Positions 1 through 64,000 of a stretch of 64,000 bases of DNA are shown here, piece by piece. Source of the stretch: an uncultured Bacteroidota bacterium (GTDB lineage: Bacteria > Bacteroidota > Bacteroidia > Bacteroidales > P3); assembly GCA_902771735.1 (NCBI GenBank), contig CACXXO010000007.1:62001-126000 (forward strand), read 5' to 3'. Under the pieces are notes generated by a model. The model ran no database searches, was not told where the DNA came from, and worked only from the letters and a program-made list of their open reading frames with translations. Numbering within the stretch: the stretch's first letter is position 1; every line of letters starts with the position of its first letter. Both the position numbers and the translations under genes were made by a program.

Positions 1-1364
1 AGGCCGGCATGATAAGCCAGGCCGCCCTCAGCATCACCCACTCGCCCGTCCACACCGTGGAGTACTACATGGGCATCGTGGACAAACTGGTGGAGTTCGG
101 CGCCGACGAGATATGTCTGAAGGACATGGCCGGCGTGGGCCGTCCCGCCACGCTGGGCAAGCTGGTGCATGAAATCAAGACCAAATACCCCCACATCAAG
201 GTTCAGTATCACGGACATACCGGTCCCGGCCTCTCTATGGCCTCGACCCTCATGGTGGCCGAAGCCGGAGCCGATGTCATCGACTGCGCCATGGAGCCCC
301 TGTCGTGGGGCATGGTGCACCCCGACGTCATCAGCGTGCAGGCCATGCTGAAGGATGCCGGTTTCTTAGTGAAGGACATCAACATGGACGCCTACATGGA
401 GGCCCGCAAGCTGACGCAGGAGTTCATCGACGACTTCCTGGGCCTCTACATCAACCCCGGCAACCGCGTGAGCACCTCACTGCTGGTAGGCTGCGGCCTG
501 CCTGGCGGCATGATGGGCTCGATGATGAGCGACCTGCGCGGTGTGCACGGCGCCATCAACATGGCACTGAAGAAGAACGGAAAGCCCGAGGTAAGCTTCG
601 AGGAGCTGACGGTGCAGCTGTTCCAGGAGGTGGAGCACATCTGGCCCATGCTGGGTTATCCCCCGCTGGTGACCCCCTTCAGCCAGTATACCAAGAATAT
701 CGCCGTGATGAACCTGCTGTCGATGGCCCAGGGCAAACCCCGTTTCAGCCAGATTGACAAAGACAGCTGGAGCATGATTCTCGGCCGCGCCGGCAAGCTG
801 CCCGGCCAGCTGGCCCCCGAAATCGTCGAGTTGGCCAAGGCCCAGGGCATGGAGTTCTACACCGGCGTGCCGCAGGATGCCTATCCCGATGCCCTGCCCG
901 AATACATCAAGGAGATGGAACAGAACGGTTGGGACCGCGGCGAGGACGACGAGGAACTCTTCGAGCTGGCCATGCACGACCGCCAGTACCGCGACTACAA
1001 GAGCGGCCTGGCCAAGGAGCGCTTCCACAAAGAGGTTGCCCAGCTGCGCGCCGAGAAAGACGCTCCCAAGGCTCCCGCCACGGCCGAAAGCATCGCCCTC
1101 AACTACATCACCCCCAAGCACCCCAACGCCACACCCATCGTGGCCACCGCTACGGGACGTCTGCTGTGGGAGGTGAATTTCGACGACAAATCGACCGCCC
1201 CCGCTCCCGGAACCGAGGTGAAAGAAGGCGCCTCCCTCGCCCACATCGAAGCCTCCTATGCTCTCATGCCGCTGGTTGCCCTCAAGGGTGGCAAAGTGGT
1301 GGACACCTGCGCCAAACAAGGCCAAATGGTGAAGAAAGGCGACGTGCTGGGATGGGTCGAATAG
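1..1364 (+). CDS. Oxaloacetate decarboxylase alpha / pyruvate carboxylase subunit B-like protein (5' partial)
   Basis: The reading frame is open from the first base, so this is the C-terminal part of a longer gene. It contains the metal-binding histidines of a carboxyltransferase TIM barrel (YHGHTGPG near visible residue 68), followed by the PYC_OADA conserved domain (GLPGGMMGSMMSDL, about residues 163-176), and ends in a biotinyl/lipoyl-like domain (about 380-451). Family members transfer CO2 between biotin and oxaloacetate or pyruvate. The odd point is the biotin site: where the family has EAMKM, this protein reads EASYA, so the biotin-carrying lysine is a tyrosine. It may therefore work with a separate biotin carrier protein or another acyl carrier. 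Family assignment is firm, the exact substrate is not. Confidence 0.85.
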   Translation, partial: AGMISQAALSITHSPVHTVEYYMGIVDKLVEFGADEICLKDMAGVGRPATLGKLVHEIKTKYPHIKVQYHGHTGPGLSMASTLMVAEAGADVIDCAMEPLSWGMVHPDVISVQAMLKDAGFLVKDINMDAYMEARKLTQEFIDDFLGLYINPGNRVSTSLLVGCGLPGGMMGSMMSDLRGVHGAINMALKKNGKPEVSFEELTVQLFQEVEHIWPMLGYPPLVTPFSQYTKNIAVMNLLSMAQGKPRFSQIDKDSWSMILGRAGKLPGQLAPEIVELAKAQGMEFYTGVPQDAYPDALPEYIKEMEQNGWDRGEDDEELFELAMHDRQYRDYKSGLAKERFHKEVAQLRAEKDAPKAPATAESIALNYITPKHPNATPIVATATGRLLWEVNFDDKSTAPAPGTEVKEGASLAHIEASYALMPLVALKGGKVVDTCAKQGQMVKKGDVLGWVE

Positions 1365-1404
1365 TAAGGTTTAATGTTTAAAGTTTAAAGTTTAAGGAAA
1401 AAAA

Positions 1405-1436
1405 TTTGGTCGGTTCGGAAAAAGTTTGTACTTTTG
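1405..1436 (+). promoter_or_regulatory. Bacteroidetes-type promoter for rnfA
   Basis: A TTTG at 1405-1408 lies 20 bp before TACTTTTG at 1429-1436, matching the TTTG / TAnnTTTG promoter of the primary Bacteroidetes sigma factor. It sits 34 bp before the rnfA start, so rnfA is transcribed separately from the gene upstream. A tract of repeated GTTTAAA (1369-1396) precedes it. Confidence 0.75.
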
Positions 1437-1469
1437 CAGTTCGAATTCAAACAATAAAACAATAGACTT

Positions 1470-2060
1470 ATGACAGGTATCTCAATATTCGCACTTATCA
1501 TCGGAGCCATCTTCGTGAACAACGTAGTGTTGGCCCAGTTCCTCGGCATCTGCCCCTTCCTGGGCGTGTCGAAGGATGTGAAAAGCTCGCTCGGCATGGG
1601 CGGCGCAGTGCTCTTCGTGATGCTGCTGGCCACCATGGTGACCTACCTCATCATGCAGTATGTCCTGGTGCCGTTGAACCTGCAGTATCAGCAAACCATT
1701 GCCTACATCCTGGTCATCGCCGCCCTGGTGCAGATGGTCGAGATTGTGCTCAAAAAGATTGCCCCCGCCCTCTATCAAGCCCTGGGAGTGTTCCTTCCGC
1801 TGATCACCACCAACTGCGCCGTTCTCGGCGTGGCCATCCTGGTGATTCAGAAGAACATGAACTTCCTCGAGAGTGTCATTTACTCGGCCTCCATCGCCGT
1901 GGGCTTCACCCTGGCACTGGTCATCTTCGCCGGCATCCGCGAGCAGCTGGAACTCACCGGAACCCCCAAGGGAATGAAAGGCGTGCCCATCGCACTGGTC
2001 ACTGCCGGTATCCTGGCCATGGCTTTCATGGGATTCAACAATCTGGTCCCCCTGCCGTAA
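1470..2060 (+). CDS. rnfA: Rnf electron transport complex subunit RnfA
   Basis: This 196-residue membrane protein has about six transmembrane segments and the RnfA signatures VVLAQFLGICPFLGVS (about 20-35) and PLITTNCAVLGVAIL (about 110-124), whose cysteines lie in the membrane core. RnfA is a subunit of the ferredoxin:NAD+ oxidoreductase that pumps ions across the cytoplasmic membrane. It resembles RnfA more than NqrE. In Bacteroidales rnfA is normally the last gene of rnfBCDGEA. Here no other rnf gene is next to it; it has its own promoter and a strong terminator. Confidence 0.93.
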   Translation: MTGISIFALIIGAIFVNNVVLAQFLGICPFLGVSKDVKSSLGMGGAVLFVMLLATMVTYLIMQYVLVPLNLQYQQTIAYILVIAALVQMVEIVLKKIAPALYQALGVFLPLITTNCAVLGVAILVIQKNMNFLESVIYSASIAVGFTLALVIFAGIREQLELTGTPKGMKGVPIALVTAGILAMAFMGFNNLVPLP

Positions 2061-2088
2061 ACAAGCATTCCTATGCGATAAAAACAAT

Positions 2089-2120
2089 GACCCCGCCGTT
2101 TCCCGGCGGGGTCGATTTTT
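2089..2120 (+). terminator. Intrinsic terminator after rnfA
   Basis: A perfect 10-bp GC-rich stem (GACCCCGCCG at 2089-2098 with CGGCGGGGTC at 2104-2113) with a 5-nt loop is followed by a T-run at 2116-2120. Confidence 0.88.
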
Positions 2121-2271
2121 AGGTTTTCAGAGAGCCGGAGAACCGTTTTTGCAGAGCAAAGAATGAGAAAAACCATATTTTTTAGTCGATATAAAATATT
2201 ACAATACTGATAGTTATATATTTTTTAGGAATTATTAAAACTTTATTTTTTAACATTTTCAAATTAAGTAG

Positions 2272-2279
2272 TACCTTTG
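2272..2279 (+). promoter_or_regulatory. -7 box (TACCTTTG) for the small lipoprotein gene
   Basis: TACCTTTG matches the Bacteroidetes TAnnTTTG element and lies 54 bp before the coding start, after a very AT-rich stretch (2160-2260). A clear TTTG -33 element is not obvious; ATTTTC at 2255-2260 is the closest. Confidence 0.65.
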
Positions 2280-2333
2280 CACCTCGAAAAAAAGAAAAAA
2301 ATAACAAAATTAATAACCGTTTAAAAAATTAAA

Positions 2334-2540
2334 ATGATGAAGAAAGTATTTTTTGCATTCGCAATCGCCGGTATGTTTGGTTTCGCCGCCTGTGGCAGCA
2401 ACAACACCGAGGCCGTTGACAGCGCCGCTATGGAGCCCGTCGAGCAGGTCGCCGAGATGACCGAAGAGGTCATGGACAGCGCCGCCGTCGCCGTTGAAGG
2501 TGCCGTCGAAGAGGTTGCCACCGAAGCCGTTGCCAAATAA
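2334..2540 (+). CDS. Small alanine/glutamate-rich lipoprotein
   Basis: The 68-residue product starts with a lipoprotein signal peptide ending in the lipobox FAAC (Cys20), after which the mature chain is about 48 residues of Ala, Glu, Val and Met in a pattern suited to one acidic helix. Two ATG codons are adjacent; either may be used. It is preceded by a good promoter and followed by a hairpin terminator, so it is probably an abundant single-gene transcript, as small Bacteroidetes lipoproteins of this kind often are. I do not recognise a named family and no function can be assigned. Confidence 0.75.
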   Translation: MMKKVFFAFAIAGMFGFAACGSNNTEAVDSAAMEPVEQVAEMTEEVMDSAAVAVEGAVEEVATEAVAK

Positions 2541-2567
2541 GTTTGTGAACAAAAAGCAACAAAAGAA

Positions 2568-2592
2568 GAGGGTGTCCCTAACGGACACCCTC
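2568..2592. terminator. Bidirectional terminator between lipoprotein gene and trpS
   Basis: GAGGGTGTCC at 2568-2577 pairs perfectly with GGACACCCTC at 2583-2592 across a 5-nt loop. It separates two converging genes, with an AT-rich tract on each side, so it can serve both. Confidence 0.85.
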
Positions 2593-2617
2593 AATTATTT
2601 TATATATACCCTTTCTT

Positions 2618-3616
2618 TCAGTCGCGGTAGCCTATGACGCGACGCACTTCGGCCAGCGTGCGGCTGGCACTCTCATGGGCTTTCTCCTTGCCACGGTCGA
2701 AGATGCGCTGCAACGCTTCCTGATCAGAACCAATCTCGAGGATGCGCTGACGCAGGGGCTCGACGAAATTCACCATATCCTCGGCCAACTGTTTCTTGAG
2801 GTCGCCGTAACGAATCTGGCAACGGTTGTAGAGGTCGTCAAAATACTCGACGGTGTCGGGAGTGGAAACAGCCTTGAGCAGCGAGAAGAGATTCTCTATC
2901 TCCTCGGGTTTCTTCTGGTTCATCTCCGTGGGGCCGGAATCGCTCTTGGCCTTCATGATTTTCTTGCGGATGACCGACGGCTCGTCGGTAAGGAAGATAG
3001 TACTGGCCTCGCCTTCGCTCTTGCCCATCTTGCCGGCACCGTTGAGGGCCGGGATTTTCACCAGTCCTGTGGCCGAACCGATGGCCTGCGGCAACGGGAA
3101 GACCTCGGAACCGTACATGCTGTTGAAACGCTGGGCGAAAGTGCGGGTCATCTCGAGGTGCTGTTCCTGATCCTTGCCCACAGGCACCTTGGTAGCCTTG
3201 TGGATGAGGATGTCGGCGGCCATGAGCGTGGGATAGGTCAGCAAGCCGGCATTGACGTTGTTGGGATTCTGTCGCACCTTGTCTTTGAAGGAGGTGACGC
3301 GCTCAAGTTCGCCAAGGTAGGCATTCATGTTGAAGAAGAGATAGAGCTCGATAGTTTCGGGAAGGTCGCTCTGGAGATAGATAGTAGCTTTCTCGGGGTC
3401 GAGTCCTGCGGCAAGATAGGCTGCCATGATTTTGCTGGCATCGCCATAGATGCTGCCCGGCGTGGGATGCGTGGTCAATGAATGATAGTCGGCAATGAAG
3501 AAATAGCAGTCGTATTCATCCTGCATCTTGACGAAGTTCTTCAGCGCCCCGAAATAGTTGCCCAAGTGGAGGTTGCCCGTGGGGCGTATACCGCTGCAAA
3601 CAATATCTTTACTCAT
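2618..3616 (-). CDS. trpS: Tryptophan--tRNA ligase
   Basis: The 332-residue protein charges tRNA-Trp with tryptophan in the cytoplasm. The class I synthetase signatures are present: HLGN (the HIGH motif) near residue 17 in GIRPTGNLHLGNYFGAL, and KMGKS (the KMSKS motif) near residue 195, as well as the TrpRS-typical VPVGKDQEQHLEMTR. Length is normal for the family. It lies 27 bp downstream of the LolC/E-like permease gene on the same strand and is probably the last gene of that operon, before the terminator at 2568-2592. Confidence 0.97.
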   Translation of the reverse strand: MSKDIVCSGIRPTGNLHLGNYFGALKNFVKMQDEYDCYFFIADYHSLTTHPTPGSIYGDASKIMAAYLAAGLDPEKATIYLQSDLPETIELYLFFNMNAYLGELERVTSFKDKVRQNPNNVNAGLLTYPTLMAADILIHKATKVPVGKDQEQHLEMTRTFAQRFNSMYGSEVFPLPQAIGSATGLVKIPALNGAGKMGKSEGEASTIFLTDEPSVIRKKIMKAKSDSGPTEMNQKKPEEIENLFSLLKAVSTPDTVEYFDDLYNRCQIRYGDLKKQLAEDMVNFVEPLRQRILEIGSDQEALQRIFDRGKEKAHESASRTLAEVRRVIGYRD

Positions 3617-3643
3617 ATATTCCTTAGTTTTTATTCTTATAAT

Positions 3644-4849
3644 TCATATTCGTGCCCTACGGACAGTGAGTGCCACCGAGAGCGTGCTGATGGCCATGAC
3701 GAGAAGGAAGGTAAGAAGGAAGTCGACAGCACGCATGGCCACCGGGAAAGCACTGACGACAAAATTGCCATCGCCCATACGGACAATGCCAAACTGTTGC
3801 TGGAGGAAACACAAGATAAAACCGAACACCAAACCAGCCACGGTGGCAAGAGCACATATGAGCAGTCCTTCGGCAAAGAAGGCACGTCGCAAGTCACGAC
3901 GCTCCATACCCATCGAGCGAAGGATGAAAATGTCGTCTCGCTTGTTGATTATCAGCAGCGAGAGGGACGCCACAAGGCTGAGAGTGGAGATGAGCACGAT
4001 GAGCGACAAAATGAGGTAGATGCCCAATCGTTCGGTACTGTAAATCTTATAATAGAGGGGTTGCTGATCGTAGCGGTCCTTGACGATGAGCGGCTGAGTG
4101 GTCGAGCCAACAAGGGATTGAGAGACTGAGCGTTTGACCTTCTGAACATCGGCACCAGCCTCCAGTTTGAGAGCCAGCGAGGAGATTTCGTCGGGAGCGT
4201 AGTTCATCAGCCGCTGAACGAAAGCCATGTCGGTGACCACATACTGACGGTCGAGATCCTGCTGGATAAAGAAATTCCCTGCAGGATAGGCATAACCAAT
4301 GTTGAAAGCCTGATCCAAGGTAAGACCCATCGAAGTGGTGCCACGTTTGGGAATATGCACAGCGGCCGGCATGGTGGCGGGTATGCGCATGCCCAACTCA
4401 TGGAATATCTGTCCGCCGACGATAAGGCTGTTTCCATCCAAACGATATTCTCCGAGGGTGAGCAACGTGTCGAGGCCCGTGAGGGTAGCATAACTGGTAT
4501 CCACGCCACGCAGCTTTACGATGGCCTGGTTCTGTCCATAGGTAATCCATGCTGTTTCGGTGACAATGGGAGAAAATCTCTCCACCCCGGAAGCCCTGAG
4601 CGTCTGAAAGTCAATCTCCGAAGTATGGAAAGTGCGGCCTTCGGCAGGTTCAATAACCAACTCTGGGTCGAAAGTGTTGAAAAGCGATTTGGTGATGTCC
4701 CCAATGCCGTTGTAGACCGAAAGGACAACAATCATGGCCATGGTGCTTACCATGAGGCCAATGAGCGAAATCCACGAAATGACATTGACCACAGAGCGCT
4801 GCTTGCGGGAGAAAAGGTAGCGGACAGCGATGAGGGTCTCAATCTTCAT
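3644..4849 (-). CDS. ABC transporter permease, LolC/LolE-MacB type
   Basis: The 401-residue protein has one N-terminal transmembrane helix (about 22-46), a large periplasmic MacB-type core domain (about 47-275), and three C-terminal helices (about 275-400) of an FtsX-like domain. This is the layout of LolC/LolE, which release lipoproteins from the inner membrane, and the N-terminal SRKQRSVVNVISWISLIG agrees with that group. No ATPase gene is next to it, so the partner must be elsewhere. Its start overlaps the rbfA stop by four bases (ATGA), indicating translational coupling. Confidence 0.82.
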   Translation of the reverse strand: MKIETLIAVRYLFSRKQRSVVNVISWISLIGLMVSTMAMIVVLSVYNGIGDITKSLFNTFDPELVIEPAEGRTFHTSEIDFQTLRASGVERFSPIVTETAWITYGQNQAIVKLRGVDTSYATLTGLDTLLTLGEYRLDGNSLIVGGQIFHELGMRIPATMPAAVHIPKRGTTSMGLTLDQAFNIGYAYPAGNFFIQQDLDRQYVVTDMAFVQRLMNYAPDEISSLALKLEAGADVQKVKRSVSQSLVGSTTQPLIVKDRYDQQPLYYKIYSTERLGIYLILSLIVLISTLSLVASLSLLIINKRDDIFILRSMGMERRDLRRAFFAEGLLICALATVAGLVFGFILCFLQQQFGIVRMGDGNFVVSAFPVAMRAVDFLLTFLLVMAISTLSVALTVRRARI

Positions 4850-5190
4850 TGTTTCAGCAGGCGCTCAATATTTTCGATATAATCGAGTGAATCGTCGAGA
4901 TAGAACTCGAGGTGTGGGATAATTCTCAACTGCTTGCCTTCGCGCAGGCCCAGACGGCGACGCAGGTCGGGCGTGTTCTCGCGAATCAAGGCCAGAAGTT
5001 CCTCCTTGGTGCCACCGCCAATCATCATCAGCGACACATAGATGCGGGCGATGGAGAGGTCGGGGGTGATGCGCACCTGAGTGACGGTGATAAGCGACTG
5101 GCCAAACACCGGCTTCATCTCCTTGAGGAAGATGTCACCCATGTCCTGCTGAATCAAGCGGCATATCTTATTTTGACGGGTGCTCTGCAT
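4846..5190 (-). CDS. rbfA: Ribosome-binding factor A
   Basis: The 114-residue protein fits RbfA, a KH-fold factor that binds the 30S subunit during 16S rRNA 5'-end maturation. The central region has the family pattern ITVTQVRITPDLSIARIYVS (about 36-55), and the C-terminal part carries RIIPHLEFYLDDSLDYIENIE. It lies 3 bp after the barrel protein gene and overlaps the permease gene by 4 bp, so it is cotranscribed with both. Confidence 0.93.
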   Translation of the reverse strand: MQSTRQNKICRLIQQDMGDIFLKEMKPVFGQSLITVTQVRITPDLSIARIYVSLMMIGGGTKEELLALIRENTPDLRRRLGLREGKQLRIIPHLEFYLDDSLDYIENIERLLKQ

Positions 5191-5193
5191 GGC

Positions 5194-5814
5194 CTACCAC
5201 CTCCAACCTAAACGAATGGGCAAAAAGACTGTCTGCTGCATGTAGGCCACGCCGATGGTAGCGTAGAAACTATGCCAGTTGCGGGTCATGTTACGCATGC
5301 CGTTGAGGTGATACCAATAGTACCAGTTCAGACCGCCATAGACCTCTGCCATGGGGGTGAACAGCATATTGTCGGCAAAGAGCAAGCTGCCGCCTAAGCG
5401 GGCGCCCAACATAGGGGCCCATTTGATGGAGGTGGGCTGATAGTCGAGACCCATGATAGCCTTCCAGATGGGGCGGAAGTCGAAATCGACAAACACATTG
5501 GCACCCATCACCGACTTAGCAGTCTCCTGATTGGGGCTGAGGAAATAGCAGAATCCTGCACCGCCACCGAGAAACCAGTCCTGGCTGATATTGACGCCGG
5601 CCATCACATTGAGATTGGCCAGGCTGTGGAATTTATCGAGGTTGTAGAGGCCTGTTTCCTTGTCAGGCTCGCCCACATTGCCCATGAAGAAACCGTAGCC
5701 GCCTTCCACTTTGAGCATGAATTCGTTCTTCTTTCCAAGCTGCGTATACTGTGCCGCCGATGTGAGCGAAACGCCCACCAACACTGCCAAAACGAGAGTT
5801 TTTATCTTCATCAT
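5194..5814 (-). CDS. Predicted outer-membrane barrel protein
   Basis: The 206-residue product has a cleavable signal peptide (to about SAAQ, residue 22) and then alternating aromatic and glycine-rich strands (EGGYGFFMG, FLGGGAGFCYF, GARLGGSLLF, VYGGLNWYYWYH), typical of an eight- to ten-stranded outer-membrane barrel, and ends with an aromatic residue (GWRW). I do not recognise a specific family. Its start overlaps the stop of the M1 peptidase gene by four bases and it lies 3 bp before rbfA. Confidence 0.75.
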   Translation of the reverse strand: MMKIKTLVLAVLVGVSLTSAAQYTQLGKKNEFMLKVEGGYGFFMGNVGEPDKETGLYNLDKFHSLANLNVMAGVNISQDWFLGGGAGFCYFLSPNQETAKSVMGANVFVDFDFRPIWKAIMGLDYQPTSIKWAPMLGARLGGSLLFADNMLFTPMAEVYGGLNWYYWYHLNGMRNMTRNWHSFYATIGVAYMQQTVFLPIRLGWRW

Positions 5815-8078
5815 AACTGTATCAATTTCGAGTGCAAAGATATGAAATTATTTTCAATTCTGACAAAATAAGTTCCTTTCTTCAATCCAGGACTCATTTT
5901 CTGGCCGCTGCGGCAGTCTGTTTTTTGCCACACTTGACGGCCTCCTTCGTCAAAAATCGTCACTGAGAAAGGCGCTTCCGAATCCACCTCCACCGTCAAG
6001 GGCTGACCCTCTTTCAATGGGTTGGGGAAGAGGTGGGTGTCGGCACTTTGCGGACGGTCGATGGCCAAGTGTTCAAAGTCTACCACCGCCAGCGTATACT
6101 CACCCGGCAGCAGGTTCTCTCCATACAGCCATCCCTCGTTGGCGCTGCCGCTGCGCATGCGCGAAACGAAGTGCCACCTCCGTGAGCCGTCGGGACGATA
6201 GAAAAGACCCAGCGAGTCGACTGTGGCGGCCAAGTGGTAGAAACCCCTGTCGAGATTAGTATAGGTGCTGTTGACGCCCGTGCGCACAAAGCGGAAATAG
6301 GCCTTCACGCTGTCCGACTCTCCCCAGTCGCCACGCAACATCCAGTAGCGGCCGGCGCGGCGCACCACACCCTCGGGCATCTCGCCGAAAGCAGGAGCCA
6401 TATGGTACTCCACATGGAAATTTATCTCATTTGCCGAGCCCACCCTCACGTGCTCCTCATCGAAATAAGTACTGATGCCGTAACCTTCGAGACGCTTGCC
6501 CTCCACAGTGGCAGCATCGGAAATCTCAAGGTCGCGGTCGAGCACACAGCAAACAGGCACAAACGGCAACTCGACCGTCCCGCTCCACTCCTCGCCCTCG
6601 AAGGCAATCATCCGTTTGCAGCTGTCGCTATCCGAATAGAAGGTAATGGGAACAAGATTCGAACGCAGCGTGTTGGAGGTACCCACTGTCTGCTGCCGAA
6701 TCGAGAGGGTCGTCCCGTCGGAAGAAAGTTCCACATGATAATCAACAAATCCGGGACTGAAGACATGGAAATCAAAGAAATCAGTGAGGTCGACACCAGA
6801 ATAGCGGCTCAACGAGTCGCGCAACTGATAGGCATCGAGGTTGCCAAAGGCGCAACGTTCCATCAGCAGGTTTATAGAACGGTAGAACTCTTCCTCACCC
6901 AGATAGCCGCGCAACGAATGCCACACCATCCAACCTTTGTCATATGTGGTTGAACCATAGGTGAAGTTATGCGGCATATTGTGCAGCGGACGGTAGTTGT
7001 TGTCGACCACGTGCGTGGTACGCAGCACAGCCTCGAGGTTGCGCTGGTAGTAGTTGTCCGATGCCTTGCGACCGAGGACAGATTCCATGGCCACTTCACT
7101 GCAGAACGAGGCGCCGCCTTCGTTGATCCACATGTCGCCTTCGGTGGCGCAGGTCACCAGATTGCCAAACCAGGCATGACCCAGCTCGTGGGCGATAGTT
7201 GTCTGCGCACGCTCGGTGGTCGAACTCACAAATTCGCGTGCCAAAGCAATGTTGTTTACATGCTCCATCGACCCTTTCGTCGTGGCGATATATCCGATAC
7301 GGCCCCAGCGGTAGGGTCCGAAACAACGCTCATACTGCGGCACCACCGAATCCAATTCGGCAAAAGCCTGGCGCACATTGGTCTCGCTACGATTCAGATA
7401 ACCCACCGTCAGCGGATAGTCGCCATACACCGAGGCGATGGTATCGTGCATACGGGTCCATTGTGCCTGACTCACCGAAACCAGATAGGTGGGCGTCTGC
7501 TGGCTGATGCGCCACACCGAGTGCTCACACCCCACTGAATCAACCGCCACACTCTGGCAAATGCCGCCGCACTCGGCCGTCCACCCGGCTTTGGTCCTCA
7601 CACGGAAAGTATAGGTGGCCTTGTCGTGGAAATTGTCACGACAGGGCATCAACACGCGCCCCATCACGTGAGGGTTGGCGTTGAACCCCACACCGAGGTT
7701 GTAGTGCATGCTCGACTCGAAATGAAAGCCGCCCCATCCACCGCTCTCCAAATATCCACGACCACGATACCAAACCTCTATATGGAAATCCTGACCCGGA
7801 GCGATGCCCCCCGTCGGCAGAGCCGTGATGTCGGGGGTTGTCACCGCGGCACCGGCTATCTTGACCGAATCGAGCATGCCAATGAAATCGAGCCCCACAG
7901 TGGCGCATGGCCGCAGGAGCCTCACCGTGATGTCGGCATAGGCAGGAAATGGGGTTCCGTTGCTCAAATCGAGTGTCACATCATAATCCCTCACATCGAC
8001 AGAATCTTCCACCTGTGCACGACTCCACACCGGGCACAACACAATGAATGTCAATGTAAAAAAAATAATCTTCCTCAT
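5811..8078 (-). CDS. M1 family metallopeptidase with T9SS sorting domain
   Basis: This 755-residue zinc aminopeptidase-like protein has a signal peptide (ending near VWSRAQ), an N-terminal beta domain, and an M1 catalytic domain with GSMEH (about 269-273, the GAMEN equivalent), HELGH (297-301) and the third ligand in WINEGG (Glu320). The last 75 residues (LFPNPLKEG ... GTYFVRIENN) form a type A T9SS C-terminal domain, so the enzyme should be exported across the outer membrane and anchored or released. The start was set at the ATG at 8076-8078; the in-frame ATG at 8090 is possible. A longer upstream frame lies before the promoter and was rejected. First gene of an operon with a barrel protein, rbfA, the permease and trpS. 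Confidence 0.9.
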   Translation of the reverse strand: MRKIIFFTLTFIVLCPVWSRAQVEDSVDVRDYDVTLDLSNGTPFPAYADITVRLLRPCATVGLDFIGMLDSVKIAGAAVTTPDITALPTGGIAPGQDFHIEVWYRGRGYLESGGWGGFHFESSMHYNLGVGFNANPHVMGRVLMPCRDNFHDKATYTFRVRTKAGWTAECGGICQSVAVDSVGCEHSVWRISQQTPTYLVSVSQAQWTRMHDTIASVYGDYPLTVGYLNRSETNVRQAFAELDSVVPQYERCFGPYRWGRIGYIATTKGSMEHVNNIALAREFVSSTTERAQTTIAHELGHAWFGNLVTCATEGDMWINEGGASFCSEVAMESVLGRKASDNYYQRNLEAVLRTTHVVDNNYRPLHNMPHNFTYGSTTYDKGWMVWHSLRGYLGEEEFYRSINLLMERCAFGNLDAYQLRDSLSRYSGVDLTDFFDFHVFSPGFVDYHVELSSDGTTLSIRQQTVGTSNTLRSNLVPITFYSDSDSCKRMIAFEGEEWSGTVELPFVPVCCVLDRDLEISDAATVEGKRLEGYGISTYFDEEHVRVGSANEINFHVEYHMAPAFGEMPEGVVRRAGRYWMLRGDWGESDSVKAYFRFVRTGVNSTYTNLDRGFYHLAATVDSLGLFYRPDGSRRWHFVSRMRSGSANEGWLYGENLLPGEYTLAVVDFEHLAIDRPQSADTHLFPNPLKEGQPLTVEVDSEAPFSVTIFDEGGRQVWQKTDCRSGQKMSPGLKKGTYFVRIENNFISLHSKLIQL

Positions 8079-8101
8079 TTTTCCTAACATAATAATAAAT
8101 G

Positions 8102-8109
8102 CAAAAATA
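8102..8109 (-). promoter_or_regulatory. -7 box for the M1 peptidase operon
   Basis: The minus strand reads TATTTTTG here (TAnnTTTG), about 24 bp upstream of the chosen start. A weak TTG-like element lies about 20 bp further upstream. It supports the short start. Confidence 0.55.
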
Positions 8110-8187
8110 CGAAAAAAATCCCACTCACACAAGCCTAATGCTAATTCGCAGACACAATATAATATCACTTTTGCCGTTATATCGGGT

Positions 8188-8316
8188 ATGAAACAGAAAA
8201 GAATCCTCCGTCTGATAACCGTGCTGCTGGTGGCAAGTCTGGTTTGCAGTGCCTGCAGCAGCAGTGCCAACATGCACAAACACAAGCGCTCACACTGCGA
8301 CTGTCCCTCTTTCTAA
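8188..8316 (+). CDS. Tiny lipoprotein with His/Cys-rich tail
   Basis: The 42-residue product has a basic N-terminus, a hydrophobic stretch and a lipobox-like VCSAC, leaving a mature peptide of only about 20 residues, rich in histidine and lysine and ending CDCPSF. Upstream, CACTTTTG at 8166-8173 is one mismatch from the TAnnTTTG promoter box and lies 15 bp before the ATG. Similar very short lipoproteins with a HKHKxxxCDCP tail are, from memory, common in Bacteroidales, but their role is unknown to me. The frame can be extended upstream in theory, but the extension lacks a signal peptide. Confidence 0.65.
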   Translation: MKQKRILRLITVLLVASLVCSACSSSANMHKHKRSHCDCPSF

Positions 8317-8366
8317 AGATGATTGAATGTAGGGATACTGTGAGCCCTGTCCGCAAACGATGAACG

Positions 8367-8993
8367 ATGACCCCCGAAGAACGTTACCGAAAGATTCTTT
8401 CAAACCATCTGCCAGCCGCGGCGGTGGGTTGGGTATACGACTACCTCAACCTCCACAAGGTCCATTTCCACATCACCCTCGAACGGAGGTCGAAACTCGG
8501 TGATTATCGTCGTCCATATTCCGACCACAATTTCCACGAAATCAGCATCAACGGAGACCTCAATCCCTACTTCTTCCTCTGGGTCTTCCTCCACGAGGCT
8601 GCCCATTTGGAAACCCACCTTCACTATAGAAATGTTCAGCCCCACGGCCACGAATGGCAAGAGGAATACCGCCAGCTCCTCATCGCCCATGCCATCCTCT
8701 TCCCCACCGACATACAGCCGTTGCTGAAGAAATACACGCGCCACATCCCCCTCTCCCACCCCATTGCCAAAGAAATCGAGAGCACCCTACACCACTATGA
8801 TGCCAACTACGACCCCGACGAAGTACCTCTCACTCTCAACGACCTCCATCCCGGCGACCGTTTCTCTCTCAAACAGAATCGCGACCTCCTCTTCGAGGTC
8901 CTCGAAAAACGCCGCACCCGCTGGCTCTGCAAGGAAGTCACCACCGGCAGACAGTACCTCGTCAACGGTTCTTCCGAGGTAATAAAATGTTAA
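8367..8993 (+). CDS. SprT-like zinc metalloprotease domain protein
   Basis: The 208-residue protein contains HEAAH (about 82-86) within FLWVFLHEAAHLETH and a downstream histidine pair in QPHGHEWQEE, the zinc-site layout of SprT-like proteins. The C-terminal region (about 155-208) lacks the four-cysteine zinc finger of E. coli SprT and instead forms a small beta domain (LHPGDRFSL ... LVNGSSEVIKC). Proteins of this kind in Bacteroidetes are annotated as SprT-like; the true substrate is unknown. It ends 95 bp before ackA. Confidence 0.82.
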   Translation: MTPEERYRKILSNHLPAAAVGWVYDYLNLHKVHFHITLERRSKLGDYRRPYSDHNFHEISINGDLNPYFFLWVFLHEAAHLETHLHYRNVQPHGHEWQEEYRQLLIAHAILFPTDIQPLLKKYTRHIPLSHPIAKEIESTLHHYDANYDPDEVPLTLNDLHPGDRFSLKQNRDLLFEVLEKRRTRWLCKEVTTGRQYLVNGSSEVIKC

Positions 8994-8998
8994 AAAAA

Positions 8999-9028
8999 TT
9001 TGCATTTTATTTTTTTTTTGTATCTTTG
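8999..9028 (+). promoter_or_regulatory. Promoter for ackA
   Basis: TTTG at 8999-9002 and TATCTTTG at 9021-9028, 18 bp apart, form a near-consensus Bacteroidetes promoter. The 5' leader to the ATG is about 55 nt. Confidence 0.8.
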
Positions 9029-9088
9029 AACGTTCAATAATAGGCAAGGAACATATTATCAATAATAAAATCAAACAGTTACAATAAA

Positions 9089-10285
9089 ATGAAAATCTTA
9101 GTTTTAAATTGCGGAAGTTCATCGATCAAATATCAGTTGGTCGACATGGCAAACAATGCTCAGGTAATGGCCAAGGGTCTGCTGGAGCGTATCGGCTTGG
9201 AAATGGGCGAGTTCACCCATAAATGGAACGGCCAGAAGCACTATGAGCAGTTGCCCATCCCCAACCACACCGAGGGTATCAAGATTGTCCTCAAGGCCCT
9301 GACCGACCCGAAGATTGGTGTCATCAGCGACCTCAAAGAGATTGGCGCTGTTGGTAACCGCGTGGCCCACGGCGGCGAGCTCTTCAAAGAGAGTGTCCTT
9401 GTCGACGACAAGGTCATTGAGCAAATCAAGAGCCTCGAGCACCTGGCCCCGCTGCACACTCCCGGCAACCTCGCTGGCATCTACGCCATGCGCGAAGTGC
9501 TCCCCGGCGTGCCCCAGACCGCCGTCTTCGACACCGCCTTCCACAGCACCCTGCCTCCCAAGACCTTCCTCTACGGTCTCCCCTACGAGATGTATGAGAA
9601 ATACGGTATCCGCCGCTACGGCTTCCACGGTACCAGCCACAAGTTCGTCGCCGAGAAGGCCGCCAAGATGATTGGCCGCGACTGGAACGACCTGAAGATT
9701 ATCTCCTGCCACCTCGGCTCCGGCGCCTCCATCGCCGCCATCGACCACGGCAAGAGCTTCGACACCACCATGGGTCTCACAGCCCTCGAGGGCCTCATCA
9801 TGGGCTCGCGCTGCGGCGACGTCGACCCCGGCGTCATCCTCTACCTCATGGACCAGGGCTACGACAGCAAGGCCCTCACCAAGCTGCTCTACAAGCAGAG
9901 CGGCCTCCTGGGCATCAGCGGCGACAAGCAGGATATGCGTGACATCCGCGCCGGTCGCGATGCTGGTGACGAGCGCGCCACCTACGCCTTCGATATGTTC
10001 GCCCTCCGCGTCAAGCGCTACATCGGCGGCTACATGGCCGAGATGGGCGGCTGCGACCTCCTCCTCTTCACCGGCGGCATCGGTGAGAACGCCTGGTTCA
10101 TGCGCCGTCCTATCCTCGAGGGTCTCGAGTGCCTCGGTATCGACATCGACTTCTCCAAGAACGACAACGTCATGGGCGAGGACATCATCCTCAGCACTCC
10201 CAAGTCGAAGATGGCCGTCGTCGTATGCACCACCGACGAGGAATACGTCATCGCCAGCGACACCTACAAGCTGGTTACCAAGTAA
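9089..10285 (+). CDS. ackA: Acetate kinase
   Basis: The 398-residue protein starts MKILVLNCGSSSIKYQL, the phosphate-binding N-terminus of acetate kinases, and carries the family signatures YGFHGTSHKFV (about 178-188), SCHLGSGASIAAI (about 206-218) and FTGGIGENAW (about 328-337). It interconverts acetyl phosphate plus ADP with acetate plus ATP, the last step of acetate fermentation. It is monocistronic here, with its own promoter and terminator; phosphotransacetylase, often the neighbour in Bacteroides, is not in the window. Confidence 0.97.
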   Translation: MKILVLNCGSSSIKYQLVDMANNAQVMAKGLLERIGLEMGEFTHKWNGQKHYEQLPIPNHTEGIKIVLKALTDPKIGVISDLKEIGAVGNRVAHGGELFKESVLVDDKVIEQIKSLEHLAPLHTPGNLAGIYAMREVLPGVPQTAVFDTAFHSTLPPKTFLYGLPYEMYEKYGIRRYGFHGTSHKFVAEKAAKMIGRDWNDLKIISCHLGSGASIAAIDHGKSFDTTMGLTALEGLIMGSRCGDVDPGVILYLMDQGYDSKALTKLLYKQSGLLGISGDKQDMRDIRAGRDAGDERATYAFDMFALRVKRYIGGYMAEMGGCDLLLFTGGIGENAWFMRRPILEGLECLGIDIDFSKNDNVMGEDIILSTPKSKMAVVVCTTDEEYVIASDTYKLVTK

Positions 10286-10310
10286 TTAGTAGTCGAGTAG
10301 GCTTTAGTTA

Positions 10311-10361
10311 AGTAGTTAAGACAAATGCCTCGCCGAGGTATCGTCTTAACTACTTTTTTTC
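10311..10361 (+). terminator. Intrinsic terminator after ackA
   Basis: AGTAGTTAAGAC (10311-10322) pairs perfectly with GTCTTAACTACT (10343-10354), enclosing a smaller CCTCG/CGAGG stem, and is followed by a T-run. Confidence 0.88.
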
Positions 10362-10385
10362 TAATCTCCATAAGAACAAGTAATC

Positions 10386-11201
10386 ATGGAAGACTCCAAT
10401 AAGAAAACCAACCTCTGGAAGAACCTGCTCTACACCTTCCTCGGCACCACTCTCTCCATCCTCCTCACCTTCGGCACCAGCCAGTGGTTGGCACTGCAGA
10501 AGCAGAAAGAGGAGCGCGAGCTGACTGCCATGATGGTGATGGGCAGCATCGAGAAGTTTGCCTCAACCATGGAGAATTTCTCGGAGAAAATGTTTGTACG
10601 CGACACTTTCGCCTCCTATCTGCTCAGCATCCCGATGGATTCGATAGATGCCCCCCAATGCGAACCTCTCCTTGACAGGTTCCTGTCTTTGGGTATTCCT
10701 TTGCTTAAACACGACAAGTCGGTGGAGAAAATATTCTCCAACTCTATCGATACTTGGAAAAACATGGGTAACTTCCGCTTCATTGAGGGGGTGGGAATGT
10801 TGTTCTCCCAGATGGACTACTGGGAAGAGATGCACAATGGGATTTTTGATGAGATGCAGGCGGAAATAGCAGCGGTAAAGAAGAATCCCGATGCATATCC
10901 TGGCAAAACAAATACCGCAAAACTGCTGTACAACCCGAACTTCCGCCGAATCTTGGGACGTTTCCATAACCTTGCCATCCAGGAACGCTATGTGGCCTAC
11001 CATATGCGATACCTTAACCGCTACCAAATGAAACTAATAGATATCCCGGAAGAAGAGGTGCTGGAGTTTGCCCACAGAGATGACGATAATGCGGAGGCTA
11101 TCGTTGGCGAGCCTAAAAAACAAATTAAAGACTTCGTCACCCCGGAACTCAACATCGACAGCCTCCCCGCCGTTGAGGAGTGGATAAATAAATATAAATA
11201 G
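10386..11201 (+). CDS. Single-pass membrane protein of unknown function
   Basis: The 271-residue protein has one transmembrane helix near the N-terminus (LLYTFLGTTLSILLTFGTS, about 14-32) followed by a long helical soluble region. The layout resembles Bacteroidetes proteins of the DUF6090 type, but I cannot confirm membership. The soluble part would be outside the cytoplasmic membrane if the N-terminus is inside. Its stop is one base before the start of the OmpA-like gene, so the two are probably cotranscribed. Base use is less GC-rich than in the following gene. Confidence 0.7.
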   Translation: MEDSNKKTNLWKNLLYTFLGTTLSILLTFGTSQWLALQKQKEERELTAMMVMGSIEKFASTMENFSEKMFVRDTFASYLLSIPMDSIDAPQCEPLLDRFLSLGIPLLKHDKSVEKIFSNSIDTWKNMGNFRFIEGVGMLFSQMDYWEEMHNGIFDEMQAEIAAVKKNPDAYPGKTNTAKLLYNPNFRRILGRFHNLAIQERYVAYHMRYLNRYQMKLIDIPEEEVLEFAHRDDDNAEAIVGEPKKQIKDFVTPELNIDSLPAVEEWINKYK

Positions 11202-11202
11202 T

Positions 11203-12795
11203 ATGCGACGAGTCATCTTGTTATTGCTTCTGCTGCCTCTTGCGGCCGTGGGGCAGAACGCGAAGAGCGAGAAACTGTTCCAGCAGGCCGTGGAGAAGAG
11301 CGTCGTGGGGCAGTATGAGGAGGCCGTCAAGCTCCTCAACCGTGCCATCGACGCCGACCCGAAATATGCTGAGGCGTGGCTGCTTCTGGGCCGCAACCAC
11401 CTGGCGCTGGAACAATACGACAAGGCCATCGAGCACTACGACCATGCCTCCACGCTGCTCAAAGACCTCAAGGAGACCAAGAGCGTCCTCCAGTGGCGCC
11501 GCGAGGCGCAGGACGGCCTCCGTGTGGCACGCTGGCGCAAACACGCCGTCGAAAACCCCGTGCCCTTCCGGCCCATCAACCTCGGCCCCAACGTCAACAC
11601 CGAGGACGACGAATACCTCCCGGCCCTCACGGCCGACTACCGCATGCTGGTCTTCACGCGCCGCTCGCCGCGCAACGCTCAGACCGACCGCGGCCTCGAC
11701 TACGAAGAAGACTTCTTTTGGTCCGACTACGACACCATGGAGCTCGACTGGGGTCCGGCCCACCGCATGCCCCAACCCCTCAACAGTCACGGCAACGAAG
11801 GGGCCCAGACCATCTCGCACGACGGCCGCGTGGTCATCTTCACCGCCTGTGGCCGCAGCGAGAAAGAGCACAGCGGCTGCGACATCTACATGAGTGTGCG
11901 CCAGGGAGGCCGCTGGGGGCAACCCCGCAACCTCGGCGCACCCGTCAACTCGGTCTACTGGGAATCCTTCCCCTCGCTCTCCATCGACGGCTACACCCTC
12001 TACTTCGCCTCCAACCGCCCCGGCGGCTACGGCGGCACCGACATCTGGTGCTGCACCCTCGAGGACGGCCTCTGGAGTGAGCCCAGAAACCTGGGTCCCT
12101 CCATCAACACCCGCGGCAACGAGACCGCCCCCTACATCCACTTCGACGACAAAACGCTCTACTTCGCCTCCGACGGCCATACCGGTATGGGCGGCATGGA
12201 CCTCTTCTGCGCCAAACGGCTGTCCGACAGCACCTGGGGCGAGGTGAAGAACCTGGGCTACCCCATCAACACCGTGGGCGAGGAGAACAACCTCATCGTG
12301 GCCCCCGACGGCCGCACGGCCATCTTCTCCTCCGACCGCTTCGGTGGTTATGGCCGTCAGGACCTCTACTCCTTCGTCATGCCGGCACCCGTGCGCCCCG
12401 AGCGCATCACCTTCATCGACCCCGTCGTCCAGGCCGAGAACCTCCTCACCCTCGGCGACACGGTGACGCTGCGCAACATCCACTTCCTCACCGCCAGCGC
12501 CGAGCTCTACGAAGCCTCGAAAGCCGGCCTCGACCGCCTGGCTGAAGCCCTGCTGCGCCACCCGCGCCTGCGCCTCGAGGTGGGCGGCCATACCGATGCC
12601 GTGGGCAAGGACGAGGACAACCTCGTCCTCAGCGAGCGCCGCGCCAAAGCCGTCTACGACTACCTCATCCTCCGCGGCGTCCCCGCCGACCGCCTTACCT
12701 ACCGCGGCTACGGCGAATCACGCCCCATAGCCACCAACGACACCCCCGAAGGCCGCGCACTCAACCGCCGCACCACACTCACCCCATTGAAATAA
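11203..12795 (+). CDS. OmpA family protein with TPR and PD40 propeller repeats
   Basis: The 530-residue protein has a signal peptide (ending near AAVGQN), two or three TPR units (about 20-100, AWLLLGRNHLALEQYDKAIEHY), a WD40-like PD40 propeller (about 115-395, with repeated ILYFASNRPGGYGGTDIW-type blades such as YTLYFASNRPGGYGGTDIW), and a C-terminal OmpA peptidoglycan-binding domain (about 415-530, with GHTDAVG and YGESRPIATNDTPEGRALNRR). This resembles PorE of the type IX secretion system, but the carboxypeptidase-like regulatory domain of PorE is not evident. A periplasmic, cell-wall-bound role is well supported; a role in T9SS is inference, helped by T9SS cargo elsewhere in the window. 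Confidence 0.87.
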   Translation: MRRVILLLLLLPLAAVGQNAKSEKLFQQAVEKSVVGQYEEAVKLLNRAIDADPKYAEAWLLLGRNHLALEQYDKAIEHYDHASTLLKDLKETKSVLQWRREAQDGLRVARWRKHAVENPVPFRPINLGPNVNTEDDEYLPALTADYRMLVFTRRSPRNAQTDRGLDYEEDFFWSDYDTMELDWGPAHRMPQPLNSHGNEGAQTISHDGRVVIFTACGRSEKEHSGCDIYMSVRQGGRWGQPRNLGAPVNSVYWESFPSLSIDGYTLYFASNRPGGYGGTDIWCCTLEDGLWSEPRNLGPSINTRGNETAPYIHFDDKTLYFASDGHTGMGGMDLFCAKRLSDSTWGEVKNLGYPINTVGEENNLIVAPDGRTAIFSSDRFGGYGRQDLYSFVMPAPVRPERITFIDPVVQAENLLTLGDTVTLRNIHFLTASAELYEASKAGLDRLAEALLRHPRLRLEVGGHTDAVGKDEDNLVLSERRAKAVYDYLILRGVPADRLTYRGYGESRPIATNDTPEGRALNRRTTLTPLK

Positions 12796-12818
12796 CCTTC
12801 CGAACAGACATAAAAGTG

Positions 12819-12866
12819 AATCCCCTCCCCGCCCCTGCTACCAGGAGCGAGGAGGGGATTTTTTTT
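12819..12866 (+). terminator. Intrinsic terminator after the OmpA-like gene
   Basis: AATCCCCTCC (12819-12828) pairs with GGAGGGGATT (12851-12860), followed by eight T residues. Confidence 0.82.
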
Positions 12867-12910
12867 ACCCTATAGTTAACCCAAAAAGCATCTTCTCAGC
12901 GTGCCACCGA

Positions 12911-12999
12911 CCTACCAACGACCTACCATCTCCTACCGTGGTGGGAGATGACACGGAGATGGTAGGGAGATGGTAAGGAGTTGGGAAAGAGTTGATACC
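12911..12999. repeat. 11-bp-unit palindromic intergenic repeat, copy A
   Basis: A core CCTACC-GT-GGTGGG (12932-12945) is followed by five consecutive 11-bp units (12940-12994; consensus GGTAGGAGTTG) and ATACC. To the left, inverted versions of the unit (12911-12937) let the region fold into a long hairpin. The same organisation occurs at 40026-40113 and 59668-59757. Confidence 0.8.
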
Positions 13000-13256
13000 T
13001 ATAGAATACTGTGAATCAACAAAATAGAAATGTGGTATTCGGGCGGTTTCCGAGGGCAAAGCCGAAAAAATGCAAGAAATGTATAAACATTTCATTCTCA
13101 ACAACAAACGGAACTTATGCCATCCCTGTCCCCTTCGGAAGGGAAAGGGCTGACGCAGGCGAAAGAAAAACGTTTGATTCGCCGACAGAAAAAAAATTGA
13201 AATCGCTTTTTATAAATACATACAATAAAATAGCAGCAGGGACGTTATTAAAAGAT
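13000..13256. other. Intergenic region before the sirtuin gene
   Basis: No convincing gene is visible. It holds a small GC-rich hairpin (CCCTTCGGAAGGG, 13131-13143) followed by GGCTGACGCAGGCG, which resembles the GC-rich element at 59572-59620. An in-frame extension of the sirtuin frame through this region is rejected because it lacks family similarity and passes through the repeat. Confidence 0.5.
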
Positions 13257-13934
13257 ATGAAAAAGATAGTGGTATTGACCGGCGCGGGCATCAGCGCCGA
13301 AAGCGGCATCTCGACCTTCCGCGACTCCGACGGGTTGTGGGAGCACTACCGCGTGGAGGATGTGGCCACGCATGAGGCCTATGAACGCAACCCCGAGTTG
13401 GTACTCAACTTCTACAACGAGCGTCGCCGCCAGCTCTTCCAGGCGCAACCCAACGAGGCCCACCGCCAATTGGTCCGTTTGGAGGAGAAATATGATGTAC
13501 AGATAGTTACGCAGAACATCGACGACCTGCACGAGCGTGCGGGTTCGAGCCATGTGCTGCACCTGCACGGCGAGCTCACCAAGGGTCGCAGCGACCGCAA
13601 CCCCGACCTCATCGTCGAGGTGGGCGACAAGGATATCGTGCTGGGCGACAAAGCTCCCGACGGCACACAGCTGCGTCCCCACATCGTGTGGTTCGGCGAG
13701 GCGGTGCCCAACATCGAGCCTGCCGCTGCCCTCTGCGAGCAGTGCGACATCTTCATCGTCGTCGGCACCTCGATGGCCGTCTATCCTGCCGCAGGCCTCA
13801 TCCACTACGTGCAGCGCGGGGTGCCGTGCTATGTGGTCGACCCCAAGGAGGTGCCCGTGAGCCGCCCGGTGACGTTCATCAAAGAAGTGGCCACCAAAGG
13901 TGTTGCTGAACTCGTAAACAAATTGATGCAATGA
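13257..13934 (+). CDS. NAD-dependent protein deacylase (sirtuin, class III-like)
   Basis: The 225-residue protein begins MKKIVVLTGAGISAESGI, the NAD-binding motif, and carries TQNIDDLHERAG (about 84-95), HLHGEL (catalytic His about 106) and VGTSMAVYPAAG. The YNxR pattern in FYNERR corresponds to the Tyr/Arg pair that makes SIRT5/CobB enzymes prefer succinyl and malonyl lysine. The four zinc-binding cysteines usual after the catalytic histidine are missing, a variation I recall for other Bacteroidetes sirtuins. The ATG at 13257 was chosen by homology. The stop overlaps the next start (ATGA), starting a five-gene plus-strand run ending in fabD. Confidence 0.9.
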   Translation: MKKIVVLTGAGISAESGISTFRDSDGLWEHYRVEDVATHEAYERNPELVLNFYNERRRQLFQAQPNEAHRQLVRLEEKYDVQIVTQNIDDLHERAGSSHVLHLHGELTKGRSDRNPDLIVEVGDKDIVLGDKAPDGTQLRPHIVWFGEAVPNIEPAAALCEQCDIFIVVGTSMAVYPAAGLIHYVQRGVPCYVVDPKEVPVSRPVTFIKEVATKGVAELVNKLMQ

Positions 13935-14461
13935 TACATTACCTTATTACAACACTGGCCGTTTTGGCCACCCTGGCACTGGCAGGATGGATTTTCTACC
14001 TGCTGGTGAAGCGCTATTTCGACAACCAGCAGAAAGAGCGACTGCTGCAGATGAAAATCGACGAGCGTCGCGAGACCCTCAAGGTGGTGACCCCCATCCG
14101 TCTGCAGGCCTACGAGCGCATGGCGCTCTTCCTCGAGCGCATCTCGCCCGACAGCCTGGTGCTGCGCTGCTACCAACCCGGCATGGACCTCAAGCTGCTG
14201 CAGGGGGTGATGACCAAGAACATCCGCGACGAGTGGGAGCACAACCTCTCGCAGCAGGTCTACCTCGACCCCGCCACCTGGGCGCGCATCCGCGAGTCCA
14301 AGGACGAGATGATCAACCTCGTCAACTCCAGTGCCGTAACCCTCACCGACACCGACGACCCGACGCGTCTGGCAGCCTCCATCTTCGCTTCGGCGGCCCA
14401 GCACCTGCCCACCGACAAAGCCCTCGAGGAGCTACACAAAGAAATCAACGAACTGTTTTAA
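13931..14461 (+). CDS. Membrane-anchored protein of unknown function
   Basis: The 176-residue protein has one N-terminal transmembrane helix (about 5-26) and a mostly helical cytoplasmic domain. The sequence IRLQAYERMALFLERI (about 56-71) is typical of a conserved Bacteroidetes family of unknown function whose members sit beside housekeeping genes. It overlaps the sirtuin gene by 4 bp and is followed 2 bp later by the Ig-like lipoprotein gene. Confidence 0.78.
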   Translation: MIHYLITTLAVLATLALAGWIFYLLVKRYFDNQQKERLLQMKIDERRETLKVVTPIRLQAYERMALFLERISPDSLVLRCYQPGMDLKLLQGVMTKNIRDEWEHNLSQQVYLDPATWARIRESKDEMINLVNSSAVTLTDTDDPTRLAASIFASAAQHLPTDKALEELHKEINELF

Positions 14462-14463
14462 CA

Positions 14464-16197
14464 ATGAGGCGTTTTCTAGTATCTATAGTTAGTATAGTAT
14501 TACTAGTTTTGGCTAACGGGTGTGCCCGGCAGGGTTATCCCACCGGCGGCCCCAAGGACGAGGAGCCGCCCGTGGCTCTCGGCTGCAAGCCTGCCAACGA
14601 AAGCCGCCATTTTGCCGACAACAAGTTCTACATCCAGTTCGACGAGTATGTGGTGCTGAAGAACGCCTCGGAGAATGTCCTCGTGTCGCCCCCGATGAAG
14701 AACAAGCCCGAAATCACCACCAAGGGCAAGGGTGTGCTGGTGAAAATCAAGGACACCCTGCAGGAGAACACCACCTACCTCTTCCAGTTCAAGGAAGCCA
14801 TCGCCGACTTCACCGAGGGCAACCTGCTGCCCAGCTACGAGTATGTCTTCTCCACCGGCGAGGCTATGGACACCATGAGCCTCGGCGGCCGGGTGATTGA
14901 CGCCCGCAGCGGCAAACCTTGGAAAGAGACGGTGACGGTGATGGCCTACAAAGACCCTGAAAGCGATGTCGTCGCTTTAGACGACACCATCGCCACCTTT
15001 GTCCAGCCCGACTTTGTGACCCGCTGCGACAAGGAGGGCAATTTCGCCTTCCACTTTATCCCCGAGGGCAAATACCGCCTGGTGGCCCTCGAGGACAAGA
15101 ACCGCAACCTGAGGGTCGACGTGGCCGACGCAGTCGCGTGGGATACCTCAGTTTCGGCCAGCCACCCCACTTCCGACAGCACCCACCGGCTGTTGTACCT
15201 CATCTCGCAGCCCGACAACACACAGCAGCGCATCCTGAAGAGTGAATTCGCTGCGCCGGGACGCATCACCATCGTCAGCCAGTTGCCCATGCAGAACCCT
15301 CATATCGAAGACGAAAGGGCACAATGGCAAACACGCCTCAACGCCAAGCGCGACACCCTCACAGCCTGGTGTTTCGATTCCAAAAGGGATTCGGCACGCC
15401 TCGTCATCTCCGACACCGGCCTGCAGGACACCCTCAAGCTGCGCTACACCGCCAGCCGCAAGGGCGGCCGTCGCACCATGGTGGGTGCCAAGGAGGAGAA
15501 GAAGCCCCTGATGACACCCCTCTGCGATGGCAACAAAGCCTACTACGACGACTTGGGTCTGGCCTTCAGCAATCCTATCGTCAGCGTGGAGGATAGCGCG
15601 ATGGCCGAGGTCATGCATCTGAAAGACAGCACCGTCAGTCTCTGTCCCGTGGCCCTCGACATCAGCGGTATCACGGCACACATCATGGCCACCGGCATCA
15701 AGAGCGGTGAGCAATACCGCGTGCGCTTGGCCGAAGGGCTCTTCACCGACCTCTACGGCAACCGCAACGACAGCCTGACATTCACTATGAGCCCCAAGGA
15801 CTACGGCACCCTGAGCATCGGCATCGACAACCGGACGGGGTTCCCGCTGGTGGTCGAGGTGCTCGACAAGCGCGACACCGTGGTACAGCAGCAGGCACTT
15901 GCCAGAAGCGGCAAGCTGCGGTTCATCCACCTGCCCAGTGGCGACTACCGCCTGCGGGCCGTCATCGACCGCAACGGCGACGGCCGCTGGACTCCCTGTG
16001 ACTACCGCCTGCAGCGTCAGCCCGAAGAATCCATGATGTTCGAGAAGACCCTCAGCCTGCGCGAGAAATGGGAGATGGAGGAGAAGTGGACAGTGGACAA
16101 AGAACAACAGCAAAAAGAGGTTATGGATAAGAAAATGTCGATACCAAGAAAAGGCCTTCCCACCACCAACCTTCCCAACCTCAACCTTGGACGATAA
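14464..16197 (+). CDS. Ig-like domain (Big_5) lipoprotein
   Basis: The 577-residue protein has a lipoprotein signal peptide with the lipobox LANGC (Cys20), followed by RQGYPTGGPKDEEPP, the hallmark start of Bacteroidetes lipoproteins with a Big_5 Ig-like domain (about 40-140). A second region (about 145-235) resembles a small SpaA/DUF2141-like beta domain with DKNRNLRVDVADAVAWD. The protein should be anchored in the outer membrane; its function is not known. A longer in-frame opening starting at 13987 overlaps the previous gene and is rejected. The last 40 residues are low complexity. Confidence 0.85.
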   Translation: MRRFLVSIVSIVLLVLANGCARQGYPTGGPKDEEPPVALGCKPANESRHFADNKFYIQFDEYVVLKNASENVLVSPPMKNKPEITTKGKGVLVKIKDTLQENTTYLFQFKEAIADFTEGNLLPSYEYVFSTGEAMDTMSLGGRVIDARSGKPWKETVTVMAYKDPESDVVALDDTIATFVQPDFVTRCDKEGNFAFHFIPEGKYRLVALEDKNRNLRVDVADAVAWDTSVSASHPTSDSTHRLLYLISQPDNTQQRILKSEFAAPGRITIVSQLPMQNPHIEDERAQWQTRLNAKRDTLTAWCFDSKRDSARLVISDTGLQDTLKLRYTASRKGGRRTMVGAKEEKKPLMTPLCDGNKAYYDDLGLAFSNPIVSVEDSAMAEVMHLKDSTVSLCPVALDISGITAHIMATGIKSGEQYRVRLAEGLFTDLYGNRNDSLTFTMSPKDYGTLSIGIDNRTGFPLVVEVLDKRDTVVQQQALARSGKLRFIHLPSGDYRLRAVIDRNGDGRWTPCDYRLQRQPEESMMFEKTLSLREKWEMEEKWTVDKEQQQKEVMDKKMSIPRKGLPTTNLPNLNLGR

Positions 16198-16206
16198 ACC
16201 ATAGCC

Positions 16207-17571
16207 ATGCAGAAGAAGCTACTCTCGGGATTGTTTTGGGTACTGCTGGCCAACCTGCTGGTGAAACCCTTCTGGATTCTCGGTGTCGAGGTAGGGGTGC
16301 AGAACGCCGTCGGCAACGAGATGTACGGCTTCTACTATTCCATCTTCAACCTCAGCGTCATTCTCAACATCCTGCTCGACCTGGGCATCACCAACTTCAA
16401 CACGCGCAACATCGCGCAGCATCCGCAGCTGATAGCCAAGCACCTGAGCGGCATCCTGGGTATCAAGGTCTGCTTGCTGGGGCTGTACCTTGTGGCGACC
16501 TTCACCGTAGGGGCGCTGATGGGATACGGCAGCGAGGAGTTCCGCCTGTTGGCGTGGCTCACGGTGTGCCAGTTCCTGAGCTCGCTCATCCTCTATCTGC
16601 GCAGCAACTTCGAAGGGTTGCTGCTCTTCAAGTGGGACAGCCTCTTCTCGGTGCTCGACCGCGTGCTGATGATACTCATCTGCGGCAGCCTGCTGTGGGG
16701 CCCCCAATTCTCACTTTTCCATTTCCAATTCACCATTTACCACTTCGTCTATGCGCAAGTCATAGCCTACAGCCTGACGGCCCTGCTGGCCTTTGTGGTC
16801 ATTGCCCGCAAAGCGAAATTATCAATTCTCCATTTTCACTTTTCACTACCATTCTTCCTTGTCATCCTCAAGAAGAGCGCCCCCTTTGCCCTGCTGGTGC
16901 TGCTCATGGCCAGCTACAACCGCATCGACCCCATCCTGCTGCGCCGTTTGGCGGGCGATGCCGACGCCGGTGTCTATGCCGGTGCCTTCCGCCTCCTGGA
17001 CGCTCTCACTGCTGTGGCCTACCTCGTCAGCGTGCCGCTGCTGCCCGTCTTCTCCAAGCTCTGCAAGGAGATAAAGCCCGCCAACCAAGACTCCCTATCC
17101 AAAGACTCTCAACTTGCGAGCATCGTCCGCCTCGTCTTCTGGCCCATGATGATTTTTGCCGTGGGGGTGTCGGTGGTATGTGCCGTGTGGGCAGAACCCA
17201 TCATGCAGCTGCTCTATCATGAAAACTACGCGCCCTATGTACCTGTGTTCCGGGTGGTCATCTTCGGCATCATCCCCATCGGCATCACCTACATCTTCGG
17301 CACCCTCCTCACCGCGGGCAAATATCTGCGCCACCTGAACCTCTTCGCCGCCACGACGCTGGTGCTCAACGTCATTGTCAACCTGGTGCTCATTCCCCGA
17401 CTGGGGGCCACCGGCTCGGCATGGGCATCGCTCACGGCACAGAGTTTCATGGCCGTTGCCCAGCTGATACTCGCCACACGCCTCTTCCGCCTGCCGATGG
17501 CGGCATTCCTTCCGCCGTCGCCGCACAATATTTGGAAAAATATAACGTTATTGTTAAAACAACAAAACTAA
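16207..17571 (+). CDS. Polysaccharide flippase (Wzx/MATE-like)
   Basis: The 454-residue protein has 12-14 predicted transmembrane helices and the layout of oligosaccharide flippases, which move lipid-linked glycans across the inner membrane (ASYNRIDPILLRRLAGDADAGVYAGAFRLLDA, split as ASYNRIDPILLRR and GVYAGAFRLLDA about 237-265, is the family core). Two stretches (16704-16742 and 16814-16858) are AT-rich and repetitive compared with their surroundings and encode FSLFHFQFTIYHF and LSILHFHFSLPFF, suggesting in-frame insertion of simple sequence at loop/helix borders. It lies 9 bp after the lipoprotein gene and 10 bp before fabD. The glycan substrate is unknown. Confidence 0.85.
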   Translation: MQKKLLSGLFWVLLANLLVKPFWILGVEVGVQNAVGNEMYGFYYSIFNLSVILNILLDLGITNFNTRNIAQHPQLIAKHLSGILGIKVCLLGLYLVATFTVGALMGYGSEEFRLLAWLTVCQFLSSLILYLRSNFEGLLLFKWDSLFSVLDRVLMILICGSLLWGPQFSLFHFQFTIYHFVYAQVIAYSLTALLAFVVIARKAKLSILHFHFSLPFFLVILKKSAPFALLVLLMASYNRIDPILLRRLAGDADAGVYAGAFRLLDALTAVAYLVSVPLLPVFSKLCKEIKPANQDSLSKDSQLASIVRLVFWPMMIFAVGVSVVCAVWAEPIMQLLYHENYAPYVPVFRVVIFGIIPIGITYIFGTLLTAGKYLRHLNLFAATTLVLNVIVNLVLIPRLGATGSAWASLTAQSFMAVAQLILATRLFRLPMAAFLPPSPHNIWKNITLLLKQQN

Positions 17572-17581
17572 AGAATAAAGA

Positions 17582-18460
17582 ATGAAAGCATACATTTTCC
17601 CCGGCCAGGGGGCCCAGTTTGTGGGCATGGGCAAGAACCTGTACGACGGCAACGAAGAGTGCCGCGCCATGTTTGAGAAAGCCAATGAGATTATCGGATT
17701 CCGCATCACCGACCTGATGTTCGGCGGCACGCCGGAGGACCTGAAGCAGACCAAGGTGACGCAGCCTGCCATCTTCCTCCACAGTGTCATATTAGCCAAA
17801 TATATGGGCGAAAGCTTCAAGCCCGACATGGTGGGCGGCCACTCGCTGGGCGAGTTTTCGGCCTTGGTTGCCGCCGGCGCCATGAGTTTCGAGGATGGAT
17901 TGAAGCTCGTCATTGCCCGCGCCAACGCCATGCAGAAATGCTGCGAGAAGACCCCGTCGACCATGGCCGCCGTGCTGAAGCTCGACGACAAGACCGTCGA
18001 GGACATCTGCGCCTCGGTGGAGGGCGAAGTGGTGGTCCCGGCCAACTACAACTGCCCCGGCCAGTTGGTCATCAGCGGCACCAACGAGGGAGTGGCCCGT
18101 GCCTGCGAGAAGGTCAAAGAGGTCAAAGGCAAAGCCCTGCCGCTGGCAGTGGGTGGCGCCTTCCACAGTCCTCTGATGGAGCCCGCCCGCGTGGAGCTGG
18201 CCGAAGCCATCGAGCGCACCGAGTTCCGCAAGCCCGTCTGTCCCGTCTACCAGAATGTCGACGCCCAGCCGCACAGCGACCCTGCCGAGATCAAGAAGAA
18301 CCTCCTCATGCAGCTCACCTCGCCCGTGCGTTGGACCTACACGGTGCAGAACATGCTCAAAGACGGCGCCGACGAATTCATCGAGGTAGGCCCCGGAACC
18401 GCCCTGCAGGGCATGGTGAAGCGCGTCAACCCCGACGCCAACGCCCACTCGGCAGAGTGA
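17582..18460 (+). CDS. fabD: Malonyl-CoA:ACP transacylase
   Basis: The 292-residue protein moves malonyl groups from CoA to acyl carrier protein for fatty acid synthesis. It has the FPGQGAQ start, the active-site serine in GHSLGE (Ser88) and the catalytic histidine in GGAFHSPLM (His195), and VEVGPGTALQGMVKRV near the C-terminus. It is the last gene of the plus-strand run begun by the sirtuin gene, and is followed by a terminator hairpin. Confidence 0.97.
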   Translation: MKAYIFPGQGAQFVGMGKNLYDGNEECRAMFEKANEIIGFRITDLMFGGTPEDLKQTKVTQPAIFLHSVILAKYMGESFKPDMVGGHSLGEFSALVAAGAMSFEDGLKLVIARANAMQKCCEKTPSTMAAVLKLDDKTVEDICASVEGEVVVPANYNCPGQLVISGTNEGVARACEKVKEVKGKALPLAVGGAFHSPLMEPARVELAEAIERTEFRKPVCPVYQNVDAQPHSDPAEIKKNLLMQLTSPVRWTYTVQNMLKDGADEFIEVGPGTALQGMVKRVNPDANAHSAE

Positions 18461-18484
18461 TTTTTATGAACCCATAAGAAAAAG

Positions 18485-18535
18485 CCAAGAGCTAAGAAGT
18501 GAGGTCATCCCGCATTTCATAGCTCTTGGTTTTTA
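18485..18535. terminator. Terminator between fabD and the thioesterase gene
   Basis: CCAAGAGCTA (18485-18494) pairs perfectly with TAGCTCTTGG (18520-18529), followed by a T-run on the plus strand. Its right arm overlaps the last codons of the converging thioesterase gene. Confidence 0.8.
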
Positions 18536-18909
18536 TTTCTTACCTTCTCTATGAATTTCGCGGTGTCGATGATGAAACGCTCGTGAGAGCCTTCGCCAAT
18601 GGCGCCGCACTCGTCGAAAGCCTTCACCTTGAACACCAGCCGACGGCGGTCGACTTCCACCAGCTCGCTCTCGCACCACACGCGCATGCCGATGGGGGTG
18701 GCGGCGGTATGGGCCACGTTGACCAGCGTGCCCACGGTGCCCTGCCCCTCGTCGAGGAAGGGGAGCACACTCTCGTTGCAGGTCTTCTCGACCAGGGCTA
18801 TCATCATGGGTGTGGCAAAGACATCCTCCAGACCGCTGCCCACACGTGCGGCGCTCATTTCGGGCGTCACCGTCTCTTCCAGACGGCCCTTGATTCCTGT
18901 TTGTATCAT
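18517..18909 (-). CDS. Hotdog-fold thioesterase (FlK-like)
   Basis: The 130-residue protein has the pattern of small acyl-CoA thioesterases of the fluoroacetyl-CoA thioesterase type: SGLEDVFATPMMIALVE (about 21-37), the turn GQGTVGTLVNVAHTAATPIG, and an extended strand RRLVFKVKAFDE. Such enzymes hydrolyse short acyl-CoAs in the cytoplasm; the substrate cannot be told. The start MIQTGIKGRL at 18909 was chosen because the longer frame adds residues from an AT-rich leader. Confidence 0.8.
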   Translation of the reverse strand: MIQTGIKGRLEETVTPEMSAARVGSGLEDVFATPMMIALVEKTCNESVLPFLDEGQGTVGTLVNVAHTAATPIGMRVWCESELVEVDRRRLVFKVKAFDECGAIGEGSHERFIIDTAKFIEKVRNKNQEL

Positions 18910-18973
18910 TGTGAGATTATTGAGATTATTTTTGTCATTTATTGTAGTAAGCGAAAAAAAAATGGACTCTTCG

Positions 18974-19534
18974 CTACAATTGATTTGATTCTGCGGCCAT
19001 GGGGAGTGGGGCATCCTCTTCCTCGATGGTGTAGTGAATGGGTGCGTGGTGCTTGTAGAGCGAGAGGAGGTTGTCGTTGAGGAGTAGCTCCACTTCGCGC
19101 ATAGTGTGCTCTATTTTCTTCGGTGTCAGCTGGCACTCCCACACCACAATCACCTGCCACCCGTTCTCCTGCAGCACACGGTAGTTCTCTTGGTCGCGTT
19201 CCCGGTTGCGGCGGATTTTGGCGACCCAGAACTCGCGGTTAGAAGAGGGAATCTTGCAGCACGCCGAGTTCTCAATTTTCAATTCTGAATTTTCAATTTG
19301 TGCGACTTCCAGCCGCACACCGTATCCATGCCAAAAACAGCCGTTCACGAATATCGCCGTCCTGTATGGCCGCAACACGATATCCGGCTTCCCCGGCACA
19401 CTCTTCACATTCAGCCGATACCTATACCCATGACTCCACAGCCACCGCCGCACCTTCAGCTCCGGCTTCGTTGCCTTGCTGCGTATATGCGACATGCACC
19501 TATGCCGCTGCTCCGGTGTCATCGTGTCTGTCAT
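18974..19534 (-). CDS. vsr: Very short patch repair endonuclease
   Basis: The 186-residue protein matches Vsr, which nicks DNA at T:G mismatches made by deamination of 5-methylcytosine. Seen are the N-terminal MSHIRSKATKPE (Glu25), catalytic Asp51 in GKPDIVLRP, VNGCFWHG (Cys66, His69) and FWVAKIRRNRERD. At the position of the E. coli zinc ligand His71 there is a tyrosine, and the following loop (about residues 79-91, IENSELKIEN) is encoded by an AT-rich repetitive stretch at 19262-19300. The start overlaps the transposase stop by 4 bp. No cytosine methyltransferase gene is in the window. Confidence 0.87.
   Translation of the reverse strand: MTDTMTPEQRHRCMSHIRSKATKPELKVRRWLWSHGYRYRLNVKSVPGKPDIVLRPYRTAIFVNGCFWHGYGVRLEVAQIENSELKIENSACCKIPSSNREFWVAKIRRNRERDQENYRVLQENGWQVIVVWECQLTPKKIEHTMREVELLLNDNLLSLYKHHAPIHYTIEEEDAPLPMAAESNQL
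19262..19300. repeat. AT-rich simple-sequence insertion within vsr
   Basis: This stretch repeats AATTTTCAATTCTGAATTTT-like units and stands out against the GC-rich gene. It encodes a repeated peptide (IENSELKIEN) and keeps the reading frame. Similar tracts occur in the flippase, GT117 and lptC genes of this window. Confidence 0.65.
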
Positions 19535-20571
19535 ATCGTTGTTATCTCTTCTGCCATCGTGTTGAGCGCCACGCAGTCCTCGCGGCTAATGTGGCGTTTG
19601 CCAGCATCGTATTCCCAAGGGCTGAGGATGAGCACGCACCCTGCGGCGCAAGCGTCGAAGAGGGCATCCGTGGGCTTGTAGTATTCCCGGAAGCCGTTGT
19701 CCGTGAGGAGGACGAACGGCAGTTCCTCCCGTAGCAGCACCTCCATCACCTGCTTCTCCTGTGGCGAGATGAATGGCGAAACCATCACCGCCCCCTTGCG
19801 CGCCGCCAGCACACAGCCGTTCATATAGTCGCGCAGCGGAGCGTCGTCGCCCTGTTCGGCCTTCTGCACCATCGCCCGCCGCACATGCACCGTCTCAAAC
19901 CGTTCGGCCATCAGCAGCGTCGCGTTCCCCACACCAGCGTAGCTGCGTCCGCCAATCTCAATTCCCCGCTGCACGCGGAAAAAGCCCGGCTTCAGTCGCT
20001 TGGTAGCCAGCCGCTGGGGGTTCATATGTACATAGCGCATCATCGTATCCAATTGCCCTCGCCGCGACAGCGGGCGAATGAACGGACGTTCGGTGAAAAC
20101 AGGGAAAGGATAGAAATCTTCCGTTGCCGCCTCCTTGTCCGTTGTCCCCGCGTCTTTGTCTGTTTTCCCTGAGCCGTTGTCTGCTGTTCCCGAATTCAAT
20201 TCGGGGCTAATCGACAAAGTGTGTGCCCGACCATGCCTCTTAACCCCCTGCCAATATCCGCGAATCACATTGCGAATACTGGTATCCATCACCCGTGTCA
20301 TATGGATAATGGCATGCAGATGATCCGGCATAAGGCAGAACTGGAGAATGCGGATAGCGGGATAGTGCTTGCACATCACGTAAAGCTCTTCCACGACAGC
20401 TTCGCCCAATGTCGTCCTGGTCACATGAGCTTGCGTCGGGTCGTTCTGCGGAATCACCAAGGTGCCCAGCAGAGGTTCGCGCGAAGGCACCGTCAGCGTG
20501 ATATGATATATACCAACCCCATTCCAAGCCGTCCCCGGCTCCTGCCATTGCCATTTTTCCTGCACCGCCAT
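19531..20571 (-). CDS. REP-associated tyrosine transposase (RAYT, Y1-type)
   Basis: The 346-residue protein has the HUH motif DHLHAII (His84, His86) and the catalytic tyrosine region MMRYVHMNPQRL (Tyr180) of Y1 transposases of the IS200/RAYT group, which act on single-stranded palindromic repeats. A 37-residue low-complexity linker (about 119-155, coding 20107-20217) separates the two motifs, and its DNA contains the same 17-bp palindrome as the repeats just upstream. A C-terminal extension of about 150 residues (FISPQEKQVMEVLLREELPF, about 263-282) resembles a nucleotide-binding or TnpA-associated domain I do not recognise. The stop overlaps vsr. Confidence 0.87.
   Translation of the reverse strand: MAVQEKWQWQEPGTAWNGVGIYHITLTVPSREPLLGTLVIPQNDPTQAHVTRTTLGEAVVEELYVMCKHYPAIRILQFCLMPDHLHAIIHMTRVMDTSIRNVIRGYWQGVKRHGRAHTLSISPELNSGTADNGSGKTDKDAGTTDKEAATEDFYPFPVFTERPFIRPLSRRGQLDTMMRYVHMNPQRLATKRLKPGFFRVQRGIEIGGRSYAGVGNATLLMAERFETVHVRRAMVQKAEQGDDAPLRDYMNGCVLAARKGAVMVSPFISPQEKQVMEVLLREELPFVLLTDNGFREYYKPTDALFDACAAGCVLILSPWEYDAGKRHISREDCVALNTMAEEITTI
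20189..20205. repeat. REP-like palindrome inside the transposase gene
   Basis: CCCGAATTCAATTCGGG is a perfect 8-bp inverted repeat with a single central base. It matches the core of the two palindromes at 20681-20699 and 20828-20846. Confidence 0.8.
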
Positions 20572-20635
20572 GGTATTTCTATACTGTACTGTTTCTAAAA
20601 TAAACGCACAGAAACATTTTTTATTGTCCCAAACG

Positions 20636-20899
20636 CTTCGTCCATTGTCGCCCCTTCGTCCATTGTGGCCCGTCCATTGTGGCCGAATTCAATTCGGCCG
20701 CCCTTCCCCTTCAAAAGCAAACAGGAAATCACCCCTTGCAGCAAACCAATTCCGACGCCCCTTTGTCCATTGTCGCCCCTTTGTCCATTGTGGCTCCTTC
20801 GTCCATCGTTGTCCCTTTGTCCATTGTGGCCGAATTCAATTCGGCCGCCCCTCCTTCAAAAGCAAACAGGAAATCACCCCTTGCAGCAAACCAATTCCG
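20636..20899. repeat. REP-like repeat block upstream of the transposase gene
   Basis: Two direct copies of a unit of about 73 bp (20681-20754 and 20828-20899, 147 bp apart) each begin with the palindrome GGCCGAATTCAATTCGGCC and continue with the shared TTCAAAAGCAAACAGGAAAT and CAAACCAATTCCG. Each palindrome is preceded by several copies of an 8-10 bp motif of the form TCCATTGTSG. The arrangement next to a RAYT gene suggests this is its cognate repeat. Confidence 0.78.
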
Positions 20900-20911
20900 A
20901 AAAAGGCACCG

Positions 20912-21001
20912 CTACAGCACCTTCAGCTCGGGCTTAGTGCCCTTCGAGCGGATATGCGACATACAGCGGTGCCGCTGCACCGCTGTCGTCGTGTCGGTCA
21001 T
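20912..21001 (-). pseudogene. Truncated second copy of vsr (N-terminal fragment)
   Basis: The minus strand encodes MTDTTTAVQRHRCMSHIR and SKGTKPELKVL before a stop, matching the first 28 residues of the intact vsr at 19534 (MTDTMTPEQRHRCMSHIR, SKATKPELKV). Homology ends at the stop codon, directly next to the REP-like repeat block. It is therefore a partial duplication or the remains of an older vsr gene, too short to act as a nuclease. Confidence 0.85.
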
Positions 21002-21053
21002 AGTATTGTAAACAATAGTTTGTCAACATTTGTCCGCACGGATTCAAATTTTT

Positions 21054-21260
21054 CTAATTCTGTCGGACATTTGCAAAAGTAAAACGTCCTCTGTCCTCCA
21101 ACCGCTCGAAGTTCCAGTATTTCTGATAACCCAGCAACCGTGCCAGCTTACGCGAGTTCCACCACTCACGACCCTCCCCGTCCGTCTCTTTGATGGCATC
21201 GAACGGCGACAGCATCTCCTGTGGGGTGAAAAGGATAGGGTTGTTATGATTGTTTTCCAT
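21054..21260 (-). pseudogene. DinD-like gene fragment
   Basis: The short frame contains SPFDAIKETDGEGREWWNSR and KLARLLGYQKYWNFE, which match the N-terminal domain of DNA-damage-inducible protein D / BRO-type proteins, but it ends after about 68 residues where family members run to about 270. An in-frame ATG 12 bp upstream (21272) is also possible. The fragment precedes the vsr fragment on the same strand and is probably a relic of an accessory gene. Confidence 0.7.
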
Positions 21261-21325
21261 GGTGATTATCATTGTTTAGTTTAGAAGCCTTGTCTATAGG
21301 TTATAAGTTTTTGTTTTGTAAAAAA

Positions 21326-24300
21326 TTACAATACTTTTTCCAGGTATAAATTTGCTAAACATACCGCCACTTCTTGCGGCTCTTCGCGGGGACGCCAGGC
21401 AAGCACATAACTTACTTCCGCATCGACAACTTGATATCCTTGCTGATTCAGTTTTGAGATATCTTCCCGCTTGCCTTTAGATAGGGATGCAATAGGTTGG
21501 TTCTGCTCCGAATATAGAATGCCGTTTCTATAACGAAGTTTGTCGCCACTACGCAATGCCAGCACCTCGGCTTTGTGGTCACGGAAATAATCGAGCCAAA
21601 CATCTCGCATCGAAAGAGTGATGATTATACGTTTTTCTTGCTGTTTTTGCACATCTAAAGGACGCTGACCAAAAAGAGGGCTATCAGAATGTATATACAG
21701 GTTGTGACGGGCACGGGTCATTCCCACATACAAGGTTCGCAGAGTATCAACATCTATGTCATGTAAACCAAACAGCCATAGATGAACCGCATCAAATTCG
21801 CGCCCTTTGGCCTTATGGATAGTACTGACGTAAACTGATTTACCATCAATGCTGGCGAAATCTTCGATATTTGATTCCAACAAGAACTGGCGAAGGTCGG
21901 TACGGTAAAACGAGCGGTGTGTTTGCTCGTAGTCTTTCCAGAATCGTTGAATGACTGGCAAAATACGGCTGTTAGCATAGGTTTGCTCAGTACGCTGCTT
22001 GGCAGTCTCCCATACGTCTTTTGGAATCACTATGTCTGAATCTTTCCCAAATTGCTTGACGAAGTAACGTATCTCAGCCAGATTTATAAAACGAAATCCT
22101 TCTGTGGCTTGAATCAGTAGGGGGTGGTATCCCTGACGTTCCAGATGATATGCCGCTTGTAAGGCTTCTTCGTTTGTAAAAGTCAAGATGGCAGTAGTGT
22201 CTGCAAATGGAGTTTCTGTGATGGTAGAAAACGAGGACTTAGGCAAAAAATCTACCGATCCCAAAGATTCACTCGTGGAGACAATAGGCGAGCACTTCAT
22301 TCGATTTGGAATACGGCATACAAAATCGTTTGCGAAGTTGACAATCGCCTGATCAGAACGATAATTGTCAGTCATCTCATAAAGAGTAGCTCCTTGCTGA
22401 TCAACCAACGACCGCATATATGCCGAATTGCTCCCTCGGAAGTGGTAGATGTTTTGATCGTCATCACCAACGGCAATAATACGCATCTCTTCGTTACGTT
22501 GCAACAAAGCACGTACCAACCGGAAGTCCTCTTTGGACATATCTTGTGCTTCGTCGATTACAAGCACACTCTTGGCAACCTTTTTCTCCTCAACCTCACC
22601 CTTTTCTATCATTTCTGCTGCACGGTCGACCACTTGATCCACCTCTTCCAAACTTCCAAGTTGTCCCAAGAGGTCAAATGCGAAGGAGTGGAATGTCTTT
22701 ATGTCAACATAGTGAGCAGCATTGCCAACCAAATCGATAAGTCTCCGTTTGAACTCCGTAGTTGCAGCCCTCGAGAAAGTCAACATCAACAATTGCTCAT
22801 GTTTTACGTCTTCCATCAGCAGGAGAGATGCCAGTTTGTGCACCAATACACGTGTCTTTCCACTACCGGGTCCTGCAGCGACAACGATATATTGAGATTC
22901 CTTATCGTCAATAATTTGACGTTGACGTGCGGATAGTGTAGCAAAAAGTTGATGGTATTTTGAGGGAGTGATATTGCGGGATATTTCCGTTTTACGTTCT
23001 CCCTTGAAATATTGTCTTATAAATAGATTATAATCCAGCGTAAAATAGTCATTCACATATTTTGTTGCGGCGGGATAGTCTTTGACCATCATGTTTGCAT
23101 ATTCTCCAACGATATGGATTTGCTGCATCCGCTGCCTGTAGAAAGCGTCAAGTAGGCGATACTGTTCCTTGCCGTACTGAGTACGTCGTTCTACTTTACG
23201 CTCCAGTTGCATGGTGTTATATATTACCATAAAACCACCATCAATCTTCAGTACTTCATTTCTGCTTAAATAAAGGAACGCCTCCTGCATATCAGCTAAT
23301 GATGGTTTTGGCTCCAAGGTGATATGAGTATCATTGTAGTTCCTTAGCTGATCGACCAAAGAGAAGGTAACATATTGCGAGGGATTCTCCTTGTGTAATT
23401 GGACAGCTTGTGCTCCTATAGTGCTAACAATATAGTAACATAAATCGGCACGTCGTCCGAAACGGGCATTAATATCATCTTTTTCGAGCAAAAGATAAAT
23501 GGAAACACTATCGCTTTCAGCATGTTCGCTCTTTCGCAAATATCCTTTTAGGGCTAAAAATGAGAGCAATGTGCGCAAACGCCTAGGTGTACTATTTTTA
23601 AGGCCCTCCATAAGCGCTTGTTGGTTCAGTTGTTTATAATTGAGGTGAGGACAGCCCTTTGTGATTTGTTGAATTAGAAATTGTTCAAGTTGTAAAGTGA
23701 TATCAAGTAGCCGTTTCAAGTTTATTTTGTCCACCCAGATTTGCATATCCTGCGTGTCGGCCAAGATTCCCTCCTGTCGCATCAAGTTTATGCTGCTAAT
23801 GACGGTCTCCTTGGTCATCCCAAGCAGGTCGGCAAGATAATCTATGCGACTTTCCGCCTCGTTGTTGTTTGCAGAGGTAGCACGCTTACTTATTAATGAA
23901 CCTATTATTCGCGCAGATTGTTCCCGTGTGGTATCATCGAAGAGAGGAGAAACAGACAGGCGATGTCTGACTTCGTCCATCGTATTCACGGTAATTCCGG
24001 TGGCAAACAGATGTGGCGAATTGCTTCCTCTAACAATAAAACCAGCATTTTCCAACGCAGCCAATGCTGCACGAACACGTGTCTCAATATCTGGCACTTC
24101 GTCGCTCCATCCAGCCTTACGGGCAATTTCCAATGCTGAACAACCAATTGTGGGACGTTGTACAGTCATATCTCTGACAGCTCTCCACACTTGTCTAATT
24201 TCGCTTAGAGAAAGCTTTGTCTGATTGAGAAGTATGAAATGTTTATCAAGATCGTTGTCGGAATATAGCACATAACAGTCGGCCTCCATTTTGGGATCAC

Positions 24301-26029
24301 GTCCTGCACGACCTGCCTCCTGTATATAGTTCTCCAACGAATCGCTAATATCATAGTGGACAACCAATCCGACATCTTTTTTATCTACACCCATACCAAA
24401 GGCAGATGTGGCAACAATCACTTGAGCATCACCGCTCATAAAAGCCTCTTGGTTGCGAATCTTGTCTGCCGCTTCCATTTTGCCGTTAAATGGGAGGGCT
24501 CTTATTCCATCCGACCTTAACTTTGCTGCCAGCTCCTTAGTGCGTTTGGTTCGGGCACAGTATACAATAGCAGGACAGGATCGTCCAATGAGCAATGACC
24601 GGAGCAGATGGTATTTTTCATCATGAGTGTTCGCTTGCAGAACAGAATAACGTAGATTCTTTCGCTCAGAACTTGCTGTGAAGAGCCGCAACTCTACACC
24701 TATTTTCTGCCTGAAATAGTCGCAAATATCAGCAACCACCTTAGGCTTTGCGGTAGCTGTGAAGCAGCTGACAGGAATTGGATTCTTCTGTTTCTTTTGT
24801 TCCTGTATATGTCTGATAAAATCGCCTATATACAGATAATCCACACGGAAATCCTGCCCCCAAGCGGAAAAACAGTGAGCTTCATCGATAACAAATCTAA
24901 CTACGTTTCGTCCCAACAACAATCGCTCGATGGTTTTATTTCGCAACATCTCCGGGGAAATGTATAGCATATCAGCAGAACCTTCCGCCACCTGTTGAAT
25001 AGCAGCGGAACGTTCTATGGGATCGAGTAGACCGTTTATCGTTACAGCTGTAGAAATACCTCGATTGGAAAGATTATCCACTTGGTCCTTCATTAGTGAC
25101 TGAAGGGGAGAAATAACTACGGTTAACCCCCGTTCGTTTCGCCCCAAAAGGAGTGCCGGTAGTTGAAATGTCAGGCTTTTCCCTCCTCCTGTTGGGAAAA
25201 TGCATAGCAAAGATTCGTTTCGAATAGCACTTTCTACCGCTTGCTGTTGCATGGGGACTCCGTCGAAAAGTCGAAATTCCTTATAGCCAAAAAACTCCTT
25301 TAGTGCTGCATGTGCATCGAGCCGCTTGCTGCAATACTCACACCCATCACAAGGTGTACCGCATAGTAGGTGAATCACATTTGTCACCTTCGGATATGTG
25401 TGCACAACCCAGGGAGGAGTAATTGAACCAGGGTCACCAACCCCTATGATAGATAGAGCAAATGCCAATTCCACAGGATATTTGTCTGCAACCGCAGCAA
25501 CATTGGCATTGCTGCATATATAACCTTTGTATTCCTGTCTGATAATATCAGCAACAACCCAACTAAAGGGGAAAGAAATGTCTATGCCAATATATTCAAA
25601 GAACGCCTTAAACTCCGCTACATTGCGGAGTAACAGATAATAGATGGTTTTTCGTCTTTCGGGCAAGCGTTTCCATGCTGTTAATTCGTCATAAAAAAGG
25701 TCTCGCGCTTTGATAGCATCATTCAACGGATTATTCAGCTCATCTACCTGAAGTTTGTCATCCTTTACCAAACGGTGATAAGGTCTTTGCGGAAACAGGA
25801 GTGGAGAAAGATAAAGTGTATCTATTGCGTGAATCTGTTGCGGAATATGAAGATACTGTAAGTCGTGATGGATGATATTATGCCCACATACGAATCCACA
25901 GTCTTTTATGAAAAGAGCGAAATCGCTAAGGGAACGGGAATGAATTTGCGCACCGTCTTCCCGTATCGCACCATAGTCCATCGTACGTCTCGAATCAATG
26001 CCGACCTCTGTATCTATGAATGCAATCAT
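21326..26029 (-). CDS. Giant fusion: DEDD exonuclease - RecQ helicase - UvrD helicase
   Basis: The 1567-residue protein has three enzymatic modules. Residues 1-115 look like a DnaQ-type 3'-5' exonuclease (FIDTEVG with Asp6/Glu8, HHDLQYL with Asp56, Asp104), though the usual final histidine seems to be an asparagine. A C-x3-C-x2-C-x2-C zinc-like motif follows (223-233). Residues 255-700 form a RecQ-type SF2 helicase (GGGKS 281-285, DEAH 382-385, YIQEAGRAGRD about 568-578). Residues 1030-1560 form a UvrD-type SF1 helicase (GPGSGKT 1053-1059, DEAQD 1159-1163, DDDQNIYHFRG, STIHKAKGREFD, YVGMTRARHNLY). It starts 10 bp after the nuclease-helicase gene and is AT-richer than the flanking housekeeping genes. 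A role in genome defence or recombination is inferred. Confidence 0.87.
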   Translation of the reverse strand: MIAFIDTEVGIDSRRTMDYGAIREDGAQIHSRSLSDFALFIKDCGFVCGHNIIHHDLQYLHIPQQIHAIDTLYLSPLLFPQRPYHRLVKDDKLQVDELNNPLNDAIKARDLFYDELTAWKRLPERRKTIYYLLLRNVAEFKAFFEYIGIDISFPFSWVVADIIRQEYKGYICSNANVAAVADKYPVELAFALSIIGVGDPGSITPPWVVHTYPKVTNVIHLLCGTPCDGCEYCSKRLDAHAALKEFFGYKEFRLFDGVPMQQQAVESAIRNESLLCIFPTGGGKSLTFQLPALLLGRNERGLTVVISPLQSLMKDQVDNLSNRGISTAVTINGLLDPIERSAAIQQVAEGSADMLYISPEMLRNKTIERLLLGRNVVRFVIDEAHCFSAWGQDFRVDYLYIGDFIRHIQEQKKQKNPIPVSCFTATAKPKVVADICDYFRQKIGVELRLFTASSERKNLRYSVLQANTHDEKYHLLRSLLIGRSCPAIVYCARTKRTKELAAKLRSDGIRALPFNGKMEAADKIRNQEAFMSGDAQVIVATSAFGMGVDKKDVGLVVHYDISDSLENYIQEAGRAGRDPKMEADCYVLYSDNDLDKHFILLNQTKLSLSEIRQVWRAVRDMTVQRPTIGCSALEIARKAGWSDEVPDIETRVRAALAALENAGFIVRGSNSPHLFATGITVNTMDEVRHRLSVSPLFDDTTREQSARIIGSLISKRATSANNNEAESRIDYLADLLGMTKETVISSINLMRQEGILADTQDMQIWVDKINLKRLLDITLQLEQFLIQQITKGCPHLNYKQLNQQALMEGLKNSTPRRLRTLLSFLALKGYLRKSEHAESDSVSIYLLLEKDDINARFGRRADLCYYIVSTIGAQAVQLHKENPSQYVTFSLVDQLRNYNDTHITLEPKPSLADMQEAFLYLSRNEVLKIDGGFMVIYNTMQLERKVERRTQYGKEQYRLLDAFYRQRMQQIHIVGEYANMMVKDYPAATKYVNDYFTLDYNLFIRQYFKGERKTEISRNITPSKYHQLFATLSARQRQIIDDKESQYIVVAAGPGSGKTRVLVHKLASLLLMEDVKHEQLLMLTFSRAATTEFKRRLIDLVGNAAHYVDIKTFHSFAFDLLGQLGSLEEVDQVVDRAAEMIEKGEVEEKKVAKSVLVIDEAQDMSKEDFRLVRALLQRNEEMRIIAVGDDDQNIYHFRGSNSAYMRSLVDQQGATLYEMTDNYRSDQAIVNFANDFVCRIPNRMKCSPIVSTSESLGSVDFLPKSSFSTITETPFADTTAILTFTNEEALQAAYHLERQGYHPLLIQATEGFRFINLAEIRYFVKQFGKDSDIVIPKDVWETAKQRTEQTYANSRILPVIQRFWKDYEQTHRSFYRTDLRQFLLESNIEDFASIDGKSVYVSTIHKAKGREFDAVHLWLFGLHDIDVDTLRTLYVGMTRARHNLYIHSDSPLFGQRPLDVQKQQEKRIIITLSMRDVWLDYFRDHKAEVLALRSGDKLRYRNGILYSEQNQPIASLSKGKREDISKLNQQGYQVVDAEVSYVLAWRPREEPQEVAVCLANLYLEKVL

Positions 26030-26039
26030 TCTCTTTGAA

Positions 26040-28163
26040 TTAAATTTCTTTTATACCTAGCGATTTCAAATAGTTAAACGTCCCATCATAAAACTCGGGC
26101 AAGCGTGTGGGGTCTTCGGGATAGCCTTCTGGTGTTAGGTTGGAATTGCCTTTTGGAACGCAGATAACAATTCCTTGACGGGCACGTGTCAGAAGTACGC
26201 GGTAGGCGTTGAGCATGTATTTTTGGTTCTCCTCGTTGTTCTCTGGTGTCCACTTGTTGCGCCCATTGAACTTGTAGTATTTCCACTCGCCATTCTCGCA
26301 ACGCATATCAGCATCCCACAGGATACAGGCGTAGTCGAGTTCCAATCCCTGTACCTGTATCTCGGTGGCGGCATCCTCCAGGTAGTTAGATGAACGGACG
26401 TCGGTCTTGTCCTCGAGGAACCAATGAACGGCATTGCCCTCATCCTGAGGCAACACATTAACGGCCAGCGGCTTGAAACGGGCTGCCACTTTGGTAACAA
26501 GAACGCCCGTCTGTTGGGTACCACGAGCCTTATTGCGTAGCCACTTGCGGGCAGTATCCATATCGCGTGTGAGCACGACGGGATAGTTGCGACCCGCCAC
26601 ATCTCGATACAATTCGACAGCATCTGGACGGAAAGAGAGTAGCGAATGTACGAAGGCGGATAGGGTTTCTGCACGGAAAGAACGAAGGCTGACAGCCAAA
26701 TGCAAATCGTCGGAGAATGTTACCTTGTTGTTCTCCGCGAGCAGTTCATTAACTCGTCCTTCTGCATATTCAGCATCTGTCAGCTTGTCGGATATAAAGA
26801 TATTCCAATGACGGAACTGATTATTGAGTGCCCTGATCCACTCTGTGATGCCGGCCTCACCGGTGTTGATTTCCTGACCACCACCTACCAAACAGACAAT
26901 GACGGCCCAATCCTCGCGTTGGTCGAGCGACCAGATGAGGAACTCGGCCTCAGACATAGGGAAGTTGGGTACTTTGAGTTTGTTGCCGTACGTGCCTCCA
27001 CGTTTCAGATAGTCGGCAATACGTTTGTGTGTCCAGCTGCGCTGAGCTTCGTCGAAGATGGCCACGTGCTCCACCTCTCCATAGCCAGTATGCTCCAACC
27101 GGATGGCTTTTTCGGGGTCAATCTCCACCACGCCATTCTCCACGGGATTCTTTATTTTGGCAAGCATATTGTCGCGGTAGCGGTGGATGATTTGGATGAA
27201 CTCACTGACTTCGCGTCGCGAGTCAGAAAGACGTTTCTTTTCTCCCCTTTCAGTACATTTCTTCTGGTTATCGCGGGCCAATGCTTCGGTCAGCACAGCC
27301 ACCAAAGGACCGTTGCCCGATAGGTAAACAGCTCCGTTTTCCTTATCTAACTCGCCATTCTGATAGGTCTGTTTGATGGCTACATCGAGACCTACTAGTG
27401 TTTTGCCGGCACCGGGGACGCCAGTCACAAAACAGATGCTCTTCTTGTTATGAGCCTTGCTTCGCTGGATGACCTGAAGAATGTAGTTGATGGTGCGGTC
27501 GGTAGAGACTTCGTCGGCCTCGTGGCGGGTGATATCCTCCACTGAGTGGTTCTCATAGAGCGCTCGTGCCGCCTCGATAATGGTGGGCGTAGGCGTGTAA
27601 GGGCTGATGAGCCAATCGGTTATTGTGCTCTTGTCTTCTGTGGCGTGTGCGTGATTCAGAACGTTGGAGATTAACGTCTGGAGATGGTCGGCACCCGAAA
27701 TAAGTGGGTTGTATATCTGGTCGTCGTAGACAGACGGCTGAAACGTCGTTGAAGAAGTGGTGCGCTTAGTGGGTACAAGGACGGGAACAATCACTCGGTC
27801 GTGACTGAAACGATGGAAGTTCTTCAGGTCGAGTGCATAATCCATCACCTGTTCCACATCGGCTTGCAGGACGTCTTTCTGCCCCACCTTGAATTCAAGA
27901 CAGAAGATGATGCCACGAAGCAACAGGACCACATCGATGCGCTTGCCCAATCGTGGTATTTCGTATTCGAAGATTATTTGCGCGTTCTCACCCTTCCAAG
28001 GTATCAATACCTGTTGCATGATGTCTATCTCGCCCATCCAGGCCTCGTCGGTTGTAGTCAATGCGTCGCCATGATAGTTGCTATGGAGAGTGCCCAAAAC
28101 AGCAAGGCGTTCCTGCTCAAGGAATTCCTTAAAGGTATTTGCATATAGACATCTGTTTAGCAT
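26040..28163 (-). CDS. PD-(D/E)XK nuclease - DUF2075 (Schlafen-like) helicase fusion
   Basis: The 707-residue protein has an N-terminal nuclease-like region with the PD-(D/E)XK pattern RIDVVLL ... LEFKVG (Asp77, Glu90, Lys92) and a C-terminal DUF2075 SF1-like ATPase with GVPGAGKT (248-255), FDEAQRSW (about 370-377) and a late RVLLTRARQG motif. The start was moved to 28163 because a promoter (-7 box 28183-28190) lies over the longer start at 28193. It is the first gene of an operon with the giant exonuclease-RecQ-UvrD fusion. DUF2075 proteins commonly appear in defence and mobile regions; the exact task here is inference. Confidence 0.85.
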   Translation of the reverse strand: MLNRCLYANTFKEFLEQERLAVLGTLHSNYHGDALTTTDEAWMGEIDIMQQVLIPWKGENAQIIFEYEIPRLGKRIDVVLLLRGIIFCLEFKVGQKDVLQADVEQVMDYALDLKNFHRFSHDRVIVPVLVPTKRTTSSTTFQPSVYDDQIYNPLISGADHLQTLISNVLNHAHATEDKSTITDWLISPYTPTPTIIEAARALYENHSVEDITRHEADEVSTDRTINYILQVIQRSKAHNKKSICFVTGVPGAGKTLVGLDVAIKQTYQNGELDKENGAVYLSGNGPLVAVLTEALARDNQKKCTERGEKKRLSDSRREVSEFIQIIHRYRDNMLAKIKNPVENGVVEIDPEKAIRLEHTGYGEVEHVAIFDEAQRSWTHKRIADYLKRGGTYGNKLKVPNFPMSEAEFLIWSLDQREDWAVIVCLVGGGQEINTGEAGITEWIRALNNQFRHWNIFISDKLTDAEYAEGRVNELLAENNKVTFSDDLHLAVSLRSFRAETLSAFVHSLLSFRPDAVELYRDVAGRNYPVVLTRDMDTARKWLRNKARGTQQTGVLVTKVAARFKPLAVNVLPQDEGNAVHWFLEDKTDVRSSNYLEDAATEIQVQGLELDYACILWDADMRCENGEWKYYKFNGRNKWTPENNEENQKYMLNAYRVLLTRARQGIVICVPKGNSNLTPEGYPEDPTRLPEFYDGTFNYLKSLGIKEI

Positions 28164-28182
28164 TTCTATTAAATTGAATTTG

Positions 28183-28213
28183 CAAAGGTACAAATAATTC
28201 TTGAGTTGACAAA
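28183..28213 (-). promoter_or_regulatory. Promoter of the nuclease-helicase operon
   Basis: On the minus strand TTTG (28213-28210) and TACCTTTG (28190-28183) are 19 bp apart, a consensus Bacteroidetes promoter. The predicted transcript start near 28177 places the ATG at 28163 as the first usable start. Confidence 0.8.
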
Positions 28214-28364
28214 AAAACTTTACTATTGATAATTATATCATCGATAGGACCATTGTCTCACTAATAGGCGTTTGATCTATTACCTGCATGCTACATTTGG
28301 TTTGTTCCCTCCCCGACATTGTTGGCGAGAATCTGCGGCAGATGCAAGGCAAGAAGCCTGTATT

Positions 28365-28546
28365 TCAAAGTCTTGAAACTGATGGGCGCATCAGTCGTTT
28401 AAAAGTGCGCACATCCCACTTTTGAGCGATGCACTCTTTCTCGTAAAAACTACGCTCAAGGTTGTCATCTATTTTGATCAATTCTCCTATATGCGACCAC
28501 GTCAAATTGTCAGACATGTCTGACAATTGGGATATAGCAGATATAA
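28365..28546 (-). pseudogene. YhcG/DUF1016-type nuclease gene remnant
   Basis: The minus strand encodes NLTWSHIGELIKIDDN, LERSFYEKECIAQKWDVRTF and KRLM, matching the middle of YhcG-type (DUF1016) PDDEXK nuclease proteins, which often accompany restriction-modification systems. The frame ends at a stop at 28365-28367 and begins after an in-frame stop near 28547, so only about 60 residues of about 350 remain. Inside it lies a 24-bp perfect palindrome (28505-28528). Confidence 0.65.
28505..28528. repeat. 24-bp perfect palindrome
   Basis: The sequence AATTGTCAGACA followed by its exact reverse complement TGTCTGACAATT forms a perfect palindrome without a spacer. It lies inside the YhcG-like remnant and reads SDMSDN there. 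Confidence 0.8.
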
Positions 28547-28565
28547 GTTAAAAAAAACATAGAGG

Positions 28566-28631
28566 GAGTAAAGAAGGGGCGTAGAAGGCTGCACCACCGA
28601 AGCGCCACCGAAGGATTGTCGAAGGATTGGC
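28566..28631. repeat. Tandem 11-bp-period repeat tract (diverged)
   Basis: On the minus strand, units CAATCCTTCGA, CAATCCTTCGG, TGGCGCTTCGG, TGGTGCAGCCT, TCTACGCCCCT and TCTTTACTCCC follow each other with an 11-bp period. The unit differs from the GGTAGGAGTTG family but the period is the same. Confidence 0.55.
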
Positions 28632-28946
28632 ATAAAAAAGGCACCGTTATTGCGGTGTTCTTTCTGTACCACCTGGGTTTAGGACTACCCACATTTGACA
28701 CAATTAACACTCACGCCCTATGTTTAGCGCGAACACCCGTGTATCGACTGATTGCAGGAAGTGTATGAAGTGCTAATTCGGTATCCTCAGCTTAATCAAG
28801 GATGCTCAACTCTTATATTACTCTGTTTTTCTTATTGATACGTTTCTTATTATTCTTTGTTTACATCTGCAAATATACATATTTTTTTTCATTCTACCAG
28901 ATGTCGGTGACAATATGGTGGACACTTTGCTGGAAAAAATCCTTTT
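28632..28946. other. Intergenic stretch without a recognisable gene
   Basis: This AT-richer region holds no frame I can support. Downstream of the repeat tract it shows no promoter or terminator with a clear match. It may contain further decayed accessory sequence. Confidence 0.4.
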
Positions 28947-29669
28947 TCACCCTTCGTATTCTCTCAATAAGTTGCGTTTCTTATTGGAACCTACCCGCGA
29001 GGGAGATGTTTGGATTGGCAGGGAGAGGTGAATGGTGTCGGAGGTGCGGGAGTAGGTGGAGCGGAGGAAGGCGTAGAGGTGGAGAGAGTGGGGGTCGGTT
29101 TGCGGGATTGCCGGAGTGGATTCCTCCTGGGTGTTTGGGATGGGTTGGAGCCATTCGGGAGGGAGGACGGCGGTGACGAGGCCGGCGGAACGGGGAACGG
29201 GGGTGGCGAGACGGCCGGTGCAGAGGGCGGGGAAGTAGACGAAGAGGTAGAACTCGTCGGTGGCACGGCCGCCATAGACACGACTGTCGAAAGTGACGGT
29301 AAGGACATTGCCGTCGATGGAGGCCGAAGTGATTTCCACTCGCTCCACAGTGCCGCGACTGACGATGATGCGAGGGAGGTCGACCTGGCCGTCGGGAGTA
29401 AAGCAATCCTTGTTGAGGTGCTTGAAGATGGAGTAGGTGCTGTCCTTCTTCCGAACGGCATGCCAGTGGAGGCCGACGAGGTGTGCCTCCTTCATGTAGG
29501 ACGAGAGCTTGGATATTATCGCGAAGTTGCTGCGATGGGCCTGTTGCGCCTCAGTTTTCGGGTTGGCCACAGAAGTGGGCATGGAACGCTCGCATTGCCG
29601 ACCGTGCCAGGTGTAATATATCTTGTTGCCGAGTTTACCGCTCTCGTAATCGCCCTGTTTTCTTGCCAT
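28947..29669 (-). CDS. DUF6266-like protein of unknown function
   Basis: The 240-residue protein starts MARKQGDYESGKLGNKIYYT, with WHGRQCERSMPTSVANPKTE and AQQAHRSNFA following. This N-terminal pattern (short Gly-rich lead, W-x-G-R, then NPxTxAQxxxRxxF) is typical of DUF6266-type Bacteroidetes proteins, whose function is unknown. The rest is a predicted beta-rich domain (VERVEITSASIDGNVLTVTF). A longer frame upstream is rejected because the extension reads through the repeat at 29797-29851 and lacks similarity. It stands alone, between the island and kbl. Confidence 0.62.
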   Translation of the reverse strand: MARKQGDYESGKLGNKIYYTWHGRQCERSMPTSVANPKTEAQQAHRSNFAIISKLSSYMKEAHLVGLHWHAVRKKDSTYSIFKHLNKDCFTPDGQVDLPRIIVSRGTVERVEITSASIDGNVLTVTFDSRVYGGRATDEFYLFVYFPALCTGRLATPVPRSAGLVTAVLPPEWLQPIPNTQEESTPAIPQTDPHSLHLYAFLRSTYSRTSDTIHLSLPIQTSPSRVGSNKKRNLLREYEG

Positions 29670-29796
29670 AATAACCAATATTTGATAATATACCAAACGC
29701 AGGAATGGACTTTTTATTGTGTCGGGATGGGGCTTAGGGCGCCGAAAGAACATGGGAGGTACCTTAGATGCACCACGAGAGCACCTCCTTGTTACC

Positions 29797-29851
29797 ATAG
29801 AGTTGGTTTAGAATTGGTGTAGAGTTGGTATAGACTTGGTGTAGGGATGCT
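29797..29851. repeat. 11-bp tandem repeat tract, copy D (diverged)
   Basis: Five consecutive 11-bp units (ATAGAGTTGGT, TTAGAATTGGT, GTAGAGTTGGT, ATAGACTTGGT, GTAGGGATGCT) follow TTACC. Unit length, number and the GAGTTGG core agree with copies A-C, but the CCTACCGTGGTAGG core is missing. Confidence 0.7.
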
Positions 29852-29884
29852 ATAGGCCTTCCGCACAACATAACTCTCTGACTT

Positions 29885-29907
29885 ATATTCTTCTAAAAGA
29901 AGAATAT
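29885..29907. repeat. AT-rich hairpin
   Basis: ATATTCTTCT (29885-29894) pairs perfectly with AGAAGAATAT (29898-29907) across three A residues. It lies between two other repeat structures in the 309-bp gap before kbl; the rest of the gap shows no gene. Confidence 0.6.
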
Positions 29908-29930
29908 ATAGTAATTGTCGGGGTGCAAGA

Positions 29931-29956
29931 AGAGGGCGCCCGTTTGGGCGCCCTCT
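29931..29956 (-). terminator. Terminator of kbl
   Basis: AGAGGGCGCCC (29931-29941) pairs perfectly with GGGCGCCCTCT (29946-29956) across four bases, 23 bp after the kbl stop. A clean T-run is missing on the minus strand, so strength is uncertain. Confidence 0.65.
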
Positions 29957-29978
29957 TTGCTATCGTAAAGTCGCTACC

Positions 29979-31160
29979 TTATTTCTCGATTTCGGCACGG
30001 ACTTTCTTGAAGGCCTCGATGCACTTGTCGAGGTGCTCGTGCTCGTGGGCAGCGCTGATCTGGACGCGGATACGGGCCTGGCCTTTCGGGACGACGGGAT
30101 AATAGAAGCCGGTGACGAAGATGCCTTCTTCCTGCATCTTGGCGGCATACTGCTGGCTCTTGGCGGCGTCGTAGATCATGACGGCGCAGATGGCACTCTC
30201 GCTGGGCTTGCAGTCGAAGCCTTCTTCCTTCATGCGGCGCAGGAAGTAGTCGGTGTTCTCGTGCAGCTTGTCCTGTAGGGCGTTGGTCTCGCTCATGAGC
30301 TCGAACATGCGGATGCCGGCGGCCACAAGGCCGGGAGCCATCGAGTTGCTGAAGAGGTAGGGACGGCTGCGCTGACGGAGCATGTCGATGATTTCTTTCT
30401 TACCGGTGGTGAAACCGCCCATGGCGCCGCCAAAGGCTTTTCCGAGGGTGCCGGTGAGGATCTCAATCTTGCCACGCAGGTTGTAGCGCTCGGTGACACC
30501 GCGACCGGTCTTGCCGACGACGCCGGCGGAGTGGCTCTCGTCGACCATCACCATGGCGTCGTACTTGTTGGCGAGCTCGTAGATCTTGTCGAGCGGGCAG
30601 ACGTTGCCGTCCATGGAGAAGACGCCGTCGGTGACGATGATGCGGAAGCGGTTCTTCTGAGCGGCCTTGAGCTGCTCCTCGAGGTCGGCCATATCAGCGT
30701 TGGCATAGCGGTAGCGCTGGGCCTTGCAGAGGCGGACGCCGTCGATGATGGAGGCGTGGTTGAGGGCATCGGAGATGATGGCATCCTCTTCGGTGAGGAG
30801 GGGCTCGAAGACACCGCCGTTGGCGTCGAAGCAGGCGGCGTAGAGGATGGTGTCCTCGGTGCCGAAGAATTCGGCGATTTTCTTCTCGAGCTGCTTATGG
30901 AGGTCCTGACAGCCGCAGATGAAGCGGACGGAGGCCATGCCGAAGCCGCGGGCGTCCATGCCCTTCTTGGCGGCGGCGATGAGCTCGGGGTTGTCGGCGA
31001 GGCCGAGGTAGTTGTTGGCGCAGAAGTTGAGGCACTTCTTGCCCTTCACCATGATTTCGGCGCCCTGGGGGCTCTCGATGATGCGTTCATTCTTGTAAAG
31101 ACCGGCGGCCTCGATGTCGGCCAGCTCTTTCTGCAGGTGCTGTTGGAATTTGGTGTACAT
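29979..31160 (-). CDS. kbl: Glycine C-acetyltransferase (2-amino-3-ketobutyrate CoA ligase)
   Basis: The 393-residue PLP enzyme of the alpha-oxoamine synthase family shows NFCANNYLGLADNPEL (about 45-60), FGMASVRFICGCQDLH, the DESHSAGVVGKTGRG motif (Asp about 207) and the PLP lysine in TGTLGKAFGGAMGG. It cleaves 2-amino-3-ketobutyrate with CoA into glycine and acetyl-CoA in threonine breakdown. The partner threonine dehydrogenase is not next to it; the gene is alone with its own promoter. The close relative serine palmitoyltransferase, common in Bacteroidetes, is less likely given the RFICGCQDLH motif. Confidence 0.93.
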   Translation of the reverse strand: MYTKFQQHLQKELADIEAAGLYKNERIIESPQGAEIMVKGKKCLNFCANNYLGLADNPELIAAAKKGMDARGFGMASVRFICGCQDLHKQLEKKIAEFFGTEDTILYAACFDANGGVFEPLLTEEDAIISDALNHASIIDGVRLCKAQRYRYANADMADLEEQLKAAQKNRFRIIVTDGVFSMDGNVCPLDKIYELANKYDAMVMVDESHSAGVVGKTGRGVTERYNLRGKIEILTGTLGKAFGGAMGGFTTGKKEIIDMLRQRSRPYLFSNSMAPGLVAAGIRMFELMSETNALQDKLHENTDYFLRRMKEEGFDCKPSESAICAVMIYDAAKSQQYAAKMQEEGIFVTGFYYPVVPKGQARIRVQISAAHEHEHLDKCIEAFKKVRAEIEK

Positions 31161-31241
31161 AATTACAAATTTTGTTATTATTACTATTTTACTTTCTGAC
31201 TTTTAGTGTTTTATCCGTATAAAACCCGAATTATCAACCTA

Positions 31242-31273
31242 CAAAAATACAAAAAAAACTTTTCGCCACCAAA
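31242..31273 (-). promoter_or_regulatory. Promoter of kbl
   Basis: On the minus strand TTTG (31273-31270) and TATTTTTG (31249-31242) are 20 bp apart. The leader to the start codon is about 75 nt. Confidence 0.72.
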
Positions 31274-31403
31274 TTTTTTTCCATCGGCGCAACAAAAATA
31301 CGCCCCCTCTTCCTTTTGCAGCAAACGCTGCGAGGGGAGGGGCAGGCCACGGGGCTGAAGAGGAAGAATGGGGAGGTGAGGAATGGTGGGTGAGAAGAAG
31401 CCT

Positions 31404-32501
31404 TTAGCGGCGAGAGTAGTGGCCGTAGCCGAGGGCGATGCCCAGGTCGAGGTAGATGGCGAATCCAGAGGGTTTTCCGATGATGCCGTTGAAGGTGGAG
31501 TGGTCGACGGTGAGTTTGACAAAGAAGTCGAAGTCGGAGCGTTCGACACCTCCGCTGACAGGGCTGAATACCATGGAGAGACGGTGCTGGAAGAGGAGTC
31601 CAGCGGAGAGGGTGCCGGCATGGACGGAGAAGGGGTCGTCCTCCTCGCTTTGGTCGATGACGTGGAGGCCGCCACCGACAAAGGGGGTGAGGGCCCATCG
31701 GTTGCGGTCGACGAGGCGGAAGCCGTAATGGAAGAGCAGGCGGAGGTCGGAGGCCGGCACATCGAGGTAGAAGTTGCCGTCGGGGGTAGCCACAGAGTCG
31801 CGCAACGGAGCGGAGCCGACGCCGAAGTCGAAGGCAAGCATCTGCCTGTTCCAAAGGAAGTTGAGCATGAAGTCGAAGTCGATGCCGTCGTGGAAACCGT
31901 CGGAGAGGGCGCCGCGGTAGTCGCGCATACCGAGACCGAAGCCCATCTCGAAGAGCCAGTCGTGACGGAGGGTGCCGCGGTGTTCGGCGGCAGGCATGGC
32001 GGCGAGAGCTGCTGTCACGGTGTCGTTCCAGCGGTTGACGACAGCAGTGTCGCGTCCGTAGTCGGAGACCGAGTCGAGGAGGAAGAGTTGCTGGTAGAGT
32101 GCCTGGCGTGCATCGTCGAGGAGGAAGTCGGGGTCGGCGGCGCCGAGGTCGAGGTCGTGCTGGAGGTGGCGGCGCATGAGTTCGACGAGGTTGAACTGCA
32201 CGTCGTGGTAGGCGAGTCGGCCGGGGTTGCAGCTACCCGGGAGCATCCACGAGCGGTAGGGGTGCATGGTGGCAGCTGTCTGGAACCCTGGGATGACGAT
32301 GGAGCCGACGGTGTCGTTGAGGCCTGTCATAGAGAGGGAGAAGCAGGCGAAACTGCCATCGGACGAGAGCGAGGGACGTCCGCGGAAGTGGTCGAAGGAG
32401 AGCGCCGAGGGGCTCCACGCCACCGAATCGTGGCGGACGCGCTGACCCGAGGCTCCGAGGCCCAAGAGGATTGCCATGAGGAAGAGGAGTGAGCGTTTCA
32501 T
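31404..32501 (-). CDS. Secreted or outer-membrane protein of unknown function
   Basis: The 365-residue protein starts MKRSLLFLMAILLGLGASGQ, a signal peptide. The C-terminal half has alternating hydrophobic strands (LLFHYGFRLVD, ALTPFVGGGLHVID, SAGLLFQHRLSMVF, GFAIYLDLGIALGYGHYS), suggesting an outer-membrane barrel. The start at 32501 overlaps the GT117 stop by 4 bp and replaces a much longer frame that overlaps the GT117 gene. It is the last gene of the arginase-like/lptE/GT117 operon. I recognise no family. Confidence 0.7.
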   Translation of the reverse strand: MKRSLLFLMAILLGLGASGQRVRHDSVAWSPSALSFDHFRGRPSLSSDGSFACFSLSMTGLNDTVGSIVIPGFQTAATMHPYRSWMLPGSCNPGRLAYHDVQFNLVELMRRHLQHDLDLGAADPDFLLDDARQALYQQLFLLDSVSDYGRDTAVVNRWNDTVTAALAAMPAAEHRGTLRHDWLFEMGFGLGMRDYRGALSDGFHDGIDFDFMLNFLWNRQMLAFDFGVGSAPLRDSVATPDGNFYLDVPASDLRLLFHYGFRLVDRNRWALTPFVGGGLHVIDQSEEDDPFSVHAGTLSAGLLFQHRLSMVFSPVSGGVERSDFDFFVKLTVDHSTFNGIIGKPSGFAIYLDLGIALGYGHYSRR

Positions 32502-34324
32502 AAGGATTGAGTATTGGATTGCCAGATGCGGAGGAACTGCTTGGAGACATTGGGGAGATATTCGTCTGGTGAGATGTGCCACCTGACGGAGTCGGCCACA
32601 TGGCGGCGCAGGGGCTCTCTGTCGTCGACGCCCTCGGAGGAGGGCAGGAGGCGCCAACAGAAGCCCTCGCAGCGGAACCGGCCGGGGTAGAGATTCTTGA
32701 GGCGGTCGTAGGCATACTGGGAGAAGTAGACCGGCCGACGGAAATTGTTGTCGTCCATAACCTGCATCACCTTGCTGAATCCCGAGACGTTGACATTGTA
32801 GATGTCCATATCGGGGCGTTGGTTTTCGGCAAATTTGAGGTACCAGAGCGGGAAGGTGTCGTTGTCGCCAAAGGTGAAGAGGATGGCTCCGTGGTCGCAA
32901 CTCTGGAGGTGGGCCATAGCGATATCGTGGACGGAGTGGCAGTTGTGTCGGTCATGGTCGGCCCAGTTGCCGACGGCCAAGAGGAAGGGGGCCAGCAGCG
33001 CAACAATGAAGCCTGCGATCTTCCAGCGTTCGATTATGGCGCTGGCGCCGAAGCCAATCCAGAGGGAGAAGGCGTAGAAGGAGAGGATATAGGCGTAGTC
33101 GCGTTCGCGGGGTTCGTAGCAGGGATGGTTGAGGTAGAGGTTGAGGATGACGCCGCCGAAGAGGAAGAGCATCAGCACGGCACGGAAGTCGCCCTTCTGA
33201 CGACGCCGGTGGCGACACAATCCCCAAAGGGCGAGCAGGAACGGCAGGATGAATATTGAGAATTGAAATTTTTTCGCTATACATGATTTCTTTTCAGGGT
33301 GCTCAAAGTCTTTTGAGGAAGGCAGGAAAGATGAGAATTCCTGCGGCTGTGGCTGATAGGCCAAGTTCTCGCGACCGATAAAGTTGTACATCAAGTAGCG
33401 GCAGTACATATAGCCGAACTGGTAGGAGAGCCAGTATTTGGTGTTACTCCATAGGGAACTGCCGTCGCCGCCCCAGTCGGCCCAATGGTCGGCGTCGCGC
33501 TCGCGCCACATGCGGGGATAGAAGGGTGCTTTTGCATACTGCTCGCGCGAGAAATACTTCTTGAAATCCTCACAGGAGGCGGGGTTACCTTCGTTGATGG
33601 GCGGGTTGGCGGCGGCACGGATAGGGATGACGGCATAGGGGGTGAGTCCCAGGAGGAAGAAAGGGATGGCAAGGAAGAAAGCCCTCAGGGGACTTATAGA
33701 TCCGGAGGCCCTTAGGTATCTTATGAAAATCCAAAGCAGGAAAGGAGCCACCAGAAGCGTCATGAGGTGGACGCAGACACCAAGTCCCAGGAGGAGGCCT
33801 ATGAGGAGGAGCAGGCGGTGGTTCCCGTTGCGTTCCCACAACAACATGAGCCACACGGAGAGGGAGCAGAAGAGCATGGCCATGCTGTAGACCTCGCTTT
33901 CGACGGCCGAGAACCAGGCGGTGTCGCAGAAGAGGTAGCACAGGGCACCCACCGCAGCGGCAAAATGAGAACTTCCTTGGGAAAATGAAAAATGGAGATT
34001 GCTTCGCTGCAGGAGCAACAAGATGGTCTTGTAGAGCAGCATGACAGTGAAGGAAGCGCAAAGCACGGAGAGGAAATTGCTCAAGGGAGCCACCCACAGG
34101 GGGTTGCCGAAGGAAAGGAGCATGAAGCAATGGGAGACAAGCTGATAGAACGGTGCTCCTGGGGGGTGACCCACCTGGAGGCCGTAGCCGGTGGCGATGA
34201 ACTCGCCGCAGTCCCACCAACTGACCGACCAGTCCATGGTTAAACCATAGACAACCAAGGCGCAGACAAAGACTGCCGCTGCCCCTTTGTTCTTACCAGT
34301 TGACAACAGCTTTGTTAAAGACAT
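32498..34324 (-). CDS. Protein O-mannosyltransferase-like glycosyltransferase (DUF2723, GT117)
   Basis: The 608-residue membrane protein has the DUF2723 signature VSWWDCGEFIATGYGLQVGHPPGAPFYQL (split as VSWWDCGEFIATGYGL and QVGHPPGAPFYQL, about 34-62) and many transmembrane helices. In Bacteroidetes such proteins are proposed to put glycans on exported proteins, using lipid-linked donors at the periplasmic side. Its length is short compared with the 1000-residue GT117 proteins. Two AT-rich tracts (about 33247-33290 and 33962-34005) encode KKFQFSIFIL and NLHFSFSQGSSHF and look like simple-sequence insertions. Its start overlaps the end of lptE by 32 bp. Confidence 0.83.
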   Translation of the reverse strand: MSLTKLLSTGKNKGAAAVFVCALVVYGLTMDWSVSWWDCGEFIATGYGLQVGHPPGAPFYQLVSHCFMLLSFGNPLWVAPLSNFLSVLCASFTVMLLYKTILLLLQRSNLHFSFSQGSSHFAAAVGALCYLFCDTAWFSAVESEVYSMAMLFCSLSVWLMLLWERNGNHRLLLLIGLLLGLGVCVHLMTLLVAPFLLWIFIRYLRASGSISPLRAFFLAIPFFLLGLTPYAVIPIRAAANPPINEGNPASCEDFKKYFSREQYAKAPFYPRMWRERDADHWADWGGDGSSLWSNTKYWLSYQFGYMYCRYLMYNFIGRENLAYQPQPQEFSSFLPSSKDFEHPEKKSCIAKKFQFSIFILPFLLALWGLCRHRRRQKGDFRAVLMLFLFGGVILNLYLNHPCYEPRERDYAYILSFYAFSLWIGFGASAIIERWKIAGFIVALLAPFLLAVGNWADHDRHNCHSVHDIAMAHLQSCDHGAILFTFGDNDTFPLWYLKFAENQRPDMDIYNVNVSGFSKVMQVMDDNNFRRPVYFSQYAYDRLKNLYPGRFRCEGFCWRLLPSSEGVDDREPLRRHVADSVRWHISPDEYLPNVSKQFLRIWQSNTQSL

Positions 34325-34799
34325 CCTCGCATAGTTCGGTAACGATTTCGCCCACCAAGGAGCTCTCGACGGAGGAGAAGTCGCGCGAAGCGGGATAGTC
34401 GCGGTAGCGTGAGAACTGTTGCTCGAAGTTGGCTTCCGGGTCGATGTTGTTGGTGAAGCGCACCTTGATGGTGACGGTGAGACGGTTCATGGAGACCTCG
34501 TCGTTGGAGGAGAGTGCAGCGGCGCGGGTGTCGTAGCCGGTAATCTCGCCCTCGACATGGAGGTCGCCGCCCTCGTTGCTCATCACGTCGAGGGGGGTCT
34601 GAGAGGAGAACATCTGCATCAGCTCGTCGGTGAGTTTCTGGCTGAGCTGAGGGTTGACTGTGGCGGCATAGTTGGGGAAGGTGGCCACAGAGATGGTTTT
34701 GGCTCCCGGCGGGATGGAGGCGCCCGTGAAGGAATAGCCTCCGGTGCACGCCGTCAGCATCCACAATGCCACCAGACTAATAATCGCGCGAGTCTTCAT
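34293..34799 (-). CDS. lptE: LPS assembly lipoprotein LptE
   Basis: The 168-residue lipoprotein (lipobox LTAC, Cys18) has GGYSFTGASIPPGAKTISVATFPN (split as GGYSFTGASIPPG and AKTISVATFPN), the typical start of Bacteroidetes LptE, and TVTIKVRFTNNIDPEANFEQ. LptE sits in the LptD barrel in the outer membrane and helps place lipopolysaccharide on the surface. The operon position next to a glycosyltransferase fits an envelope role. The start lies within the end of the small upstream gene. Confidence 0.85.
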   Translation of the reverse strand: MKTRAIISLVALWMLTACTGGYSFTGASIPPGAKTISVATFPNYAATVNPQLSQKLTDELMQMFSSQTPLDVMSNEGGDLHVEGEITGYDTRAAALSSNDEVSMNRLTVTIKVRFTNNIDPEANFEQQFSRYRDYPASRDFSSVESSLVGEIVTELCEDVFNKAVVNW

Positions 34800-34947
34800 C
34801 GATGCGTTGTTCGTCTTCGAGTTGCCACAGCAGGAAGCCCGTCTCCTGCTGGATATAGTTCAACACGGCAATCTTGGTCGTCAGGTCGGGGATAGCAGCC
34901 ACCTCGCTGACAAGTGCGTCAATTTTTTCTTTGAACTTCAGGTCCAT
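34777..34947 (-). CDS. Small 56-residue helical protein overlapping lptE
   Basis: The frame begins MDLKFKEKIDALVSEVAAIP, continues with LTTKIAVLNYIQQETGF and ends EDEQRIDEDSRDY. It sits 38 bp after the arginase-like gene and overlaps the lptE start by 23 bp, which is typical of translational coupling. Composition is normal for a soluble helical protein. I recognise no family, and it is short enough that chance cannot be ruled out. Confidence 0.5.
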   Translation of the reverse strand: MDLKFKEKIDALVSEVAAIPDLTTKIAVLNYIQQETGFLLWQLEDEQRIDEDSRDY

Positions 34948-34985
34948 AGTTTTTTTCGTTATATCGTTATAACGTGATTACGTTA

Positions 34986-36164
34986 TTATCCGTTGATTCT
35001 ATTATAATAGTGCCACCAGAGCTCCGGGATTTCGTTGTCCATGGCGCGCTGATAGTCGGCATAGCTGCAGGGAATGAGCGTATGGCGCTGGTAGCGTTCG
35101 CGACGTTCGGAGTCGTTGCAGGGGACTTCCATCCACCAACGGTCGCTCTTGAGGCTCTTGTAGAAGACGATATCGAGTCCGTGCTCGCGCATTTCCACGG
35201 TGAAGCGCTTGTAAGACTGCTTGTCGCGGTGAGGGAAGTCGTTCTGGCGGTAGTAGAAGCCCTCGATGAAGTGCCAGACGGCATGTGCCAGCATGTGGGC
35301 TGTCTGTCCGTCGCGGTCGCGCGAAGGGTTCATCTCAAAGATACCGAACGTGGAGGTTTTGTCGCTCATGCCTGCGAAACGTGCCAGTTGGCACACCTGT
35401 TCGCCATAGAAACCATGGGGCGAGGGGTTGGCATTGGCAGGGGCGTCGCTTTGACGGACGGCGCTGATATCGACAGCCACCACATCGCTATAGCGTATCA
35501 GCGGTTCGGCGCCCACCATTGACTGCTGCACTTCGCCCAGACGTTTGGTGCTGAATTTCAGCTCGTCCATAAGTTCAATCATCTCATGTCCAACGAAATA
35601 GGTTTGGTAGCCCACATTGACATAGTCGAAGAGGTAGTTGGGTTGTTGGAGGATGATGTGCTGCAGATAGTTGGACGAGTTGACCTCGTCGCCTCCTTCG
35701 AGATTGAAACGCGAGTCGACAGAGCAGATGTTGATGACGCGTCCGAGGACCTCATAGGCCTTGTAGATGGGGAAGACGAGGTCGTCGCTGCCACCGAGGA
35801 TGATGACGGTGGTGCCGTTTTCTATCAGCTGGTGCAAAGCCTCGATGAGGGCAAAATAAGTGTCGCGCTTCTCGGCGCCCGGGGCGATGTTGCCCAGGTC
35901 GACGATGCTGGTATCGGCATGGGGGGTAGCCAGGCGGTAGAGGCGGTGCCGTATCAGGTCGGGTGCGGCGGCACAGCCAGGGTTGTCGACCGAGCCGCGG
36001 TCTTCCTTCACCCCCAAGAGTGCCAGGCGTGCCTCCTTCCAGTCGGGGAAGTTGCCGGGAGTGTCATATGTGGCGATATTGTCACCCAGCATGGGGTGGA
36101 ACTCGCGGCTGGCAAAGTCCACGATGGTAGTGTCTACAGGTTCAAAATAAGTGCTCAGCTCCAT
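34986..36164 (-). CDS. Arginase/formimidoylglutamase-like protein with altered metal site
   Basis: The 392-residue protein has the ureohydrolase fold pattern: TVIILGGSDDLVFPIY (about 117-132; arginases have GGDHS), INICSVDSRFNLE (arginases DAHxD) and VVAVDISAVRQSDAPANANPSPHG (split as VVAVDISAVRQSDA and PANANPSPHG; arginases SxDxDxxDP). Several manganese ligands are therefore replaced. Bacteroidetes carry a family with GGSQD-type motifs annotated as arginase; this protein fits it. Whether it hydrolyses any guanidino compound is doubtful. It heads the operon that continues with the small protein, lptE and GT117. Confidence 0.75.
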   Translation of the reverse strand: MELSTYFEPVDTTIVDFASREFHPMLGDNIATYDTPGNFPDWKEARLALLGVKEDRGSVDNPGCAAAPDLIRHRLYRLATPHADTSIVDLGNIAPGAEKRDTYFALIEALHQLIENGTTVIILGGSDDLVFPIYKAYEVLGRVINICSVDSRFNLEGGDEVNSSNYLQHIILQQPNYLFDYVNVGYQTYFVGHEMIELMDELKFSTKRLGEVQQSMVGAEPLIRYSDVVAVDISAVRQSDAPANANPSPHGFYGEQVCQLARFAGMSDKTSTFGIFEMNPSRDRDGQTAHMLAHAVWHFIEGFYYRQNDFPHRDKQSYKRFTVEMREHGLDIVFYKSLKSDRWWMEVPCNDSERRERYQRHTLIPCSYADYQRAMDNEIPELWWHYYNRING

Positions 36165-36273
36165 GTTCTTTCATTAAACTTTACCTACCTATAACGACAC
36201 ATCTCTTCTTTTATTGTGTCGACGACCACCGTCGCCGAAAAATCTTTTTTCCCACCATGTCAAAAATATTTTG

Positions 36274-36281
36274 TACTTTTG
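36274..36281 (+). promoter_or_regulatory. -7 box for the C69 dipeptidase gene
   Basis: TACTTTTG matches TAnnTTTG 37 bp before the ATG at 36318 and lies inside a longer apparent frame, which shows that the true start is at 36318. A -33 TTTG is not clear. Confidence 0.7.
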
Positions 36282-36317
36282 CACTTTGAAAAAACAACGA
36301 ATAAAATAATAACACTT

Positions 36318-38075
36318 ATGAGAATCAACCGCATTTTAGCAGCAGTCTTCCTCGGAGCAGCCCTGCTCGTCGGCAGCGAGTCCGAGGCCTGCACCAATTT
36401 CCTCTTCACCAAAGGTGCCACCAAGGACGGCAGCACCATGATTACCTATGCCGCCGACAGTCACACCCTCTACGGCGAGCTCTACTATCGCCGTGCCGCC
36501 GACTATCCTGCAGGCACTCTCTTCCAGGTCATTGACTGGGACAGCGGCATGCCCCTCATCAAGATTCCCCAAGTGGGCCACACCTACAGCGTCGTGGGCA
36601 ACATGAACGAGCACCAGCTGGCCATCGGCGAGACCACCTATGGTGGCCGTGAGGAGCTGGCCAACGAGATTGAGGGCGGCATTGACTACGGCTCTCTCAT
36701 CTACCTCACCCTCCAGCGCGCCAAGAACGCCCGCGAGGCCATTGCCGTCCTCGCCGGTTTCCTGAAGGACTACCCCTACCACAGCGAGGGTGAAAGTTTC
36801 TCCATCTGCGACCCCAACGAGGTGTGGATTTTCGAACTCATCGGCAAACGCCCCGCTCCCGTCAAGGGCGACCTCGCCAAGAAACTGAAATATAAATACA
36901 CCGACGGTGCCGTGTGGGTGGCCCGCCGCATTCCCGACGGCTACGTGTGCGGACACGCCAACCAGGCGCGCATCACACAGTTCCCCCTCGAGGGCAAGTT
37001 CAAAAAAGCCAAAGGCAAAGGCCTCCACAAGGCCATCTCGAGCCTCCATATGGACTACGTCTATGAACCCGAGGTGGAATGCGTCTACAGTGCCGACGTC
37101 ATCACCTTCGCCCGTGCCTGCGGCTGGTTCGACGGCAAGGACGAGGACTTCTCTTTCTGCGACACCTACGCTCCGTTGACCTTCAGCGGCCTCCGCGGCT
37201 GCGATGCCCGTGTCTACGCCATGTTCAACCGTGTGGCCTCGGGGATGCATAAATATGAACAATACGCTATGGGTGATGCCAAAGCCGAGCGCATGCCCCT
37301 CTGGGTCAAACCCGACCACAAAGTCGACGTCCTCGAGGTGATGAACCTCATGCGCGACCACTACGAGGGCACCTCCATGGACATGACCAAGGACCTCGGT
37401 GCCGGTCCCTTCCACTGCCCTTACCGCTGGCGTCCCATGGGTTTTGAGGTCAACGGCAAGAAGTATGTCCACGAGCGCGCCACCTCCACCCAGCAGACCG
37501 GCTTCTCCTTTGTGGCACAGTGCCGCAGCTGGCTACCCTCCAAGGTTGGCGGCATCATCTGGTTCGGCGTCGACGACACCTACTCCACCGTCTACTGCCC
37601 CATGTACTGCGGCATCACCGACATCCCCCTCTGCTTCCGTCAGGGCAACGGCGACATGCTCACCTACAGCGAGACGGCAGCATTCTGGCTCTTCAACCGC
37701 GTCACCAACTTCGTCTACAGCCGCTACAGCGACATGATTGTCGACCTCCAGAAAGTCCAGAAGAAACTTGAAACCACCTATGTCTCCGATGTCCAGAAAT
37801 TCGACAGCCGCATCAAGGACCTCGAGGGTGACGCCCTCACCCACCAACTCAACGACTTCTGCTCGCGTCAGGCCAACAAAATGATGATGGAGTGGAACAA
37901 CCTCGACCGCTACCTCCTCGTCAAATATATCGACGGCAACATCAAGAAGGAGAAAGACGGCAAGTTTGAGCGCACCGCCTCCGGCATGGCCGTCTTCCCT
38001 GCCCAACCCGCCTACACCCCCGAGTGGTATCGCATGATTGTCAACGACCACGGCGATGTCATCCGTGAAAAATAA
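36318..38075 (+). CDS. C69 family dipeptidase
   Basis: The 585-residue protein starts with a signal peptide ending EA, followed at once by Cys25 in ACTNFLFTKGATKDGSTM. In C69 peptidases this cysteine becomes the N-terminal nucleophile after processing. VVGNMNEHQLAIGETTYGGR (about 96-115) and RAKNAREAIAVL agree with the family. It should cleave dipeptides in the periplasm. Seen are a promoter upstream and a terminator downstream, so it is a single-gene unit. C69 enzymes are common in gut Bacteroidales. Confidence 0.93.
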   Translation: MRINRILAAVFLGAALLVGSESEACTNFLFTKGATKDGSTMITYAADSHTLYGELYYRRAADYPAGTLFQVIDWDSGMPLIKIPQVGHTYSVVGNMNEHQLAIGETTYGGREELANEIEGGIDYGSLIYLTLQRAKNAREAIAVLAGFLKDYPYHSEGESFSICDPNEVWIFELIGKRPAPVKGDLAKKLKYKYTDGAVWVARRIPDGYVCGHANQARITQFPLEGKFKKAKGKGLHKAISSLHMDYVYEPEVECVYSADVITFARACGWFDGKDEDFSFCDTYAPLTFSGLRGCDARVYAMFNRVASGMHKYEQYAMGDAKAERMPLWVKPDHKVDVLEVMNLMRDHYEGTSMDMTKDLGAGPFHCPYRWRPMGFEVNGKKYVHERATSTQQTGFSFVAQCRSWLPSKVGGIIWFGVDDTYSTVYCPMYCGITDIPLCFRQGNGDMLTYSETAAFWLFNRVTNFVYSRYSDMIVDLQKVQKKLETTYVSDVQKFDSRIKDLEGDALTHQLNDFCSRQANKMMMEWNNLDRYLLVKYIDGNIKKEKDGKFERTASGMAVFPAQPAYTPEWYRMIVNDHGDVIREK

Positions 38076-38103
38076 CACCCTTAAACGCTGAAGGCGACTT
38101 TCT

Positions 38104-38141
38104 ATAGCCGTGGGCTTCCGCTCACGGCTATTGTTTTTTTT
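38104..38141 (+). terminator. Terminator after the C69 dipeptidase gene
   Basis: ATAGCCGTG (38104-38112) pairs perfectly with CACGGCTAT (38123-38131), followed by a run of eight T residues. Confidence 0.87.
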
Positions 38142-38194
38142 CATAAAAATAGTTAAAATCACACCCCTCCTGTAGAGATTTGGCAAAAAGTCTG

Positions 38195-38210
38195 TTATAT
38201 ATGTATGTAG
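38195..38210 (+). promoter_or_regulatory. Candidate autoregulatory promoter motif, sigma cassette 1
   Basis: TTATATATGTATGTAG lies 16 bp before the first sigma gene and resembles TTATATATATGTAG (59986-59999) found 10 bp before the paralogous second sigma gene. Shared motifs before paralogous sigma genes suggest autoregulation, but AT-richness alone could give partial matches. Confidence 0.35.
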
Positions 38211-38225
38211 GCAGACACAAAAAAC

Positions 38226-38720
38226 ATGGCAACCGAAACTAACCGATACTCCGACTTCGACCGTCTGATGCAACGCCACAAAGCGCTCATCCGTCGCCTC
38301 TGCTGGTGGCAGGCTTCGGGCCACCGCGAAGACTGTGAAGACCTCATGCAGGACTGCCTCGCCGCCCTCTGGCACTACCGCCACACCCTGCGCCCCGATG
38401 CCAACGAACGGCAGGAGCGCCTATGGGTCAAGTACCACTGCCGCAGCGTTTTCTCACATCTCAACGCACGACACTCCATCGACACCACCTCCCTCGACGA
38501 AGCCCGCACCATTGCCGAAGAGACCGTCGACAACCGGGCCCTGATAAACTCCCTGGCCACCACCCTCACCGAATACGAACACCGCGTGCTCGACCTCATC
38601 CTGGACGGCTACACAACAGCCGAAATTGCCGCCACCATGGGCATAAAGGCGGCCTCCATCAGCCAGACACGCTACCGCATAATAGAAAAAATGAAAAACC
38701 AAACAACCTCCGAGTCATGA
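38226..38720 (+). CDS. Sigma-70 family (ECF-like) RNA polymerase sigma factor, cassette 1
   Basis: The 164-residue protein has a region 2-like segment (FDRLMQRHKALIRRLCWW, then CEDLMQDCLAALWHY, about 10-50) and a region 4 helix-turn-helix (LTEYEHRVLDLILDGYTTAE and IAATMGIKAASISQTRYRI, about 115-155). It should direct RNA polymerase to a small regulon. It is clearly paralogous to the sigma gene at 60010, and both are followed by the same two kinds of gene with 4-bp overlaps. Such a set suggests sigma/anti-sigma control by an envelope signal. Confidence 0.87.
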   Translation: MATETNRYSDFDRLMQRHKALIRRLCWWQASGHREDCEDLMQDCLAALWHYRHTLRPDANERQERLWVKYHCRSVFSHLNARHSIDTTSLDEARTIAEETVDNRALINSLATTLTEYEHRVLDLILDGYTTAEIAATMGIKAASISQTRYRIIEKMKNQTTSES

Positions 38721-39004
38721 ACGAACAACAGCTTGAGCAGCTCCTCCGCGACGAAACCCGCCGCCGCCATATCGACGACGTCGAGCACCTCCATTCCCTT
38801 GGCGCCGACCTGACAGCCGACCTGCAGCCCTGGGCCTTGCGCCGTCAGATTGCCGGCACCCTCCTCTCCGTCGCCTTGCTGATAGCCGTCCCCATGATCT
38901 ACAGTGCCCTCCTCCCCCATTCCGGCACCGACAGCATGGTGGCCTGCAACCTCGACGGCCAGGAGGAAGCCGTCATTCAATGTGCCAACAAACTCTTAAC
39001 CTGA
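38717..39004 (+). CDS. Small single-pass membrane protein, probable anti-sigma partner
   Basis: The 95-residue protein has an acidic/basic cytoplasmic-type N-terminus, one transmembrane helix (IAGTLLSVALLIAVPMIYSA, about 45-64) and a short tail. It overlaps the sigma gene by ATGA, and its counterpart at 60504 has the same size and layout with a W-x-x-R-R motif before the helix. The context suggests an anti-sigma factor, but there is no zinc-finger or FecR motif. Confidence 0.7.
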   Translation: MNEQQLEQLLRDETRRRHIDDVEHLHSLGADLTADLQPWALRRQIAGTLLSVALLIAVPMIYSALLPHSGTDSMVACNLDGQEEAVIQCANKLLT

Positions 39005-39014
39005 TACCTGCATT

Positions 39015-39467
39015 ATGAAACGACTATGGACAATCACCGCCGCCCTGCTGCTACTGGCGCTCGCAGGCATCACCGTCTGGCATTTCTGGCCGGCGGGCGA
39101 GCCCGACGTCAGCAACCTCTACCGGCAGTATAAGCATCAAAGCGGTGTCCGCGTGGGCTTCATCGACAACTTCGCCTTTGGCGACAGCGTCAGCGTCGAG
39201 GTGGTCACCATCGAGGCGCTCGACTCCGCCGGTTGGCAATGGATGGAGCAGGAATTTGCCTTCCCGCCACTCGATGAACATCGCCAACAGCTTCTCTCCC
39301 AAGGCGAAGACGTGATGCAAAGCTGGCTCCTGCCGGCCGACACCACCGGCCACACCTTCCTCTTCCTCTCGCGCCGGGAGAAAGCACTCTGCATCGTCAC
39401 CACCGAGGACGACAGGCAGACCCAAACCGTATTCTTGTACCACCTCGAAAAACTCAAAAACCAATGA
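39015..39467 (+). CDS. DUF4252-like membrane-anchored protein, cassette 1
   Basis: The 150-residue protein has an N-terminal hydrophobic anchor (about 5-24) and a soluble domain with PDVSNLYRQYKHQSGVRVGF (about 30-49). The same domain occurs in the third gene of the second cassette (VEVSDLYRTYADMPGIDATF). The pattern resembles DUF4252 proteins, which accompany ECF sigma genes in some Bacteroidales; membership is not certain. It is the third gene of the cassette and its stop overlaps the next start. Confidence 0.62.
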   Translation: MKRLWTITAALLLLALAGITVWHFWPAGEPDVSNLYRQYKHQSGVRVGFIDNFAFGDSVSVEVVTIEALDSAGWQWMEQEFAFPPLDEHRQQLLSQGEDVMQSWLLPADTTGHTFLFLSRREKALCIVTTEDDRQTQTVFLYHLEKLKNQ

Positions 39468-40003
39468 AACGCAAATCGTTATATTTCCTTGCAGCTCTCA
39501 TCGCAGGACTCCTCGCGACCTCCTGCAACTCCTATAGCTATGTCGACCGAGCACGTCCCATGAGTCCACAGAAAGAGAACCCAAAGCACTATCCCGTCCT
39601 TTCGACCGACACGGTGAAGAACCGTCACGCCGATCCCACCATCCAACCGCCCGGAACCAACTCCGGCGATAATCCCACCTCTTTTGGGGCCGTCTTCGCC
39701 TCGGGTGCCGTGAACTACATTGTCGACGACCAAGCCTACATCGGTGAAGTGCGCACCGAAGAAGACCTCACCTCGCTCTACTTCAAGCTATTGGACTATG
39801 CCAAACTGGGTCACAGCATCTGCATCGCAGCGCCCAACAGGAGCTGTCTCGATGCCAAAGGCGAAAGCATCAAATTCTCCTCCACCAGCGAGCGCGAAGT
39901 GGCTGAATGGGCCACCAAGATGATCAAAAACGGATTCTCCGTCACCATTGACTATAACAAGTCGACCCACACCTACCACTGCACCGCCTTCAAACCGAAA
40001 TAA
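39464..40003 (+). CDS. Lipoprotein of unknown function
   Basis: The 179-residue protein has a lipoprotein signal (LLATSC, Cys21) and a C-terminal domain (about 85-179) with GEVRTEEDLTSLYFKLLDYA and TKMIKNGFSVTIDYNKSTHT. It overlaps the DUF4252-like gene by 4 bp and belongs to the same transcript. It may be the output of the sigma cassette or part of the sensing machinery. No family is recognised. Confidence 0.7.
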   Translation: MKRKSLYFLAALIAGLLATSCNSYSYVDRARPMSPQKENPKHYPVLSTDTVKNRHADPTIQPPGTNSGDNPTSFGAVFASGAVNYIVDDQAYIGEVRTEEDLTSLYFKLLDYAKLGHSICIAAPNRSCLDAKGESIKFSSTSEREVAEWATKMIKNGFSVTIDYNKSTHTYHCTAFKPK

Positions 40004-40025
40004 AAGCAACCACCCTACCCCCCCC

Positions 40026-40113
40026 CTACCAACTCCCTATCATCTCCTACCGTGGTAGGAGTTGGGTAGGAGTTGGTAGGGAGTTGATAGGGGGATGATA
40101 CGGAGTTAGTACC
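40026..40113. repeat. 11-bp-unit palindromic intergenic repeat, copy B
   Basis: The core CCTACC-GT-GGTAGG (40046-40059) is followed by five 11-bp units (40054-40108: GGTAGGAGTTG twice, then GTAGGGAGTTG, ATAGGGGGATG, ATACGGAGTTA) and GTACC. The left arm has inverted units CTACCAACTCC and CTATCATCTCC. It is the most regular copy. Confidence 0.85.
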
Positions 40114-40255
40114 AAGAGTACCAGTTGTTTACATCGGCCACTAAGGTTCTTGTGGATTTATGTTAATTTATGTTAACAACTGAGGTGGTTGCAGAGCGAA
40201 AAGTAGCCGTTATGTGACCCTCTGACTGTTTCCGGAGACCCTAGGAACAAACGAC

Positions 40256-40882
40256 CTATTTCACAGCTGCCACACAGAGCCAGTGGTGCCGGTCGTCGAG
40301 GTGGACGCCGATGTCGCGGAAGCCTGCTGCAGAAAGATGGGTGCGAAGTTCTTCGGGGGTGTAGGTGTGCATGCCGTCAATCATCTTCTCCCACTTCTCG
40401 TTGTTGTCCGTAAGACCGTCGTCCTCGTTGACGATGACGAAGCTGCCACCATCCTTCAACGTGCGGTGCACGCCACGGAAGCACTCCTCGATATCGGGCC
40501 AAAAATAGACCGTCTCGAAGGCGGTGACGAGGTCAAACTCGCTGTCGGCATACGGCAGAGCATCGGCGCTGCCCTCTTGCACCATGCAACGGCCGTCGGC
40601 TATCGCGTTGGCGTTCACTTTCCGCGATTTGGATACAGAAACGGGCGAGTAGTCGATGCCCTGCACCCTACCCTTAGGTGCCAGTTTCATCAGACGTGCG
40701 AGGTTGGCGCCCCCGCCGCAGCCCACATCAAGGACATTGTCTTTCTCGCCCACACTGACAAACGAGAGGCCCCATTCCGCCATGCGGGCGTGGGAGCCGC
40801 CGTTCATACCGTTGACCATCATTCGTCCCAAAAAACCTTCCGGTTTACGGGCATTGCTGAATAATTTGCTTAAAAATGCCAT
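40256..40882 (-). CDS. Class I SAM-dependent methyltransferase
   Basis: The 208-residue protein shows the SAM-binding motif NVLDVGCGGGANLARL (about 49-64), GIDYSPVSVSKSR (motif II), and FDLVTAFETVYFWPDIEECF (motifs IV and V region). The substrate is unknown. Family members with FETVYFWPD are commonly UbiE-like. It stands alone on the minus strand. Confidence 0.88.
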   Translation of the reverse strand: MAFLSKLFSNARKPEGFLGRMMVNGMNGGSHARMAEWGLSFVSVGEKDNVLDVGCGGGANLARLMKLAPKGRVQGIDYSPVSVSKSRKVNANAIADGRCMVQEGSADALPYADSEFDLVTAFETVYFWPDIEECFRGVHRTLKDGGSFVIVNEDDGLTDNNEKWEKMIDGMHTYTPEELRTHLSAAGFRDIGVHLDDRHHWLCVAAVK

Positions 40883-40957
40883 AATTACTTGTTTTTTGGC
40901 TGCAAAATTACTACCATTACGTCATCCCCGCAATAACCATAAATGGGGATTTGTGTC

Positions 40958-41033
40958 ACCATACATTAATTGTATGGTGGGGAAAATCACCAAAAGTGGT
41001 GATTGCCCGTGCGGGGGATAAACTCTATTTTTG
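40958..41033 (+). promoter_or_regulatory. Promoter and inverted repeats before the iron-uptake operon
   Basis: TTG at 41003-41005 and TATTTTTG at 41026-41033, 20 bp apart, fit the Bacteroidetes promoter. Upstream lie two inverted repeats, CACCATACA/TGTATGGTG (40958-40980) and CACCA/TGGTG (40989-41002), the second close to the -33 position. They are candidate operators, perhaps metal-responsive, though they do not resemble a Fur box. Confidence 0.6.
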
Positions 41034-41057
41034 CAACAGAAAAAATTGATTTGTGAT

Positions 41058-42341
41058 ATGCGAATAACTGAAAGTATACTAACTCTTTGTGCAATATTGA
41101 CATTGGGGGCCACAGCCCCTGTTTGGGCGCAAAAGGACAGCACAGAGACCAAAAGCAGCCTGACTCTTGGCGGCTACGGCGAGGCGGTGTACAGCCGCCA
41201 TTTCTACAGCGACAATGTGTTCCGCTACTCGAAGGCAGAGAAATACAAAGACGCGCCGGGTTATGGCCGCGTGGACCTGCCTCATGCAGTCATCATGGTG
41301 GGATACGACTTCGGCCACGGTTGGAGCGTCGGCACAGAGATTGAGTTCGAGCACGGCGGAATTGAGGCAGCCGTGGAGAAAGAAACTGAGGAAACCGGCG
41401 AGTTCGAGCAGGAACTGGAACGCGGCGGCGAGGTGGCTCTGGAGCAGTTCTGGGTGCAGAAAAGTTTCAATAAACAGTTGAACGTACGGGCGGGCCATAT
41501 CGTGGTGCCCGTGGGTATGACCAACAACGGACACACGCCCAACCTGTTTTTCAGCGTCTACCGCCCCGAGGGCGAGAATACCATCATGCCCTGCACATGG
41601 CACGAGACCGGCATCTCTCTCTGGGGACGGGCAGGCCATTGGCGCTATGAGGCACAGCTGCTGCCGGGACTCAACAGCAATCTCTTCAACGACCAAGGGT
41701 GGATTCACAATGGCAGCGCCTCGCCCTATGAATTCCGTCCGGCCAACGCTTTGGCCTGCGCCGCACGCGTGGACTGGAGCGGAATCGACGGCCTTCGTCT
41801 GAGCCTCAGCGGATATCTTGGCGGCAGCAACAACAACGACATTGTAACCGACCCCAACGGCAAATACTACAAATATGATGCCATAGTGGCCATCGGTGCT
41901 TTCGACTTCGCCTTCAAGAACCGCTGGCTGACGGTGCGCGGCAACGTGGACTACGGCCACTTGGGCGATGCTGCAGCCATCTCGGCTCGCAACAAGAACC
42001 AGACCACCATGACTGGCAATCCCTATCCCCACACTCCGGTGGGCGAGGCGGCATGGGACGCTGCCATCGAGGCTGGCGTCAACACGCTGGCATGGAGCGA
42101 CACAAAGCAGAAATTGTATGTCTTTGGCCGCTACGACCAGTATGACAGTTATGTGCCTGCTATCGGCTTCGCAGACATTGGCTGGTGTGCCCGTAAAGTG
42201 GTGAGCGGCGGCGTGAACTGGTGCCCGATTGCCGAGATAACGGTGAAGGCCGAAGGAGGAGTGCGCCTGCTCGACAGTCAGTACAACAACGAACCCTTTT
42301 TCGCATTGGGCGTTACGTGGACAGGATTTTTCGTGAAATAA
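41058..42341 (+). CDS. Outer-membrane porin-like protein of iron-uptake operon
   Basis: The 427-residue protein has a signal peptide (ending PVWAQ) and a barrel-type sequence with TLGGYGEAVYSRHFY (about 34-48), ARVDWSGIDGLRLSLSGYLG and a C-terminal aromatic (TWTGFFVK). Conserved acidic stretches (EKETEETGEFEQELERG) probably form a loop. The short start was chosen because an upstream TTG lies in the promoter. It heads an operon with an imelysin, a di-haem oxidoreductase and CcsBA, pointing to metal uptake. Confidence 0.78.
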   Translation: MRITESILTLCAILTLGATAPVWAQKDSTETKSSLTLGGYGEAVYSRHFYSDNVFRYSKAEKYKDAPGYGRVDLPHAVIMVGYDFGHGWSVGTEIEFEHGGIEAAVEKETEETGEFEQELERGGEVALEQFWVQKSFNKQLNVRAGHIVVPVGMTNNGHTPNLFFSVYRPEGENTIMPCTWHETGISLWGRAGHWRYEAQLLPGLNSNLFNDQGWIHNGSASPYEFRPANALACAARVDWSGIDGLRLSLSGYLGGSNNNDIVTDPNGKYYKYDAIVAIGAFDFAFKNRWLTVRGNVDYGHLGDAAAISARNKNQTTMTGNPYPHTPVGEAAWDAAIEAGVNTLAWSDTKQKLYVFGRYDQYDSYVPAIGFADIGWCARKVVSGGVNWCPIAEITVKAEGGVRLLDSQYNNEPFFALGVTWTGFFVK

Positions 42342-42360
42342 ATATTAAAAACCAAGAATA

Positions 42361-43527
42361 ATGAAACAGATTTTCAAGACTTCCGCCATGATGATGGCGA
42401 TGGCTGCCATGACTATCGGAACATCCTCGTGCAGCAAAGACGAAAACAACAACAATGGCACACAGGAGGACGCTGCTTCCTTGGCCGTGGTGGAGCAATT
42501 TGTGGACCATACGGTGAACCCAACGTACACCACTTTGGCCGCCAAAGCCGAACAGTTGGCAAGCCAGCTGACGGCCCTCAAGTCCAACCCCACACAATCG
42601 GCTCTCAACGACGCTTGCGAGACCTTCCTCGCTGCCCGTGAGGCCTGGGAAAAGAGCGAAGCCTTCCTCTACGGTGCCGCCGGTGACTTTGGTATCGATC
42701 CACACATCGACTCCTGGCCCTTGGACGAAGATGCCTTCAACACCCTGATGGGAAGCTCCGACATGATTGCCGCACTCGAAGGAGAGGAAGGCGACGTGGT
42801 GGCTGGCGAGCGTTTAGGCAACGCCCTGCTGGGTTTCCACGGCATCGAGTACATCCTTTTCCGCGACGGCCATTCCCGCAATGTCGGCGACATCTCCGCT
42901 GACCAGTGGACCTATGTGGCCGCTGTAGCTGGAGACCTCCGCAATCGGTGCTACCAACTCGAAGTGGGTTGGATGGGCGATGCCGCTCCCGCCGCCCATA
43001 TCGAGAAACTCGACGACATCGAGTTGCAATACACCGTTTCAAGCACCGACCATAGCTACGGTGACAATATGAAGAACGCTGGAAATGCCGGCAGTACATT
43101 TGCCACACGAAAAGCCGCTCTCATGACCATGGTGCAAGGATGCATCGACATCGCCGACGAAGTGGGCACCAGCAAAATTGGCGCAGCACACACGGGTGAA
43201 GACCCCACCTACATTGAGAGTCCCTATAGCCAGAAGTCTATCATCGACTTCCACAACAATATCATCAGCATCCAGAACGTATACATGGGCGGAGTGGAAG
43301 GCCAGCGTGACGAGAACAAGTCGCTTCACACCTATGTGAAGAACATTGACGCAGCCCTCGACACCCGGGTTCAGGAGGCCATCGGAGAAGCTTTGTCCAA
43401 GATTGATGCCATGCCGGCACCTTTTGTCAACAATATTTCAGCAGCTGCCAATGGGGCAGCCATGGAAGCTTGTGCCACGTTGAGCGATATCCTGTCGGAA
43501 GTGGTGGAAAAGATTAGAAACGAATAA
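42361..43527 (+). CDS. Imelysin family iron-binding lipoprotein
   Basis: The 388-residue protein has a lipoprotein signal with the lipobox SSC near residue 24 and the imelysin motif GxHxxE in LLGFHGIEYILFRDG (about 157-171), plus FLAAREAWEKSEAFLYG (about 89-105). Imelysin-like proteins (IrpA, ICMP, EfeO-related) bind iron or haem at the cell surface or in the periplasm. The operon order with a porin and a di-haem oxidoreductase fits an iron-uptake function. Confidence 0.9.
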   Translation: MKQIFKTSAMMMAMAAMTIGTSSCSKDENNNNGTQEDAASLAVVEQFVDHTVNPTYTTLAAKAEQLASQLTALKSNPTQSALNDACETFLAAREAWEKSEAFLYGAAGDFGIDPHIDSWPLDEDAFNTLMGSSDMIAALEGEEGDVVAGERLGNALLGFHGIEYILFRDGHSRNVGDISADQWTYVAAVAGDLRNRCYQLEVGWMGDAAPAAHIEKLDDIELQYTVSSTDHSYGDNMKNAGNAGSTFATRKAALMTMVQGCIDIADEVGTSKIGAAHTGEDPTYIESPYSQKSIIDFHNNIISIQNVYMGGVEGQRDENKSLHTYVKNIDAALDTRVQEAIGEALSKIDAMPAPFVNNISAAANGAAMEACATLSDILSEVVEKIRNE

Positions 43528-43555
43528 TTGTAATGTATTAAAATTGTTAAGAGAA

Positions 43556-45136
43556 ATGAAAAAGACTGCATACTTAATGATGGCAGCGCTGGCTGTTGCA
43601 TTCGTCTCCTGCAATCGTGACGAGAACGAGCCTATGCCAGCGCCCGAAGGCATTGACGAAGAAATCTATTCCGGAGGTGTTCTTGGAACAACCTTCAACC
43701 AAAGTGCCTCAGCCTACGAAGATCCCACGCCGGCCACCGTGCAGGCAGGATTGGCCACAGCATTCAAATATGGCGAGATGTTCTTTGAACACACGGTGAC
43801 GCAGAACAATCCTCCGTTCAATGGATTAGGCCCCGTTTATGTTCGCTCGAGTTGTGAGAGCTGTCATCCCGGCTATGGCCACGGCCGACGCATGGACCGC
43901 TATGCCGCCGACGACTGGGGTAACGGGTACCTGCTGGTAGTGTATAACAAGACCAACGACGCCTATGAGAAGTCGGTGGCCGGAATGCCGCAAACAAAAG
44001 CAGTGGCGCCTTTCAAGGCACCCATTGACGAGAGTAAAATCAATATTGCCTGGATAAACTACACCGACGAATGGGGCAACCGTTTCGAGGACGGTGAGAG
44101 CTACGAACTCATCTACCCCGAGGTGACCATCCCGGAGGACGCCTTCTATGCTCCTCTCGACGCACCTTATAGCAACCTCGCCTTCCGTCTTGAGAGCACT
44201 ATCGGCATCTATGGTACCGGCCTCATCGACGCTATCGACGACGACTCGCTCAAAGCACAGTATCAGAAAGAATACTCTGACGGTTATATGCCAAACGGCA
44301 TCAATCCCGCTTTCTGGGCTGGCGGCGACTGGGCTCCCACGGCCTTCTACGGCAACACCAATCATCCCAAACGCTTCACCTATGCGCTGACACGCGGTCC
44401 CCTGCAGGACGCTCCCGGCAGCAATGCCATTTGGAATATCACCAACGTGACCCGTAGCAACAAACGCAGCCACTACCTCAGCCTCAATCCCGACATCTAT
44501 GCCCAAACTTCAGCCAACGACCCCGATGTTCAGGCTCAGTTCTACACCTACTTCCCCCAATGGAACAAGACCGGCGACCCGGCCACAGATATCTACAACT
44601 ACCTGCGTTGCGACACCCTGCCTGCCGAGATGAGCGATCAAGACTATGTCAACTTCATGGTGTGGCACCGTGGTCTGGCTGTCCCTGCCGCCCGCAACCT
44701 CGACGACCCCGACGTGCAGCATGGAAAGAAGCTCTTCAACGAGATGGGCTGTGCCTACTGTCACCGTCCCTCGTGGACCACGGGAGAGGACAATTTCACC
44801 GACCCCACGGGCTTCTTCTCAGATGCCGATTCACGCTTGCCGCGCTACCCGCATCAAAAAATTTGGCCCTATAGTGATTTTATCCAGCACAAACTCTGCA
44901 TGGTGAACGACATCCGTACCGGCTGGTGCCGTACCACCCCGCTATGGGGTCGTGGACTGGCCCCCCTCTGCTCGGGCCATGCCGACCGACTGCACGACTG
45001 CCGCGCACGCAATGTTATCGAAGCCATCATGTGGCACGGAGCCTCCCAAAGTGACGCCCGTCGCACAGTGGAGAATTTCCGGAAACTCTCCAAAGCCGAC
45101 CGTGATGCCGTGGTGAAGTTCATCAACGCCATCTAA
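43556..45136 (+). CDS. Di-haem oxidoreductase (DUF1111-type) lipoprotein
   Basis: The 526-residue protein has a lipoprotein signal (AFVSC) and two CxxCH haem sites: CESCHPGYGHGRR near residue 97 and CAYCHRPSW near residue 399. This is the DHOR/DUF1111 family, related to MauG-type and cytochrome c peroxidase domains, often found beside imelysin genes. It probably oxidises or reduces the metal or its ligand outside the inner membrane. It would need haem attachment, which the next gene can provide. The ATG at 43556 was preferred to an upstream TTG. Confidence 0.88.
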   Translation: MKKTAYLMMAALAVAFVSCNRDENEPMPAPEGIDEEIYSGGVLGTTFNQSASAYEDPTPATVQAGLATAFKYGEMFFEHTVTQNNPPFNGLGPVYVRSSCESCHPGYGHGRRMDRYAADDWGNGYLLVVYNKTNDAYEKSVAGMPQTKAVAPFKAPIDESKINIAWINYTDEWGNRFEDGESYELIYPEVTIPEDAFYAPLDAPYSNLAFRLESTIGIYGTGLIDAIDDDSLKAQYQKEYSDGYMPNGINPAFWAGGDWAPTAFYGNTNHPKRFTYALTRGPLQDAPGSNAIWNITNVTRSNKRSHYLSLNPDIYAQTSANDPDVQAQFYTYFPQWNKTGDPATDIYNYLRCDTLPAEMSDQDYVNFMVWHRGLAVPAARNLDDPDVQHGKKLFNEMGCAYCHRPSWTTGEDNFTDPTGFFSDADSRLPRYPHQKIWPYSDFIQHKLCMVNDIRTGWCRTTPLWGRGLAPLCSGHADRLHDCRARNVIEAIMWHGASQSDARRTVENFRKLSKADRDAVVKFINAI

Positions 45137-45145
45137 AAGTAGTTA

Positions 45146-47137
45146 ATGCGAATGAAGAAGGTAAGAATCTTTTTAATGGTGCTTGTGGCCGTCGTACTGG
45201 CCGCAGGCACCGTTTTTGAGCGCTATCATGGGGCGGAATGGGTAGGTGACCACTTCTACAGCTCGTGGTGGTTCGCTGTGCTGATGGCTTTGGTGGCCAT
45301 AGGAGCTATCGTCTCTATAGTACAGGAACAGATGTGGAAGCGGCCTGCCGCACTGCTTATCCATGCTGCCGTGCCCGTCATCCTGCTGGGTGGCGCCTTC
45401 ACAACCTGGACAGGAGAACACTACAGCATCACACTCGCTCCCGGAGAGACCAAGGAGGGCATCACACTCGAGCGCTTCGAGGTGGTCAATTACCCCGGCA
45501 CACATACACCGATGGACTTCGTCAGCCACGTCAGTTGTGAGGGAGAGCAGTATGACATCTCGATGAACCACATCCTCCGCCACAACGGACACCGTTACTA
45601 TCAGGAAGACTACGACGAAGAAGGTCGAACAACCCTCAGCGTCAGCCATGACCCCTGGGGCATCCCCATCACCTACACCGGCTACGCCTTGCTTCTCATC
45701 GGGTTGGGGTGGCTGATGATAAATGGAGTAAAAAACACTCCACTCCGTTCCTCTCGCACACTTTCTCTCCTTTTCCTCCTGCTGCTCCCCATTGCCGCTA
45801 ACGCGGCACCTCGCACATTGCCGAAACCGACAGCCAAAAAGATGGGCGAGATATACACCCTCTACAAAGGACGTATCTGTCCACTACAGACATTTGCCAA
45901 GGATTTCACCACAAAACTCACGGGAAAAGCCACTTACGAAGGATTGTCCCCTGAGCAGGTATTCAGCGGATTCCTTTTCTATTACAGCGAATGGGAACCT
46001 CTGCTTGACGAAGTGAGCCCCAAGCGTAAGAAAGAGAGCGAGAGCCTCGTCAATATGCTCCTCTCCGGCCACGGTCTGAAACTCTTCCCCATGGCCGACA
46101 GCACGGGCACCATCGGCTGGTATGCCCAGAACGACGACTTGCCGATGACTGCCTCTGAAGAGGAATATATCTTCATTCGCAAGCATCTCAGCTACTGCCA
46201 GGAGTTGGTTGTGAAAGGCGACTATGCGGCCTTGGACCAGGTCCTCGAAAAAATAAAACTCTTCCAAGAAAAACGTGCCGCTGATGTGCTGCCGTCGCCC
46301 GTCAGAGTCAAGGCCGAGCGTCTTTACAATGCGCTCACTACCGGCCGTTGGCTCGCGTTTCTCACCCTCTCACTCGGCCTGATTCTTTTCTCCATCTCAC
46401 TTTTCCGTGCCAGCCGTTCTCTCCCCCGAAGGGGCATCCTCAAGACAGGGTGGGTGATTTCCGCGTCCTATCTCTTCCTTCTTACTCTTTTCCTCATCCT
46501 GCTCTTCGTCCTTCGATGGATAGCCGGTGGGCACATCCCCATGGCGGGAGGCTTCGACAGCATGAACCTCATGTCCATCGTCATAGGTATCATCGGGATA
46601 GTCTTGATGCGACGCCATCAGATGGCGTTGCCGGTAGCGCTATTGACAATGGGATTTTGCCTATTGGTCGCCATGATGAGCGGCAGCAACCCACCTGTGA
46701 CCAATCTCATGCCGGTGCTCAGTTCGCCGTTGCTATGCCTCCATGTAGCAGTCATCATGATGTCGTACGCGCTGTTCTTTTTCCTGATGATGATTGGCGT
46801 AGCCGGATTGACAAGTGGAAAACGAAAAGTGGAAAATGAAAAGTTATTCAATTTAGGTAAACTCCTGCTCTATCCTGCTGTTTTCCTGCTGGCTCTCGGC
46901 ATCATCATCGGTGCACTATGGGCCAACATCTCGTGGGGCAACTATTGGACTTGGGATCCCAAGGAAGTTTGGGCACTCATCACCTTTATCGTCTACGTCT
47001 TCCCTTTGCATCCCTCTCTCTCCGTCAACCATAAGCCACGCGTTTTCTATCTTTATTGTACCTTGGCCTTCCTCAGCGTTATCATCACCTACTTTGGTGT
47101 CAACTTCCTCCTTGGCGGCCTCCACGCCTACAACTAA
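45146..47137 (+). CDS. Cytochrome c maturation protein CcsBA (ResB-CcsA fusion)
   Basis: The 663-residue membrane protein joins a ResB/Ccs1-like N-terminal part (about 1-200, with periplasmic domain) to a CcsA-like C-terminal part with the haem-handling motif WTWDPKEVWALITF (about 604-617). CcsBA exports haem and attaches it to CxxCH motifs. Lying 9 bp after the di-haem protein gene, it probably serves that protein. A short AT-rich tract (46811-46853, KRKVENEKLFN) may be a simple-sequence insertion. Confidence 0.9.
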   Translation: MRMKKVRIFLMVLVAVVLAAGTVFERYHGAEWVGDHFYSSWWFAVLMALVAIGAIVSIVQEQMWKRPAALLIHAAVPVILLGGAFTTWTGEHYSITLAPGETKEGITLERFEVVNYPGTHTPMDFVSHVSCEGEQYDISMNHILRHNGHRYYQEDYDEEGRTTLSVSHDPWGIPITYTGYALLLIGLGWLMINGVKNTPLRSSRTLSLLFLLLLPIAANAAPRTLPKPTAKKMGEIYTLYKGRICPLQTFAKDFTTKLTGKATYEGLSPEQVFSGFLFYYSEWEPLLDEVSPKRKKESESLVNMLLSGHGLKLFPMADSTGTIGWYAQNDDLPMTASEEEYIFIRKHLSYCQELVVKGDYAALDQVLEKIKLFQEKRAADVLPSPVRVKAERLYNALTTGRWLAFLTLSLGLILFSISLFRASRSLPRRGILKTGWVISASYLFLLTLFLILLFVLRWIAGGHIPMAGGFDSMNLMSIVIGIIGIVLMRRHQMALPVALLTMGFCLLVAMMSGSNPPVTNLMPVLSSPLLCLHVAVIMMSYALFFFLMMIGVAGLTSGKRKVENEKLFNLGKLLLYPAVFLLALGIIIGALWANISWGNYWTWDPKEVWALITFIVYVFPLHPSLSVNHKPRVFYLYCTLAFLSVIITYFGVNFLLGGLHAYN

Positions 47138-47197
47138 TCCTTCCCAGATAAACGGACCATTCCTGTAATGGTTTCCTAACGTTTTTTGTTCAGTTGC

Positions 47198-47239
47198 AGT
47201 AGTTTCGATGCTTGTTTGCAAACAAGCATCGAAACTACT
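47198..47239. repeat. 42-bp perfect palindrome
   Basis: AGTAGTTTCGATGCTTGTTTG is followed immediately by its exact reverse complement, centred between 47218 and 47219. It lies between the CcsBA stop and the pth promoter. It could form a 21-bp stem or cruciform. No T-run follows, so a standard terminator is unlikely on its own. Confidence 0.85.
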
Positions 47240-47285
47240 CTTATGCTTTCTTCCAATAAAAAAGTTATAATTATAAAAAAAGTTG

Positions 47286-47293
47286 TATCTTTG
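47286..47293 (+). promoter_or_regulatory. -7 box for pth
   Basis: TATCTTTG matches TAnnTTTG and lies 18 bp before the ATG at 47312. It shows that a longer upstream frame is not translated from this transcript. Confidence 0.72.
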
Positions 47294-47311
47294 CAGTTTA
47301 AAACTGATGTA

Positions 47312-47971
47312 ATGAGCCTCCTCAAAAGGATTATATCATATTGTAAAAGAAACGATTGTAAAGAAACAACCGAAGACGCTGTGAGCAAATATCTGATAGT
47401 GGGACTGGGCAATGTGGGTGCCGAATACGAAGGTACACGCCACAATGCGGGCTTCATGGTGGTCGATGCATTAGCCAAGGACGCCGAAGCACGCTGGACC
47501 CTGGAACGCCACGCCTACCGCACCGAGATTCGCCACAAAGGGCGCATCCTGGTTCTCATCAAACCCACCACCTATATGAACCTCAGCGGCAAGGCTGTGA
47601 AATATTGGCTACAGGCTGAGAAAATAGAACTGCAGAACCTGTTGGTAGTGGTTGACGATTTAGCCCTTGACCCAGGCATCATCCGCATCAAGAAGCAAGG
47701 TGGTGCCGGTGGACACAACGGCCTGAGCGACATCGAAGCTGCACTCGGAACGCCCAACTATAACCGTTTGCGAATGGGTGTGGGTGACCACTTCAGCCGC
47801 GGCCGCCAGGTGGACTATGTGTTGGGACGCATGGAGGGGGAAGACTTGGCACAGATGGAAGAGGCTGTGAAAGAGGCTGGCAATGTGGTACGTTGTTTCG
47901 TCACCCAAGGCATTGACCGCACCATGAACCTCTATAACAAGAAAGGCAACGCACACGTGGCAGAGAGCTAA
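47312..47971 (+). CDS. pth: Peptidyl-tRNA hydrolase
   Basis: The 219-residue protein recycles peptidyl-tRNAs. After about 27 extra residues it shows YLIVGLGNVGAEYEGTRHNAGF (split as YLIVGLGNVGAEYEG and TRHNAGFMVVDALA), LIKPTTYMNLSG and VVVDDLALDPGIIRIKKQGG (split as VVVDDLALDPG and IIRIKKQGGAGGHNGL). The catalytic histidine lies in TRHNAGF. The N-terminal extension is unusual in length, so translation may start further in, but no ATG lies closer. coaX follows 13 bp later. Confidence 0.95.
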   Translation: MSLLKRIISYCKRNDCKETTEDAVSKYLIVGLGNVGAEYEGTRHNAGFMVVDALAKDAEARWTLERHAYRTEIRHKGRILVLIKPTTYMNLSGKAVKYWLQAEKIELQNLLVVVDDLALDPGIIRIKKQGGAGGHNGLSDIEAALGTPNYNRLRMGVGDHFSRGRQVDYVLGRMEGEDLAQMEEAVKEAGNVVRCFVTQGIDRTMNLYNKKGNAHVAES

Positions 47972-47984
47972 AAGACAAGAACTG

Positions 47985-48665
47985 ATGAACCTTACGTTGG
48001 ACATAGGAAATACAGCAGTGAAATGGGGAACCTTCGAAGGGAGGGTGTTGACGGATTGCGGCTATGGAATGCCCGACAAACTCCTGAGAAAGGCCGACCA
48101 TACACTTGCCTGCACCAGCGGAAAATCTCCGGAAGGGTTTGATATCCAACGGCTGACTACTGAAATGCCGTTGCCCATCCAGCTAAATTACAAAACACCC
48201 CAAACCCTGGGAGCCGACCGTGTGGCCGACGCCTGTGGTGCTGTGAGTCTGCATCCCGGCGAACCCTGCCTCGTCATCGACGCCGGCACCTGCATTACTG
48301 TCGACTTCGTGGATGCCAAGGGCGTGTACCACGGCGGTGCCATCATGCCAGGTTTGAAAATGAGCCTTCAGGCATTAAATACTTTCACGGACAAACTGCC
48401 ATTGATAGAGATCGAGAGCGTGGAGAAAGCCCCTGTGCTGGGACGCACGACCGAAGAGAGCATCCTCGCCGGCACATTAGGAGCCACACTTCTGGCGCTG
48501 GCAGGCTATGTAACTCTCTACAAGGAAAAAGCCCCAGGACTGCGAGTGCTGCTTACCGGCGGAGACGCCGAGAGGCTGATGGCTTCGGGAGCCAACGGAT
48601 GGGAACATGTACCGCACCTGACATTGATTGGATTGAACGAGATATTGATATACAATGAGAAATAA
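47985..48665 (+). CDS. coaX: Type III pantothenate kinase
   Basis: The 226-residue protein has LTLDIGNTAVKWG (phosphate-binding loop, Asp6), TLGADRVADACGA (about 74-86) and VIDAGTCITVDFVD (about 97-110), the type III kinase motifs. It starts coenzyme A synthesis from pantothenate. Its last 11 bp overlap the next gene, a coupling often seen in Bacteroidetes for coaX and this outer-membrane protein. Confidence 0.96.
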   Translation: MNLTLDIGNTAVKWGTFEGRVLTDCGYGMPDKLLRKADHTLACTSGKSPEGFDIQRLTTEMPLPIQLNYKTPQTLGADRVADACGAVSLHPGEPCLVIDAGTCITVDFVDAKGVYHGGAIMPGLKMSLQALNTFTDKLPLIEIESVEKAPVLGRTTEESILAGTLGATLLALAGYVTLYKEKAPGLRVLLTGGDAERLMASGANGWEHVPHLTLIGLNEILIYNEK

Positions 48666-49989
48666 GAAACTGATAATATGTTTAATTGGGCTAATGAACC
48701 TGATGGGAAGTGCCATAGCCCAAAATGGTTTCAACATGCCCTATTCGCAATTCGGCGTAGGGTTGAGCGATCTGCCCTACACGGTGCCCCTAGTGAGCCG
48801 CATGGGTGGTGTGGTCTACACCACCTCTGGAAACAACTTCATCAACCCCTTCAACCCTGCTTCCTACGGCAGCATCGGTATGGAGAGTTTCGTGTTCGAC
48901 ATGGCCGCCAACATCCAACTCACTCGCTTGCAGAACAACGCCGACCGGTTTAACGACGCCGACGGCAACGTCAGCCACCTGATGTTCGGCCTGCCGGTGA
49001 CCAAATGGATGAAGTTGGCCGGCGGATTGCTGCCCTACAGCGAGGTGGACTATGAGTCAGTGGCGCTGGGTACCTATAACGGCAACGGCACCGTGAAGAA
49101 CATCTACGACGGAACTGGCGGTGCAAGTCTGGTGTTTCTGGGCAGCGCCTTCAACATCATTAATAACGAGAAAGGACGCCGTCTGCAGGCTGGTTTCAAC
49201 ATCGACCTCCTTGTGGGACGCATCCAACGAGCCCTCTCCTACTCCTTCCAAGGCATCGACTCAACCCACTACATGGACAAACGTCGTTACAAAGAGACCA
49301 AACTGTCCAACTTGATGTTCGATCTTGGCGTACAATATTGGGAACCCCTGAGCGAACGATACACCTTCGGCGTGGGTCTTACCTACAAGCCCTACCGCAA
49401 GATGAATCTCAATGAGGAAGTGCTCATATATACTTATCATGCCAGCGACCAGAGTTTGGTCGACACCATCTTCCCATCTGCGGGACAGTCATCGGAAATC
49501 AAAAGCAATCTCGAGCTCGACCACACCTTTGGATTGGGTCTGAGCCTGGCACGCAACAACAGATGGATGATAGCCGCCGACGCCACATTCTCAGGCTGGG
49601 CAGGCATGAAATATACCGAAGGGATGACCCCCCCGATATTTGGAGCCAGCAGCCTCAGCTACGGTCCCTACAGCCGCTATGCCCTGGCCTTCGAAAAGAC
49701 AGGCGACATGGATGCATCCTCGTATTGGGGCCGCATCAGTTGGAGCGCCGGCGTCAACATGGAAAACGGCGCCATGCGGTTGAGCATCAACGGCCGCGAC
49801 GAGGTTATCAACGCTTGGGGCTTTGGCCTCGGGGCCACGCTGCCTATGCGCAAAGGACGTTCGCTGCTGACCCTCAGCATGGGCTACCGCAGCTTCGGCA
49901 ACAAGGACCTCCTGCAGCGTGAAAGTCTCACCTTCGGCATCTCGGTGAGCAGCTGCGAGCGGTGGTTTGCCAAGCGCAGATACAACTAA
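48655..49989 (+). CDS. Outer-membrane beta-barrel protein
   Basis: The 444-residue protein has a signal peptide (ending GSAIAQ) and repeated barrel strands; its start NGFNMPYSQFGVGLSD and SRMGGVVYTTSGNNFINPFN are typical of a Bacteroidetes outer-membrane protein found after coaX, which has some likeness to FadL-type barrels. A transport role is possible but unproven. It is followed by a TPR protein and lptC, both envelope proteins. Confidence 0.8.
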   Translation: MRNKKLIICLIGLMNLMGSAIAQNGFNMPYSQFGVGLSDLPYTVPLVSRMGGVVYTTSGNNFINPFNPASYGSIGMESFVFDMAANIQLTRLQNNADRFNDADGNVSHLMFGLPVTKWMKLAGGLLPYSEVDYESVALGTYNGNGTVKNIYDGTGGASLVFLGSAFNIINNEKGRRLQAGFNIDLLVGRIQRALSYSFQGIDSTHYMDKRRYKETKLSNLMFDLGVQYWEPLSERYTFGVGLTYKPYRKMNLNEEVLIYTYHASDQSLVDTIFPSAGQSSEIKSNLELDHTFGLGLSLARNNRWMIAADATFSGWAGMKYTEGMTPPIFGASSLSYGPYSRYALAFEKTGDMDASSYWGRISWSAGVNMENGAMRLSINGRDEVINAWGFGLGATLPMRKGRSLLTLSMGYRSFGNKDLLQRESLTFGISVSSCERWFAKRRYN

Positions 49990-50065
49990 AATGCAAGAAT
50001 TGCGCCCTCACCGGCACTAAATAACAAACAGTGAAACAAAAACAATAAAAACAATAAAAAAAGAG

Positions 50066-51415
50066 ATGAAAACAATCAAAACATTGACGATTGGACTCTT
50101 CCTGGCCGCCGTGGGAACCCCCGCCATGGCCCAGATGCCCAACTGGGGATGCGACGAAGAGACGCAGCAGAAGATGCTCGAACCCGTGTCCCTCTACCAA
50201 GACGCCATCAAACAGTTCAAAGCCACCAAAGACAACCGCTGGTTGGAAGAAGCCTACCCCTACTGGCACCAAGTGGTGGCCAACTGCCCCAAGCAGAGCA
50301 AGAACCTCTACAACAATGGTGGCAACATCATGCGAGTGATGATTGCCAAGGCCAAGACCCCGGCCGAGCGCGACACTTTGATTGAAGAACTCATGCGCAT
50401 GTACGACATCCGCATCGCCAACTACGGAGAAGCTCCCAAATGGACCGCCAAGAAAGCCCTAGACCTCGAGGAAATCCTGAAAGAGGAAGGTCTGGATCGT
50501 TACTACGTCCTCTATGACCAGGCCGTGAGAATGGAAGGCGATCTCGAGGCTGCCTACCTGGTGAAATACATGGAAGCCACCATCAACTATGTACGTGCCG
50601 GAAAGGCCGATCCCACTCTGGTGGTTGACAACTACGACATTGCCAGCGAGAAACTCGATGACGAGCTGCAGAAATATGTCGACGATAGCGTGAAATCGGC
50701 CACCATCCGCGGATACATCGCCGGTGTCGAGGCCGCCTTCTCGCCCTACGCCACCTGCGACCAACTGGTGGAAATCTACAGCAAGAAGTTCGAGGCCGAC
50801 CCCGAAAACGTGGACCTGCTGAAGAAAATCACCAACATCATGTCCAAAAAAGGCTGCACCGACCAGCCCCTCTTCTTCTCGGCCACCGAGAACCTCTACC
50901 GCTTGGAGCCCACTCCCGCCACTGCCCTCAACATGGGTCAGATGTGCCTCATCAAGAAAGACTTCTCGAAAGCCATCGAATACCTGAGCGACGCCACCAA
51001 GGGTGTCACCACCCAGAAGGACAAATACAAAGCCTACCTCTACCTTGGCCATGCCTATAGCGGAGCCAAGAGCTACAGCTTAGCACGCACGGCTTACAAC
51101 AACGCAGCCGAAGTGGACCGCACCAAGGGTGAGCCCTACCGCATGATTGCCTCGCTCTATGCCGCCAGTGCCTCGAGCGCCTCGGAGGACAATGTCAACG
51201 GCCACAGTGCCTATTGGGCTGCCGTCGACAAACTGAACAAGTCGAAGAGCGTCGACCCCTCAGATGAGAATGTCGAAGCCTGCAACCGCATGATCAGCTC
51301 CTACAGCGCCCGCTTCCCCAAGCAGACCGATGCCTTCATGGCTGGCCTCGAAAACGGCAACCGTTTCACAGTGCCTGGATGGATTGGTGAATCGACCATT
51401 GTTAGAACAAGATAA
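50066..51415 (+). CDS. Periplasmic TPR-repeat protein
   Basis: The 449-residue protein has a signal peptide (ending PAMAQ) and helical repeats throughout, including clear TPR units (MCLIKKDFSKAIEYLSDATK, AYLYLGHAYSGAKSYSLARTAYN split over about 300-360). It probably scaffolds a protein complex in the periplasm. Position between the barrel protein and lptC is the usual order in Bacteroidales. Confidence 0.85.
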   Translation: MKTIKTLTIGLFLAAVGTPAMAQMPNWGCDEETQQKMLEPVSLYQDAIKQFKATKDNRWLEEAYPYWHQVVANCPKQSKNLYNNGGNIMRVMIAKAKTPAERDTLIEELMRMYDIRIANYGEAPKWTAKKALDLEEILKEEGLDRYYVLYDQAVRMEGDLEAAYLVKYMEATINYVRAGKADPTLVVDNYDIASEKLDDELQKYVDDSVKSATIRGYIAGVEAAFSPYATCDQLVEIYSKKFEADPENVDLLKKITNIMSKKGCTDQPLFFSATENLYRLEPTPATALNMGQMCLIKKDFSKAIEYLSDATKGVTTQKDKYKAYLYLGHAYSGAKSYSLARTAYNNAAEVDRTKGEPYRMIASLYAASASSASEDNVNGHSAYWAAVDKLNKSKSVDPSDENVEACNRMISSYSARFPKQTDAFMAGLENGNRFTVPGWIGESTIVRTR

Positions 51416-51450
51416 GACAAACTTTGGAAATGAGGAATGAAGGATTAAGA

Positions 51451-52011
51451 ATGAAGAATAAACGGCTGACGCAAATTGTTTGCGTAAGCCTATTCTTCAT
51501 TTTTTATTCTTCATTCCTTGTTTCCTGTTCCAACGACATGAAGGACATCAACCAGTTCCAACGGCAGGCTCCTCCCGACCAAGAGATTGTCGATGCGCAC
51601 ATCTGGCGCAGCGACGAAGGAAAACTGCAATTGGAATTGGACGCACCGCACATCGTGCAATACCGCAAGCCCGACACCCGCACCCTCTACCCCCAAGGGG
51701 TGGAGTTGCGTTTTTACGATGGCCAACGGAAACTGCAGACCTTTATTCGTGCCAACAAAGCAACGTCTTACGACGACAAGAACATCATCACCGCCAAAGA
51801 TAGTGTTGTGGTTATCGACTACACCAACGGCGACACCATTTATCTGGAGGATATTGTCTGGAAATCGGACGAAGACCTCATTTATTCAAACCATCCCGTC
51901 CGAGCCATCAACGGCAACCGTGTCACCTACGGCGACGGCTTTGTAAGCAATGCCGACATGACCAACATGCGCATCACTCGCCAACGGGGTATCATAGAAT
52001 TTGAAGAATAG
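51451..52011 (+). CDS. lptC: LPS export periplasmic protein LptC
   Basis: The 186-residue lipoprotein (lipobox FLVSC, Cys26 from this start) has the LptC pattern DAHIWRSDEGKLQLELDAPH, LYPQGVELRFYDGQRKLQ and TAKDSVVVIDYTNGDTIYLED. LptC bridges the inner-membrane LptBFG exporter and the periplasmic LptA filament. Start codons at 51424 (TTG) and 51430 (ATG) are in frame; 51451 was chosen because it gives a normal signal peptide. The leader and signal-peptide code are a simple sequence of the AATGAAGAATAA type on opposite strands, able to form a hairpin at the start. Confidence 0.83.
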   Translation: MKNKRLTQIVCVSLFFIFYSSFLVSCSNDMKDINQFQRQAPPDQEIVDAHIWRSDEGKLQLELDAPHIVQYRKPDTRTLYPQGVELRFYDGQRKLQTFIRANKATSYDDKNIITAKDSVVVIDYTNGDTIYLEDIVWKSDEDLIYSNHPVRAINGNRVTYGDGFVSNADMTNMRITRQRGIIEFEE

Positions 52012-52014
52012 AAC

Positions 52015-53028
52015 ATGCAATACACTGCAAAAGAATTAGCCCGTATTGTCAAGGGAACCGTCGAGGGCGACGAGAACACCCGTGTGTGGAAACCCTGCAA
52101 GATTGAGGAAGGCGAAGCCGGCGGCATCACCTTCCTTGGCAATCCCAAGTACACACACTATATCTACGAGAAAGAGGCATCGATAGTCATCGTGAAGAAG
52201 GACTTCCAGCCCGAGCATCCGGTGAACTCCACCCTCATCCGCGTCGACAACCCTTACATGGCTGTCGCCAAGTTGCTCCATGCTTTCAACCAGCGTAGCA
52301 AGCCCCCGAAAGGACGCTCGTGGAGAAGCCATGTGGGCCGTGGTTCGAAGATTGGCAAGAAATGCTATATGGGCGAATACTCTGTAGTAGGCCGTCACTG
52401 CACCGTGGGCAACAATGTGAAAATCTATCCCAATGCTTGCATTGGCGACAATGTGAAGATTGGCGACAACACCATCATCTACGCCGGAGTGAAAATTTAC
52501 GAAGGAGTGGAAATTGGTCGCAACTGCATCCTCCATGCCGGCTGCGTCATCGGTGCCGACGGTTTCGGTTTCGCCCCCACTGGCGACGGTGGATGGGACA
52601 AGATTGACCAGATTGGCAACGTCATACTCGAAGACAATGTCGAGGTAGGCGCCAACACCTGCGTCGACCGAGCCACCATGGGTTCCACCATCCTCCACCA
52701 AGGCGTGAAGGTAGACAACCTCTGCCAAGTGGCCCACAATGTGGTCATTGGGCAGAATACCGCCATGGCCTCACAGGTGGGTATCGCGGGCAGCTGCAAA
52801 GTAGGTTCCGACTGCATCATCGCAGGCCAAGCAGGTTTGGTGGGCCACATCACCGTGGGCGACCACGTGACCATCGGTGCCCAGAGCGGTGTCACCCACA
52901 ACGTCCCCGGCAACCAGACCATTTTCGGTAGCCCCGCCATGGAGGCCACCAAACGCCGTAAAGTGGAAGTGCTGGTGCGCAACATCGAAAAATTGGCCGA
53001 CAGAATAGCCTCACTGGAGCAGAAATGA
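52015..53028 (+). CDS. lpxD: UDP-3-O-acylglucosamine N-acyltransferase
   Basis: The 337-residue protein has the N-terminal uridine-binding domain and a left-handed beta-helix made of hexapeptide repeats (about 105-290, [20 protein letters not shown] and similar). The catalytic histidine lies in [12 protein letters not shown], and GADGFGFAP is the acyl-binding loop. It adds the second acyl chain in lipid A synthesis. It lies 3 bp after lptC and overlaps the next gene by 4 bp. The usual lpxC-fabZ neighbour is absent. Confidence 0.96.
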
Positions 53029-54431
53029 AGCCGGGCCGAATAACGCTCTTCTTTGCGTGCATCATTGTCGCACTGGCCATTATCTGCGCCATCTTCCCTT
53101 CCGACGGTGTCTCCGTCGGAAGTCATTCTTTTTATCTACCCACCATCCACGACCTGGCAGAGACAACCTCTTCCTCCCAGAAAATCGAAAAAGAGCGCAT
53201 TGCCGACTCCATCCTTGCCGAAGTGTCACAACTTAGCGACTCCATATCCTATCTCCAGACTTTCTCCGACAGCAGCGACATCCGATTCTGGCTCCCCGAC
53301 AGTCTTTATTTCGCCGACTTCTGGGAAGCCGCCGAGAATTCTATCGAGCAACGTCGCATCGTCCGCATTCTCCATTACGGCGACTCGCAGATTGAAATGG
53401 ACCGTATCACTTCCCAACTTCGCATCTACATGCAGGAGACCTTCGGCGGCGGCGGACCCGGCATGATACCCTACCGTACCATCATCCCTTCGCTGTCCGT
53501 CAACCAAAGCACCAGCGGTAGCCTGACACACCTCTCCTCCTTCGGCGACAGCACGGTCACCCGCTCACGCGGCAATTACGGCCCCATGATGCAGAGTTTC
53601 AGAATGAACGGTGAAGCCACTCTCCGTATCAGAGCCGCCTCCCATGCTTCCGTCGACCACCACGTCAAAGCCTTCTCCAATATCCGACTGGTCTACAACA
53701 ACCGCTCAGGCACCCTCAAGAGCACGCTCAGCACCAAGCAAAGCCAGGAAAAAGACCCCCGCGAGATTAAGGACGAAGGTGTGGGCAGCATGGTATGGAG
53801 ACTCGACACATCCTCAACCATTGTCACCCTCAGCACCCACGGAAATGCCGATCTCTACTGTGTAACCGTCGACAACGGACCCGGCGTAGCCGTCGACAAT
53901 ATCCCCATGCGTGGCTGCTCGGGACAACAGTTCACTCTGGTCGACCAACATCTCCTCACCGAAGCCTATGCCCAACTCGACGTGGGCATCATCATTCTCC
54001 AGTTCGGCGGCAACTCGGTGCCCTACCTCACCTCCGAAAAAGCCATCTCCACCTATTGCCACTCCATGGGAAAACAGATTGACTATATCCACCATTGTTG
54101 CCCCAAGGCCAAGATTCTCTTCGTCGGCCCCTCCGACATGAGCACCCGCCACAAAGGTGTGCTGCAAACCTACCCCATGCTGCCCGTCCTCATCGACAGC
54201 CTTATCGCCACCGCCAACAGCCACAATGCCGCCTATTGGAGCATCTACCACGCCATGGGTGGATGGAATTCCATGTTGCATTGGAACAAAAAAGGACTCG
54301 CCGGCAGCGACTACATCCATTTCTCGCAACAAGGTGCAGACAAAATGGGAGCCAAACTGGCAGAAGCCTTTGCCGACAACTACAAACTTTTTTGCATGCG
54401 CCGGCGGTTGAACCAACATAACGAAGACTGA
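53025..54431 (+). CDS. SGNH-hydrolase family protein 1
   Basis: The 468-residue protein has an N-terminal membrane anchor (about 7-25) and a SGNH/GDSL core: [14 protein letters not shown] (block I), GGGGPGM (block II), QFGGNSVPY (block III) and [11 protein letters not shown] (block V). Together with the MBOAT gene two genes later it suggests O-acetylation or deacetylation of an envelope glycan, as in PatA/PatB or AlgI/AlgJ pairs. It overlaps lpxD by ATGA. The substrate is not known. Confidence 0.8.
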
Positions 54432-54439
54432 AAAAACCT

Positions 54440-55675
54440 ATGAGACACCTGACAGCCATCGCCCTGCTTCTCCTGGCATCTGCCTGCGCCACAGCACAGC
54501 TGCCGCAATATCCTTTCATCAAATACGAGGTCAACAAACTTCACTTCGATACCTCATCGGCCTCGATGAACACCTTCTTTCAGAAATGGCAACGCATGAT
54601 TGATTCACGGCAGGGCAACATCAACATCGTCCATATCGGCGGCTCACACGTCCAGGCCGGCACCATGAGCAACACCATCCGCACCAATCTCATGCACGCC
54701 TACCCTTCCTTCGTCGCCGGCCGTGGAATGATTTTCCCCTACTCAGCCGCTGCACGCTGCAACAATCCCCGCGACTACATCGTCCATTGCCCACAGAAAG
54801 TCACCCTCACGCGTAACATATATAAAGATCACACCTACCCCTTGGGGCTCTGCGGCATTGCCGTCACCGCCGCCGATTCCCTCACCGAGGTGCAGATTGT
54901 CATGAACGAACCCACCGTCGACTACTCCACCAACCGCATCGTCATCCTGGGCCATTCCGACCAACAGGTAGTACCGCTCCTCTCCTTCGACGGCCGCGAG
55001 ATCTACCCTTCCTATGTAGCCAAGTCCTCCGACCGCTATGTCTTCAACCTCAGCACCTCCGTCGACTCCTTTGCCGTGATTATCCCCTGCCAACAAGGCG
55101 AAAGCTTCACCCTCACAGGCATCCACCTATCCAATCGTCGTCCGGGATTCTCCTTCCATTCCATCGGAGTCAACGGCGCCGCAGTGCCCGACTACCTGCG
55201 CTGCCAAAACTTCACCCGCGATCTCCGTATGATCCATCCCGACATGGTGATCTTCGGCATCGGCATCAACGACGCCAATGTCACCGACTTCGACACCGCA
55301 GCTTTCCGCTCCAACTATCTCACCCTCGTCGACTCCATTCGCTCCATCAACCCCGACTGTGCCTTTGTCTTCATCACCAACAACGACAGTTTCCGTGCCG
55401 TCAAGCGTGGCCGCAGGAAACGCACACACTATGAAGTCAACCGCAACGGCAGCCTCGCCCGCGAAGTGTTCTATCGTCTGGCCCACGACACCGACGGCGC
55501 CGTTTGGGACCAATTCGAAATCATGGGAGGTCTCAAGTCCATGGAGAAATGGTACAAAAACAAATTGGCACAGAAAGACCGCGTCCACTTCACCGCCACC
55601 GGCTACCAGCTCGTCGGCGACCTCTTCTCCGACGCCCTTTTCAATGCCTATAGACAATACTCCGCCAACCATTAA
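54440..55675 (+). CDS. SGNH-hydrolase family protein 2
   Basis: The 411-residue protein has a signal peptide, with a possible lipobox ASAC near residue 16. It shows INIVHIGGSHVQAG (block I with GGSH in place of GDS), VIFGIGINDANV (block III) and DRVHFTATGYQLVG (block V with the Asp/His pair). A second SGNH protein in tandem with the first is unusual; the serine is kept although the motif differs. It lies 8 bp after protein 1 and 3 bp before the MBOAT gene. Confidence 0.8.
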   Translation: MRHLTAIALLLLASACATAQLPQYPFIKYEVNKLHFDTSSASMNTFFQKWQRMIDSRQGNINIVHIGGSHVQAGTMSNTIRTNLMHAYPSFVAGRGMIFPYSAAARCNNPRDYIVHCPQKVTLTRNIYKDHTYPLGLCGIAVTAADSLTEVQIVMNEPTVDYSTNRIVILGHSDQQVVPLLSFDGREIYPSYVAKSSDRYVFNLSTSVDSFAVIIPCQQGESFTLTGIHLSNRRPGFSFHSIGVNGAAVPDYLRCQNFTRDLRMIHPDMVIFGIGINDANVTDFDTAAFRSNYLTLVDSIRSINPDCAFVFITNNDSFRAVKRGRRKRTHYEVNRNGSLAREVFYRLAHDTDGAVWDQFEIMGGLKSMEKWYKNKLAQKDRVHFTATGYQLVGDLFSDALFNAYRQYSANH

Positions 55676-55678
55676 ACG

Positions 55679-57526
55679 ATGTCCGACCTCCTCACATACC
55701 TCGCCTCCCTTTTCATCTACGACGAAGAACGCCCCCTGCTCTTCACGCAGATCCACTTCTGGGTACTCTTCCTCATCATCTACCTCTTCTTCGGTCTCAT
55801 CGTGGCACACCAACGACGGCAGCCCGACGGCAGCCTCGACCCCGTGCGCCGCGTTCTCCGCAACGGATACCTCTTCGCTTTCAGTCTCCTCTTCTACTAT
55901 AAGACTTCCGAAAAATTTGTCCTGTTGCTCATCTTCTCCACCCTCCTTGGATGGGCTTTGGGCATCGGCATGGACAAACCGTTTTCCTCTGCCAAACGCA
56001 AACTCATGTGCACCATCGGCGTGGTAGTCAACCTCGCCGTCCTCTGCTTCTTCAAATACGCCTATTTCTTCACCGACATCTTCAATGCCACCTTCGGCAC
56101 TGAATACAGCATCGCCATCAAAATCTATTTGCCCGTGGGCATCTCCTTCTTCACCTTTCAGAACATCAGTTACATCGTCGATGTCTACAAGCGCAAGATA
56201 CCCCACGTCTCCAACATCCTCGACTTCGGTTTCTACACTGCATTCTTCCCCCAACTTGTGGCAGGCCCCATCCTGCGTGCCGACCAGTTCGTGCCGCAAC
56301 TCTACAAGCCCTTCTTCCTCTCGCGCCGTCAGTTCGGCATCGCTGTCTTCTGGATTTGCAACGGATTGATAAAGAAACTCATCCTCAGCGACTATCTGGC
56401 CGTCAACTTCGTCGATCGTGTCTTCGAGAATCCCCTGCTCTACACCCCCTTCGAGAACTTCTCCGCCCTCATGGTCTACTCCCTCCAAGTCTATGCCGAC
56501 TTCTCGGGCTATACCGACATCGCCATCGGCGTGGCCATGCTCATGGGCTTCTACCTGCCTGTCAACTTCAACTCGCCCTACAAAGCCCAGAACCCCACCG
56601 ACTTCTGGCGCCGCTGGCACATGTCGCTCTCGCGCTGGCTGCGCGACTACCTCTACATCCCCCTCGGTGGCAACCGCACCGCAGGCGTCACCTCCTACGC
56701 CGTCCTCTCCGTCATCCTCCTCATCGCTGCCTTCCGCCTCAAAAACATCTGGTTCACCCTCGTCGTCTGCACCGTCATCGCCGTGGTACTCCTACTCCGT
56801 TTCCTCCCTGCCGCCAAGGGCCATCGCAAAACCCTCGGCACCAATGTCAACAACATGGACACCATGCTCCTCGGCGGCCTGTGGCACGGCTCCTCCTTCA
56901 ACTTCATCACCTGGGGCGGCCTCAACGGCCTCGGCATCCTGGTACACAAATGGTGGCGCAACCGCAGCTGGCACACACGCTTCGCCGCCCTGGCCGCCGT
57001 CACCCTGGCCCTCACCATCACCCGCCACCTCACCGACTCCCCCCTCCTCAACCTCCTCGCCTTCTGCTGCCAGGTCCTTCTTGTTGGCTTTGCAGTGGTT
57101 TATGGCCTACAGCGTTTCGGCAAATATCCCAATTTCAATCTCAAACTGTCCACGGGCTGGTCTGTCCTCATCACCTTCGTCTTCATCTCCTTCACCCGTC
57201 TCTTCTTCCGCTCGGGCTCCAACCTCGACCCCGCCGAGGCCAACGAAACGGCTTGGCGCACAGCATCGCAAATGGTCGACCGCATCGGCTCTCACTGGAA
57301 CCTCAGCCCCATCCCCGACATCCTCTCCAACTATTCCCCCGTCTTCCTCCTCTTCGCCGCCGGCATGCTTGTCCACTGGCTCCCGACGCGCTTCAAACGC
57401 CGCTACCGCCTCTGGTTCGCCTCCATGCCCCTGTGGCTCATGTGCCTCCTCTGCATAGCCCTGGCCGTGACCCTCTACCAGTTCGTCACCGCCGACCTCC
57501 AACCGTTCATCTATTTCCAGTTCTGA
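55679..57526 (+). CDS. MBOAT family O-acyltransferase (AlgI-like)
   Basis: The 615-residue membrane protein has the MBOAT motifs FWRRWHMSLSRWLRDYLYIP (about 303-322), LGGNR and LLGGLWHGSSFNFITWGGLN (about 397-416), with the catalytic histidine in LWHG. Such proteins move acyl groups across the inner membrane onto periplasmic glycans, working with SGNH partners, two of which lie directly upstream. The lipid A operon context suggests an LPS- or cell-wall-modifying role. Confidence 0.93.
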   Translation: MSDLLTYLASLFIYDEERPLLFTQIHFWVLFLIIYLFFGLIVAHQRRQPDGSLDPVRRVLRNGYLFAFSLLFYYKTSEKFVLLLIFSTLLGWALGIGMDKPFSSAKRKLMCTIGVVVNLAVLCFFKYAYFFTDIFNATFGTEYSIAIKIYLPVGISFFTFQNISYIVDVYKRKIPHVSNILDFGFYTAFFPQLVAGPILRADQFVPQLYKPFFLSRRQFGIAVFWICNGLIKKLILSDYLAVNFVDRVFENPLLYTPFENFSALMVYSLQVYADFSGYTDIAIGVAMLMGFYLPVNFNSPYKAQNPTDFWRRWHMSLSRWLRDYLYIPLGGNRTAGVTSYAVLSVILLIAAFRLKNIWFTLVVCTVIAVVLLLRFLPAAKGHRKTLGTNVNNMDTMLLGGLWHGSSFNFITWGGLNGLGILVHKWWRNRSWHTRFAALAAVTLALTITRHLTDSPLLNLLAFCCQVLLVGFAVVYGLQRFGKYPNFNLKLSTGWSVLITFVFISFTRLFFRSGSNLDPAEANETAWRTASQMVDRIGSHWNLSPIPDILSNYSPVFLLFAAGMLVHWLPTRFKRRYRLWFASMPLWLMCLLCIALAVTLYQFVTADLQPFIYFQF

Positions 57527-57551
57527 TACTCCGACAAAAAGAAATGTAATC

Positions 57552-59558
57552 ATGAAGATAAAAGCCTTCCCCTTCAGCAACGTCCTGTCTGTGCTCATCA
57601 ATCTGGGCATCGTCTATGTCCTTTATATGGTCACCCGCGTGGCCTTCGTGCTCGAAAACTGGAACACCCTCTCCGTGGGCTGGGACCAGCTCTCCATGTG
57701 GGAGGTCTTCTCCGGCAGCCTGCGTTTCGACTCCTCGGGCATCCTCTACACCAACTGGCTGTGGATCATACTCATGCTCCTCCCCATCCACACCAAGGAG
57801 CGTCCCTGGTGGCACAAGATGTGCAAATGGGTCTTTGTGGTCATCAACTCCTTAGCCCTCAGCATCAACCTCGTCGACACCGTCTATTCCCAGTTCACCG
57901 GCCGCCGCACCACGGCCTCCTTCTTCGCCGAATTCTCCAACGAGGACAACCTTGGCGGCATCTTCTTCACCGAACTCATCAACCACTGGTACCTCCTCCT
58001 CCTCGGCCTCGCTCTCATTGCCGCACTCTGGTTCCTCTATGCCAAACCCGACAACACCCCCCTCAGCAACCCTGACACACAGACACTCAAGCACACCCGA
58101 CTCAAATACTACCTCGCCACCTCCTTCGGCCTCCTCGTGGCCATCCCCTTCTCCATTTTCGCCATGCGCGGCGGCTTCACACGCGACACCCGCCCCATCA
58201 CCATCTCCAACGCCAACCAGTATGTCCACTCGCCTCAGCAGGCCGCCATCGTCCTCAACACCCCCTTCTCCATCATCCGCACCATCGGCAAGCACCCCTT
58301 CAAAAACCCGCAGTACCTGCCCGACGACCAACTCGCCTCCATCTACTCCACCCTCCACATCCCCTCCCCTGCCGACACCGTCCCCATGGTCTCGGGCCAG
58401 AAAAACGTCATGGTCATCATCCTCGAGAGCTTCACGCGCGAATACTTCGACTTCTACAACGAGTCGCTCCGCCAAGCCCACCCAGGCTTCGTCTCCTACA
58501 CCCCCTTCCTCGACTCGCTCCTCGCCCACTCCCTCACCTTCGAGCACACCTTCGCCAACGGCCGCAAGAGCATCGACGCCATGCCCTCGTCGCTCACCTC
58601 CGTGCCCTTCTTCATCGAGCCCTTTATCCTCACCCCCTCGTCGCTCAACGACCTCAGCGGCCTCGCCCGCTGCCTCGGCGAGAAAGGCTACAACTCGGCC
58701 TTCTTCCACGGCGCCCCCAACTCCTCCATGGGCTTCCAGGCCTTCGCGCGCTCGGCGGGATTCAAAAACTACATAGGCATGACCGAATACTGCGACGATC
58801 CGCGCACCGGCGGACGCGCCGACTTCGACGGCCACTGGGCCATCTGGGACGAGGACTTCCTCCAGTTCACCGCCACCGCCATCACCGAACGGCTCCCTGA
58901 ACCCTTCATGGCCGGTTTCTTCTCCGCCACCTCCCACCACCCCTTCAACATCCCCGAACGCTACAAATCCATCTACACCGGCGGTCCTCTCGACATCCAC
59001 CGCACCATCCAGTACTGCGACAATGCCCTCCGCCACTTCTTCGCCACTGCCTCCCGGCAACCCTGGTTCAAAAACACCATCTTCGTCTTCACCGCCGACC
59101 ACTCCTCACAGACCCAATACGAAGAAAGCCAGACCTCTGTGGGCGTCTTCTCCATCCCCATCGCCATCTACGACCCCTCCGGCGAACTCCCCGCGGGCAA
59201 ACGCCCCGGCGTCATGCAGCAAATCGACATCATGCCCTCCATCCTCCGCATCCTCGGCTACGACCAACCCTTCCCTGCCTTCGGCAAAAACGTCTTCGAC
59301 CCCGACGAGACCCCCTGGGCCGTCAACTACACTGGCGGCATCTACCAGTACATCGAAGGCGACTATGCACTCCTCTTCGACGGCGACCAACCCACCGGCC
59401 TCTACAACTATGTCCTCGACCCCCTGCAGAAACACAACCTGCTCCGCGCCGACCCCCAACGCGCCGACCGTATGTTGCTGCGCCTCAAGGCCATCGTCCA
59501 GACCTACATGATACGCATGACCACCAACCACCTCGTCATCCGCGACGGCGACCTCTGA
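57552..59558 (+). CDS. LTA synthase family sulfatase-like phosphotransferase
   Basis: The 668-residue protein has about five N-terminal transmembrane helices (1-210) and a C-terminal alkaline phosphatase/sulfatase-fold domain with NVMVIILESFTREYFDFYN (about 289-307), the nucleophile region NGRKSIDAMPSSLTS and FVFTADHSSQTQYEE (about 513-527). Enzymes of this type transfer glycerol or ethanolamine phosphate groups from lipids to envelope glycans. In a Gram-negative it is probably a phospho-group modifier of LPS or another glycan. It is the last gene of the run from pth to here. Confidence 0.87.
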   Translation: MKIKAFPFSNVLSVLINLGIVYVLYMVTRVAFVLENWNTLSVGWDQLSMWEVFSGSLRFDSSGILYTNWLWIILMLLPIHTKERPWWHKMCKWVFVVINSLALSINLVDTVYSQFTGRRTTASFFAEFSNEDNLGGIFFTELINHWYLLLLGLALIAALWFLYAKPDNTPLSNPDTQTLKHTRLKYYLATSFGLLVAIPFSIFAMRGGFTRDTRPITISNANQYVHSPQQAAIVLNTPFSIIRTIGKHPFKNPQYLPDDQLASIYSTLHIPSPADTVPMVSGQKNVMVIILESFTREYFDFYNESLRQAHPGFVSYTPFLDSLLAHSLTFEHTFANGRKSIDAMPSSLTSVPFFIEPFILTPSSLNDLSGLARCLGEKGYNSAFFHGAPNSSMGFQAFARSAGFKNYIGMTEYCDDPRTGGRADFDGHWAIWDEDFLQFTATAITERLPEPFMAGFFSATSHHPFNIPERYKSIYTGGPLDIHRTIQYCDNALRHFFATASRQPWFKNTIFVFTADHSSQTQYEESQTSVGVFSIPIAIYDPSGELPAGKRPGVMQQIDIMPSILRILGYDQPFPAFGKNVFDPDETPWAVNYTGGIYQYIEGDYALLFDGDQPTGLYNYVLDPLQKHNLLRADPQRADRMLLRLKAIVQTYMIRMTTNHLVIRDGDL

Positions 59559-59571
59559 AACCACGCCATTC

Positions 59572-59620
59572 GTCCCCTCCCCCCGGGAGGGACAGCCGCG
59601 AAGCGGACGGGGTGGGGAGA
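59572..59620. repeat. GC-rich inverted repeat element
   Basis: GTCCCCTCCC can pair with GGGAGGGAC (59572-59593), followed by CAGCCGCGAAGCGGACGGGG. A resembling arrangement lies at 13124-13165. It may terminate the envelope operon, but no T-run follows. Confidence 0.45.
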
Positions 59621-59667
59621 ACCCACACCCGAACTTCCCAATTGTTAACAAATCCTAAACACCAACA

Positions 59668-59757
59668 CCCTCTCACAACCCTATCAACACCTACCGTGGT
59701 AGGAGTTGGTTGGGAGTTGGTAAGGAGATGGTAGGTAGTTGGTACGGTATTTATACC
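59668..59757. repeat. 11-bp-unit palindromic intergenic repeat, copy C
   Basis: The core CCTACC-GT-GGTAGG (59690-59703) is followed by five 11-bp units (59698-59752: GGTAGGAGTTG, GTTGGGAGTTG, GTAAGGAGATG, GTAGGTAGTTG, GTACGGTATTT) and ATACC. The left arm is less regular than in copy B. The rest of the gap, 59758-60009, has an AT-rich leader but no gene. Confidence 0.82.
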
Positions 59758-59985
59758 AATCAGGTACAAGCTGTTAGGCTTGCGGAGCAGCCTCGGCAGG
59801 CAAAACAGGTGCCGGAGAAGGTTTTTCTACCGGAAAATTAACTTAATAAATGTTAAATGCTGCTTTTGATGGCAGAGGCAAAGGTGTTTTCTAAAACCGC
59901 CTTGGGGTGCCGAAATTAGTTAAATATTCTTAAAAAATGTTAAAATTTCGAGTTCGAAATATACTTTTAGGGTGTTTTTGGTGTA

Positions 59986-59999
59986 TTATATATATGTAG
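59986..59999 (+). promoter_or_regulatory. Candidate autoregulatory promoter motif, sigma cassette 2
   Basis: TTATATATATGTAG lies 10 bp before the second sigma gene and resembles the motif before the first cassette at 38195-38210. A TTTGG also occurs a little upstream of each, but at different distances. Confidence 0.35.
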
Positions 60000-60009
60000 A
60001 GGGAAAAAT

Positions 60010-60507
60010 ATGCGCGACGAGGAACAACTATACAAGGAGTTCGACCAGCTCATCGGACGGCACAGGAGACTCATACGGTTTCTGTGCCAACGGGCGTCGT
60101 ATGGGCGCGAGGCCCATTGTCGCGACCTGATACAGGAGTGCTATGTGGCGATGCTGAAGCACCTGCCCGGAAGGGAGCCCGGGCAGTCCGGGCGGCACGA
60201 GCTTCGGTGGGTCTACTGGCAGTGCCGCAGCGCCATAGACAGTTACCGTCGCAAGATGCAGCGCATCATCGAAGTTCCGCTGAGCGACGAGTTGGCCTAC
60301 AGCCGGCCTGCCGCCAGCGAGGTGACGCGGCTCACCGTCGACGAGCTGGCCGCCTGCCTCGACGGCAAGGAGCGGCGCTTCTTCCTGCTGATGGTCGACG
60401 GGGCCGACGACGAGGAGCTGGGGCAGGTGCTGGGATTGAAGCACCGCAGCGTGGTGCAGATGAGGCACAACATAAAGAAGAAACTGCAGAAATATATCGA
60501 ACAATGA
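60010..60507 (+). CDS. Sigma-70 family (ECF-like) sigma factor, cassette 2
   Basis: The 165-residue protein is a paralogue of the sigma factor at 38226: FDQLIGRHRRLIRFLCQ and CRDLIQECYVAMLKHL (about 11-50) match region 2, and LGQVLGLKHRSVVQMRHNIK (about 136-155) is the region 4 recognition helix. The middle part (about 55-110) differs more. Same length, same downstream genes and same 4-bp overlap as cassette 1 show an ancient duplication of the whole cassette. Confidence 0.87.
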   Translation: MRDEEQLYKEFDQLIGRHRRLIRFLCQRASYGREAHCRDLIQECYVAMLKHLPGREPGQSGRHELRWVYWQCRSAIDSYRRKMQRIIEVPLSDELAYSRPAASEVTRLTVDELAACLDGKERRFFLLMVDGADDEELGQVLGLKHRSVVQMRHNIKKKLQKYIEQ

Positions 60508-60779
60508 AGAAACAGGAAGACAACAGGATGCCTGCCGGGATGATGGCCCACGCCGTAGCCCTGGCGGAGGAGCAGGCCGAGGGCTTCGGGGAGAGCTGCC
60601 GCCGCTACCGGCGCTGGGCTGCCGTCCGTCGCTGTGTCGGCGTGGTGGTGCTGCTGGTGGCCGCTGTGCTCACGATGGGCAGCGTGATGGCCGCTGTCGC
60701 CAACGGCCCGATGGCGAAAGGGGCCTGGGCGACCGATGTCGCAGTGGAGAATGTGAACCAAATGCTTGAGAAAATATGA
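60504..60779 (+). CDS. Small single-pass membrane protein, probable anti-sigma partner, cassette 2
   Basis: The 91-residue protein has an N-terminal soluble part (about 1-40), a helix (VGVVVLLVAAVLTMGSVMAA, about 45-64) and a short tail, exactly as its counterpart at 38717. It starts within the sigma stop (ATGA) and overlaps the third gene in the same way. An anti-sigma role is inferred from position only. Confidence 0.7.
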   Translation: MKKQEDNRMPAGMMAHAVALAEEQAEGFGESCRRYRRWAAVRRCVGVVVLLVAAVLTMGSVMAAVANGPMAKGAWATDVAVENVNQMLEKI

Positions 60780-61279
60780 TGCCCAGGAAGATAAGAGTGT
60801 TCTGGCTGGTGAGCCTGGTTTTGGTTGTGGCGGCAACGGCGGCCACCGCCGTCAAGCTGTGGCCGCGGGTGGAGGTCAGCGACCTCTACCGCACCTATGC
60901 CGACATGCCGGGCATCGACGCCACCTTCCTCCACGACTTCCCCCTCAACGACACCGTTGCGGTCGATGTCACCATCCTCCAGGCTTCCGACTCGACAGGA
61001 TGGGAGCGATTGCTGAAAGACTTCGGCATGACACCACCGCCACCGGAAGTGATTGAGATTTGTGGGAAGGCTTTCATTGAGATGCGGCAGGCACCAAAGA
61101 GCGACTATTCCGGTTGCAGAGATACGGTGCTGCTCAATAATGATTTTATTGCCACCTCATGGTACGAAAAAACCATTTGGGTGTTTGTCATAGAAACAGA
61201 GGAACAGTATTCGGCTGTTTTACTGAATCAAGTGGACGAAAGTATCAATCGTAGTTTATCTTTAAATAAAAAAGAATGA
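60776..61279 (+). CDS. DUF4252-like membrane-anchored protein, cassette 2
   Basis: The 167-residue protein has an N-terminal hydrophobic anchor (about 9-27) and the motif VEVSDLYRTYADMPGIDATF (about 31-50) followed by VAVDVTILQASDSTGWERLL, similar to its counterpart at 39015. The C-terminal third lacks clear similarity and is more AT-rich, and may have been replaced. Two ATG codons at the start are adjacent. Confidence 0.62.
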   Translation: MMPRKIRVFWLVSLVLVVAATAATAVKLWPRVEVSDLYRTYADMPGIDATFLHDFPLNDTVAVDVTILQASDSTGWERLLKDFGMTPPPPEVIEICGKAFIEMRQAPKSDYSGCRDTVLLNNDFIATSWYEKTIWVFVIETEEQYSAVLLNQVDESINRSLSLNKKE

Positions 61280-61308
61280 AAAAAACAAACACAAAAAAAT
61301 AAAACATT

Positions 61309-62376
61309 ATGAAAAAGTTAACATTAGTAATGGCCTTTGTGGCGGCCTTCGGTGCCACTGTTATGGCACAGGACACGGTGTTGTCCGACAGGCCCAAGGA
61401 GAATTGCTATTACACCTCTTGGGCTGAAGGGGATACCCTTGCATCATGCGGGATGCGCGTTGGTGGAATGAGTTTCACCGATTTGGCCACTGCCTACTAT
61501 TCGAAGGATACACTGAAAATCTATGGGGTGGCAATCAGTGCGGTGGCGAGGGACAAAGGGCCAGACAACCCCTATTATCATGATACCACGCTGGACAGCA
61601 TGTACTGCCAGGTGCGTGTTTATGAGAGCCTTGGGGACTCGCTCGGGGTGCTGAGGGAGAGCCGTCTCCATCTTCGGGATTCGGCGGTTTCCTATTATCT
61701 GGCTGCCGACAGGTGGGACTTTACCAACTATAGGCCGGATGGCTCGCTCGGGAAGTTTGACCCCATCCCGGTTTATGAGTTGTTTTTCGAGCAGCCGGTT
61801 TCGGTCTGTGACAGCTTTTATATCGGATTCTTCTTTGACAAAGACATAATGTTGTACGACTCGATCTCCCGACGCCAATACTATCCCTATCGCTATCACA
61901 TGGCGGCATTGGGTTTCAAAAGTTTTAAAGGGAGAGCGGAACCGATAGTCTATGCCCAGCGATTCCGTCCGGACAATGTCAACCATCCGGGAGACTGGCT
62001 TTTCATCCGAAATGCTACAGAGTATCTCTACATGTATGCCATCACAGAGCCTGGCGACGGCACCTCTGGCGGCGGCAGCGGCAGCGACACGACATTGACA
62101 ATCACGGCTTCCGATGCAGCAGCCCGCTATGTGTCGGTGCAGCCCAACCCGGCGGTGGACGAGGCGCGGGTGCTGTCGAGCCTCGGGCTGGAGCGCATCG
62201 AGGCCTACAACGCCGGCGGGCAGAAGGTCTACGAGGGCAAGGCCGAGGGCCTCGAGGCCACCCTCGACGTCAAGGGCTGGCCCCGCGGCACCTATTCTAT
62301 ATTAAAAAAAGTTCGTATCTTTGCATTTTCAAATCCATGCGAAAATGAGTCACAAGACTGCAATAAAATTATATGA
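61309..62376 (+). CDS. T9SS-type secreted protein with truncated sorting domain
   Basis: The 355-residue protein has a signal peptide (ending TVMAQ), a beta-rich middle domain (about 25-245), a Gly/Ser linker (GTSGGGSGSD) and the start of a T9SS C-terminal domain (SVQPNPAVDEARV ... LDVKGWPRGTYS). The domain should end with a final strand and basic tail; instead the frame continues through the next gene's promoter, giving [16 protein letters not shown]. The last strand of the sorting signal is lost, so export may be abolished. It follows sigma cassette 2 after a 29-bp gap. Confidence 0.72.
   Translation: MKKLTLVMAFVAAFGATVMAQDTVLSDRPKENCYYTSWAEGDTLASCGMRVGGMSFTDLATAYYSKDTLKIYGVAISAVARDKGPDNPYYHDTTLDSMYCQVRVYESLGDSLGVLRESRLHLRDSAVSYYLAADRWDFTNYRPDGSLGKFDPIPVYELFFEQPVSVCDSFYIGFFFDKDIMLYDSISRRQYYPYRYHMAALGFKSFKGRAEPIVYAQRFRPDNVNHPGDWLFIRNATEYLYMYAITEPGDGTSGGGSGSDTTLTITASDAAARYVSVQPNPAVDEARVLSSLGLERIEAYNAGGQKVYEGKAEGLEATLDVKGWPRGTYSILKKVRIFAFSNPCENESQDCNKII
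62316..62323 (+). promoter_or_regulatory. -7 box for the small membrane protein gene
   Basis: TATCTTTG (TAnnTTTG) lies inside the 3' end of the truncated T9SS gene and 21 bp before the ATG at 62345. The preceding AT-rich tract begins exactly where T9SS-domain similarity ends. Confidence 0.7.
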
Positions 62377-62620
62377 AATAGCCTCCTACGTGCTGATTCT
62401 GGGCGCCACGGTGGTCTATTTTATGCTGAAAAACAGTGACACCCCGGGTCTCAGCCTGTCGCTGACGATGATACTGGTGGCCTTGGCCATCGCCATGCGG
62501 TGGATGATGGAGCGCCACCGTTTTCGCGCCTGCGAGGAGGAACTCGACCAACTGAAGGACGACCTGCGCCGCCTCACACAGCTCTACGCCGAAGAGAAAA
62601 AGAAAAATAGTAATAATTAA
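62345..62620 (+). CDS. Small two-helix membrane protein with coiled-coil tail
   Basis: The 91-residue protein has two transmembrane helices (about 9-29 and 35-53) and a charged helical tail ([20 protein letters not shown], about 64-83) likely to form a coiled coil. It starts at the ATG at 62345; an earlier TTG lies in the promoter. It is 17 bp before efp and may be cotranscribed with it. Function is unknown. Confidence 0.72.
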
Positions 62621-62637
62621 ATAAACAACAATCATTT

Positions 62638-63201
62638 ATGGCAACAACCACTGACATTAAGAACGGACTTTGCATCAATTTCAACAACGACATCTACACC
62701 ATCGTTGAATTCCTCCACGTGAAACCCGGCAAGGGCGCCGCCTTCGTGCGCACGAAGATGCGCAACGTGAAGACCGGCCGCATGCTGGAGAACACCTTCC
62801 CCAGCGGTGCCAAGATCGACATCGTGCGCGTGGAGCGCCGCCCCTATACCTATCTCTACAAGGAGGGCGACATGCACGTCTTCATGCACACCGAGACCTA
62901 CGAGCAGATCTACATTCCTGAGACCATCATCAACGCTCCGCAGTTCCTGAAGGACGGCCAGTATGTTGAGATCACCGTCGAGGCCGACACCGAGACCCCG
63001 CTGACCTGCGAGCTGCCTCCGTTCATCGAGACCGTGGTGACCTACACGGAGCCCGGTTTTGCCGGCAACACCGCCACCAACGCCATGAAGGACGCCACCG
63101 TGGAACCCGGTGTTCAGGTCCGCGTGCCTCTCTTCATCAAAGAGGGCGAGCGCATCAAGGTCGACACCCGCACCTGCGAGTATGCTGAACGCTTGAAATA
63201 A
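62638..63201 (+). CDS. efp: Translation elongation factor P
   Basis: The 187-residue protein is a normal-length [37 protein letters not shown] with the modifiable lysine Lys32, and the C-terminal [20 protein letters not shown] (about 141-160). It relieves ribosome stalling at polyproline stretches. Whether Lys32 is modified, and by which enzyme, cannot be told, as no epmA or similar gene is in the window. Confidence 0.97.
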
Positions 63202-63230
63202 TATAAGAATTAAAAATCAAGAATTAAGAG

Positions 63231-64000
63231 TTGAAGCATCTTGTCCTTATTGCAGCCTGCTTGCTTGCGCTGGCAGGCTGCAAAAATAATGGCACGGCAC
63301 CGGTGGACACCCCCTCGGGGGTGGACTATTCCCAGGTGGCGGTGCCCGATTTCTCGGCCGACTCGGCCTTCGCCTTTGTCGAGCGGCAGCTCGCCTTCGG
63401 CAACCGCATCCCCGGCAGCAATGGCTGGAGCCGCTGTGCCGAGTGGCTGGCCACGCAGATGCGCCGCTGGTGCGACACCGTCATCGTGCAGGAATTCAAG
63501 GCCGAATTGTGGAACGGCAGCACCGTCCCCGGCCGCAACATTATAGCCTCGCTCAATCCCGCCGCCGACCGCCGTGTGCTGCTGGCCGCCCACTGGGACA
63601 GCCGCTCCTGGGCCGACCACGACCGCAACGACGACCTGCAGCACAGCCCCGTACCGGGTGCCAACGACGGCGCCTCGGGCGTGGCCACCCTCATGGAAAT
63701 GGCCCGTGTGATGAGCACCATGCCACCCTCTGTGGGCGTCGACTTCATCTTCTTCGACGTCGAGGACCAGGGCGCTCCCGAATGGAGCGAAGTTTACGAC
63801 CAGGACACCTGGTGCAAGGGCTCGCAATACTGGGCCGCAAACCGCCACGTGCCCTACTACTCCGCCGTCTACGGCGTGCTGTTCGACATGGTGGGCACGC
63901 AACAGCCACGCTTCACCAAGGAACAAATCAGCCGCAGCTTCGCCCCCGGACTGACCAACAAACTGTGGAACGCCGCGGCGGCCCTCGGCTACGACAACGT
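63231..64000 (+). CDS. M28 family peptidase / glutaminyl cyclase-like lipoprotein (3' partial)
   Basis: The frame starts with TTG (63231), gives a lipoprotein signal with lipobox ALAGC (Cys17), and runs off the window. The zinc site of M28 enzymes is visible: AHWDSR, PGANDGASGVATLMEMAR and FFDVEDQGAPEW. In Bacteroidetes such proteins are often glutaminyl cyclases, which cap new N-termini with pyroglutamate after signal cleavage; the DVEDQG variant fits this group. No ATG is near, so TTG is the most likely start. Confidence 0.85.
   Translation, partial: MKHLVLIAACLLALAGCKNNGTAPVDTPSGVDYSQVAVPDFSADSAFAFVERQLAFGNRIPGSNGWSRCAEWLATQMRRWCDTVIVQEFKAELWNGSTVPGRNIIASLNPAADRRVLLAAHWDSRSWADHDRNDDLQHSPVPGANDGASGVATLMEMARVMSTMPPSVGVDFIFFDVEDQGAPEWSEVYDQDTWCKGSQYWAANRHVPYYSAVYGVLFDMVGTQQPRFTKEQISRSFAPGLTNKLWNAAAALGYDN

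Follow-up and report, generated by a model that had tools for sequence, protein, structure and literature searches.

Two adjacent genes for nuclease-helicase proteins, here referred to as A and B, are found in the 64,000-nucleotide stretch of DNA that we analyzed (the window), and they raise the question of whether they form a single, hitherto undescribed two-gene defense system, as stated in the original prediction, or are separate genes that have come to lie side by side. Both are encoded on the minus strand, with B (positions 26040 to 28163; 707 amino acids from the ATG) preceding A (21326 to 26029; 1567 amino acids) and a gap of only 10 bp between them. The single exact match in the window to the TTTG-N19-TAnnTTTG motif, which we take to be the Bacteroidetes promoter consensus, occupies positions 28183 to 28213 of the same strand, 19 bp ahead of the ATG of B. 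In 2-kb windows, the GC content is 0.43 to 0.51 across A and B and 0.56 to 0.58 in the flanks. The two genes, their spacing, their promoter, and the AT richness of the region relative to its neighbors are real, and the nuclease and helicase domains assigned to the two proteins are largely as had been described: matches to PF09848, RecQ, and UvrD families were all recovered, as were a DEDD fold and a Cys cluster.

Gene A encodes a fusion of a DEDD-type exonuclease, a Cys cluster, a RecQ helicase, and a UvrD helicase, all features listed here being on the minus strand. Membership of its N-terminal domain (25670 to 26029) in the DEDD (DnaQ-like) exonucleases is supported by the fold (best Foldseek E value of 1.1e-3) and by four acidic residues, D6, E8, D56, and D104, which are invariant in 105 of 105 aligned rows, including that of the window. 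Some of these rows represent one genome under two handles, and the alignment leaves out L088, L015, L035, and L085, at which A is interrupted by internal stops. Position 99, which in our reading of the motif would be the equivalent of the DEDDh His, is Asn in 102 of the 105 rows and Ser in the other 3, so that the domain lacks the DEDDh His; with N99 in its place, exonuclease activity of A is not certain. The Cys cluster C227-x2-C230-x2-C233 (25331 to 25351) is invariant in 77 of 77 rows and, together with C172 (25514 to 25516), is likely to bind metal. The RecQ helicase core (24176 to 25321) matches PF00270 and PF00271 and scores above the cutoff of the TIGR00614 family (274.5 versus 219.8 bits). 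It is not a canonical RecQ, as the match to the TIGR01389 equivalog stops at residue 637 and reaches 314 bits versus the required 640, and neither RQC nor HRDC families are found among the Pfam matches of A at E values of 0.1 or below. The UvrD/Rep-like helicase (21680 to 22945) matches PF00580, PF13361, and PF13538 above their cutoffs. The Walker A and DExx positions of A that were sampled are invariant in the 105 rows; the exception is the Ala in the two DEAx motifs, which is conserved in 104 of 105. At locus L198 (G183:C115), A is divided between two open reading frames (6133 to 8388 and 8385 to 10952) that overlap by 4 bp and set the exonuclease-RecQ part apart from the UvrD part, a hint that the two halves of A can function as separate proteins.

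The domain layout of A is reminiscent of human WRN, an exonuclease-RecQ helicase that likewise starts with a DEDD exonuclease and continues with a helicase and whose RecQ core is among the PDB matches of A, and of the exonuclease-helicase DinG of Staphylococcus aureus, which is the best structural match to residues 1 to 240. Unlike either of these, A carries a C-terminal UvrD helicase and a Cys cluster ahead of the RecQ core. PsyrT and DpdF have the RecQ core in common with A, and their matches end at that core; assignment to DpdF (Dpd) was rejected based on the NF041063 score of 203 bits, versus a cutoff of 550 bits. Among the 25 listed of the 78 matching families, no PADLOC model covers A in full, and literature searches on RecQ/UvrD/DEDD combinations found no paper on a fusion of this type.

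In B, the SLFN-g3 (DUF2075) DNA/RNA helicase domain (26154 to 27443, minus strand), with the Walker A motif GVPGAGKT and a DEAQ motif, matches PF09848 with an E value of 5.3e-66 over residues 251 to 680 of the 717-amino-acid open reading frame. N-terminal to it, in a region that can be delimited only approximately (27774 to 28046, minus strand), the D77...E90-x-K92 arrangement fits a PD-(D/E)XK nuclease at the motif level and does not vary among the five B proteins that were aligned; the predicted structure, which was based on this five-sequence alignment, did not confirm the fold (pLDDT of 41.8). The PADLOC model PDC-S41 (PDLC05014), in which we read the “S” as standing for single-gene, covers B end to end (positions 2 to 653 of the 657 in the model, 824 bits, E value of 2.5e-248) and is also matched by four other B proteins of the genus and one from another family. 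Thus, B is a catalogued defense candidate, and half of the supposedly undescribed system has already been listed; its pairing with A is no part of PDC-S41. The literature search found no paper that names PDC-S41 and no published test of phage protection by B, and the name has no occurrences in the main text of PMC13356809. Searches for DUF2075 together with antiphage, for Schlafen/DUF2075, and for Vsr/DUF2075/Hhe also returned nothing.

Several known systems bear a partial likeness to this locus. Gabija shares with it the combination of a nuclease and a UvrD-type helicase, and the C-terminal half of A matches GajB models; unlike in Gabija, the UvrD helicase of A is fused to RecQ and exonuclease domains. 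Assignment to Gabija was rejected: the four PADLOC matches of B include GajB at 16 bits and no GajA, which is not listed for the four other small neighbors scanned with PADLOC either. Nhi and AbiO give weak partial matches in B, 15.5 and 21.7 bits, respectively, versus 824 bits for PDC-S41, and membership in Nhi was rejected, as the match extends over model positions 141 to 222 of 470. HamA and HamB of Hachiman are not among the four PADLOC matches of B; for A, the comparison with Gabija and Hachiman covered 25 of the 78 matching families. A phage origin found no support in scans of viral contigs, where neither A nor B had a relative; in a “phages” collection, for which B was the sole query, the one match, MT836127, is an unverified and unannotated fecal scaffold.

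Gene A was detected in 73 of the 190 genomes of the family (E value of ≤1e-150) and in 15 of the 395 genomes of the phylum, and B was detected in 21 of 190 (E value of ≤1e-60) and 23 of 395 (E value of ≤1e-40), each of these counts taking in the window's own genome. The expectation that the two would co-occur more often than by chance holds, mildly, within the family, where B is present in 13 of the 73 genomes with A and 8 of the 117 without it (P = 0.019, with shared descent ignored), and fails outside it, where both are found in 1 of 394 genomes (P = 0.56). A wide scan yielded 448 A-related stretches, from which 80 loci were kept. B is present in the fetched DNA of 4 of these loci and missing in 76, many of the contigs ending within 10 kb, and apart from A, no gene family recurs in more than 9 of the 80. 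Outside the family, none of the 20 B loci, a few of them with short flanks, had A in the vicinity of B. Within the genus, A and B are adjacent in 5 of the 12 genomes that hold both. With neighbor frequencies of 4/80, 0/20, and 5/12 and with B belonging to PDC-S41, the idea of one stable, undescribed two-gene system is not supported: outside the genus, A and B are seldom side by side, an outcome that the original prediction had named as refuting it. On plasmids, 193 records match A, with coverage reaching 80% or more of its length in 3 records, and 4 match B; the A-family proteins on the plasmids examined are annotated merely as “RecQ family ATP-dependent DNA helicase.” Two large plasmids with A relatives, NZ_OY725908 (L201) and NZ_CP043858 (L202), encode ParA within approximately 6 kb of A, and a third plasmid does not.

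The pairs found in the genus are of more than one kind. B is located directly upstream of A in the window and in genomes G076, G063, and G075, representing three different B lineages (the window, G076, and G063/G075), and directly downstream of A in G103. In addition to this genus set, the wide scan gave two loci with a downstream B, L012 (RGIG7809) and, inverted, L021 (RGIG5947). Pairs from several B lineages are encoded on the same strand with a spacing of about −4 to +10 bp. In the tree of B, support values of 1.0 were obtained for the eight-member clade that includes the window B, for the pair of G076 and G055, and for the pair of G063 and G075. The A genes of the window and G076 are sisters, though their B lineages differ: in 200-bp steps, the DNA identity of the two loci is mostly 84 to 96% in A and 50 to 68% in B, with the switch near positions 25900 to 26100. 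Genomes G055 and G058 carry an A without an intact B beside it, and just upstream of this A, only the last 77 and 52 residues of B, respectively, can be matched; between G055 and G063, the latter with a B, the A genes share 97% identity. These differing B genes next to nearly the same A, along with the B remnants, suggest that gain, exchange, and loss of B have all taken place at A. A MutT/NUDIX-like gene lies directly after B in L012 (8267 to 8653) and directly after A in L010 (6469 to 6864), with overlapping gene ends; in L021 (6163 to 6552), roughly 3.4 kb separate it from A. We assigned the names fabD, kbl, and MutT presumptively, by reading the sequence.

The A-B pair occupies part of a variable interval (18919 to 29865). 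In the relative G085, the same flanks (window positions 17518 to 18918, with 85% DNA identity, and 29866 to 31285, with 90%) enclose instead ~17 kb with Dnd/Pbe genes, including matches to DndC, DndD/PbeC, DndE, PbeA, and PDC-S01. In the window, the interval also holds, on the minus strand, a vsr gene for a mismatch/nicking endonuclease (18974 to 19534; TIGR00632 above the cutoff), which by its linkage in the genus serves as a hotspot marker, a fragment of a second vsr copy (20876 to 21001; 64% identity over 36 amino acids of the query), and a 72-amino-acid N-terminal fragment resembling DinD/PDC-S05 (21054 to 21272; PDC-S05 E value of 4.4e-13, with PRK11525 [DinD] far under its cutoff). A repeat array at positions 20672 to 20946 (1.9 tandem copies of a 145-bp unit, overlapping shorter repeats of 18 and 36 bp) adjoins the vsr and DinD-like fragments, giving the appearance of a decayed, repeat-rich stretch. 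The start of vsr is overlapped by 4 bp by an open reading frame (19531 to 20571) for a 346-amino-acid protein that is weakly similar, below curated cutoffs, to REP-associated tyrosine (Y1) transposases; a relative with 30% identity is encoded ~0.3 kb after A in L028. At the other end, a DUF6266 protein gene adjoins kbl in the window and in the two relatives G085 and G055, and one directly precedes B in G113 and G055; these copies (window, 28947 to 29798; L181, 17460 to 18164; L200, 1689 to 2465; and L193, 5799 to 6515) share no more than 26 to 29% identity.

Other B loci of the genus show similar company. In G055, the gene order is kbl, DUF6266, B, a Fic gene, and vsr, and A is absent there. 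Within approximately 6 kb of B, G116 carries type III-D Cas10d and Cas5 genes, and G113 carries a type IIG restriction-modification gene. The gene for translation factor IF-2 is near B in G071 and G113, and 6 of the 10 neighbors of B or A scanned alongside these had no PADLOC match. vsr is present in 84 of 120 genus genomes and is found within 10 kb of B in 10 of the 12 that hold the two genes (0.11 expected) and within 10 kb of A in 6 of 49 (0.44 expected), the expectations being those of random placement, ignoring contig breaks and shared descent, and the vsr list omitting some second pieces of split genes. Within the genus, B is linked more strongly to vsr than to A; outside the family, vsr is near B in none of the 20 loci, some with short flanks. 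The one PF00145 (dcm-type) gene of the window genome is on another contig. Around B outside the family, 107 proteins (open reading frames of >1200 amino acids omitted) matched 122 PADLOC models, versus 6 models in a control of equal size (107 of 114 proteins, drawn from 12 of these 20 genomes). The signal around A is weaker, with 75 models for 114 of the 143 eligible proteins, all from loci L022 to L086, versus 23 models for 89 of 113 distant proteins; both tallies count models rather than proteins, and one protein may match many of them. The wider set of A neighbors includes many metabolic and transposase genes. The description of A and B as patchy, accessory genes in a defense context is supported by the Dnd/Pbe swap in G085, the linkage of B to vsr in 10 of 12 genomes of the genus, and the 122 versus 6 models near B.

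Each gene usually occurs without the other, yet they have been joined several times within the genus, which looks like a recurring partnership and not like one fixed new system. Our tentative main reading, with a probability of about 0.48, is that A and B are modular accessory genes, independent of each other, whose products use ATP to degrade foreign DNA; they share vsr-marked defense hotspots of the genus and, in this genome, one promoter. We count in its favor the invariant catalytic residues, the exonuclease fold of A, the PDC-S41 match, the patchiness, the Dnd/Pbe swap, the Cas and restriction-modification genes near B, the vsr linkage, the PADLOC matches around B outside the family, and the recurrent pairing. 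Counted against it are the absence of A and vsr near the 20 outside B loci, the chance-level co-occurrence there, the mixed context of A, the neighbors with no PADLOC match, the IF-2 genes near B, the ParA neighbors, the A genes without an intact B in G055 and G058, N99, and the unconfirmed fold of B. Judging from gene context, B may reasonably be credited with a defense role, and such a role is plausible for A as well. Most likely, B would bind a foreign DNA structure or end, move along the DNA by means of its SLFN-g3 helicase, and cut it via the PD-(D/E)XK domain; A would load on the ends so produced, or on intermediates of replication and recombination, and its RecQ and UvrD motors would unwind the duplex while the DEDD domain digests a 3' strand. 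We infer this biochemistry as a whole from the domains; phage or plasmid DNA as the target, B as the maker of substrates for A, and the cooperation of the two are likewise inferred.

A less likely, if serious, alternative is that the functions of A and B are unrelated, B being a stand-alone PDC-S41 defense gene, and that their adjacency reflects a pileup of genes in the hotspot, where a promoterless newcomer would have its best chance of survival downstream of a gene that is already transcribed. The clustering of both genes with vsr in the genus is consistent with this, as are the adjacency in merely 5 of 12 genomes, the lack of A near all 20 outside-family B loci, the variable gene order, and the apparent loss of B in G055 and G058; the tight same-strand spacing across several B lineages and the different B lineages next to nearly the same A in the window and G076 argue against it. 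It is doubtful, but conceivable, that A is a stand-alone, widely spread one-chain DNA degradation machine against mobile elements, in which a WRN-like exonuclease-RecQ part is joined to UvrD and a Cys cluster of its own, and whose operon is repeatedly entered by accessory endonucleases such as PDC-S41, as exchangeable front-end nucleases supplying A with DNA ends.

The relatives of RecQ and UvrD function in DNA repair, and A could be an accessory machine for repair or plasmid maintenance, a bacterial counterpart of WRN plus UvrD that would act by rescuing stalled forks or resolving intermediates of recombination, with the defense context being incidental. The WRN RecQ core among the PDB matches, the plasmid copies near ParA genes, and the often metabolic neighbors fit such a role; the patchiness (73/190 and 15/395), the changing neighbors, and the linkage to vsr in 6 of 49 genomes are unlike those of a core repair gene, making it improbable. 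Least probable is that B and A, as an operon, make up a single two-component system of the genus dedicated to antiphage defense, since adjacency is the exception for the A as well as the B genes examined, whatever the single promoter match, the 10-bp gap, the repeated pairing, and the mild co-occurrence in the family may suggest.

We return to A and B as modular accessory genes that have become partners repeatedly, if not lastingly, in one genus. If A is indeed a defense protein, the nuclease-helicase defenses known so far would be extended by a large family that bears no annotation beyond “RecQ family ATP-dependent DNA helicase,” and its reversible, repeated pairing with PDC-S41 would illustrate how, in nature, a multigene defense is assembled from single-gene parts.
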